Shown: positions 1 through 34,772 of the stretch, one piece after another | Position numbering within the stretch: the stretch's first letter is position 1 | Layout: every line of letters starts with the position of its first letter | Source of the DNA: Gammaproteobacteria bacterium | GTDB lineage: Bacteria; Pseudomonadota; Gammaproteobacteria; Pseudomonadales; Pseudohongiellaceae | Length of the DNA: 34,772 nucleotides | Reading direction: 5' to 3' | NCBI GenBank assembly: GCA_030645995.1 | Contig: JAUSMU010000362.1 | Span: 1-34,772 of the forward strand | Made by a program: the position numbers and the translations under genes | The notes under the pieces: generated by a model | Database searches by the model: none | The model's input: the letters and a program-made list of their open reading frames with translations, nothing else | Told to the model about the DNA's origin: nothing

Positions 1-285
1 GTCGAGTACTTCCGAATTCCCAGTGACGTGCTGGTGGTGTGCCTCGGCAAATCCACCTATGCGCGCTGTGGTTTGATCGTCAACGTCACGCCGCTGGAGC
101 CGGAATGGGAAGGGCACGTGACGCTGGAGTTTTCCAATACCACGCCGCTGCCCGCCAAGATTTACGCGAACGAGGGCGTCGCGCAGATGCTCTTCTATCA
201 GTCTGACGAGCAGTGTGAAGTGACTTACAAGCAGCGCAACGGCAAGTACATGGGCCAGACCGGCGTGACGCCGCCCAGGGCCTGA
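1..285 (+). CDS. dcd: dCTP deaminase, C-terminal part (5' end outside window)
   Basis: The frame is open from base 1 and gives the last 94 residues of dCTP deaminase, which converts dCTP to dUTP in pyrimidine deoxynucleotide supply. Recognisable segments are [10 protein letters not shown], with the conserved active-site Ser and Arg, [17 protein letters not shown], with the catalytic Glu in LEF, and the end [14 protein letters not shown]. This matches the shorter (about 188 residue) Dcd type found in Pseudomonas, so roughly half the protein is missing upstream. It is not functionally tied to the flagellar genes that follow. A strong palindromic element directly downstream separates it from fleS. 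The family call is made from well-known conserved segments. Confidence 0.95.
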
Positions 286-300
286 TTCAACCTGAATCCC

Positions 301-424
301 GTGGGAGCGGGCCTGCTTGTAAATTTGGGGTCAGAGTAAAAATACAGGCTGTATTTTTACTCTGACCCCAAACTTACTGACCCCAAATTTACATATCTAT
401 CGCGGGCAGGCCCGCTCCCACAGG
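301..424. repeat. REP pair enclosing a nested palindrome (BIME-like)
   Basis: Three nested inverted repeats are visible. The outer arms, 301-316 and 406-421, are a perfect 16-bp pair carrying the REP sequence GTGGGAGCGGGCCTGC. The middle arms, 319-333 and 378-392, are a perfect 15-bp pair. The inner arms, 324-347 and 349-372, are a perfect 24-bp pair with one unpaired base; they contain TTTGGGGTCAGAGTAAAAAT. The middle and inner arms share the GGGGTCA part, so alternative folds are possible. The inner motif resembles sequences often seen next to REP-associated transposases (from memory). The element may also terminate dcd transcription. Confidence 0.85.
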
Positions 425-492
425 TCGTCAAAATCTTGACCCTGTTCGCAAATCGAAATTTTAATGCTTTGAAAATCAATGAGTAATCTTGC

Positions 493-508
493 TGGCACAG
501 AGATTGCT
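493..508 (+). promoter_or_regulatory. sigma-54 promoter of fleSR
   Basis: TGGCAC (493-498), five bases, then TTGCT (504-508) match the -24/-12 consensus TGGCAC-N5-TTGCW exactly. The predicted transcript start near 519 gives a leader of about 47 bases before fleS. In Pseudomonas, fleSR is transcribed by sigma-54 with the activator FleQ, and the same logic is inferred here. The fleQ gene is not in the window. Confidence 0.88.
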
Positions 509-565
509 CTGCCGTGATCAAAGCGCCACGTTTGTCTGGCGCGGTGACTCAATCACGGAGCCAGC

Positions 566-1906
566 ATGTCGGCAGCAGCCCAATCAGTCAGGACAGACCA
601 CGACCTTCAAGAGCTGTGGCCCGAGGGCGGCCTCGAACTCACCAGCCCCGACGCTTTGCAGCTGGCCTTCCGTGCCTTCAGTGAACTCTCCAGCGAGCTC
701 AGCTCCGCCTATCAGACCTTGCAGGGCCGTGTCGAACAACTGACGCATGAAGTTGAGTTGGCGAATCGTCAGCGTCTGGTCGAGATCTCCGAGAAGGAGC
801 GCATCGCCAGCCGCCTGGAGAATCTGCTGCAGCTGCTGCCAGGCGGCGTGGTGGTGCTGAACAGCCACGGCCAAGTGAGCGACTGCAATCCGGCCGCCGT
901 GGAACTGCTTGGCGAACCGCTCAAGAGCCAGTTCTGGCGCGACATCATCCGCGAGCGTTTCGCCCCGCGCATGGACGACGGCCACGAGATTTCCCTGAAG
1001 AGCGGCCGCCGCGTCAGCCTTGCCACCCGTTCGCTGAACGACGAGCCCGGCCAGATCATCCTCCTCACCGACCAGACCGAGACTCGCCGTCTGCAGCAGC
1101 ACCTGAGCCGCCATCAGCGCCTCTCCGCCATGGGCAAGATGGTGTCCTCACTCGCCCACCAGATCCGTACACCGCTCTCTGCCGCCATGCTCTATGCCGG
1201 GCAGCTCGACAACCCGCAACTCACCGGTGAGCAGAGTGAGAAATTCCGCAGCAAATTGATGTCGCGCCTCCACAACATGGAGCGGCAGGTGAAGGACATG
1301 CTGATCTTCGCGCGCGGCGACACCGTGCTGGACGAGCTGATCAGCGTGCAGACCCTGCTGGAGGAACTCAGCATTGCCGCCGAAGTGGTGCTGCGCAGCA
1401 GCTTCAGCTGCGCGTGGCGCAACGATGCGGGCCCTGTCGTCATCCGCTGTAACCGCGAGTCGCTTATTGGTGCGCTGCTCAACCTGATCGAGAACGCGCT
1501 GCAGGCGTGTCAACAGGCAGGTAAGCACGGCGGCGCACTGCAGATTGGCGCCGAGCGCGTCACTGGTCCGCAGGGCGAAGACTTCCTGCGTGTGTATGTG
1601 CGCGACAGCGGCCCCGGCATCAGCGCTGCGCTGCTGGAACAGATCACTGAACCCTTCTTCACGACGCGCCCGCAGGGTACCGGCCTCGGGCTGGCAGTCG
1701 CTCAGGTGGTGGCCAAGGCGCATCAGGGGCAGTTTTTCATTGAGTCACGGCAGGCGGGCGACGAGGGCGACGCCAGTGACGCACCAAGTGGCACTTGTGC
1801 CGGGTTCTTGCTGCCGTGGTTGCCGGATGTGGAGAGTGTCCCATCGCCTGCAAGGCAGGCTCCCACAGAACAGGCTCCCACAAATTTTCAAATCGCAACT
1901 GCATAG
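566..1906 (+). CDS. fleS: flagellar two-component sensor histidine kinase FleS
   Basis: Cytoplasmic sensor kinase of 446 residues that phosphorylates FleR to switch on the mid-level flagellar genes. No membrane segment is visible. A coiled-coil N-terminus (about 30-85) is followed by a PAS domain (about 85-175). The dimerisation/phosphoacceptor helix has LAHQIRTPL with His198, and the ATPase domain shows NLIENALQA (306-314), DSGPG (347-351) and GTGLGL (371-376). The start is supported by CGGAG five bases upstream. The last ~22 residues (VPSPARQAP onward) are not family-like; they are encoded by a REP element that has run into the gene. fleR follows after 12 bases, so the pair is an operon. 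Confidence 0.95.
   Translation: MSAAAQSVRTDHDLQELWPEGGLELTSPDALQLAFRAFSELSSELSSAYQTLQGRVEQLTHEVELANRQRLVEISEKERIASRLENLLQLLPGGVVVLNSHGQVSDCNPAAVELLGEPLKSQFWRDIIRERFAPRMDDGHEISLKSGRRVSLATRSLNDEPGQIILLTDQTETRRLQQHLSRHQRLSAMGKMVSSLAHQIRTPLSAAMLYAGQLDNPQLTGEQSEKFRSKLMSRLHNMERQVKDMLIFARGDTVLDELISVQTLLEELSIAAEVVLRSSFSCAWRNDAGPVVIRCNRESLIGALLNLIENALQACQQAGKHGGALQIGAERVTGPQGEDFLRVYVRDSGPGISAALLEQITEPFFTTRPQGTGLGLAVAQVVAKAHQGQFFIESRQAGDEGDASDAPSGTCAGFLLPWLPDVESVPSPARQAPTEQAPTNFQIATA
1843..1868 (-). repeat. REP element forming the 3' end of fleS
   Basis: The sequence begins ATCGCCTGC and ends GGCAGGCTCCCACAG. It has the same ATCGC...GCTCCCACAG frame as the REP copies near 396 and 17708, with a different stem. 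A partial second copy, CAGGCTCCCACA, follows at about 1871-1882. The element lies inside the fleS reading frame and supplies its C-terminal codons. Confidence 0.7.
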
Positions 1907-1918
1907 GACGAGGTCAAT

Positions 1919-3385
1919 ATGAGCAAGGCAACAATACTGGTGGCGGAAGACGATTGGGACCTGCGTGAGGCTTTGTGCGACACGCTGGAACTGGGCGGTT
2001 TTCGCGTCATTCCGGCCAGTTCTGCCGAGGAGGCGCTGGAGCTGTTCGCGACCCGCGACATCGACATGCTGGTCTCCGACGTCAACATGGGCGGCATGGA
2101 CGGCCATGAGTTGCTGCAGCGCATCCGCGCGCTGGCGCCGATGCTGCCGGTGCTGCTGATCACGGCTTATGGCAGCATCAGCCGCTCCGTGGAGGCCATG
2201 CGCAATGGCGCGGTGGACTATCTCGTCAAGCCCTTCGACCCGCAGACACTGGTGGACGCCGTGCGTCAGTATGTCGCCGCTCCGGTGCGCGGCACGGATG
2301 TGGAGCCGATCGCCGAAGAAGCATCCAGCAAGAACCTGCTCGCCATGGCGCGCAAGGTCGCCGTGTCCGATGCCACCGTGCTGATCTCCGGCGAGAGCGG
2401 CACCGGCAAGGAAGTGCTGGCGCGTTACATCCATCTGCAATCGCCGCGTTCTGACAAGAGTTTCGTCGCCATCAACTGTGCGGCGATTCCCGAGAACATG
2501 CTGGAGGCCACGCTGTTCGGCCACGAGAAGGGCGCCTTCACCGGGGCCTACAACAGCAGCCAAGGCAAATTCGAACAGGCCGATGGCGGCACCATTCTGC
2601 TGGACGAAATCTCCGAGATGGACATCGGCCTGCAGGCCAAAATTCTGCGCGTGCTGCAGGAGCGCGAGGTAGAGCGCGTCGGCGGCCGCAAGACCATCTC
2701 TCTGGACGTGCGCGTGATCGCCACCACCAACCGCGACCTGCGTCAGTGTGTGGCCCAGGGCACCTTCCGCGAAGACCTCTATTACCGCCTCAGCGTGTTC
2801 CCGCTGCAGTGGCTGCCGCTGCGTGACCGCCGCAAGGACATCGTGCCGCTGGCTCAGCGTCTGCTGCAACGCCACGGCAAAAAAATGGCGCGCGGCTCAC
2901 TGAGTTTTGACGCCAGTGCGCAGCAACTGCTGGAAACCTATCCCTGGCCGGGCAACGTGCGCGAGCTGGACAACATCATTCAGCGTGCGCTGATCATGCA
3001 GGATGGCAACGTGATCACCGCTGCAGGCCTCGCCGTTGATGCCACCGGGGCTCAGAACAATGCGTTTGCCAATGGCTTCGCTCATGGCACAGGAAGTGGC
3101 TCGGGGCGCGGTGTCGACAACAGCGCGTCGCTGATGCACACGGCTGGCACGGATGCTGCAGTAGACATGCAGGCGCAGGTAGACGACGAATTTGGTGAAG
3201 GTGTTCTTGGCAGTGACCTGAAGCAGCGTGAGTTCGAAATCATTCTGCAGACTCTGCGTCAGCAGGGCGGCCGTCGCAAGGAGACTGCCGAAGTGCTGGG
3301 GGTGAGCGCCAGAACCCTGCGTTACAAGATGGCCAGGATGCGCGACAGCGGCATCAACATCGATACCATGCTGGGTGTTTATTGA
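1919..3385 (+). CDS. fleR: sigma-54-dependent flagellar response regulator FleR
   Basis: Enhancer-binding activator of 488 residues, partner of FleS; in Pseudomonas it drives sigma-54 promoters of hook and basal-body genes. The receiver domain (1-120) has acidic residues at 11-12, phosphoacceptor Asp54 and Lys104. The AAA+ domain (about 135-375) has Walker A GESGTGKE (158-165), the sigma-54 contact loop GAFTGA (205-210) and Walker B GGTILLDE (223-230). A long, low-complexity Gly/Ala/Ser-rich linker (about 380-430) leads to a Fis-type helix-turn-helix (REFEIILQTL to RTLRYKMARM). AGGACGAGG lies just before the start. The linker is longer than usual, but all catalytic motifs are intact. Confidence 0.95.
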   Translation: MSKATILVAEDDWDLREALCDTLELGGFRVIPASSAEEALELFATRDIDMLVSDVNMGGMDGHELLQRIRALAPMLPVLLITAYGSISRSVEAMRNGAVDYLVKPFDPQTLVDAVRQYVAAPVRGTDVEPIAEEASSKNLLAMARKVAVSDATVLISGESGTGKEVLARYIHLQSPRSDKSFVAINCAAIPENMLEATLFGHEKGAFTGAYNSSQGKFEQADGGTILLDEISEMDIGLQAKILRVLQEREVERVGGRKTISLDVRVIATTNRDLRQCVAQGTFREDLYYRLSVFPLQWLPLRDRRKDIVPLAQRLLQRHGKKMARGSLSFDASAQQLLETYPWPGNVRELDNIIQRALIMQDGNVITAAGLAVDATGAQNNAFANGFAHGTGSGSGRGVDNSASLMHTAGTDAAVDMQAQVDDEFGEGVLGSDLKQREFEIILQTLRQQGGRRKETAEVLGVSARTLRYKMARMRDSGINIDTMLGVY

Positions 3386-3401
3386 GTGCCCACTGATTGC
3401 A
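3386..3401 (+). promoter_or_regulatory. possible weak sigma-54 promoter before fliE
   Basis: GTGCCC, five bases, TTGCA gives a good -12 box, but the -24 box has TG in place of the near-invariant GG. The position, immediately after fleR and before fliEFGHIJ, is where Pseudomonas has a FleR/sigma-54 promoter. Sequence support alone is weak. Confidence 0.3.
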
Positions 3402-3431
3402 GAACAAAAGGAAAAAAGGAGCTGATCGAAA

Positions 3432-3833
3432 ATGAGTGAACCCACCAACCGCGTCGACATCAACCGCGTGCTCATGCAGATGCGCGAGATGCGCGGCCAG
3501 ATTCAGGGGCCATCTGCGCAGGACCTGGCACCGGGCCAGGTCAACTTCGCCAGCGTTCTCGATGCGGCGCAGCGCTCGGACATGGTCAGTGCGGGTGGCG
3601 CGAGTGAGCGCAGCAGCTTCTCTGATCTGCTCAAGCAGGCAGTGGATTCGGTCAACGAGACGCAGACCCGCTCCAGCGAATTGCAGACGGCTTACGAACT
3701 GGGTGACCGCAATGTCGACATCACGCAGGTGATGATTCAGATGCAGAAGGCGTCGGTGTCTTTCGAAGCCATGACGCAGGTGCGCAATCGTCTGGTCAGC
3801 GCTTATCAGGACATCATGAACATGCCGCTGTAA
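3432..3833 (+). CDS. fliE: flagellar basal-body protein FliE
   Basis: Small rod-base protein of 133 residues, exported by the flagellar type III system, that joins the MS ring to the rod and export gate. The C-terminal two thirds are typical, with FSDLLKQAVDSVNETQ, DVMI-like DITQVMIQMQKASVSFEAM and the ending TQVRNRLVSAYQDIMNMPL. The N-terminus is about 25 residues longer than compact FliE proteins. An AAGGAG box ten bases upstream supports the ATG at 3432. It is the first gene of the fliEFGHIJ unit. Confidence 0.95.
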   Translation: MSEPTNRVDINRVLMQMREMRGQIQGPSAQDLAPGQVNFASVLDAAQRSDMVSAGGASERSSFSDLLKQAVDSVNETQTRSSELQTAYELGDRNVDITQVMIQMQKASVSFEAMTQVRNRLVSAYQDIMNMPL

Positions 3834-3901
3834 TCGCCGTTGTCATCAATGGCAGCAAAAACCACTAACCCCATTCATACCTGAAGCAAGAAGAACACAT
3901 C

Positions 3902-5656
3902 ATGGCAACGACGACAGGCGACGCAGCGGCAAGATCCTCGGGAGCAGGCGAGGGCGCCCGATCCGGAATGAGTGGTCGGCGTATCACCGACAGTATGAGC
4001 AGCGAATTTCTCACCGGCTTCATGCGCCTGGATCTGGTCCGCCAGTTCGGGCTGATGGTGGGGCTCGCCGCCAGTGTCGCGCTTGGGTTCGCTGTTGTTC
4101 TGTGGTCGCGCGGCGAAGAGTACCAGCCGCTGTATGCCGACATGAATGGCTATGACATGAATCAGCTGGTCGAAGTGTTGGAGACTGGCAGCGCCGAATA
4201 TCGCGTCGATCCTGCCACCGGTGTCATTCTCGTGCCGGCCGCCCAGGTCTCTACTCTGCGTCTGCAGGTGGCGGCAGCGGGCATTACCCGTGAGGCAGGT
4301 TATGGCTATGAGGCCCTCGATCTCGAACAGGGGCTGGGCACCAGTCAGTTCATGGAAGCTAATCGCTACAAGCGCAGTCAGGAGGGCGAACTGCAGCGCA
4401 CGATCATGGGATTCCGCAATGTGCAGGCCGCGCGCGTGCATCTGGCGACGCCGGAGCGTTCTGTCTTCGTGCGCAGCAGCCGCAAGCCAACCGCGTCGGT
4501 ATTTCTCACCCTGATGAGTGGCAGTGATCTCAGCGACACGCAGGTCGACGCCATCGCCAATCTGGTTGCCTCCAGCGTGCCGGAGCTGACCCCGGAAAAC
4601 GTCACCATCGTCGATCAGCGCGGCAACCTGCTCTCGCGCAAGGACGACAAGAGCGATCTGGTGATCGCCGGTGAACAGTTCGACTATGCGCGCCGCTACG
4701 AGGATGCGCTGGTGGAGCGCGTCAGCCGCATGCTGCAACCACTGGTGGGCGCCGGGCGCTTCACTGCCGAGATCAGCGCCGACATCGACTTTACCCGCAC
4801 CGAACAGGCGGCCGAGACTTACAACCCCGACGGCATCCTGCGCAGCGAACAGTCGCTGCAGGAGCGCCGCGACAGTGCCGAAGTCAACGGTGGTATTCCC
4901 GGCGCCCTGAGCAATCAGCCACCAGTAGACGGGCTGGTGCAGGACCCCTTGCTTGCGGATGGCGCACTGGCCGATCCGGCCGCCGCAGGCAACGCTGCAG
5001 CAGGCGCAGGCAACACCCGTGAGCAGGCTACCCGTAATTACGAATTGGACCGCACCATCAGCTATACCAACTACGACCCCGTTTCCGTACGCCGCCTCAG
5101 CGTAGCCGTGATGCTGGATGATCGCCCCGCACTGGCAGCAGCGGCGGGCGAGCCTGCTACCGAAGCATGGACGCCGGAAGAGCTGGAGCGCATCACCGCC
5201 GTGGTGCGCGACGTCGTCGGTTACAGCGCCGAGCGTGGCGACAGCGTCACCGTCATCAACAATCGCTTCGCACCGCTGGTGATCGAGGAAATCGGTGCCG
5301 AACCCTTCTGGCAGCAGGACTGGCTGCTCAGCACAGTCAAACAGGTGGGAGGCCTCCTGCTGGTGTTCGTGCTGGTGTTCAGCGTGCTGCGGCCGGTGCT
5401 GCGCAATCTTGCGGCGCTGGGCAACCAGAGCAAGGACATGGCCCGGGTGGCGGGTGGTGGGGAATTCGCTGACCTGGACATCGATGGCAAGCCTGTCGCC
5501 AATGACAAGGTGACGCTGTCGGGCGGCGACGACATATTGCTGCCGAGTCCCGACGACGGTTATGAGCGTCAGCTCAACGCCATCAAGGGGCTGGTCGCCC
5601 AGGATCCGGGGCGTGTTGCTCAAGTAGTCAAACAATGGATAAACGATGATGCCTGA
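3902..5656 (+). CDS. fliF: flagellar MS-ring protein FliF
   Basis: Inner-membrane protein of 584 residues that forms the MS ring, the platform for the C ring and export gate. The first membrane segment is at about 48-69 and the second at about 481-500, with the large periplasmic ring-building part between them (EYQPLYADM, GYEALD, RTIMGFRNVQAARVHLA, PELTPENVTIVD). The cytoplasmic tail ends VVKQWINDDA, the short FliG-binding helix. A Pro/Ala-rich loop around residues 335-375 is variable in the family. The stop overlaps the start of fliG by 11 bases, suggesting translational coupling. Confidence 0.96.
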   Translation: MATTTGDAAARSSGAGEGARSGMSGRRITDSMSSEFLTGFMRLDLVRQFGLMVGLAASVALGFAVVLWSRGEEYQPLYADMNGYDMNQLVEVLETGSAEYRVDPATGVILVPAAQVSTLRLQVAAAGITREAGYGYEALDLEQGLGTSQFMEANRYKRSQEGELQRTIMGFRNVQAARVHLATPERSVFVRSSRKPTASVFLTLMSGSDLSDTQVDAIANLVASSVPELTPENVTIVDQRGNLLSRKDDKSDLVIAGEQFDYARRYEDALVERVSRMLQPLVGAGRFTAEISADIDFTRTEQAAETYNPDGILRSEQSLQERRDSAEVNGGIPGALSNQPPVDGLVQDPLLADGALADPAAAGNAAAGAGNTREQATRNYELDRTISYTNYDPVSVRRLSVAVMLDDRPALAAAAGEPATEAWTPEELERITAVVRDVVGYSAERGDSVTVINNRFAPLVIEEIGAEPFWQQDWLLSTVKQVGGLLLVFVLVFSVLRPVLRNLAALGNQSKDMARVAGGGEFADLDIDGKPVANDKVTLSGGDDILLPSPDDGYERQLNAIKGLVAQDPGRVAQVVKQWINDDA

Positions 5657-6683
5657 AGATAATTTTCCTTCCCGTGCCCAAGGGGTTGTCAAGAACGTTA
5701 CGTCTGTCGATCGTGCCGCCATCCTGCTGATGAGCATGGGCGAAAAAGATGCCGCCGAGGTCCTCAAGCAGATGGGGCCGAAGGAAGTGCAGAAGGTGGG
5801 CACTGCCATGTCGGCGCTGCGCTCCGTGAGTCAGGACAGTGTCGGCAACGTGCTGACCCAGTTTCTCACCGAGTGTGGTTCGCAATCCGGCCTTGGCGTG
5901 GGCGCCGAAACCTATATCAAGAACATGCTGGTGGAAGCGCTGGGTGAAGACCGTGCGCGCGGCCTGCTCGATCGCATCCTGCTCGGTGGCTCCAGCAGCG
6001 GCATCAATAGCCTGAAGTGGATGGATCCACGCTCGGTGGCCGACGTCATTCGCCACGAGCATCCGCAGATTCAGGCCGTCGTGCTGAGTTATCTCGAAGC
6101 GGACCAGTCCGCGAACATCCTGGCCCAGTTCCCCGACAAGGTGCGTCTGGAGATTCTGATGCGCGTCGCCTCGCTGGAGAGTGTGCAGCCCGACGCGTTG
6201 AAGGAACTCAATTCCATCCTCGAAAAGCAGTTCTCCGGCAAGGGCTCCAATCCGTCTACCAGCATCGGTGGCACCAAGACTGCCGCCGAGATCATGAACA
6301 ACCTTGAAGGCAGCATCGAAGCCGAACTGATGGAAGCCATCAAGAGCGTCGATGAGGAATTGGGCTCGCGCATTCAGGATCTGATGTTCGTGTTCGATAA
6401 CCTGCGTGAGGTGGACGATCGCGGCATTCAGGCACTGTTGCGTGAAGTTTCCTCCGAGGTGCTCATTCTGGCGCTCAAGGGTGCCGACGAATTCCTCAAG
6501 GAGAAGATCTTCGCCAACATGTCCAAGCGCGCTGCCGAGTTGCTGCGTGACGACCTGGAGGCCAAGGGACCGGTGCGCATCAGCGAAGTGGAGACGGCCC
6601 AGAAAGAGATACTCGGCATCGCCAGACGCATGGCTGATGCGGGCGAGATCCAGCTTGCCGGTGGCGGCGAAGCCATGATCTAA
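5646..6683 (+). CDS. fliG: flagellar motor switch protein FliG
   Basis: C-ring protein of 345 residues that binds FliF through its N-domain and meets the stator through its C-domain, producing torque and switching. Typical segments are RAAILLMSMGEKDAAEVL, the EHPQIQAV motif in the middle domain, and the C-terminal helix with charged residues (DNLREVDDRGIQALLREV). The first two codons are both ATG, so 5649 is an equally good start. It overlaps fliF by 11 bases. A REP element, not a promoter, separates it from fliH. Confidence 0.96.
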   Translation: MMPEDNFPSRAQGVVKNVTSVDRAAILLMSMGEKDAAEVLKQMGPKEVQKVGTAMSALRSVSQDSVGNVLTQFLTECGSQSGLGVGAETYIKNMLVEALGEDRARGLLDRILLGGSSSGINSLKWMDPRSVADVIRHEHPQIQAVVLSYLEADQSANILAQFPDKVRLEILMRVASLESVQPDALKELNSILEKQFSGKGSNPSTSIGGTKTAAEIMNNLEGSIEAELMEAIKSVDEELGSRIQDLMFVFDNLREVDDRGIQALLREVSSEVLILALKGADEFLKEKIFANMSKRAAELLRDDLEAKGPVRISEVETAQKEILGIARRMADAGEIQLAGGGEAMI

Positions 6684-6687
6684 CCCT

Positions 6688-6727
6688 GTGGGAGCGTACC
6701 CAAAGGGCATAAAAGCCCGCTCGCGAT
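6688..6727 (+). repeat. REP element, copy 1 of an identical 40-bp pair
   Basis: A 40-bp sequence beginning GTGGGAGCGTACCCAAAG and ending CCCGCTCGCGAT, four bases after the fliG stop. It can fold through GGGC-ATAAAA-GCCC with flanking GAGCG/CGCTC. The same 40 bases occur without a mismatch at 17526-17565. It lies inside the fliG-fliH operon, where REP hairpins commonly affect mRNA decay. Confidence 0.8.
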
Positions 6728-6763
6728 TAACTCCCCAACCACAACCGAACACAGGACAAAAAA

Positions 6764-7717
6764 GTGGAAAGACATCTCTTCGACGGCGTTGGCCGCGTGC
6801 CACTCAAAGATCTGGCGACTGTCCCCGTCGAGAACTGGATGCCGCCAGTCATCGACAAGGCCGGGCATCTGGTCCAGGCCCATACCCGCGAGGAAAGCGC
6901 TCGGCGTGACGCACGTGGCGCGGCAGCCCCCGGAGCAACGGGCGCAGCTTCCGAAAAGTCCCGCGACGAGCGCGTCGACGAGGGTTATCAGGAAGGTCTG
7001 CAGAAAGGGCGTCAGGAAGGCATTGCCGAGGGGCGCAAGAGCGGTTTCGAGCAGGGACAGAAGGACGGCATCGCGCAGGGTGAGCAACAAGGCCTGAAGC
7101 GTGCCCAGCACCAGATCGACGCCAAGCTGGCCCAGCTCGATGAGCTGATGCTGCATATTTTCCATGCTCTCAATGAACAGGACTACAAACTGGAGCAGGC
7201 GCTGCTCAATCTCGTTACCGGTGTGGCGAGCGCAGTAATCGGCCGCGAGCTGGAGATCAATTCCACGCACATCTTGCAGGTGGTGCGCGAGGCGCTGATG
7301 GCGTTGCCCCCGAGCCGTGACAACGTGCGTGTGTTCGTCAATCCTGCTGATGTCGCTCTGCTCGAAGAAGCCCGTGCGCGCAATGGCGACAACTGGCGCG
7401 CGCTGCCCGATGCAAGCGTCACCGCTGGGGGCTGCCGTATCGAAACCGAACAGAGTCTGGTGGACTTCACCGTGGAGAGCCGCTTCAAGGCCATGCTCGC
7501 GCAGGTGCTGGACAAGCAGCTGACCGGCAAACCCGCGCTGCTGGAGGTCGAGCCTATTGAGGTCGCTCCGGAGCCGCTGGTGCCGCGCCTGCAGGATGTC
7601 GCGGACAACGACGAAGAGCCCGAGTCTGCGGGCGAGCCGGGGCTGATCGACGCCATGGAGTCATTGCGCGCCGGCGTCGTGCCGCCCGAATTGCTCGTTG
7701 AGATGAGGGAGGACTGA
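6764..7717 (+). CDS. fliH: flagellar export ATPase regulator FliH
   Basis: Peripheral stalk-like protein of 317 residues that binds the export ATPase FliI and ties it to the C ring. The diagnostic feature is the run of small-residue repeats at about 74-110 ([26 protein letters not shown]), the GxxxG helix of FliH. A helical region and the C-terminal FliI-binding domain follow ([40 protein letters not shown]). The start is GTG with AGGA seven bases upstream. The protein is longer than most FliH because of an acidic C-terminal extension after about residue 255. One base separates it from fliI. Confidence 0.94.
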
Positions 7718-7718
7718 T

Positions 7719-9197
7719 ATGTCTGCATCCGGGCACGTGCGGCAGAGTCTTGCTCAGCGCATACGTCACTATCAACCGCGTCAGGCACCGCGTCTGACGC
7801 CACTGGTGGAAGGCCGCCTCACCCGCGTGGTCGGACTGACGCTGGAGGCCGTCGGCTGCAACGTCGTGCTCGGCGGGCGCTGCTGCGTCACCGATGGCAG
7901 TGGCCGCGAGATTGAGACAGAAGTGGTAGGCTTCGACGGGCCGCGCATCTATCTGATGCCGCTGTTCAGTATCGATGGCCTGCAGCCCGGCGCCAAAGTC
8001 ATCCCCATTCAGGGCGGGCAGGAATTGACCGTTGGCCCCGAACTGCTGGGCCGGGTCCTCAATGGACTCGGCTTGCCGCTGGACGACCGTGGTCCGGTCC
8101 CCATGCACACGGTGGCCGAGGGCACTTCCACGGCGACGCCCACCATCAATCCGCTACAGCGGCAACCCATTCGCAAACCGCTGGACGTCGGCATCGCCGC
8201 CATCAACGCGTTGCTGACGGTCGGGCGCGGCCAGCGTCTGGGCCTGTTCGCAGGCAGCGGCGTCGGCAAGAGCGTGCTGCTGGGCATGATGACGCAATTC
8301 ACCACGGCGGATGTGATCGTCGTTGGCCTGATCGGCGAACGGGGTCGTGAGGTAAAAGAATTCATCGACGAGATTCTCGGCGAGGCAGGGCTCACGAGAG
8401 CGGTGGTCGTGGCCTCGCCAGCGGATGATTCGCCATTGCTGCGCCTGCGCGCGGCAGTGCTGACCACACGCATTGCCGAGGGCTTTCGCGATCAGGGCAA
8501 GGATGTGTTGATGCTGATGGATTCGCTGACCCGCTATGCCATGGCGCAGCGCGAGATCGCACTGGCCATCGGCGAGCCACCCGCGACCAAGGGTTATCCG
8601 CCCTCGGTGTTTGCCAAGCTGCCAGCGCTGGTGGAGCGGGCGGGCAACGCTGCGGCAGGGCAGGGCTCGATCACCGCTTTCTACACCGTGCTGACCGAGG
8701 GCGACGACCAGCAGGACCCGGTGGCGGACTCGGCTCGCGCTATTCTCGACGGACACATCGTGCTGTCCCGGCGTCTAGCCGAAGAGGGGCACTATCCCGC
8801 CATCGATATCGAGGCCTCCATCAGTCGGGTCATGCCGTCGGTGGTCACCCAGGATCATTTCGCCAAGATGCAGCTGTTCCGCCGCATCTATTCGCGTTAC
8901 CAGCAGAACCGTGACCTGATCAGCGTCGGCGCTTATGTGGCTGGCTCGGACAAGGACATCGACTTCGCCATCGAACGGTTTCCCCACCTGCGGCAATTCA
9001 TGCAGCAGGGCCTGAAAGAAAAAGTCCCCTATGAGGAGGCGCTGGTGAAGCTGGGCAAGGTCGTCATTCCCGCCGTCCGCCCAGGAGCCGCGACTTCTGC
9101 CGTCGGCAACGTGACTCAGATGCAGGCCCGCACGCTGAGCCACGGCCAGTCCACTCCCAGCACACGGCCCACCGGGGCCGCAGGCGCTAATTCGTGA
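7719..9197 (+). CDS. fliI: flagellum-specific export ATPase FliI
   Basis: F1-beta-like hexameric ATPase of 492 residues that energises and unfolds substrates for flagellar type III export. Visible are Walker A AGSGVGKS (178-185), the [10 protein letters not shown] segment with the catalytic Glu, Walker [18 protein letters not shown], and the family pattern [18 protein letters not shown]. The C-terminal ~30 residues (after VIPAVRP) are a Ser/Thr/Ala-rich tail beyond the usual length of about 455-460. The fliJ start overlaps the fliI stop in GTGA. Confidence 0.97.
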
Positions 9198-9640
9198 AAC
9201 GCTCCCAGCGGCTGGCCGTGGTGGTCACGCTGGCGCAGCGCAAGGCCGACGAGAGCGCCAGGGCACTCGCCTATATCCAGCAACGGCTGCAGGCCGATCA
9301 ACAGCAATTGCAACAACTGGAAGAATATCTGGTGGAATATCGCACTTCGTTACAGACTCAGGGGCAACAGGGTGTGAGCGCCCAGCAATTCCGTGTGTTC
9401 GTCAGCTTCAGCCAGAACGTCGAGCGCGCCATCGAGCAGCAGAAGCAGCAGGTGGCGACGGTGATTCGCCAGGTCGATCAGGTCCGCCGTCACTGGCAGC
9501 GGCTGGACGCCCGCCATAAGGGGCTGGAAAAATTGCATGCCCGGCTGCTTACGGAAGAAAGTGCCGCACAGGAGCGGCTCGCACAGAAAGAACAGGACGA
9601 ATTTGCCGTCCGTTGGCGGGGCAATGCCCCCTGGAAGTAG
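9194..9640 (+). CDS. fliJ: flagellar export chaperone/stalk protein FliJ
   Basis: Coiled-coil protein of 148 residues that acts as the central stalk of the FliI ring and helps bind export chaperones. It is almost wholly helical and rich in Gln, Arg and Glu ([31 protein letters not shown]), with the expected length. The GTG start is chosen because it overlaps the fliI stop by four bases, an arrangement typical of translational coupling. It is the last gene of the fliEFGHIJ unit. Confidence 0.92.
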
Positions 9641-9671
9641 TGCCGGTTGCACCGCAGACGCAAATTTCTGA

Positions 9672-9700
9672 TTGAAAACCAGCCCGGGCTTCACTACTCT
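9672..9700 (+). promoter_or_regulatory. probable sigma-70 promoter of the TerC-family gene
   Basis: TTGAAA (9672-9677), a 17-base spacer and TACTCT (9695-9700) form a plausible -35/-10 pair about 50 bases before the next start codon. It suggests that this non-flagellar gene is transcribed independently of the sigma-54 flagellar units around it. Confidence 0.4.
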
Positions 9701-9753
9701 GGGCGCGCATTGTTACTCCACACCCCGATTATTGTTACCGAGATACACTTGTC

Positions 9754-10599
9754 ATGTTGGAATACCTGCTTTCGCTTGCCCTGAGTCCTACAGCCTGGAT
9801 TGCACTCGCCACGCTGATCGCCATGGAGGTTGTACTGGGCATCGACAACCTGATTTTCATCTCCATCCTGACCAATAAACTCCCCGAACATTCACGCCGC
9901 AGAACCCGCCGTATCGGCATTTCTGCCGCGCTGGTCATGCGTCTGCTGCTGTTGGGTACAGTCGCTCATGTCGTCCAGCTGACCGAACCTCTCTTCGACA
10001 TTTTTGATGAACCGATGTCCTGGCGGGACATCATTCTCATCGCTGGTGGCCTGTTCCTTGTGTGGAAGGCCACCCACGAAATTCATCACAGCGTCGACCC
10101 CGACCCCATCGACGAAGAAGCCAAGCTCAAGGTCAACGTGGTTGCCGGTGGCGTGGCGGCGGTGTTCCAGATTCTGGTGCTGGATCTGGTGTTCTCCATC
10201 GATAGCATCGTGACGGCAGTGGGCATGACCGAGCATCTGCCGATCATGATCATCGCCGTACTGGTGGCCGTTGGCGTGATGATGTTTGCCGCCGATCCGC
10301 TGGCTGATTTCATTGCTCGCAACCCCACCATCGTCATGCTGGCGCTGGGCTTCCTGCTGTTGATCGGCACCACGCTGATCGCCGAAGGCTTCGGGGTGCA
10401 TGTGCCCAAGGGCTACATCTACGCGTCGATGGCGTTCTCGGCGGGTATCGAAATTCTCAACATGTTCCACCGCGAGGCGGTGCGCAAGCGCCACGACAAA
10501 CGCGAAAAGCGCAGGGAATTGCTGGCCCAGGGACAGGAGTTGGAGGCCGCTGCGACCTCCGATGAGGCCAGTGCTGGTAACGAGAAATCATCGACTTGA
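9754..10599 (+). CDS. TerC-family integral membrane protein
   Basis: Polytopic inner-membrane protein of 281 residues with about seven hydrophobic segments. It carries the TerC-family signatures [11 protein letters not shown] near the N-terminus and [14 protein letters not shown] in the middle, whose Asp residues lie in the membrane, as well as [21 protein letters not shown]. Members are linked to tellurite resistance or to manganese/metal homeostasis, but the substrate here is unknown. The charged C-terminal tail is cytoplasmic in appearance. It sits between fliJ and fliK, has its own likely promoter, and is not known as a flagellar component, so it is best read as an insertion into the locus. 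Confidence 0.9.
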
Positions 10600-10646
10600 T
10601 TAGCTCGCTTCACCTCCGCAACCCCCGTTCCTGATACAGGACAGAT

Positions 10647-10662
10647 TGGCAGGCTTATTGCT
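10647..10662 (+). promoter_or_regulatory. sigma-54 promoter of fliK
   Basis: TGGCAG (10647-10652), five bases, TTGCT (10658-10662) differs from consensus at one -24 position only. The predicted start near 10673 leaves a leader of about 51 bases before fliK. It restores flagellar control downstream of the TerC-family gene. Confidence 0.8.
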
Positions 10663-10723
10663 CCAGGCATGGTAAGAATCATGCCTGCACCCGCTCCCGA
10701 GGTCAGGCGGCGGAGGAAACAGC

Positions 10724-12631
10724 ATGGCCCAACTCAGTACAGTTCTATCCTTGAATACCGCGCCGACATCGCGTTCGGCCTCCCCGAAAGCGCCCTTGCC
10801 GCAGAGCGACAAGCGCCCTCCAGAGAAGCCAGAAGCCCCGGAACCCGCGTCGTCCGTGACGAAAAGCGCGAACGAGCAGATTCCTGTAAAGGCCGAAAAA
10901 ACGCGCTTTGAAAAGCTGCTGGACGAGGGCAAGAGGGAACAAACCGACGAGCAGGCACCCGCCAATGCCACGGCGACGGAGTCGCAGGCCGTCCCCGCAC
11001 AGGAGCCAGCCTTCAATGTGCTGGGCTTGTTCGGAGGAAATCCTCTGCCGCTCGAAGGTCAGACCTTGCCGCTCGCTGCTGGCACGGCAATTCCTGAATC
11101 CGTTGTTGCCGGTGCCGTGAAGCAGGAGTCTGTATTGGCCGCTTCGGTCACGCCTCTCGACGAGCAGGCGGCTTCCGGACTGACTGCGGCAGGGTTGCCG
11201 GACGCTGCGCCAACCTCCTTGCTGGCATCGCCACCGTCACCACCGACACTCTTCCATTCAGACGGGTCAGCCTCCAGTCTGTTCGCCGATCAACCCCTGG
11301 CTGGCGCGCCTCTGCAGCCCTCTTCAACACAACCAGCCGCCTCGCTCTTCGCCGCTCCCGCCGCAGCATCAATGCTTGCCGCCAACGACGCGACGTCCCC
11401 CACTGGCCTGTCGCTGCCGCAACCAGCAGCAGATGGCGCCGTGGTGCCGAGCGATCTCCAGGAGATTATGGGTAGCGCTCAGAAGGAACTTACTACCGGG
11501 TTGACAGGTGGGTTGACCAGCGCGGTCGCTAACTCAACGCCACAACCGGGCGCGCAGCCAGCCTTGCCGGAAGGCGCAACCGGAGTCGCCCCGCCGGTGC
11601 CCTCAGTTACTGCAGATTCCGGCGCTGCTGCATTGACAACGCCTGCTCAGCCGGACCCTATTAACCCTCTGGATCAGCCTGCTGCCCGGATAGAGATCTC
11701 CTCGGACAGCGTTTCCACCACCCCTGTTGAGGCCGCCAGCGCCGTATTGCCCGAGGCGAACGTCAGCGAGGCAGCGGCGACCGCTCAAGCCGTTACGGAG
11801 ACAGCGAACGCACAGGAACAGGTTGCCGAGAGCGCCTGGCAGCCGGATGCAGCAGAGCGCGCGCGCGCCTGGCGTGGCATCTCGACCCTCGATCCCGCCA
11901 GTGGTCTGGTGCAGGGTTCAGGGCAAGGTTTGGTACAGGCAGGACGTCACGAGTTTTCCGTTAATTACACGTCGGCGGCCGGTCAGTTCCAGCAGTTTGC
12001 CGAAGCGCTGCGGCAGGCGGGCAGTGGAGCGGAGGCAGGGCTGGCTTCGGCTGGCGCGCAATCCAGCTTGCAGACTGCTCCACAGTCGGCTGTCACCTCC
12101 ACGACGCTGCAGGCCACCGATCGTGGCACTAACGCTGTCAATACCGGCGCGCCCGGGCCTGAGTCGCAACAGGCCTGGCGTATGGACTCCATCGCCACAG
12201 GCGTAACTGCTTCGGGAAGCAGGGGAGCGGCAGGCACTTTGAGTTTTACCCAGGGCATGCAGGGGTCCTCCTTCGGCCAGCCGCTGGGGCAGTCTTTCGG
12301 TGACAGCGAGTGGGCGGAGAGCGTCACCAAGCGTGTGGCACTGATGGCAGGGCAGAAGGTCAGCTCCGCGCAGATCGAACTGGACCCGCCTGAGCTGGGC
12401 GCGATGACCGTGCGAATCAGCGTCACCGGGGATCAGGCGAATGTGATGTTCACCAGTGCGCATGCGCAGGTGAGGGAGGCGTTGGAACAGACTTTCCCGC
12501 AGCTGCAGGACATGCTGGGTCAACAGGGGTTACAGCTGGCGGATGCGCAGGTGTCGGATCAGTCTGCGGCGCGGCAGCAGCAGGGTGAGGGGCGGGGGGG
12601 GGCAGGGCAATGGTGGCATGATTGCCGATGA
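10724..12631 (+). CDS. fliK: flagellar hook-length control protein FliK, C-terminus frameshifted at a G9 tract
   Basis: Secreted molecular ruler that measures the hook and switches the export gate to filament substrates. GGAGGA six bases upstream supports the start. The long middle is low-complexity Ala/Pro/Ser/Gln-rich, as usual for FliK. The conserved C-domain is clear (KVSSAQIELDPPELGAM, MTVRISVTGDQANVMF, REALEQTFPQLQDML). As written, the frame ends at 12631 with unrelated residues (GAGQWWHDCR). Removing one G from the run at 12594-12602 restores a normal ending, SVKVPKGLVDYYA, with stop at 12701 and 658 residues in total. The gene is therefore either phase-off, a recent mutant, or carries a base-calling error. 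Confidence 0.93.
   Translation: MAQLSTVLSLNTAPTSRSASPKAPLPQSDKRPPEKPEAPEPASSVTKSANEQIPVKAEKTRFEKLLDEGKREQTDEQAPANATATESQAVPAQEPAFNVLGLFGGNPLPLEGQTLPLAAGTAIPESVVAGAVKQESVLAASVTPLDEQAASGLTAAGLPDAAPTSLLASPPSPPTLFHSDGSASSLFADQPLAGAPLQPSSTQPAASLFAAPAAASMLAANDATSPTGLSLPQPAADGAVVPSDLQEIMGSAQKELTTGLTGGLTSAVANSTPQPGAQPALPEGATGVAPPVPSVTADSGAAALTTPAQPDPINPLDQPAARIEISSDSVSTTPVEAASAVLPEANVSEAAATAQAVTETANAQEQVAESAWQPDAAERARAWRGISTLDPASGLVQGSGQGLVQAGRHEFSVNYTSAAGQFQQFAEALRQAGSGAEAGLASAGAQSSLQTAPQSAVTSTTLQATDRGTNAVNTGAPGPESQQAWRMDSIATGVTASGSRGAAGTLSFTQGMQGSSFGQPLGQSFGDSEWAESVTKRVALMAGQKVSSAQIELDPPELGAMTVRISVTGDQANVMFTSAHAQVREALEQTFPQLQDMLGQQGLQLADAQVSDQSAARQQQGEGRGGAGQWWHDCR
12594..12602 (+). repeat. G9 homopolymer causing the fliK frameshift
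   Basis: Nine consecutive Gs lie within the fliK C-terminal codons. A length of eight gives the full-length family-like C-terminus, while nine gives a stop 29 bases later. Such tracts are classic slipped-strand sites and also classic sequencing-error sites. Confidence 0.8.
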
Positions 12632-12710
12632 AGGCGACGCCGGGCCGGTGATGATGCAGTCTGTAAAGGTCCCGAAAGGCCTGGTCGACTACTACGCGTG
12701 ATGATGTGAG

Positions 12711-12919
12711 ACGCGCTGGCGTCAGTTATTTGTCGCCTGCTGTGGCGTTGGTGCCGAGCGCGGTGGGCGGGGCGGCTCATGCGGGACACGCCCGTGAACC
12801 CGTCCATGGGGGGCTCGATCGCGCCATCCATGGCGCTCAACGGTCCCGCATGGGCCGCCCCGCCCACCACGCTCTACCCCTGTGCCGCGTCAGGCGACGA
12901 ATAGCTGACGCCAGCGCGT
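12711..12919 (+). repeat. cruciform intergenic element, copy A (conserved core with long private arms)
   Basis: The conserved 61-bp core is 12785-12845. Around it are two sets of complementary arms. 12757-12786 pairs with 12844-12873 (28 of 30). 12711-12739 pairs with 12891-12919 (27 of 29, both exceptions G-T pairs). The core starts GACACGCCCGTG and ends CTCAACGGTC. It contains small hairpins CAC...GTG, CCCG-TCCA-TGGG and GCGCCA-TCCA-TGGCGC. This is the longest of five copies in the window, and the arm sequence is found in no other copy. It starts ten bases after the restored fliK stop. Confidence 0.85.
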
Positions 12920-13069
12920 CTGCTGGTGGCTGGCTGGAGGGCAGAACCTGCTCTCCGCCCCGCAGTGATGGGTGTTCGCCGCCGCATAGCACAGTCCGGC
13001 CGGAGTCCACGCCTGCCCCACTCGCTGACTCTAACCACTGAGCATCCGCCTGAACAAAACCCCCATCAC

Positions 13070-13085
13070 TGGCACACCCTTTGCT
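13070..13085 (+). promoter_or_regulatory. sigma-54 promoter of the fliL operon
   Basis: TGGCAC (13070-13075), five bases, TTGCT (13081-13085) is a perfect -24/-12 match. The predicted start near 13096 leaves a short leader of about 28 bases before the ATG at 13124. It would drive fliLMNOPQR. Confidence 0.9.
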
Positions 13086-13123
13086 ATATCACCGTCAGGA
13101 ACAGTTTTTTTGACGGTGGAGAT

Positions 13124-13687
13124 ATGGCAGCAAACGATCGAATGAACAATGACGAGGCGCAGACCCCTGCCGCCTTGCCTGGCAAGAAAAGCAAGAAACC
13201 CCTGATTATCGCCGCAGCCGTCCTGGTGCTCGCACTCGGTGGCGCTGGCGCCTGGTTCTTCCTGCTGCAACCGACCCCCGCCGCTGAAACTGCTGAAGGT
13301 GCCGAGGGCGCCGAGGGCGGCGAAACCCATGCCGAAACCGTCGCAGACCACGTCGATGCCGATGCCCCCATCGAATACCTGGCGCTCGAACCCGCCTTCA
13401 TCATCAACTTCCCCTACCAGGGGAAGCAGCGCTTCCTGCAAGCCAGCCTCACGGTGATGTCTCGTGATCCCGAAGGTCTGGCGGCTGTCACCGAACACAT
13501 GCCCGCGATCCGCCACAACCTCATCAACCTGTTCAGTGCCCAAATGCTCTCGGTGGCGGAATCGCCCGCGACCGGCATCGAGCCGCTGCGGCAGATGGTG
13601 ACGCGCGAGATTCAGGACGTGCTCATCCGGGAATACGGCAGCGAAGGTATTGAGGAAGTGTTGTTCACGGCGTTTGTCATGCAATAG
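13124..13687 (+). CDS. fliL: flagellar basal body-associated protein FliL
   Basis: Single-pass inner-membrane protein of 187 residues that surrounds or supports the stator units. A short basic cytoplasmic head (GKKSKKP) precedes one membrane segment (IIAAAVLVLALGGAGAWFFL). A Glu/Ala-rich linker and the periplasmic FliL domain follow (YLALEPAFIINF, RFLQASLTVMSRDP, ending GIEEVLFTAFVMQ). The frame stays open to 12926, but ATG 13124 is chosen because it follows the sigma-54 promoter, has GGTGGAG upstream and gives the usual length. GGTGGAG to ATG spacing is short (2 bases). Confidence 0.93.
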   Translation: MAANDRMNNDEAQTPAALPGKKSKKPLIIAAAVLVLALGGAGAWFFLLQPTPAAETAEGAEGAEGGETHAETVADHVDADAPIEYLALEPAFIINFPYQGKQRFLQASLTVMSRDPEGLAAVTEHMPAIRHNLINLFSAQMLSVAESPATGIEPLRQMVTREIQDVLIREYGSEGIEEVLFTAFVMQ

Positions 13688-13741
13688 CCGCCTGGGCTCT
13701 TCCAAGCTCTTCGAAAAACAAGCAACGAAACGGTGTAGACC

Positions 13742-14740
13742 ATGCAAGACCTGTTATCACAAGACGAGATCGATGCGCTGTTGCACGGCGTGGACGATGG
13801 CAACGTCGAGATGGATGTCGAAGTGGATGCGCTGGGCGTCAAGTCCTACGACCTGACCAGCCAGGACCGCATCGTGCGCGGCCGCATGCCGACGCTGGAG
13901 ATGATCAACGAGCGCTTCGCCCGCTATACCCGCATCAGTCTCTTCAACCTGTTGCGCCGCAGCGCGGACGTCTCCATCGGCGGCGTGCAGATCAGCAAGT
14001 TCGGTGAATACCTGCACACGCTCTATGTGCCCACCAGTCTCAATCTCGTTAAGTTTCGCCCGTTGCGCGGTACTGCGCTGTTCGTGCTGGATGCCAAACT
14101 GGTGTTCAAGCTCGTGGATAACTTCTTCGGCGGCGATGGCCGTCACGCCAAGATTGAGGGCCGCGAATTTACGCCGACAGAATTGCGCGTCGTGCAGATG
14201 GTGCTCAATCAGGCGTTCGTGGATCTCGCCGAGGCCTGGCGCAATGTTTACAAGCTCGAATTCGATCACCTGCGTTCGGAGGTCAACCCCTCCATGGCGA
14301 ACATCGTCAGCCCGAGTGAGGTGGTGGTGATCAGTACGTTCCACATCGAACTCGACGGTGGTGGCGGTGACCTTCACATCACCATGCCTTACGCGATGAT
14401 CGAGCCGATCCGCGAGCTGCTGGATGCCGGCATGCAGAGCGACGTTGACGAACACGACGAACGCTGGGGTCGCGCGTTGCGCGAAGACATCATGGATGCC
14501 AGCGTGGAGTTTGGTTGCAACATTTTTGATAAAGAAATCACGTTGCGCGACGTGGTCGATCTGGAGGCCGGTGACGTGATTCCGGTGGAGATGCCGGATA
14601 CCGTGGTGCTGCGGGCCAATGGCGTCCCCATGTTCCACACACATCTCGGTATCTCGAATGGCAATCTCGCGTTGAAAATTCAAAGCGTATACAGAAACAA
14701 GAATCAGGCTCTGATCAAGGGGAAGCAGCATGGCGGATGA
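13742..14740 (+). CDS. fliM: flagellar motor switch protein FliM
   Basis: C-ring protein of 332 residues that binds phosphorylated CheY and controls the direction of rotation. The extreme N-terminus MQDLLSQDEIDALLHG is the CheY-P binding peptide. The middle domain has the usual segments (FARYTRISLFNLLRRSADV, GTALFVLDAKLVFKLVDNFFGG) and the C-terminal SpoA-like domain binds FliN. It overlaps fliN by 11 bases. No good ribosome-binding site is seen, and the 54-base gap from fliL shows no promoter, so it is probably read from the fliL promoter. Confidence 0.97.
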   Translation: MQDLLSQDEIDALLHGVDDGNVEMDVEVDALGVKSYDLTSQDRIVRGRMPTLEMINERFARYTRISLFNLLRRSADVSIGGVQISKFGEYLHTLYVPTSLNLVKFRPLRGTALFVLDAKLVFKLVDNFFGGDGRHAKIEGREFTPTELRVVQMVLNQAFVDLAEAWRNVYKLEFDHLRSEVNPSMANIVSPSEVVVISTFHIELDGGGGDLHITMPYAMIEPIRELLDAGMQSDVDEHDERWGRALREDIMDASVEFGCNIFDKEITLRDVVDLEAGDVIPVEMPDTVVLRANGVPMFHTHLGISNGNLALKIQSVYRNKNQALIKGKQHGG

Positions 14741-15131
14741 ACGAGTGAATAGCGGCAAGTCGGACCAGGAAATTGCGGACGAATGGGCTGCGGCGATGGC
14801 AGAGGACGAGTCGGCTGCGGGAGCGGGAGAAACTAATGCGCTGACGCAACAACCACGCGCGGCGGCAGCGAGCCCGGACCTGGATGTCATTCTGGATATC
14901 CCAGTACAGATTTCCATGGAGGTGGGCAGTACTTCCATCACCATCCGCAATCTGTTGCAGCTCAACCAGGGCTCGGTGATCGAGCTGGACCGCCTGGCGG
15001 GTGAGCCGTTGAATGTGCTGGTCAACGGCACCTTGATTGCGCACGGCGAGGTCGTAGTGGTGAACGACAAATTCGGCATTCGCATGACTGATGTCATCAG
15101 CCCCTCGGAACGCATCAAAAAACTCCGCTAA
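14730..15131 (+). CDS. fliN: flagellar motor switch protein FliN
   Basis: C-ring protein of 133 residues that forms the lower ring with FliM and docks FliH/FliI. An acidic, variable N-terminus (1-50) precedes a SpoA domain (about 51-133) with DVILDIPVQISMEVG, NLLQLNQGSVIELDRLAGEP and NDKFGIRMTDVISPSERI, all diagnostic. The start overlaps the fliM stop by 11 bases. A REP-like hairpin follows the stop. Confidence 0.97.
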   Translation: MADERVNSGKSDQEIADEWAAAMAEDESAAGAGETNALTQQPRAAAASPDLDVILDIPVQISMEVGSTSITIRNLLQLNQGSVIELDRLAGEPLNVLVNGTLIAHGEVVVVNDKFGIRMTDVISPSERIKKLR

Positions 15132-15138
15132 TCCCAAT

Positions 15139-15161
15139 GTGAGAGCGAGCCCTGCTCGCGA
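15139..15161 (+). repeat. degenerate REP element between fliN and fliO
   Basis: The sequence starts GTGAGAGCGAGC and ends GCTCGCGA, with a 6-bp stem GCGAGC-CCT-GCTCGC. It has the same head and tail as the GTGGGAGCG...CGCGAT REPs elsewhere in the window, with one changed base in the head. It lies seven bases after the fliN stop, inside the operon. Confidence 0.6.
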
Positions 15162-15172
15162 CGGACTCCCTC

Positions 15173-15586
15173 ATGACCTACATCCTGACCACAGCCACCG
15201 CCGCCGCAGCCGCAGGCGAACAAGCCTCCGGCCCACTGGGCTTCGGCGCAGCGCTGGAGATGATGCTGTGGCTCGCAGTGGTCATCGGCGTCATCCTGCT
15301 ATGTGCATGGGGCTTTCGGCGCCTCAACGGCACTGTGCTGACGACGGCCAGTGCGATTCGTGTGCGCAGCGTGATCTCGGTGGGCAACCGTGAACGCATC
15401 GCGTTGCTGGAGGTGGGCGACAAACAGATTCTGGTCGGGCTGTGCCCCGGTCAGATCAGTACGCTGCATGTCTTCGAAGAGAACGTCCTGCCCCCTTTGC
15501 ACGACACCGAGAAAGGTGCTGGTAACTCCGCCGGCGATTTCGCCTCCAGACTGCAGAGTTTCATCAACAGAGATCAGCGCCAGTGA
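15173..15586 (+). CDS. fliO: flagellar export apparatus protein FliO
   Basis: Small membrane protein of 137 residues that helps assemble the FliP pore of the export gate. One membrane segment (about 28-48, [19 protein letters not shown]) is followed by a cytoplasmic domain with the typical [24 protein letters not shown]-type pattern. FliO is poorly conserved, but this segment and the position between fliN and fliP make the call safe. The stop overlaps the fliP start (GTGA). Confidence 0.92.
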
Positions 15587-16461
15587 GAATCTTCCTGAAT
15601 CGCCTTGCCTTGCAGTTTGCGCTCTTGGCTGTACTCTTGATGGCGCTCTTGATGGCACTTCCTGCATATGCGCAGGTCGTCCCCGCAGGTGATGATCCTC
15701 TCAACACCAGCACCAACATCAGCACCACAGCCGCCTTGTCCGGACCGGAGCGTGCGCTGCAGATGCTGGAATCGAGCAGCGGTCTTGGCGTGCCGGCGAT
15801 GACAGTCACCGCGCAGCCCGATGGCTCACTGAATTACACGGTCAGCCTGCAGATTCTGATGCTGATGACTGCGCTGACGCTGCTGCCAGCGCTGCTCATG
15901 ATGATGACCTCCTTCACACGCATCCTGGTGGTATTCGCCATTTTGCGGCAGGCGCTCGGTCTGCAGCAGACGCCCTCGAATCAGATTCTGCTCGGCCTCG
16001 CGCTGTTCCTGTCGCTGTTCATCATGACCCCAGTGCTGGATCAGGTGAATGTGCGTGCGCTGCAACCTTATCTGAGTGAACAATTGACAGCAGGGCAGGC
16101 GCTTGCCGAGGCCGAGTTGCCCATTCGCGAATTCATGATGGCGCAGACGCGCGAATCAGACCTGGCCCTGTTCATGGAGCTGGGTGCTGCGACGCCGGTG
16201 GCGAGCCAGCAGGAGATTCCCTTCACGGTGCTGGTGCCAGCCTTCGTCACCAGCGAATTGAAGACGGCCTTTCAGATCGGCTTCATGCTGTTCATTCCCT
16301 TTCTGGTGATCGACCTGGTAGTGGCGAGCGTGTTGATGGCGATGGGCATGATGATGCTCTCGCCCATCATCATCTCGCTGCCCTTCAAGATAATGCTGTT
16401 TGTGTTGGTAGACGGCTGGGCCATGGTGATCGGCACCTTGGCAGCGAGTTTTGGAACCTGA
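15583..16461 (+). CDS. fliP: flagellar export gate protein FliP
   Basis: Core pore subunit of the flagellar type III export gate, 292 residues. The N-terminal hydrophobic stretch ending LPAYA is a cleavable signal peptide (about 1-30), as is usual for FliP. The family patterns [37 protein letters not shown] and [20 protein letters not shown] are present, with four membrane helices. The GTG start overlaps the fliO stop by four bases. Confidence 0.96.
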
Positions 16462-16465
16462 TGAT

Positions 16466-16735
16466 ATGACTCCCGATACTGTAGTGACGCTGTGGCGCGA
16501 GGCGATGTTTCTGATCGTGGTGATGGTGACGGTGATCGTGATGCCGAGTCTGGTGGTCGGTCTGGTGGTGAGTACCTTCCAGGCGGCGACGCAGATCAAC
16601 GAACAAACCCTGAGTTTTCTGCCACGCCTGCTTACCACGTTGTTCGCCGTAATGCTGGCCGGCCCGTGGTTGCTGCGCAAGGTGATGGAATTTACCGAAC
16701 AACTGATCACCAGCATTCCGTTTCTGGTGGGTTGA
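16466..16735 (+). CDS. fliQ: flagellar export gate protein FliQ
   Basis: Gate subunit of 89 residues, the standard length, with two hydrophobic hairpin helices (MFLIVVMVTVIVMPSLVVGL and LTTLFAVMLAGPWLL) and the conserved STFQAATQINEQTLSFLPR between them. The ATG at 16466 is chosen over an in-frame TTG at 16451 because it gives the family length and avoids overlapping fliP. Four bases separate it from fliP and eleven from fliR. Confidence 0.96.
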   Translation: MTPDTVVTLWREAMFLIVVMVTVIVMPSLVVGLVVSTFQAATQINEQTLSFLPRLLTTLFAVMLAGPWLLRKVMEFTEQLITSIPFLVG

Positions 16736-16746
16736 GGCACGCGCCC

Positions 16747-17523
16747 ATGCAGACGCTGACATTCAGTGCGGAGGAAATGGGCGCACTGCTCGGCAGTTTC
16801 CTGTGGCCGCTGTTCCGTGTGATGGGTTTCTTCATGGCGGCGCCGTTGATCGGCACTCAATTAGTCCCGATGCGCGTGCGCCTGATTCTCGCGGTGGCGG
16901 TCACCGTGCTGATCGCACCGCTGCTGCCCGCTGTGCCGCAGGTCGATGGCCTTTCGGTGCAGATGGTGTTGATTGTCACTCAACAATTGGTGATCGGTCT
17001 GGCGTTGGGTTTTTTCATGCAGTTGCTGTTTCAGGTGTTCGTGCTGGCGGGGCAGCTGATTGCGATGCAGATGGGATTGGGCTTCGCCTCGATGGTGGAT
17101 CCTTCCAACGGTGTGAACGTGGCGATTGTCAGTACCGTGTATCTGATGCTGGTGATGTTGCTGTTCATCGCCTTCGACGGGCATCTGGTGATGCTCGAAG
17201 TATTGGTAGAGAGTTTTGCGGTGCTGCCGGTGGGGACCGCAGGTTTCAGCGGCGAGATTCTGATGCAAATCGTGCGTACGTTGAGCTGGGTGTTTTCGAG
17301 CGCCATTGTGTTGGCGCTGCCAGCGTTGACGGCGCTGCTGATTACGAATTTTGCGTTCGGGATCATGACGCGGGCGGCGCCGCAGATGAATATTTTCGCG
17401 CTGGGATTTCCAATCGCGTTGATGCTGGGGTTGTTCATCATCTGGATGACGATGGGGACATTCCTGGGGTCGGCAGAATCCCTGTTCAACGAATTCTTTT
17501 TGATGATGAGATCGTTGCTGTAA
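16747..17523 (+). CDS. fliR: flagellar export gate protein FliR
   Basis: Export gate subunit of 258 residues that caps the FliP/FliQ pore and contacts FlhB. It has about six hydrophobic segments and the family patterns FFMAAPLIGTQLVP, IAMQMGLGFASMVDPSNG and TRAAPQMNIFALGFPI. The frame is open back to 16492 inside fliQ, but ATG 16747 gives the standard length. It is the last gene before a 540-base gene-free stretch. Confidence 0.96.
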   Translation: MQTLTFSAEEMGALLGSFLWPLFRVMGFFMAAPLIGTQLVPMRVRLILAVAVTVLIAPLLPAVPQVDGLSVQMVLIVTQQLVIGLALGFFMQLLFQVFVLAGQLIAMQMGLGFASMVDPSNGVNVAIVSTVYLMLVMLLFIAFDGHLVMLEVLVESFAVLPVGTAGFSGEILMQIVRTLSWVFSSAIVLALPALTALLITNFAFGIMTRAAPQMNIFALGFPIALMLGLFIIWMTMGTFLGSAESLFNEFFLMMRSLL

Positions 17524-17525
17524 TT

Positions 17526-17565
17526 GTGGGAGCGTACCCAAAGGGCATAAAAGCCCGCTCGCGAT
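17526..17565 (+). repeat. REP element, copy 2 of an identical 40-bp pair
   Basis: Identical over 40 bases to 6688-6727 and likewise located a few bases after a flagellar stop codon (fliR). It is followed by a cruciform element and then a REP in the opposite orientation at 17708-17732. The REP pair thus brackets the cruciform. Confidence 0.8.
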
Positions 17566-17572
17566 GGCATGT

Positions 17573-17700
17573 AGCCCGAGCCGGGTAGTGGGGGTGGCAC
17601 TGCGGGACACGCCCGTGAATACATCCATGTAGGGCTCGATCGCGCCATCCATGGCGCTCAACGGTCCCACAGTGCCACCCCCACCACCCGGCTCTGACAC
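17573..17700 (+). repeat. cruciform intergenic element, copy B
   Basis: The core is 17606-17666 (61 bp), with hairpins CAC...GTG, TACA-TCCA-TGTA and GCGCCA-TCCA-TGGCGC. The flanking arms pair over about 30 bases with about three exceptions; the left arm contains AGTGGGGGTGGCACTG and the right arm CAGTGCCACCCCCACC. The arms are unrelated to those of copies A, C, D and E. It is bracketed by two REPs in opposite orientation. Confidence 0.85.
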
Positions 17701-17707
17701 TGTGCCT

Positions 17708-17732
17708 ATCGCGGGCAGGCCCGCTCCCACAG
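17708..17732 (-). repeat. REP element
   Basis: The sequence begins ATCGCGGGCAGGCCCGC and ends TCCCACAG. It matches the copy at about 400-423 and is a reverse-orientation partner of the REP at 17526. The stem is GCGGGC/GCCCGC. Confidence 0.75.
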
Positions 17733-17899
17733 TTGTAACTCGACACTGTCGGAGCGCGATGGGAATCTCATCATCGGTGGGGTGAGGCATAGCGGTAGCC
17801 CATGGCCGCATTAGACGACTCAGCCGAAGCAACGATGTGTACACAACCATTGAGCTTCTGCCATTTTTAGCACTGTGATTTCCCGACGCGGCATCGCAG

Positions 17900-18018
17900 C
17901 CAGGGCGGGGGGAGAGGGAGGGAAGGGCAGGACCGTCTTGAGCCATGGATGGCGAAAGCGAGCCCCCATGGATGGGTTCACGGCGTGTCCGGCCCATCCC
18001 TCCCTCTCCCCCCGACCG
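17900..18018 (-). repeat. cruciform intergenic element, copy C (reverse orientation)
   Basis: The core is 17931-17989 (59 bp, two bases shorter than the others), read on the minus strand. Hairpin 2 is CCCA-TCCA-TGGG and hairpin 3 keeps the CCATCCATGG centre. The arms 17903-17930 and 17990-18017 pair over nearly all positions through a purine-rich/pyrimidine-rich stretch (GGGGGGAGAGGGAGGGA against TCCCTCCCTCTCCCCCC). It lies in opposite orientation to copy B, 200 bases away, and just upstream of flhB. Confidence 0.8.
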
Positions 18019-18063
18019 ACCTACGAAGCCCAATCAACCAAAAACCCGAGCGAGAGAAAAAAG

Positions 18064-19200
18064 ATGGCAGAAGATAAAGACTCCTCCTCGGAAAAGTCGC
18101 AGGAACCTACGCAGAAACGGCTGGACACCGCCCGCGAAGACGGCAACGTCGCCCGCTCCCGCGAACTCAACACCACCGCCATCCTCATCGGCGGCACCGC
18201 CGCCGTCATCGCCTACGGCGCCAGCATGATCGACGCCTTGCGCGAAATCATGCGCCACAACCTCGTCCTCGAACGCGAATCCCTCTTCGACACCAACGCC
18301 ATGCTTATCCAACTCGGCGACTCCATCTGGAGCGGTTTCGAATCCCTGCTGCCCGTGTTCGCCATATTGCTCCTGTTAGCACTCGTCGCCCCCATGGCGC
18401 TCGGCGGCTTCAACTTCAGCCTCAAGGCCATCTTGCCCAAGGCCAGCCGCTTGAACCCCATGAGTGGCCTCGCGCGTATGTTCGGTGGCAAGGCGCTGGT
18501 GGAGCTGGCGAAGGCGATTGCCAAGGTGCTGGTCGTTGCCGGGCTGGCGGTGCTGGTGCTGTATGCCAACGTTGGCGGTATGCTCGACGTGCAACACCAG
18601 CCCACGCTCTCGGCCATGGCCAACGCGCTCGACATGCTGGCCTGGGCGGTGCTGTGGATATCCTGCGCCATGATTCTGATCAGTCTCGTTGACATCCCGC
18701 TGCAGGTCTACGACCACAATCAAAAGCTGCGCATGACCATGCAGCAGGTCAAGGATGAGATGAAGGACAGCGACGGGCGTCCCGAGGTCAAGCAGCGCAT
18801 CCGCCAGCTGCAGTACCAGATGTCCCAGAACAAGATGCTGGCCGATGTTCCGGAGGCCGACGTCATCATCACCAACCCCGAACACTATGCGGTGGCGCTG
18901 CGCTACGACCAGAGCAAAGAGGGCGCGCCGGTCATGCTGGCGAAGGGGGCCGATCTGGTCGCCCAGAAGATTCGCGAGATCGCGCAGGAGCATCGCATTC
19001 CCATCGTCTCGTCACCGGCCCTGGCGCGCGCGATTTACTTCAATACCAAGATCGGCCAGGAAATCCCCGGCGGGCTCTACGTGGCCGTCGCGCAGGTGCT
19101 TGCCTACCTGCATCAGCTCAAGCAGTACGCCCGTGGCCGCGCCAAGCGTCCCGTTCTCAATCCGCAATTGCCTATCCCCGAAGAGCTGCAGCACGATTAA
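18064..19200 (+). CDS. flhB: flagellar export gate specificity protein FlhB
   Basis: Export-gate membrane protein of 378 residues whose cytoplasmic domain self-cleaves and switches export from hook to filament substrates on a signal from FliK. The N-terminal EKSQEPTQKRLDTAREDG-type segment, four membrane helices (about 38-58, 92-115, 150-172, 190-212) and the cytoplasmic domain are all typical. The cleavage motif is NPEH (271-274) rather than the common NPTH; the Asn-Pro bond itself is present. ATG 18064 is chosen as the start because the N-terminus then aligns with the family, although the frame is open further upstream. The ribosome-binding site is weak. Confidence 0.96.
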   Translation: MAEDKDSSSEKSQEPTQKRLDTAREDGNVARSRELNTTAILIGGTAAVIAYGASMIDALREIMRHNLVLERESLFDTNAMLIQLGDSIWSGFESLLPVFAILLLLALVAPMALGGFNFSLKAILPKASRLNPMSGLARMFGGKALVELAKAIAKVLVVAGLAVLVLYANVGGMLDVQHQPTLSAMANALDMLAWAVLWISCAMILISLVDIPLQVYDHNQKLRMTMQQVKDEMKDSDGRPEVKQRIRQLQYQMSQNKMLADVPEADVIITNPEHYAVALRYDQSKEGAPVMLAKGADLVAQKIREIAQEHRIPIVSSPALARAIYFNTKIGQEIPGGLYVAVAQVLAYLHQLKQYARGRAKRPVLNPQLPIPEELQHD

Positions 19201-19220
19201 TTTGTGAGTCAGTTCAAATC

Positions 19221-19236
19221 AGGCGAGCTTCTTGCA
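19221..19236 (+). promoter_or_regulatory. probable sigma-54 promoter of the flhA operon
   Basis: AGGCGA (19221-19226), five bases, TTGCA (19232-19236) keeps the key GG at -24 and GC at -12 with correct spacing, but deviates elsewhere in the -24 box. The predicted start near 19247 leaves a leader of about 78 bases before flhA. The Pseudomonas flhA promoter is also sigma-54 dependent. Confidence 0.5.
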
Positions 19237-19324
19237 GTGTCCCTCCTGAGCGAGATCGACGCGTCAAGAAATTGAACAGCGGCAAGCAAACCTCCCGAAC
19301 AAATCTCCAGAGCAGACAGCAAAG

Positions 19325-21457
19325 ATGACACCAGGCGCCAGCGCACAACGCAACGATTTCATGACCAACGCCCGCAACCTGACCCGTGGCAACCTGGGGA
19401 TTCCGGTGTTGCTGCTGGTGATGCTGGCAATGATGACGTTGCCGCTGCCGCCGTTCCTGCTCGATGTCTTCTTCACCTTCAACATCACCATCGCGCTCGT
19501 CGTGTTGTGCGTAGCGGTGTACGCGATGCGGCCGCTGGATTTTGCCGTGTTCCCCACCGTGCTGCTGGTGGCGACGTTGTTGCGTCTGGCACTGAACATC
19601 GCCTCCACTCGCGTGGTGCTGCTGGAAGGACACGAGGGCGGCGCGGCGGCGGGACACGTCATCGAGGCATTCGGTGAAGTCGTGATCGGCGGCAACTACA
19701 CTGTGGGCATCATCGTCTTCATCATCCTGATCATCATCAACTTCATGGTGGTGACCAAGGGTGCTGGCCGCATCGCCGAGGTGAGCGCGCGTTTCACGTT
19801 GGACGCGATGCCCGGCAAACAAATGGCGGTGGATGCAGACTTGAACGCCGGTTTGATCGATCAGGATCAGGCCCGTGCGCGGCGCAAGGAGATCACTCAG
19901 GAAGCCGACTTCTACGGTTCGATGGACGGTGCCAGTAAATTTGTGAAGGGTGACGCCATCGCCGGCATCCTCGTCCTCATCATCAACATGGTGGGCGGCG
20001 TGGCAGTGGGCATGCTGCAGCATGACCTGGACTTCGCGATGGCCATGGAGCGCTATGCACTGCTGACGATCGGTGACGGTCTGGTCGCACAGATTCCGGC
20101 GCTGGTGCTGTCGGTGGCCGCCGCGATCATGGTCACGCGCAGCAACAGCTCCGAGATGATGGGGGCGCAGGTAGTGGGACAGATGTTTGCCACGCCGCGT
20201 GCGCTGGGTATCACGGCGGTGATGCTGTTCGTGATGGGCAGTGTGCCCGGAATGCCTCATGTCGCCTTCCTGGGGCTCGCGGGCGTCGCCGGTGCGGGCG
20301 CGTTCCTGATCTACTGGAAACAGCGTCAGCAGGTAGGTGACGCGGCGACGGCGGAGACGGTGCAGCAAAAGGCGCGGGACGACGTGGCCGCGGAACCGCA
20401 GGAGCTTGGCTGGAATGATGTCACGCCGGTGGATGTGATTGGTCTGGAGGTGGGCTATCGCCTGATTCCGATGGTCGACAAATCCCAGGGCGGGCAGCTG
20501 CTCAGCCGCATCAAGGGCATTCGCAAGAAGCTCTCGCAGGAGCTGGGGTTTCTCGTGCCGTCTGTGCATATCCGCGACAACCTCGATCTTTCCCCCAACG
20601 AGTACCGCATCACCTTGATGGGCGTGAATGTCGGCGGCGCGGAGATTTTTCCGGAACGCGAGATGGCCATCAATCCCGGCCAGGTGTTCGGCAAGGCGCA
20701 GGGCATTCCCACCAAGGACCCGGCCTTCGGACTCGACGCGCTGTGGGTCGAAGCCAGCCAGCGCGATCACGCGCAGACTCTCGGTTACACCGTGGTGGAC
20801 AGCAGCACCGTCATCGCCACGCACATGAACACCCTGCTGCAGAAGCACTCCCACGAACTGCTCGGCCACGAGGAAGTCCACGAGATGCTGGCGATCCTCG
20901 GCAAGAGCTCCAAGAAGCTGGCCGAAGACCTGCCTTCCCAGGTCAATACCAATGTATTGCTCAAGGTGCTGCAGAATCTGTTGGTTGAAGGCGTACCCAT
21001 TCGCGACATGCGCACGATCGCCGAGGCGTTGGCGGCAGCAGGCGTGCGCAGTCAAGATCCCGGCGCTTTGACTGCGGCGGTGCGAGTCGCTTTATCGCGC
21101 GTCATCGTGCAAGGCATCTATGGAAGCGCGGCGGAGCTGGCTGTCATGACCCTGGAGCCGACTCTGGAACAGATATTGCTTAAAGCTGTACAACAGTCAT
21201 CACAACAGCAGCAGGCAGTGGAAGACAGCATGGTGATCGAACCGGCAATGGCAGAGCGTCTGCAACGCTCATTACTCAACGGGGCGCAGAATCAGGAGGT
21301 GGCAGGCAGGCCGCCCGTGCTGTTGGTGCCAGCATCACTGCGCGCTCCCCTGAGCCGCTTCGTGCGCTTCACCATCAGCGGACTGCGGGTGCTCTCCTAC
21401 CAGGAGATCCCGGACAACAAGAAGATTACGATTACGGCGACTATCGGGCAGCAATAG
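19325..21457 (+). CDS. flhA: flagellar export gate protein FlhA
   Basis: Large export-gate protein of 710 residues that forms a nonameric ring, couples the proton-motive force to export and docks chaperone-substrate complexes. The N-terminal half has about eight membrane helices. The FHIPEP-family pattern RLALNIASTRVVLLEG starts near residue 87, followed by the cytoplasmic loop SARFTLDAMPGKQMAVDADL. The C-terminal half is the soluble docking domain (SPNEYRITLMGV, DSSTVIATHMNTLL, LSRFVRFTISGLRVLSYQEI). A second Met at residue 13 is an alternative start, and neither has a strong ribosome-binding site. flhF follows after nine bases. Confidence 0.97.
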   Translation: MTPGASAQRNDFMTNARNLTRGNLGIPVLLLVMLAMMTLPLPPFLLDVFFTFNITIALVVLCVAVYAMRPLDFAVFPTVLLVATLLRLALNIASTRVVLLEGHEGGAAAGHVIEAFGEVVIGGNYTVGIIVFIILIIINFMVVTKGAGRIAEVSARFTLDAMPGKQMAVDADLNAGLIDQDQARARRKEITQEADFYGSMDGASKFVKGDAIAGILVLIINMVGGVAVGMLQHDLDFAMAMERYALLTIGDGLVAQIPALVLSVAAAIMVTRSNSSEMMGAQVVGQMFATPRALGITAVMLFVMGSVPGMPHVAFLGLAGVAGAGAFLIYWKQRQQVGDAATAETVQQKARDDVAAEPQELGWNDVTPVDVIGLEVGYRLIPMVDKSQGGQLLSRIKGIRKKLSQELGFLVPSVHIRDNLDLSPNEYRITLMGVNVGGAEIFPEREMAINPGQVFGKAQGIPTKDPAFGLDALWVEASQRDHAQTLGYTVVDSSTVIATHMNTLLQKHSHELLGHEEVHEMLAILGKSSKKLAEDLPSQVNTNVLLKVLQNLLVEGVPIRDMRTIAEALAAAGVRSQDPGALTAAVRVALSRVIVQGIYGSAAELAVMTLEPTLEQILLKAVQQSSQQQQAVEDSMVIEPAMAERLQRSLLNGAQNQEVAGRPPVLLVPASLRAPLSRFVRFTISGLRVLSYQEIPDNKKITITATIGQQ

Positions 21458-21466
21458 GAAAAGACG

Positions 21467-23098
21467 ATGAAAGTGAAACGATTTCTGGCGCAGGATATGC
21501 GTCGCGCGCTGGCCCGTATCCGTGAGGAGATGGGCGCCGATGCTGTGATTCTCTCGAATCGTACCCTGGACGAGGGCGTCGAGGTGGTAGCGGCCTCGTT
21601 GACCGATCAGCCGGAGGCACCCTCCACGATGTCGGCGGCAAAGTCGCCCACCGGCAGGTCTGCATCGGGCAACTCCACCGAAGATTACGCGGCGGCGATT
21701 CAGGCCGCTGTGGACAGGTCCCACCGCGGGCGTGCCTCCGCCGATCTAGCCTCTTCAGAACGAAACTCTTCAGAACGAACGAGAGACGAGCGAGCTGCTG
21801 CAGAAAAAAACTCACCTCAGACCCAGGCTCAACGTCCGTTAACCGATGCCGACGCCAGTCGTTCCACTGCGCCACTCTCCGGCGTCGCCGCCTTCGAGTT
21901 TGGTCGACTGCAGCGCGAAGCCCAGCACAACGCCAGCACCCCCTATCTGAAGACAACCAAAGACCAGCAGATTCGCCTGTCCGACGGCAGGCGTCCGGCA
22001 GCGGATGAAAGCTACCGTGCCGCAGAAGAGCGCGAGGCGCGCGCCACCGCAGCCAGCCAGTTCGACCAGTTCAGCCAGCAGGCAGAGGGCGCCGAGCAGC
22101 GTGAGATGACCGTGATGCGCGCCGAGCTCAACGGCATCCGCCGCCTGCTCGAACAGCGTCTGAGTGGCCTGGCCTGGGATCAGTTCGCGCGGCGCAACCC
22201 TGCCCAGGCCACCGTCTGGGAGCGCCTGAACGCCATGGGAGTTCCCGCCGCTCTGAGCCGTTCGCTGCTGGAGTCCCTCAAGCCTGATCTGTCTGCTGCC
22301 GAAGCCTGGCGGTTTGCAATTGCCTCCCTGTCGCGCCGTGTGCCGGTGCTGGGGACAGATATTGCCGCTCGCGGTGGCGTCTATGCGCTGCTCGGGCCAA
22401 CCGGCGTCGGCAAGACCACCACTATCGGCAAGCTCGCCACCCGCTGCGTGCTGGAGCATGGCTCCGATGCCGTGGCACTGGTCACCACCGACAGCTACCG
22501 TGTCGCCGCTCATGAGCAGTTGCGCACTTTCGGACGCATCCTGGATGTCAGCGTGCGGGTGGTTGACGAGACCCACAGCCTGCGGCAGATTCTCGATTCG
22601 CTGCAGCACAAGCGACTGGTGCTGATCGACACTGCCGGCCTGCATCCGAAAGACCCCGGCCTGCAGTCCCAGTTGCAGATGCTGCGCGAGTGTCGCGAGG
22701 TGCGTAAACTGCTGGTGCTGGCCTGCACCAGTCAGGCAGGCGTGCTGGCCAATGCCTGCAAGACCTACGCTCCGGCGGAGCTCAGTGGCTGCATCCTCAG
22801 CAAGCTCGACGAGGCAGGTACTATCGGAGAAGCGCTGGCGCTGACCATCGATCTCAAGCTGCCCGTCGTCTATGAAACCCACGGGCAGGGCATTCCTGAC
22901 GACATGCGCGTGGCGCAGGCTCATAATCTGGTCAGCAAGGCGGTGGCACTGTCGGTGCACAGTGCCGACGAGAAGGAGCGGCTGATTTATGAATTCGGAG
23001 GCGCCGTGGCGGACGCGACCGGTATCACCGAGGGCGGCGCGCTGGCGGCGGAAAATTTTGACGGTAGTCTGCGGGCTGCCCAGAGGAGTGGCCGATGA
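21467..23098 (+). CDS. flhF: SRP-like GTPase FlhF, polar flagellum placement
   Basis: SRP-type GTPase of 543 residues that places the flagellum at the cell pole and starts MS-ring assembly there. The N-terminal motif MKVKRFLAQDMRRAL is typical, followed by a long variable basic/acidic region (about 50-230). The NG domain has G1 GPTGVGKTT (310-318), TTDSYRVAAHEQLRTFG, DTAGLHPKD and SKLDEAGTIGEAL. It is longer than many FlhF proteins because of the middle region. The stop overlaps fleN (ATGA), matching their antagonistic roles in number and site. Confidence 0.96.
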   Translation: MKVKRFLAQDMRRALARIREEMGADAVILSNRTLDEGVEVVAASLTDQPEAPSTMSAAKSPTGRSASGNSTEDYAAAIQAAVDRSHRGRASADLASSERNSSERTRDERAAAEKNSPQTQAQRPLTDADASRSTAPLSGVAAFEFGRLQREAQHNASTPYLKTTKDQQIRLSDGRRPAADESYRAAEEREARATAASQFDQFSQQAEGAEQREMTVMRAELNGIRRLLEQRLSGLAWDQFARRNPAQATVWERLNAMGVPAALSRSLLESLKPDLSAAEAWRFAIASLSRRVPVLGTDIAARGGVYALLGPTGVGKTTTIGKLATRCVLEHGSDAVALVTTDSYRVAAHEQLRTFGRILDVSVRVVDETHSLRQILDSLQHKRLVLIDTAGLHPKDPGLQSQLQMLRECREVRKLLVLACTSQAGVLANACKTYAPAELSGCILSKLDEAGTIGEALALTIDLKLPVVYETHGQGIPDDMRVAQAHNLVSKAVALSVHSADEKERLIYEFGGAVADATGITEGGALAAENFDGSLRAAQRSGR

Positions 23099-23934
23099 AG
23101 CCAATACAGGTACTGGCAGTCACCGGTGGCAAGGGTGGGGTCGGCAAGACCAACGTCTCTGTGAACCTGAGTCTGGCACTGGCTGCGGCCGGCAAGCGGG
23201 TGATTCTGATGGATGCGGACCTCGGGCTGGCGAACGTCGACATTCAGCTCGGGCTGAAGGCAGACAAGACGCTGGCGCAGGTGCTCAATGGCGAGTGCAT
23301 GTTGCGCGACATTCTGTTGACGGCACCGGGCGGGGTGAAGGTGATTCCCGCCGCCTCTGGCGTACAGTCTCTGACGCAGCTGGGGCCGCGCGCCCACGCC
23401 GGATTGATTCAAGCCTTCAGCGATCTCGATGACCAGCTCGACGTGCTGGTCATCGACACGGCAGCGGGCATCTCCGAGAGCGTGGTCAGCTTCGTGCGTG
23501 CAGCGCAGGAGGTCATGGTGGTGGTGTGTGACGAGCCGTCCTCCATCACCGATTCCTATGCGCTGGTGAAGCTGCTCAATCGTGACTATGGGTTGACGCA
23601 TTTCCGCGTGCTCGCCAACATGACGCGCAGCCCGGAAGAGGGTCGGAATCTGTTTCAGAAGTTTGTGAAGGTGGCCGAGCGCTTCCTGGATGTCACGTTG
23701 CAGTACGCTGGTGACATTCCCTGGGATGAATCGGTGCGCAAATCGGCACAGCGCCAACGGGCGGCGATCGAGGCTTATCCTGCCAGCAAGTGCGCTATTG
23801 CCTACCGACAACTGGCCGAGCATGTCTGCCAGTGGCCAGTAAGTCGGCAGGCGAGTGGGCGTTTGGAGTTTTTTGTTGAGCGGCTTCTGCAGAGCGAAGC
23901 GGCGCATCTTGAAACGGTACCTAATGCGGGTTGA
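23095..23934 (+). CDS. fleN: flagellar number regulator FleN (FlhG), MinD-like ATPase
   Basis: ParA/MinD-family ATPase of 279 residues that limits flagellar number. In Pseudomonas it inhibits FleQ, and it antagonises FlhF at the pole. Visible are the deviant Walker A GKGGVGKT (12-19), MDADLGLANVDIQLG and VIDTAAGISESVVSF, with a C-terminal segment (RLEFFVERLLQSE) resembling the membrane-targeting helix region. It overlaps flhF by four bases, and fliA starts six bases after its stop. The symbol flhG is equally used for this family. Confidence 0.95.
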   Translation: MKPIQVLAVTGGKGGVGKTNVSVNLSLALAAAGKRVILMDADLGLANVDIQLGLKADKTLAQVLNGECMLRDILLTAPGGVKVIPAASGVQSLTQLGPRAHAGLIQAFSDLDDQLDVLVIDTAAGISESVVSFVRAAQEVMVVVCDEPSSITDSYALVKLLNRDYGLTHFRVLANMTRSPEEGRNLFQKFVKVAERFLDVTLQYAGDIPWDESVRKSAQRQRAAIEAYPASKCAIAYRQLAEHVCQWPVSRQASGRLEFFVERLLQSEAAHLETVPNAG

Positions 23935-23940
23935 AAAAAT

Positions 23941-24675
23941 ATGATGACAGCAGCGAGTGGTGCTTCCATGTACAGCGAAGTACAAACCGACAGCATGAAT
24001 GACATCGTGATTCGTTATGCGCCTCTGGTGAAGCGCATTGCTCATCATCTGTTGTTGAGAATGCCTGCCAGCGTGCAGATCGACGACTTGGTGCAGTCCG
24101 GCATGATCGGCCTGCTGGAGGCGGCGAGAAAGTACGATCTATCCAAAGGGGCCAGCTTCGAGACCTATGCAGGCATCCGCATTCGTGGCGCGATGCTGGA
24201 CGAGATCCGCAAGGGCGACTGGGCACCGCGTTCCGTGCACCGCAAGTCGCGTCAAGTAGCGGAAGCAATCAAGACCATCGAGATGCGCACCGGCACCGAC
24301 GCGAAGGATCACGATGTCGCAGCCGAACTGGGGATGGAACTCGACGAATATCACCTGATTTTGCAGGATGCCTCGGGGAGCCGGTTGTTCAGCTTCGACG
24401 ACATGCTGGAGGGAGATGACTCGGCCATCGAGAAGGTGGCGGGAGAAATGCCGAATCCTTTGGACGGTATTCAGAGCGAGGCGTTCCGGTCGGAGCTGGC
24501 GGCAGCGATTGCGGGCTTGCCGGAGCGGGAGAAGCTGGTGTTGTCGCTTTACTACGACGAAGAGCTGAATCTGAAGGAGATTGGGCAGGTGATCGGGGTG
24601 AGTGAGTCGCGGGTGAGTCAGATTCACACCCAGGCAGCTCTGAGGTTGAGGGCGCGGTTGGCTGAGTGGGGGTGA
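23941..24675 (+). CDS. fliA: flagellar sigma factor FliA (sigma-28)
   Basis: Alternative sigma factor of 244 residues that transcribes flagellin, chemotaxis and motor genes after hook completion, held off by FlgM until then. Region 2 is RYAPLVKRIAHHLL to FETYAGIRIRGAMLDEIRKGDW. Region 3 includes GTDAKDHDVAAELGM. Region 4 is LPEREKLVLSLYYDEELNLKEIG with helix-turn-helix VSESRVSQIHTQA. Starts at 23941 or 23944 are equivalent. It ends the flhA-flhF-fleN-fliA unit. A sigma-28 promoter stands before the next gene, cheY. Confidence 0.97.
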   Translation: MMTAASGASMYSEVQTDSMNDIVIRYAPLVKRIAHHLLLRMPASVQIDDLVQSGMIGLLEAARKYDLSKGASFETYAGIRIRGAMLDEIRKGDWAPRSVHRKSRQVAEAIKTIEMRTGTDAKDHDVAAELGMELDEYHLILQDASGSRLFSFDDMLEGDDSAIEKVAGEMPNPLDGIQSEAFRSELAAAIAGLPEREKLVLSLYYDEELNLKEIGQVIGVSESRVSQIHTQAALRLRARLAEWG

Positions 24676-24690
24676 TTCGGTTTGTGGTTA

Positions 24691-24806
24691 TGCAGGGGGT
24701 GGGAGGGGGCCCGTGGTGACACGCCCGTGAATACATCCCTGTAGGGCTCGGTCGCGCCATCCATGGCGCTCAACGGTCACCACTGGCCCCCTCCCACCCC
24801 CTGCCC
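24691..24806 (+). repeat. cruciform intergenic element, copy D
   Basis: The core is 24718-24778 (61 bp), with hairpins CAC...GTG, TACA-TCCC-TGTA and GCGCCA-TCCA-TGGCGC. The arms pair 28 of 30; the left arm contains GGGGGTGGGAGGGGGC and the right arm GCCCCCTCCCACCCCC. It starts 15 bases after the fliA stop, so it may act as a terminator or mRNA end stabiliser for the flhA operon. Confidence 0.85.
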
Positions 24807-25000
24807 AGCGCATTGGTGGTCCCGTCCTCCACTCAAGGGGGGTAGGCATAGGCAGTGGGGCGCGCTGCCTTGGTGGATGTTCTGCGGGTTGGTAGTTGTT
24901 CTTCTCTTCTGATTTTTCCGGCGCGTTCGGCGTCAATTTTCCAGCTAATCTCCTGCCTCCACGCGCCGATCTATCAGCGTGTGTATTTGCCTTTTCCGGA

Positions 25001-25149
25001 CGGCGGCACACTCGTCAGGCATGGTGGGCAGCGTGGGGGGTGGTGACCGTTGAGCGCCATGGATGGCGCGACCGAGCCCTACAGAGAAGTATTCACGGGC
25101 GTGTCACCACCCCCCACGCTGCCCACCATGCTTGCCGCTGGTGTGCCTC
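25001..25149 (-). repeat. cruciform intergenic element, copy E (reverse orientation)
   Basis: The core is 25045-25105 (61 bp) on the minus strand. The inner arm ATGGTGGGCAGCGTGGGG pairs perfectly with CCCCACGCTGCCCACCAT, about 29 bases without a mismatch. Looser pairing continues outward to about 45 bases. Hairpin 2 here is TAC-TTCTCT-GTA, the only copy lacking the TCC loop there. It faces copy D in opposite orientation. Confidence 0.85.
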
Positions 25150-25184
25150 CCACGATGCAAAAACAAAATATCTCACTGAAAAGC

Positions 25185-25211
25185 TAAATAAATCCCGCCA
25201 GCCATCGATAA
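25185..25211 (+). promoter_or_regulatory. sigma-28 (FliA) promoter of the che operon
   Basis: TAAA (25185-25188), a 15-base spacer and ATCGATAA (25204-25211) match the sigma-28 consensus TAAA-N15-GCCGATAA, with six of eight -10 positions and exact spacing. The predicted start near 25218 leaves a leader of about 70 bases to the preferred cheY start. This agrees with fliA being the gene immediately upstream. Confidence 0.65.
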
Positions 25212-25290
25212 CCACAACAGGATAAATCGCGTTGTGCCCGAACCTGATGATTTCATACCCGATTTCTCACAGGGCAATGTGGAGGCAGAT

Positions 25291-25683
25291 TTGAACAAGA
25301 ACATGAAAATCCTCATCGTTGACGACTTTTCAACGATGCGGCGAATTATCAAAAACCTGCTCAGAGACCTGGGCTTTACCAATACCTCGGAAGCCGACGA
25401 CGGCCACAGCGCCTTGCCGATGCTTCAGCACGGGGACTTCGATTTCCTTGTCACCGACTGGAATATGCCCGGTATGACCGGCATCGACCTGCTGAGGGCC
25501 TGTCGCGCCGACGAGCGCCTCAAGAGCCTGCCGGTGTTGATGGTGACCGCCGAGGCCAAGCGCGATCAGATCATTGCAGCCGCGCAGGCGGGCGTGAATG
25601 GCTACGTCGTCAAGCCTTTCACTGCAGCGGCATTGCAGGAAAAGATCGAGAAAATATTCGAACGTATCGACGCCCACAGCTAA
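25291..25683 (+). CDS. cheY: chemotaxis response regulator CheY
   Basis: Single-domain receiver that, when phosphorylated by CheA, binds FliM and changes flagellar rotation. Family sequence is clear: [20 protein letters not shown] with the acidic pair, [14 protein letters not shown] with the phosphoacceptor Asp, [11 protein letters not shown] with the conserved Thr, and YVVKPFTAA with Lys. TTG 25291 is chosen because GGAGG stands five bases before it and it gives [12 protein letters not shown], a common CheY N-terminus (130 residues). ATG 25303 (126 residues) and GTG 25234 are alternatives. cheZ follows after 16 bases. Confidence 0.94.
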
Positions 25684-25699
25684 GGGATGGAACCTTTCA

Positions 25700-26563
25700 A
25701 TGCCCAGCACACAATACGAAGAACATGCCGACGGTGACATCCTCAACGGCGCTGATGCGACGACCGACGCAATGACCGAGGTGCTGCGCGAGCGCACCCG
25801 TGAATTGCTCCGCAAGCTCGACGAGGGCGACATTGGGGCTGCGAATCACCTGATCCGGGATCTCAATACCGCCCGGGATGAGACGCTTTATCTTGAAGTT
25901 GGTCGCCTGACCCGTGGCCTGCACAACGCCATTCGCGATTTTCATCTGGATATCGGCCTCAGCGGGCACAGCCGTGTGAAGAATGAGATATCCGAGATTC
26001 AGGACGCCGCCAGCCGTCTGAACTATGTGATCAATCTGACTGAGGATGCCGCCAACACCACCATGGATATGGTGGAGGCGGGCGGGCCGATCGTGCAGGG
26101 ACTCGCGGAAGAGGCTGGCAACCTGAGAAAAGACTGGGCGGCGTTTCGGCAGAAAGGAGAGTCTGCGCCGGGGCAGGAAGGGCTCTACGAGCGCGTCGAT
26201 GCGCTGCTTGATCGCACGGTTCGTGACGCCTCCAGTGTGCATCAGAGATTGAACGAAATTCTCATCGCGCAGGGCTATCAGGATTTGAGCGGCCAGGTGA
26301 TCAAGCGTGTCATCGCGCTGGTCAACGAGGTTGAGCAGAGTCTGGTGCGGCTCGTGCGTCTGGCTAGCAATGTCGAGGCAGTCGCCGGGCTGAGTATGCA
26401 GCGCCGAGATGGCGTTCAATCTGCTGCAGGCATCTCGGCGGCTGCGGATCCTGTCGATGACAGAGCACTGCGTGCTGAAGGGCCGCAGATGAAGAACAGC
26501 AAGAATAATGTGGTTTCCGGGCAGGATGATGTAGACGACCTGCTGTCCAGCCTCGGATTCTGA
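25700..26563 (+). CDS. cheZ: CheY-P phosphatase CheZ
   Basis: Cytoplasmic phosphatase of 287 residues that resets CheY-P. It is largely helical, as expected for the long four-helix bundle. The catalytic segment LIAQGYQDLSGQVIKRV carries the conserved Gln and Asp. The C-terminal tail GQDDVDDLLSSLGF is the CheY-binding peptide, preceded by a flexible linker. The open frame extends upstream into cheY, but ATG 25700 gives the family N-terminus. It is slightly longer than the Pseudomonas protein. cheA begins 42 bases later. Confidence 0.95.
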   Translation: MPSTQYEEHADGDILNGADATTDAMTEVLRERTRELLRKLDEGDIGAANHLIRDLNTARDETLYLEVGRLTRGLHNAIRDFHLDIGLSGHSRVKNEISEIQDAASRLNYVINLTEDAANTTMDMVEAGGPIVQGLAEEAGNLRKDWAAFRQKGESAPGQEGLYERVDALLDRTVRDASSVHQRLNEILIAQGYQDLSGQVIKRVIALVNEVEQSLVRLVRLASNVEAVAGLSMQRRDGVQSAAGISAAADPVDDRALRAEGPQMKNSKNNVVSGQDDVDDLLSSLGF

Positions 26564-26605
26564 TTCCGGTTTTTAGACGAAAATTCTGCAACGGGTGAGT
26601 GAGCG

Positions 26606-28786
26606 ATGAGCTTCTCTGACGACGAAGAAATACTGGAAGACTTCCTGATTGAAGCAGGGGAGATTCTGGAATTATTGTCTGAGCAATTGGTGCAGCTGGA
26701 ACGCTGCCCCGATGACGCACAACTCCTCAACGCGATCTTCCGTGGTTTTCACACTGTCAAGGGTGGTGCCGGGTTCCTGCAGCTCACGGCGCTCGTCGAG
26801 TGCTGTCACATCACCGAAAATCTCTTCGACATTCTGCGCACTGGCCGCCGCTCCGTCACACCCGAATTGATGGACGTGGTGTTGCAGGTGCTCGACGCCG
26901 TCTATGTCATGTTCGCGCAGGTGAAGGAACGCGAGGAGCTTGACCCTGCGCATCCGGATTTGTTGGCCGCCGTGGGAGCTCTGGTGGCCGGCGAGGATCA
27001 CACGCTGCAGATCAAGAGTCGTCATGCGGAGGAGGCGCCTGGGCCGACCAGCCACGGTGCCGCGCAGTCCGGCGGTGATGCTGTCGCAGATGATGTCAGT
27101 GCTGAGAGCAGTAGTGACGACATTACTGATGAAGAATTCGAACAGATGCTGGCAGTGTTGGACAGCTCCTCTGCCGGTGTGCAGGCGTTGAGTGATTCTG
27201 AGACTGCTGAGTTGTCCGGTGCTGGCAGCAACGAAATTACCGATGATGAATTCGAGGCCCTGCTCGACACGTTGCATGGCAGCGGCAAGGGGCTCAGTCA
27301 TGGCATGTTGCATGACAGTCCTCCACAAAGCAGCCCAGCACAAAAAAACTCCTCACAGAAAATCGAGCAACCCGAAGCGGTTGTTGTCAGTGAGGCGAAC
27401 GACGAAATCAGCGATAACGAGTTCGAGGCCTTGCTCGATGCCTTGCATGGCACCGGCAAACATCAGGGCGTGCCCGCCGCCAAGACTGCGAAGAAGCCAG
27501 CGCTGGCGCTGGTCAAAGGCAGCGCAGAGCCTCTCAGCAAGGATTCTGGCAAGGATTCTGGTAGGAGCCCCGGCAAAGACTCCAGTAAGGATTCCAATAA
27601 AGATACCGGCAAAGACGCCGCCGCTGAGACCACCGTGCGTGTGGACACTCGCCGCCTCGACGAAATCATGAACATGGTGGGCGAACTGGTTCTGGTGCGT
27701 AACCGCTTGGTGCGAATCGGCGAAAGCAGTGCGGACGAAGTGCTCTCCAAGGCGCTCGCCAATCTGGATCTGGTGACGGCTGATCTGCAGACCGCCGTGA
27801 TGAAGACGCGCATGCAACCGATTCGCAAAGTGTTCGGCCGCTTCCCGCGCGTGGTGCGCGACCTGGCCCGCAGTCTGGGCAAGGAAGTGTCACTGGAGCT
27901 GATTGGTGAAGACACCGACTTGGACAAGAATCTGGTGGAAGCGCTGGCTGATCCGCTGGTGCACCTGGTGCGCAATGCCGTCGACCACGGCATCGAGATA
28001 CCCGCTGTTCGTGAACGCAATGGGAAAGTGCGACAGGGCACCATCCTGTTGGCCGCAGAACAGGAAGGGGATCACATCCTGCTGACCATTTCCGACGACG
28101 GCAACGGCATGGACCCGAACGTGCTGCGCAACAAGGCCGTGGAGAAGGGCGTGATGGACCGCGAGGCGGCCGATCGTCTCAGTGATGAGGAGTGCTTCAA
28201 CCTGATCTTCGCGCCGGGCTTCTCCACCAAGGAGCAGATCTCCGATGTGTCCGGTCGTGGTGTGGGCATGGACGTGGTCAAGACCAAGATAGCCCAGTTG
28301 AACGGCTCCATCGCCATTCATTCGCGACCCGGGCAGGGCTCGCGCATTGAGATCAAGGTGCCGCTCACTCTCGCCATCATGCCGACGCTGATGGTCATGG
28401 TTGGTCAACAGGCTTTCGCGTTGCCGCTGGTCAGTGTCAACGAAATTTTTCATCTTGATCTCAAACGTACCAATGTCGTCGATGGTCAGCAGGTGGTGAC
28501 GGTGCGCGAGAAAGTGTTGCCGTTGTTTCATCTCAAGCGTTGGCTGATTCGTGGCGAGTGCGGCGTTCCTGCCCAGACCTGCGCGCACGTTGTCATAGTC
28601 TCGGTCGGGACGCAGCGGATTGGTTTTGTGGTGGATGATCTGGTCGGACAGGAGGAAGTTGTGATCAAACCGCTGGGACGTATGTTGCACGGCACGCCTG
28701 GCATGGCCGGTGCCACCATCACGGGAGACGGACGCATCGCCATCATTCTGGATGTCCCCGGTCTGCTCAAGTGCTACGCGGGTTGA
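26606..28786 (+). CDS. cheA: chemotaxis histidine kinase CheA
   Basis: Array kinase of 726 residues that passes phosphate to CheY and CheB. The Hpt (P1) domain is at 1-110 with phospho-His49 in FHTVKGGAGF. The dimerisation domain starts near 343 (RVDTRRLDEIMNMVGELVL). The ATPase domain has HLVRNAVDHGIE, SDDGNGMD and SGRGVGMDVV. A CheW-like P5 domain spans about 585-720. The P2 region is unusual: three copies of a D/N-E/D-I-T/S-D-x-EFE-x-LLD motif at 171-186, 209-224 and 266-281, then a Lys-Asp-Ser repeat linker at 312-337. No typical folded P2 domain is recognised. Confidence 0.96.
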   Translation: MSFSDDEEILEDFLIEAGEILELLSEQLVQLERCPDDAQLLNAIFRGFHTVKGGAGFLQLTALVECCHITENLFDILRTGRRSVTPELMDVVLQVLDAVYVMFAQVKEREELDPAHPDLLAAVGALVAGEDHTLQIKSRHAEEAPGPTSHGAAQSGGDAVADDVSAESSSDDITDEEFEQMLAVLDSSSAGVQALSDSETAELSGAGSNEITDDEFEALLDTLHGSGKGLSHGMLHDSPPQSSPAQKNSSQKIEQPEAVVVSEANDEISDNEFEALLDALHGTGKHQGVPAAKTAKKPALALVKGSAEPLSKDSGKDSGRSPGKDSSKDSNKDTGKDAAAETTVRVDTRRLDEIMNMVGELVLVRNRLVRIGESSADEVLSKALANLDLVTADLQTAVMKTRMQPIRKVFGRFPRVVRDLARSLGKEVSLELIGEDTDLDKNLVEALADPLVHLVRNAVDHGIEIPAVRERNGKVRQGTILLAAEQEGDHILLTISDDGNGMDPNVLRNKAVEKGVMDREAADRLSDEECFNLIFAPGFSTKEQISDVSGRGVGMDVVKTKIAQLNGSIAIHSRPGQGSRIEIKVPLTLAIMPTLMVMVGQQAFALPLVSVNEIFHLDLKRTNVVDGQQVVTVREKVLPLFHLKRWLIRGECGVPAQTCAHVVIVSVGTQRIGFVVDDLVGQEEVVIKPLGRMLHGTPGMAGATITGDGRIAIILDVPGLLKCYAG
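27116..27448 (+). repeat. three tandem docking-like motifs encoded in the CheA linker
   Basis: The motifs DDITDEEFEQMLAVLD, NEITDDEFEALLDTLH and DEISDNEFEALLDALH are spaced by about 22-42 residues of low-complexity sequence. Copies 2 and 3 share EFEALLD-LHG-GK. Their acidic-amphipathic form suggests short helical binding peptides. Confidence 0.75.
27539..27616 (+). repeat. short tandem repeat encoding Lys-Asp-Ser units in CheA
   Basis: Imperfect 12-base units such as GGCAAGGATTCT encode (S/G)KDSGKD-type repeats at residues 312-337. The unit length is a multiple of three, so unit gain or loss would alter linker length without breaking the frame. Confidence 0.65.
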
Positions 28787-28790
28787 TGCC

Positions 28791-29855
28791 ATGAAGATAC
28801 GTGTGCTGGTAGTCGATGATTCCGGATTCTTTCGCCGCCGTCTGTGCGAGATGATCAATTCCACTGATGATCTGGAGGTTATCGGCACTGCTGCCGACGG
28901 CCGCGAGGCGATTGAAAAAGCCCGCGAACTGAACCCCGATGTCATCACCATGGATTACGAGATGCCGGTGATGGACGGCATTACCGCAGTGCGCGAGATC
29001 ACCAGGGCGCAGGGCATCCCCGTGCTGATGTTTTCCTCGCTCACCTACGAAGGCGCGCGTGTCACTCTTGATGCGCTGGAAGCAGGTGCGATTGATTACC
29101 TGCCGAAGAATTTCGAGGATATTTCCCGGCACACCGAAGAGATCAAGAAGACGCTGCACGACCGCATCGTCACTGTTGCCCGCAGCCGCCGGGGGCTTCG
29201 TCATTCCGCCCGCGCGCTGTTCGACGCCCCGGTGGCGACGCCAGCGGCTCCCATCGTCGCGGCGCCTCCGCGTGGTATTACTCGCAAGCCTGCGCTGGTA
29301 ATCATCGGTGCCTCCACTGGCGGGCCGATGGCGCTGCAACAATTGCTGGTGAAATTGCCGGCCAGCTTTCCGCTGCCGATTCTGTTGGTGCAGCACATGC
29401 CCGCGACATTTACCCGGGCCTTCGCCGAGCGCCTCGATCGGCTCTGCAACATTCGTGTGGCCGAGGCGATGGATGGTCAGCAGTTGCAACCGGGGTGTGC
29501 GTACCTGGCACCCGGTGGCAAACAGATGCTGGTGGACTCGCGCAATCAGGGTATGGTGCGCATCGTGCCGGGCGATGAGCGTCTGCATTACAAACCTTCT
29601 GTGGATGCCACGTTCGGTTCTGCTGCCAACGAGTTTGGTGGCCGGGTGCTGGCGATGGTGCTCACCGGCATGGGCTCGGACGGTCGCGAAGGGGCACGCA
29701 TGCTGCGCTCCCAGGGCGCCAGAATCTGGGTGCAGGATGAGGCCAGTTGCGTCATCTATGGTATGCCTGCGGCGATCTCGAAGGCAGGGCTGGCCGATGA
29801 AGAGTTGAGTCTGGACCGGCTGGCGCAGCGCCTGCTGGAAGAGCTTCCCGGTTGA
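28791..29855 (+). CDS. cheB: chemotaxis methylesterase/glutamine deamidase CheB
   Basis: Receptor-modifying enzyme of 354 residues for adaptation. The receiver domain (1-115) has VDDSGFFRR and phosphoacceptor Asp55 in TMDYEMPVMDG. After a Pro/Ala-rich linker, the esterase domain carries the catalytic triad Ser175 (GASTGG), His202 (QHMP) and Asp297 (GMGSDG). ATG 28791, four bases after cheA, gives the standard N-terminus; the frame remains open upstream into cheA. The stop codon lies in the first unit of a 13-bp tandem repeat. No cheR is in the window. Confidence 0.96.
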   Translation: MKIRVLVVDDSGFFRRRLCEMINSTDDLEVIGTAADGREAIEKARELNPDVITMDYEMPVMDGITAVREITRAQGIPVLMFSSLTYEGARVTLDALEAGAIDYLPKNFEDISRHTEEIKKTLHDRIVTVARSRRGLRHSARALFDAPVATPAAPIVAAPPRGITRKPALVIIGASTGGPMALQQLLVKLPASFPLPILLVQHMPATFTRAFAERLDRLCNIRVAEAMDGQQLQPGCAYLAPGGKQMLVDSRNQGMVRIVPGDERLHYKPSVDATFGSAANEFGGRVLAMVLTGMGSDGREGARMLRSQGARIWVQDEASCVIYGMPAAISKAGLADEELSLDRLAQRLLEELPG

Positions 29856-29894
29856 ACTTCCCAGTTGAACTTCCCAGTTGAACTTCCCGGTTGA
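29843..29894 (+). repeat. four tandem 13-bp units between cheB and parC
   Basis: Units at 29843-29855, 29856-29868, 29869-29881 and 29882-29894 read ACTTCCCRGTTGA, the first beginning with G. Two have A and two have G at the variable site. The first unit contains the cheB stop, so changes in copy number would leave CheB intact and alter only the distance to the next gene. Confidence 0.9.
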
Positions 29895-29925
29895 GGGGCA
29901 ACGATAGTCGCAGGAACAGGTAGCC

Positions 29926-30717
29926 ATGCACATTTGGGCGGTAGCAAATCAGAAGGGCGGCGTTGGCAAGACCACTACCACGGTCGCGCTCGGCGGGCTG
30001 CTGGCTGAGTCGGGCGCCCGCGTCCTGCTGCTGGACCTCGATCCGCAAGGCTCGCTGACGACCTATTTCGGGCATAGCCCCGAGTCCATGCCGCGCAGCA
30101 GCTTCGATCTGTTTCAGCCGATGGCCGACGTGAGCCGCGATGCGTTGCAGCAGATCGTGCTGCGCACCGCGTATCAGAACCTCTGGCTGCTGCCTGCCAG
30201 CACCGCGCTCGCCACGCTCGAACGCAAAGCAGTCGGGCAGGAAGGCATGGGGCTGGCGATTTCCCGCACGCTGACATTGCTGTGGGACGACTACGACTAT
30301 GTGCTTATCGACAGCCCGCCCACGCTGGGAGTGCTGCTCATCAATGCGCTGGCCGCCTGCGAGCTGATTCTGATTCCCGTGCAGACCGAGTTCCTCGCCA
30401 TCAAGGGGCTGGAGCGCATGCTGCACACTCTGGGCATGGTGACCCGCTCGCGCCGCAAGCCGCTGCGTCATGTGCTGATTCCAACACTGTTTGACCGCCG
30501 CACGCAGGCCGGTATGTTGAGCCTGCGCCGTTTGCGCGGCACTTATCCGCAGGAGGTCTGGCGCTCGGTGATCCCTGTGGACACACGTCTGCGGGATGCG
30601 AGCTCGCGCGGCGTTACCCCGTCCGCACTCGACCCTGGCAGTCGCGCCGTGCGCGCTTACGGGCTGCTGCTGAAAAACCTGCTGGCCGGCGATTATCTCG
30701 CCTCGGCGACGAGCTGA
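29926..30717 (+). CDS. parC: chemotaxis-array ParA-like ATPase ParC
   Basis: ParA/Soj-type ATPase of 263 residues. KGGVGKTTTTVALGGLLA carries the deviant Walker A lysine, with LDLDPQGSLTTYFG and VLIDSPPTLGVLLINAL. In Vibrio and Pseudomonas, a ParA homologue encoded in the che operon places chemotaxis arrays at the pole together with the CheW-like ParP. The neighbours here (cheB before, a CheW-like protein with a long N-terminal linker after) match that arrangement, so this is not a chromosome-partition ParA. No parB follows. AGGAACAGG lies before the start. The parC name is by context and family; it is distinct from topoisomerase IV parC. Confidence 0.88.
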   Translation: MHIWAVANQKGGVGKTTTTVALGGLLAESGARVLLLDLDPQGSLTTYFGHSPESMPRSSFDLFQPMADVSRDALQQIVLRTAYQNLWLLPASTALATLERKAVGQEGMGLAISRTLTLLWDDYDYVLIDSPPTLGVLLINALAACELILIPVQTEFLAIKGLERMLHTLGMVTRSRRKPLRHVLIPTLFDRRTQAGMLSLRRLRGTYPQEVWRSVIPVDTRLRDASSRGVTPSALDPGSRAVRAYGLLLKNLLAGDYLASATS

Positions 30718-30727
30718 GGAGGCCTTC

Positions 30728-31516
30728 ATGAATAATCAGGAACTCAAGCTTTCCGCTGTCTCTCTGTCCGCAGTACTGAGCCCGCCCGATGCGGTGGTGC
30801 AGGACTATCTGGACTTCATGCTGCGAGCGGTGACGGAGACTGTCAGCGAAGCGGTGGTGATCAAGACGGCGCCGAGTACACCTGCACGGGCGCCCGTCGT
30901 CGAGGTAAGTCGGCCCGCTCCTGTGCCGGTCATCGAGACTTTTGTTGAGCCTTTTGTGGAAACCAAGAGCAACACCATCGTGGTCACGACCGCACCGGTG
31001 GCTGCTCCAGCTCCAGCCCCAGCCCCCGTCGCCAGCCCTCGTGGCGCCAATGGTCGCCCGCTGTGGGCTCAGGCACCGTTCGAGTGTCTGCTGTTTCAGG
31101 TGGTTGGTCTGAAGCTGGCGGCGCCCTTGGTCGAACTCGGTGGCATCGCCCGCATCGGCGATGGCCTGACGCCAATATTCGGGCAGTCGGACTGGTTCAT
31201 GGGGCTGTTGCGCTGGAACGATCGCAATATTCGCGTCGTCGATACCGCGCGGCTGATCATGCCGGAGCGTCTGCCCGCGCTGGTCGAGGGGCAGCGTCCC
31301 CCGTATGAATTCGTGTTGCTGATCGAAGGTACGGACTGGGGGCTCGCCATCGACAGCGCCACCGAGGCCATGCATCTGCAGCCGGACGAAGTGCGTTGGC
31401 GCGCCAGCCTGCAGAATCGGCAATGGCTGGCTGGTACGGTGCTCGAGAAGATGTGCGCGTTGCTGGACATGAGCAGCGTTGCGCGCCTGCTACAGGCCGA
31501 GACAACAACCGAATAG
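30728..31516 (+). CDS. parP: CheW-like array-anchoring protein ParP
   Basis: Protein of 262 residues. A short N-terminal segment (DYLDFMLRAV) and a Val/Pro/Ala-rich linker (about 45-110, with APAPAPAPVASP) precede a CheW-like domain (about 120-255: FECLLFQVVGLKLAAPLVEL, GLLRWNDRNIRVVDTARLI). In Vibrio, ParP binds ParC and CheA and keeps arrays polar. The same gene pair is present in Pseudomonas. AGGAGG five bases upstream overlaps the end of parC, so the two are coupled. A plain second CheW is the alternative, but order and linker favour ParP. Confidence 0.85.
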   Translation: MNNQELKLSAVSLSAVLSPPDAVVQDYLDFMLRAVTETVSEAVVIKTAPSTPARAPVVEVSRPAPVPVIETFVEPFVETKSNTIVVTTAPVAAPAPAPAPVASPRGANGRPLWAQAPFECLLFQVVGLKLAAPLVELGGIARIGDGLTPIFGQSDWFMGLLRWNDRNIRVVDTARLIMPERLPALVEGQRPPYEFVLLIEGTDWGLAIDSATEAMHLQPDEVRWRASLQNRQWLAGTVLEKMCALLDMSSVARLLQAETTTE

Positions 31517-31535
31517 GGGCGGGCGGTCCGTGCGC

Positions 31536-31551
31536 TGGCACAGACTGTGCA
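31536..31551 (+). promoter_or_regulatory. possible sigma-54 promoter before cheW
   Basis: TGGCAC (31536-31541), five bases, GTGCA (31547-31551) has a perfect -24 box and one mismatch in the -12 box, with correct GG-GC spacing. The predicted start is near 31562, about 97 bases before cheW. The upstream che genes appear to depend on sigma-28, so a sigma-54 input here would be a separate control. Confidence 0.4.
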
Positions 31552-31552
31552 T

Positions 31553-31597
31553 TATTCAGGCGAATGCAGAGCAGCCTCTGCCACCCGCGCCTGAATA
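31553..31597. other. two-part hairpin between parP and cheW
   Basis: The outer perfect 10-bp arms TATTCAGGCG and CGCCTGAATA enclose an inner perfect 6-bp hairpin GCAGAG-CAGC-CTCTGC. No T-run follows, so an intrinsic terminator is not supported. It may be an mRNA-stability or processing structure, or a protein-binding site overlapping the promoter candidate. Confidence 0.5.
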
Positions 31598-31658
31598 TTG
31601 ACGCCTGCAACAGCCACAAGCCAGCTGCAGGTTCCATTTAACGAGTGAGGTGAGAAGC

Positions 31659-32147
31659 ATGGCCGAACCAGTCAGAAAATCTCTGCAAGCAGCGCAGGAG
31701 CAGGTCCTGCAATGGGTGACGTTCCATCTGGACAACGAAACCTACGGTGTCAACGTGATGGCGGTAAAGGAAGTGCTGCGGCACACGCAGATCGCGCCGG
31801 TGCCAGGTGCTCCCGATTATGTGCTCGGGATCATCAACATCCGGGGCACGGTAATCTCGGTGATCAACACGCGGCGGCGTTTTGGTCTGCAGGATCAGGA
31901 ACCGACGGACAACACACGCATCGTCATCATCGAAGTCGGCAAGCACGTGGTCGGCATCATGGTGGACAGTGTGGCAGAGGTAGTTTATCTGCGGCAGTCG
32001 GAGATCGAAACCTCGCCCTCAGTGGGCAAGGATGATGGCGCCAGATTTATTCAGGGCGTCTGCAACAAGAACGATGAGTTGCTGATTCTGGTGGAGTTCG
32101 AAAAGCTTCTCAGCCAGGACGAGCTGGAAGAATTATCGCAGAGTTGA
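31659..32147 (+). CDS. cheW: chemotaxis coupling protein CheW
   Basis: Adaptor of 162 residues linking chemoreceptors to CheA. The family segments are VTFHLDNETYGVNVMAVKEV, PGAPDYVLGIINIRGTVISV, VIIEVGKHVVGIMVDSVAEV and ICN-like QGVCNKNDELLILVEFEKLL. ATG 31659 is preferred because GAGGTGAG stands just upstream. A GTG at 31650 is in frame but too close to that site. It is separated from parP by 142 bases containing a hairpin and a promoter candidate. Confidence 0.96.
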   Translation: MAEPVRKSLQAAQEQVLQWVTFHLDNETYGVNVMAVKEVLRHTQIAPVPGAPDYVLGIINIRGTVISVINTRRRFGLQDQEPTDNTRIVIIEVGKHVVGIMVDSVAEVVYLRQSEIETSPSVGKDDGARFIQGVCNKNDELLILVEFEKLLSQDELEELSQS

Positions 32148-32216
32148 CGGCAGGGGATTGCAGTGAATTTCCCGGCTGGATGTGTCAGCTCTTTACATGG
32201 AAAAAGGAGAACACGA

Positions 32217-32615
32217 ATGATCCCAGTCGTTATTTTTGGTTTAGGTATCGCATTGCTGCTGCTGGCCGGTATCCTCGCGCAAACGTTGCAGACGCTGCGC
32301 GGCATGCAGAGCACCCAGGCCCGCATTGATGCGGACATCGAGGTGCTGCGCAAGGAGATCACTGCCGTCGGGCAGGGTGCCGTGGGCCTCGGCAAACGTC
32401 TGCAGGTGCTGCAGCGCCGTCAGCAGTCCACTGAACGTCGCCAGGAAGATCTGGAGTTCAAAGATGTCGGCAACATCGCCATCACCCACGCCAACAAGCT
32501 CGTGCAGATGGGCGCGGCCACCGATGAACTCATGAGCACCTGCGGCCTCTCGCAGGCCGAAGCCAATCTGGTGTCGCTGATGCATGGCAAGGCGAAGCAG
32601 GGGCAGCGGGGGTGA
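32217..32615 (+). CDS. DUF2802 membrane-anchored protein
   Basis: Protein of 132 residues with one N-terminal membrane segment (IPVVIFGLGIALLLLAGILA). A coiled-coil region rich in Gln and Arg follows (about 25-85), then a C-terminal helix-turn-helix-like segment (HANKLVQMGAATDELMSTCGLSQAEANLVSLMHG). The same family closes the che operon in Pseudomonas, where its role is not established to my knowledge. ATG 32217 is chosen for the AAGGAGA box six bases upstream; an in-frame GTG lies at 32163. Its stop is 17 bases from the stop of the convergent vapC. Confidence 0.88.
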   Translation: MIPVVIFGLGIALLLLAGILAQTLQTLRGMQSTQARIDADIEVLRKEITAVGQGAVGLGKRLQVLQRRQQSTERRQEDLEFKDVGNIAITHANKLVQMGAATDELMSTCGLSQAEANLVSLMHGKAKQGQRG

Positions 32616-32629
32616 GGTTTGACTTCACC
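32611..32629. terminator. weak hairpin between convergent genes
   Basis: GGTGAGGT and ACTTCACC can pair around a TTG loop (seven of eight, one G-T). It overlaps the DUF2802 stop and lies just past vapC. No T-run is present on either strand, so termination activity is uncertain. Confidence 0.25.
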
Positions 32630-32632
32630 TGA

Positions 32633-33028
32633 TCAAGTCCAATCCTCTATGGTTAACCCGGATACCCGCGAAAACTCACGTATGTTGTTGGTTACCAAGA
32701 CCGCATCTATGCTGAGTGCGTGCGCGGCAATCAGCAGGTCGTTATTGCCGATGATCAGTCCCTGGTGTTTGAGGTTTGCCCGTATCATCCCATAGTGCTT
32801 GGCGGCGACTTCATCCCATGCGTCAATCAGCAACCTGCGGGTGAACAGCTCAAGCTGGCTGATCCTTTCGCTCCGCATCGCGCGAATGCCATTTTCGATT
32901 CCGAAGTACAACTCGCCATAGGTAACGCTTGAAATACACAGTTCGGGTGTGGCGCGGAATTTTCGCCGCAGCAGCTCATCGCGATTCTTCAACACATGAA
33001 TACACGTATTGGTGTCAAGCATATACAT
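32633..33028 (-). CDS. vapC: type II toxin VapC, PIN-domain ribonuclease
   Basis: PIN-domain toxin of 131 residues that cleaves RNA when released from its antitoxin. MYMLDTNTCIHVLK carries the first catalytic Asp5. GELYFGIE carries Glu39, NNDLLIAAHAL carries Asp97 and VTNNIREF carries the fourth position (Asn115, common in this subgroup). The start ATG overlaps the vapB stop in TGATG. The pair runs opposite to the chemotaxis genes and is less GC-rich, as expected of a mobile toxin-antitoxin unit. Confidence 0.95.
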   Translation of the reverse strand: MYMLDTNTCIHVLKNRDELLRRKFRATPELCISSVTYGELYFGIENGIRAMRSERISQLELFTRRLLIDAWDEVAAKHYGMIRANLKHQGLIIGNNDLLIAAHALSIDAVLVTNNIREFSRVSGLTIEDWT

Positions 33029-33261
33029 CAGAAAGAGTCCCTTTCCTGAGGTGGTGTATTGTCTCGCTCAGCAAGGAAATCTTCGCCAAACGCTGTCGGT
33101 TGATCGAAAAAAGCATCCCAGCTCGGCTTAAGAGCAGAAATGATCAGATCGTCTCCTGACCTGCGAATGTAGACTTCTTTTGTCTCAAAACGAAACTCCT
33201 TGGGCAGACGGATAGCCTGACTGCGACCGTTCATGAATACCTTGGCGATGTGTTCGTTCAT
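33028..33261 (-). CDS. vapB: type II antitoxin VapB, AbrB-type
   Basis: Antitoxin of 77 residues with an N-terminal swapped-hairpin (AbrB/SpoVT) DNA-binding domain (KVFMNGRSQAIRLPKEFRF, EVYIRRSGDDLII). The acidic C-terminal tail (TAFGEDFLAERDNTPPQERD) binds and blocks VapC. It represses its own promoter with VapC in known systems. The palindromes just upstream fit that. Confidence 0.95.
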   Translation of the reverse strand: MNEHIAKVFMNGRSQAIRLPKEFRFETKEVYIRRSGDDLIISALKPSWDAFFDQPTAFGEDFLAERDNTPPQERDSF

Positions 33262-33277
33262 AGTTATGCCCTTGAAA

Positions 33278-33308
33278 TGATATCTATCACTTGATATATA
33301 CCATCAAG
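33278..33308 (-). promoter_or_regulatory. vapBC operator palindromes
   Basis: Two adjacent palindromes lie 17-47 bases upstream of vapB: TGATATCTATCA (33278-33289, arms TGATA/TATCA) and CTTGAT-N7-ATCAAG (33290-33308). The AT-rich second one contains a TATATAT stretch suitable as a -10. The layout matches autoregulated toxin-antitoxin operators. Confidence 0.6.
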
Positions 33309-33350
33309 TCGCTACCTCGGCAATCCCCCTGTCTAGAGTGTAGCAGCGAA

Positions 33351-33370
33351 ACCGAAAGAAGCATTTCGGT
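33351..33370. promoter_or_regulatory. palindrome upstream of the GntR-PurM gene, possible operator
   Basis: ACCGAAA and TTTCGGT form a perfect 7-bp inverted repeat around GAAGCA. It stands 113 bases before the gntR-purM start and about 90 bases upstream of vapB, between the two divergent genes. A TATAGT box (33413-33418) downstream could be the -10 of the fusion gene, but no matching -35 at 17 bases is convincing. A weak terminator is the alternative reading. Confidence 0.35.
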
Positions 33371-33483
33371 CTTTAAATGCAGCTGCTTGCTGTTAATGCC
33401 AATCTGTATCATTATAGTGCTACAGATGGATTGTTCGCCAATCCCATCCGAGTCCTTCCTCCACATCTTTTGGAGCACTCACC

Positions 33484-34772
33484 ATGAAACTGCGTATCGA
33501 CACTAATAGCGCGACTCCGGTTTTTCAGCAGATTATCGATCAGATTCATTTCCAGATCAGCACGGGCGAGCTGCCGGAGGACACTAAGTTGCCCTCCCTG
33601 CGCACTTTGGCCTCTGACCACCACTTGGCTATCAATACGGTGGCCAAGGCGCTGCGCCAGTTGGAGTTTCGCGGTCTGATCCGCTCTGCCGAGCGCAGTG
33701 GCTATGTGGTGGCGCCGCGCGATGACAGCATTGGCCGCTATCAGGCACGGGGCGTGTCCTCGGACAAGACCGAAGTTCACCGGGTGGTGGACAAGCTCGA
33801 TCATGGCTTGTACCGCAACGCCTTCTGCAAGGTCACCGAGGACTATCTCACCGGTAATCCGGACAACTGCAACATCATTCATGCCGATGGCAGCGGCACC
33901 AAGTCGATCATCGCCTACTTGCAGTACAAGGAGACCGGCGATGCCTCGGTGTTCCACGGCATCTCTCAAGATTCCATCGTGATGAACCTGGACGATCTGC
34001 TGTGTGTGGGCGTGAATGGTCGTCTGCTGATTTCCAACACGGTGAATCGCAATGCGCTGAACTGCCCTGGTGAAGTGGTCGCGGCGCTGATTGCTGGCAG
34101 CGAGAATTTCCTGGCTCAGCTGCGCGAGTTCGGCGTCAGCATCTACAGTGGTGGTGGCGAGACAGCAGACGTGGGTGACCTGACTGGCACGCTGGTGGTG
34201 GACAGCTGTGTCGTATCGGTAATGAAAAAGAAGGATGTAATCACTGGTGCTTTGATGCGGTCAGGTCTGGCGATTGTTGGTTTGGCTTCCGCCGGTCAGG
34301 CCAGCTACGAGCAGCGCGAAAACAGTGGCATCGGTAGCAACGGCCTGACCAGTGCTCGCCACGAGATGCTTGCGCACTACTATGCCGAGAAGTATCCGGA
34401 GTCTTTTGACGCGGGTGTTTCCGCCGAGTTGATGTACTGCGGGCCTTATCGCCTGGAAGATTCGCTGCCGGATTCCAGCTTGACGGTCGGAGAGGCGTTG
34501 CTGAGTCCGACCCGAACCTACGCTCCGGTGATTTATAAGCTATTGGAAGAACACCCTAACCTGATTCAGGCGCTGGTGCACTGCTCCGGTGGCGCTCAGA
34601 CCAAGTGCCTGAAGTTCGGCAGTAATATCCACTTCATCAAGGATGGGCTGTTCCCAACCCCGGCCATTTTCAACGCTATCCAGCGTGTCTCGGACACCGC
34701 TTGGAAGGAGATGTACAAGGTGTTCAACATGGGCCACAGGATGGAGGTCTATTGCCTGCCGGAGATGGTGGA
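33484..34772 (+). CDS. GntR-type DNA-binding domain fused to PurM (AIR synthase)-like protein (3' end outside window)
   Basis: One uninterrupted frame of 429 codons runs off the window. Residues 1-80 are a GntR winged helix ([57 protein letters not shown]). Residues about 84-429 are a PurM-like ATP-dependent cyclo-ligase fold. The visible motifs are ADGSGTK (134-140), [10 protein letters not shown] (167-176), GGETADVGD (224-232), [12 protein letters not shown] (282-293), [10 protein letters not shown] (341-350) and [10 protein letters not shown] (411-420). The PurM part resembles the Bacteroidetes-type enzyme more than E. coli PurM, including the RYQARGVS start. About 40 residues are probably missing. 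GGAG eight bases upstream supports the start. Whether it is enzyme, regulator or both is unknown. Confidence 0.9.

Follow-up and report, generated by a model that had tools for sequence, protein, structure and literature searches.

Dispersed intergenic hairpin elements with a conserved head and private stems in marine and soil bacteria, and their likeness to TwoAYGGAY RNA

Copies in the window and their anatomy

The window (the whole stretch of DNA analysed, 34,772 nt) carries five copies of a hairpin element. Four of them form two divergent pairs, copies 2 and 3 between fliR and flhB and copies 4 and 5 between fliA and cheY (Table 1). A sequence-only reading of this DNA had placed a constant core at these five positions, each within complementary arms private to the copy, and this description is confirmed. 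The element comprises about 150 nt, with a head (the core) of about 58–63 nt and a stem of 24–28 bp. The branched head contains two short hairpins, with an ANGGAN hexaloop at the tip of each. Folded alone, one copy gives z = -8.8 and -8.4 for its two strands against 200 dinucleotide shuffles.

The inverted repeats around copies 2 to 5 extend over 31 nt (94% complementary), 44 nt (82%), 29 nt (97%), and 35 nt (94%). Copy 1 is exceptional, since its extension score of 61 is the highest of 113 copies, the runner-up having 50. This copy is palindromic to 79 bp. Arms of about 28 to 70 bases were proposed earlier; typical arms have a fixed length of 24–28 bp.

Table 1. Positions of the hairpin elements and their parts in the window
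Feature	Position	Strand	Remark
Copy 1, extended palindrome	12709..12921		exceptional; two 79-nt arms, 84% complementary
Copy 1, private stem arm	12758..12784		27 nt
Copy 1, match to covariance model R1	12777..12853	-	
Copy 1, head (core)	12785..12845	-	proposed RNA strand minus
Copy 1, complementary arm	12846..12872		27 nt
Copy 2, stem arm	17579..17605		
Copy 2, match to R1	17598..17674	-	
Copy 2, head	17606..17666	-	proposed RNA strand minus
Copy 2, complementary arm	17667..17693		
Spacer of divergent pair, copies 2/3	17694..17903		between fliR and flhB
Copy 3, stem arm	17904..17930		
Copy 3, match to R1	17923..17997	+	
Copy 3, head	17931..17989	+	59-nt subtype; proposed RNA strand plus
Copy 3, complementary arm	17990..18016		
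Copy 3, outer motif CCTACGAAGC	18020..18029	+	at 3' foot
Copy 4, stem arm	24691..24717		rewritten vs G013, pairing mostly kept
Copy 4, match to R1	24710..24786	-	
Copy 4, head	24718..24778	-	proposed RNA strand minus
Copy 4, complementary arm	24779..24805		rewritten vs G013, pairing mostly kept
Spacer of divergent pair, copies 4/5	24806..25017		between fliA and cheY
Copy 5, stem arm	25018..25044		no change in G013
Copy 5, match to R1	25037..25113	+	
Copy 5, head	25045..25105	+	one loop AGA instead of GGA; proposed RNA strand plus
Copy 5, complementary arm	25106..25132		two changes in G013

Stem length, private sequence and strand-specific folding

Stem pairing was followed in non-redundant sets of 84 copies from the window's own genus (reduced from 109), 20 from Stenotrophomonas (from 39), and 49 from other gammaproteobacteria (from 53). 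Watson-Crick pairing is 0.61–0.92 over 28 positions in the first set, 0.75–1.00 over 24 positions in the second, and 0.63–0.98 over 27 positions in the third. The stem stops abruptly at bp 27–28, and in Stenotrophomonas at 24, and beyond its end pairing drops to 0.1–0.5. An alignment of 60 sequences has 89.6% of its cells paired, with a covariation score of 0.573 compared to 0.131 when shuffled and at most 0.116 when slid.

Nearly every copy has a stem sequence of its own. Among 113 copies drawn from several genomes, 98 show Watson-Crick pairing at 15 or more of 22 arm positions and have an arm that is not an exact repeat of another; the remaining 15 were left out of the arm comparison. Arms are 39–40% identical between copies (34–36% when shuffled), whereas heads of equal length are 83–92% identical, and the element is thus not an ordinary repeat. 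The earlier statement that arms show no similarity between copies goes a little too far, as the arms share a G-rich 5' and C-rich 3' bias. In Stenotrophomonas, a few arm positions are nearly constant. An arm 15-mer recurs elsewhere in the G000 DNA examined (G000 being the genome of the window) for only two elements, each time in the mate of the pair, which gives no support to the arms being copies of other DNA in this material.

Motifs are enriched at the stem foot and outside it, including a CGTAG-like tag at one foot. With redundant copies kept, their likelihood is 215–325 compared to 102–121 for shuffled flanks, and a foot motif site above 8 bits is present in only 33/92 to 57/107 copies. 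A basal helix of at least 5 bp past the foot occurs in 43% of own-genus copies (27% with swapped partners), 65% in Stenotrophomonas (36%), and 28% in the others (26%), which points weakly to a basal stem continuing past the foot. The fixed length and abrupt end of the stem, together with the motifs enriched at and beyond its foot, show that the arms are part of the element.

These features oppose the suggestion that the core was inserted into the loops of existing palindromes, as does the folding of gaps without the unit. Seven sequences from three such gaps (in G000, G001, G003, G012, G013, G016, and G023) fold no better than shuffles (z from -0.84 to 1.57), and give no direct view of the ancestral site because most of these genomes are distant.

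Mismatches in the stem differ between the strands. On the AYGGAY strand, opposite to the core as first read, G-U outnumbers A-C by 184 to 60 in the 153 non-redundant copies without filtering, being in excess in 83 copies, while A-C is in excess in 16. A pairing filter (at least 13 of 22 positions) kept 134 of these copies, with 138 G-U and 20 A-C; here G-U is in excess in 74 copies and A-C in 9, and the ratios for the two orientations are 64:6 and 74:14. The flanks have a milder strand bias, with C/T 192 compared to A/G 131. The excess of G-U over A-C on one strand shows selection on single-strand folding. The AYGGAY strand is thus folded in single-stranded form, for which RNA is the simplest reading. 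For the AYGGAY strand as single-stranded DNA, a mismatch bias is expected as well. Among DNA mismatches, G-T, G-A, and G-G are the stabler ones.

The G-U excess is predicted by neither of the two routes considered in the sequence-only reading. The second of these, in which the core turns its flanks into palindromes through hairpin-primed template switching, is consistent with the extra palindrome of copy 1 and with the joint change of both arms at some sites described below. The fixed stem length, the motifs outside the stem, the strand-specific G-U excess, and the gap sequences contradict it as the source of all arms, and as a general explanation it is very improbable; template switching could still act as a rewriter of existing arms.

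Distribution, arrangement and rewriting of the arms

The elements are intergenic and occur in dozens of copies in many marine and soil bacteria. Among 150 candidates scored per genome, a limit that caps the counts near 150, the covariance model search gives 45 copies in G000 (3.8 Mb), 50 in the near-identical G013, 78 in G020, and none in G014, G017, and G024. Fourteen named carrier genomes, picked because a copy had already been observed in each, contain 5–143 copies, and those with tens to over 100 include Stenotrophomonas, Marinobacter, Microbulbifer, Oceanisphaera, Parahaliea, and others. Among them, Marinobacter nauticus has 46 copies and Microbulbifer sp. HZ11 has 113. The head is present in 97 of 117 genome contig stretches and absent from 20. 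In seven viral contig stretches, matches to the head model cover no more than the pattern used for searching or a short piece like it (34 or fewer of about 60 positions, 14.2 bits or less), and give no support to a phage origin.

Neighbours less than 1 kb apart are all divergent in G000 (15/15) and G013 (16/16), and at other loci in 59 of 63 cases. Units occupy the fliR-flhB gap in G000, G013, G007, and G012, and the flhB-flhA gap in G005. The fliR-flhB gap of G005 and the C477 site of G013 resemble deletion scars. A left element with its spacer is found at two places in G000 with 90.6% identity across 372 nt. Target-site duplication is not definable, since no close relative offers a clean empty site.

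A DNA-level reading holds that the elements are REP/IS200-like mobile hairpins, of which one particular strand, extruded in single-stranded form during replication, is recognised by a transposase or another enzyme. The high copy number and patchy presence, the REP-like inverted dimers, the CGTAG-like tag, and the strand-specific mismatch stability that single-stranded DNA would also give are in line with it. In contrast, Y1 transposases do not track the elements: G020 has no PF01797 match, G014 has four matches and no copy, and the head is absent from all 30 PF01797 loci (98 kb). PF01797 genes follow the elements in neither number nor position, and mobilisation by RAYT/Y1 enzymes is not supported. 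The DNA-level reading also leaves the likeness to an RNA family unexplained, and is unlikely.

Bidirectional intrinsic terminators are a further alternative. The hairpins are strong and GC-rich, and 12 of 22 intergenic G000 elements have their outer side 12–77 nt from the end of the neighbouring gene (by crude ORF calls). Yet TTTTT lies within 40–90 nt downstream in just 5/80, 0/17, and 0/46 copies, and a conserved head of 60 nt would be superfluous, so that this function is hardly tenable. TATAAT-like sequences (at least 5 of 6 positions) are not enriched upstream compared to downstream (9/80 and 16/80, 2/17 and 2/17, 7/46 and 7/46). Independent transcription thus finds no support, because there is neither promoter-like enrichment upstream nor a U-tract downstream.

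The comparison of G000 with G013 comprises 19 accepted of 31 candidate orthologue pairs, with 11 left out for weak flanks and one as a fold-back; the G000 copies L298 and L299 share a single G013 partner. In 12 of the 19 syntenic elements no position changed on both arms with pairing kept. The other seven have 4–15 such positions. In total, 61 positions changed on both arms (53 with pairing kept), compared to about 15 expected if the pooled changes were independent. Where lengths agree, the arms diverge by 17.1% and the heads by 2.7%. Of the seven with rewritten arms, L174 is weak in its inner flank and could be a paralogue. An apparent inversion of the fliR-flhB spacer was dropped, because the G013 contig opens with its own flank in reverse complement, as expected from an assembly fold-back.

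As both arms changed together at 7 of 19 sites, concerted rewriting seems to occur on existing elements, by element-to-element conversion or arm-templated copying. Of the claim that the core makes its flanks palindromic, a part thus survives for rewriting, and it fails for the origin of the arms. No donor of the rewritten arms of copy 4 was found among 390 loci, which include full flanks for 35 of 45 G000 and 33 of 50 G013 copies, so that one of the other copies may be the donor.

The head, the proposed RNA and its known relatives

The motif CANGGANG is present in both hairpins of 137 of 143 non-redundant copies, a count that is partly circular because the copies were found by head patterns. 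The two GGA are spaced by 22–26 nt in 135 of the 137. The Rsm consensus is given as 5'-CANGGANG-3' (PMC6849547), and a loop consensus of the ANGGAN type for CsrA/Rsm is also described in PMC7652899. The elements have this sequence in hairpin loops at two nearby sites, which suggests that the head may bind CsrA/RsmA. Beyond the loops, the head has many invariant letters (GACCGT, part of CGAG, and parts of GCGTGTC), more than CsrA alone should need.

These letters are consistent with a selfish RNA, in which the head docks a mobilising RNP or a reverse transcriptase instead of CsrA. The different sites of the units in related species (fliR-flhB and flhB-flhA) and the duplicated left element and spacer in G000 point in the same direction. 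A partner gene was not identified, the target duplication noted above is not definable, and the loops fit CsrA/Rsm sites, so that the selfish reading is possible but doubtful.

The best explanation, which is somewhat more probable than not, is that the copies form a family of TwoAYGGAY-like RNA elements, scattered and high in copy number. Each copy would be one folded RNA of about 150 nt, read from the strand opposite the core as first described. Its stem would be selected mainly for length and pairing, which leaves the stem sequence largely free, and would occasionally be overwritten on both sides together, copied from another element or between arms. The head would be selected letter by letter and is most likely protein-binding. 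Its double hexaloop fits CsrA/RsmA, and the elements could be putative CsrA-binding sites in read-through transcripts, or decoys. Since the copies mostly form divergent pairs between genes, a transcript that reads through the unit in either direction would carry one element in the functional sense.

TwoAYGGAY-like relatives at tens to over 100 copies per genome in several genera have apparently been overlooked by Rfam, because their scores fall below the current cut-off. Should the head with its two ANGGAN loops bind CsrA, the inserted elements would distribute CsrA sites over operons, in this case within the flagellar operon, and would offer a testable way for scattered RNA elements to rewire a global regulator. 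Sites that are nearly identical apart from the paired rewriting of their stems make a clean system to measure concerted change on two complementary strands. A wider and tentative proposal, unlikely as it stands, is a widespread class of mobile RNA that travels and acts as divergent pairs, has a predicted CsrA-binding head, and renews its stem on both arms, so that stems neither cross-pair nor recombine and a genome holds tens to hundreds of CsrA sites. In the open-access literature searched, no description of a repeat of this kind was found.

TwoAYGGAY: This orphan RNA (RF01731) is listed by Rfam as cis-regulatory (PMC2864571). The reverse complement of the core reaches at best 41.9 bits against a cut-off of 43. 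RF01731 was the only Rfam family searched genome-wide. It has 11 matches at E<=1 in the whole of G000, each of them lying on an R1 element with the strand in agreement, and none in 14 control genomes. No match reaches the curated cut-off in the window, among the 11 in G000, or in 18 element loci (144 kb; all but L060 outside G000/G013), and 18 further loci have none at E<=1e-4. In a loose Rfam scan, microRNA-precursor families match the long stem, and for some of them the E-value is lower than for RF01731; MIR9776 reaches 46.1 bits (cut-off 100). In the scan of the 18 further loci, Ysr224 matches one element with 40.2 bits (cut-off 70). The long stem therefore raises weak scores. With the TwoAYGGAY model, of 168 positions, the elements share a pair of hairpins that end in AYGGAY-type loops and follow the same order, an AG ahead of the second hairpin, CGG and CGU in the 3' junction, and a long outer stem. 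In the loops of the elements, the Y positions do not always hold pyrimidines. The elements differ in their scores below the Rfam cut-off and, compared with TwoAYGGAY as described, in a private stem of fixed length, up to 143 copies per genome, and divergent pairs.

CsrB/RsmZ-type sRNAs: These CsrA decoys have ANGGAN-type loops in short hairpins (PMC6849547, PMC7652899), as do the elements. In contrast, each element has only two sites and a long stem, and the copies are scattered, without a promoter or terminator signature.

GTAG REP/BIME with RAYT: As described in PMC3733652, these repeats are similar in being extragenic and high in copy number, with inverted dimers, a CGTAG-like foot tag, and G-T stem pairs. 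However, their palindromes measure only 20–40 bp, and the elements have about 150 nt, a conserved complex head, a stem private to nearly every copy, and no association with Y1 transposases.

MRSC-65-2: This RNA, thought to be selfish, likewise has a long covarying stem and often dozens of copies per genome, but differs in its description as one stem bearing a conserved UYCCGG repeat (PMC11109978).

Extent of the element and its stem

The window carries a flagellar and chemotaxis region, as judged by Pfam, and contains all five core copies claimed in the sequence-only reading, each centred in a longer inverted repeat. The five lie in gaps between genes, provided that FlhB starts at 18064, where its alignment to relatives begins; if the open frame is instead taken from 17875, copy 3 falls inside it. 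A near-perfect palindrome with 29-nt arms, GTAAATTTGGGGTCAGAGTAAAAATACAG, and a tandem 13-bp repeat, GAACTTCCCAGTT, spanning the end of an open frame, are also present in the window.

Positions of genes, element copies and other repeats in the window and in compared contigs (G000, genome of the window; G013, near relative)
Feature	Sequence	Position	Remark
FliK	window	10724-12631	Pfam
FliL	window	12926-13687	Pfam
FliR	window	16492-17523	Pfam
FlhB	window	ends 19200	Pfam
FliA	window	23941-24675	Pfam
CheY	window	25234-25683	Pfam
Copy 1	window	12785	head
Copy 2	window	17606	head
Copy 3	window	17931	head
Copy 4	window	24718	head
Copy 5	window	25045	head
Palindrome	window	319-377	
Tandem repeat	window	29828-29892	
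Fused element	G013 C45	29878-29951	locus L324
Long head	G000 C353	4331-4455	
Long head	G000 C347	15757-15884	
Long heads	G000 C214	10647-10773, 11501-11627	
Long head	G000 C373	544-670	
Long head	G013 C49	41402-41528	locus L312
REP-like palindromes	G000 locus L181	~1048-1066, 1976-1996	

The conserved head, which is the core with its two small hairpins, stands on a long stem. Watson-Crick pairing of the arms is 0.61-0.92 across 28 positions outward from the head in the window's own genus, 0.75-1.00 across 24 in Stenotrophomonas, and 0.63-0.98 across 27 in other gammaproteobacteria, and drops to 0.1-0.5 beyond the stem foot in all three groups. Arms matched with those of different copies pair mostly at 0.25-0.6, except for a few near-constant Stenotrophomonas positions (up to 0.95). 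The description of the arms as dissimilar between copies is slightly too strong: their overall identity is 39-40%, against 34-36% for shuffled arms, and they have a common G-rich 5' side.

Motifs are enriched at or outside the stem foot, at narrow distances from the head. On the RNA strand, opposite to that of the core as first described, own-genus copies have the 5' motif gtgGCACaGa about 44 nt from the head and the 3' motif GcTCGacCtACggA from about 24 nt. Sites above 8 bits occur in 54/109 and 57/107 of these copies and, for the different foot motifs of the pooled other genera, in 33/92 and 33/91, with redundant copies included and letter shuffling as control. Because the stem length is fixed and motifs lie at or outside its foot, the arms are an internal part of the element. 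This contradicts both proposed routes, insertion of the core into existing palindromes and conversion of flanking DNA into palindromes, since under each the arms would consist of local DNA and could have any length. Seven sequences from gaps lacking the unit, most of them in distant genomes, gave z values of -0.84 to 1.57 and so show no stronger folding than their shuffled versions.

Between fliR and flhB, G000, G013, G007, and G012 carry the pair. G003, G001, G016, and G023 lack it, their protein matches standing 18-36 nt apart, and G005 has a scar-like 114-nt gap without the pair. Among the genomes read, only G005 has a pair between flhB and flhA. The fliA-cheY pair is present in G000, G013, and G005 and absent in G016 and G023, and no cheY match was found in the fliA-cheY stretches of the other four genomes. 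At one G013 locus (L324), the spacer is lost and the left half of one element is joined to its mate's right half; this site has an intact pair in G000, a single element in G005, and none in G007 and G012.

Strand of folding and the head

Stem mismatches on the RNA strand comprise 184 G-U against 60 A-C in 153 non-redundant copies, and 138 against 20 in the best-paired subset (134 copies with at least 13/22 positions paired). The excess occurs in both orientations (5'G-3'U 64 vs 5'A-3'C 6; 5'U-3'G 74 vs 5'C-3'A 14) and therefore reflects more than a conserved G-rich arm. It is also larger than the strand bias of flank changes (C/T 192, A/G 131). Because a G-U mismatch reads as A-C on the opposite strand, the excess marks the G-U-bearing strand as the one that folds single-stranded, and RNA is the plain reading of this signal. 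Single-stranded DNA of the same strand may instead lie behind the bias, because mismatches that contain G are also the more stable ones in DNA. G-A exceeds C-U in the same direction (85:38, 5:4, 50:14).

Across 60 sequences, 89.6% of cells in the structure of the head are paired, and covariation is 0.573, compared to 0.131 shuffled and at most 0.116 slid. The hairpin stems differ between lineages with pairing kept, and the loops and junctions are nearly constant. Both loops are CANGGANG in 137/143 non-redundant copies, a partly circular count as copies had been found via head patterns, and the GGA-to-GGA spacing is 22-26 nt in 135/137. Passages of two papers give CANGGANG as an Rsm-binding motif (PMC6849547) and a CsrA SELEX consensus close to it (PMC7652899). 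The head may thus be a binding site for CsrA/RsmA. CsrA motifs in TwoAYGGAY were pointed out earlier, in a passage of PMC4333381.

In a loose-threshold Rfam scan, the RNA strand matched TwoAYGGAY (RF01731) with 41.9 bits at most, short of the cut-off (43) and so outside formal membership; the alignment covers the letters of both loops and junctions. Across the whole of G000, RF01731 gave 11 matches at E<=1, all on the same strand of elements found by R1, a covariance model that was built from 60 sequences and spans the head with 8 nt of stem each side. No match at E<=1 was found in 14 control genomes, nothing above cut-off in G000 or 18 element-bearing loci (144 kb), and another 18 loci gave no match at E<=1e-4. 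Matches to other families count against the specificity of the likeness: microRNA-precursor models fitted the long stem in the loose scan, in part at lower E-values (MIR9776 at 46.1 bits, cut-off 100), and in the scan of the other 18 loci Ysr224 matched one element (40.2 bits, cut-off 70). The element probably works like TwoAYGGAY and is probably related to it.

A few heads are 125-128 nt long. In the two that were read, L312 and G007 at fliR-flhB, about 51 nt are inserted in hairpin B and include a further ATCCAT/ATGGAT-type hairpin.

Divergent pairs and rewriting of arms

Copies with starts less than 1 kb apart have RNA strands pointing apart in 15/15 cases in G000, 16/16 in G013, and 59/63 close pairs of other loci, a few of which are G013 or G010 again. 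Spacers are 60-819 nt in G000 and G013; 8/15 and 3/16, respectively, have a stretch in common with another spacer, mostly of 25-64 nt and once of 271. The S. maltophilia group shares such stretches in 22/23 spacers, which may include the same locus in different strains. At two G000 places, the left element with its spacer is shared at 90.6% identity across 372 nt, and the right elements differ.

A crude ORF call placed 22 of 31 G000 elements (500 nt flank each side) between ORFs and 9 inside, and overstates the latter, as four of the nine are window copies sited in gaps between named genes. For 12 of the 22, a gene directed at the element ends 12-77 nt from its outer side. The element would be transcribed mainly by read-through, because neither a promoter-like nor a terminator-like signature turned up around the elements; with a symmetrical pair, every read-through transcript would contain one copy in RNA sense.

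The sole PF01797 gene found in G000 has a REP-like palindrome on each side (GCGGGTCAGACCCACGTAA and a close relative), and this palindrome also lies within the spacer of two element pairs (L014/L294). A recurrent Stenotrophomonas hybrid joins half of an element to another repeat, CAGCCGCTGGCGGCTG ... TTCGCAAGC (loci L047, L054, L062, L075, L091, L094, L101, L152).

Proteins of G000 and G013 in this region are 96-100% identical, and 19 of 31 candidate syntenic elements were accepted. Twelve, with 0-7 arm changes altogether, have no position altered in both arms with pairing retained, and seven have 4 to 15 such positions. Copy 4 is the clearest, with flanks 97% and 92% identical, one head change, and 10 changes per arm, 8 positions being altered on both sides with pairing kept; the adjacent copy 5 differs at two arm positions and one head position. 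The head changed as well at L005, L197, and L189, which suits replacement by another element. A one-letter head difference at L192 and 24718 suits arm-to-arm copying, and L174 may be a paralogue. Arms common to both elements of the G000 pair on contig C217 (96% and 93%), of which the left differs in G013, suggest homogenisation within the pair. Among 35 G000 copies compared, the sole other shared-arm pair, C33 and C461, is identical, and the next best shares 78% of one arm and 56% of the other. Stems would diverge since mainly pairing counts, and would at times be overwritten by conversion.

Copy number, carriers and known kinds

G000 contains 15 exact occurrences of the core 25-mer and 45 copies that R1 matches. 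R1 matches 50 in G013 and 0 to 78 in 14 further relatives, with no copy in G014, G017, and G024, one each in G015 and G016, and 78 in G020, a different genus. An exact-pattern scan of genome contigs gave at least 117 stretches; of the 117 listed, 97 have the head and 20 have none. Carriers among the matches listed include Stenotrophomonas, Marinobacter, Halieaceae, Microbulbifer, Oceanimonas, Oceanisphaera, Pseudomonas, Halopseudomonas, Pseudoxanthomonas, and Thioalkalivibrio. R1 counts range from 5 to 143 across 14 named genomes picked because each had a copy, including Oceanisphaera arctica (143), S. maltophilia SJTL3 (126) and D457 (107), Microbulbifer sp. HZ11 (113), Oceanimonas smirnovii (74), Marinobacter nauticus (46), and Pseudoxanthomonas jiangsuensis (5). 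Y1/RAYT transposases, considered as spreaders, do not track the elements in these genomes.

Several draft contigs (G005 C17, C21, C31; G020 C5, C26; G010 C341; G013 C57) start inside an element or within about 50 nt of one, and one of the contigs is a fold-back. Elements are therefore probably undercounted in draft assemblies. A record titled Bacillus subtilis SK7B5 (L129) carries a Stenotrophomonas-type element and is probably mislabelled or contaminated.

Read from the DNA, the element has a constant head, a largely free stem of fixed length, strand-specific folding, divergent pairs, a high and patchy copy number, and occasional rewriting of both arms. The whole explanation, a folded RNA element with a CsrA/RsmA-binding head, is held with moderate confidence, slightly lowered because the unfiltered G-U ratio is 3:1, not 7:1, and other stem-rich Rfam models score on the elements. 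A search of open-access literature found no published description of this repeat. The known kinds that it resembles are TwoAYGGAY-like RNA and dispersed hairpin repeats such as MRSC-65-2, as presented in part of PMC11109978. As far as could be seen, what is new is a private stem of fixed length, the arrangement in divergent pairs, the copy number, and the rewriting of both arms together.
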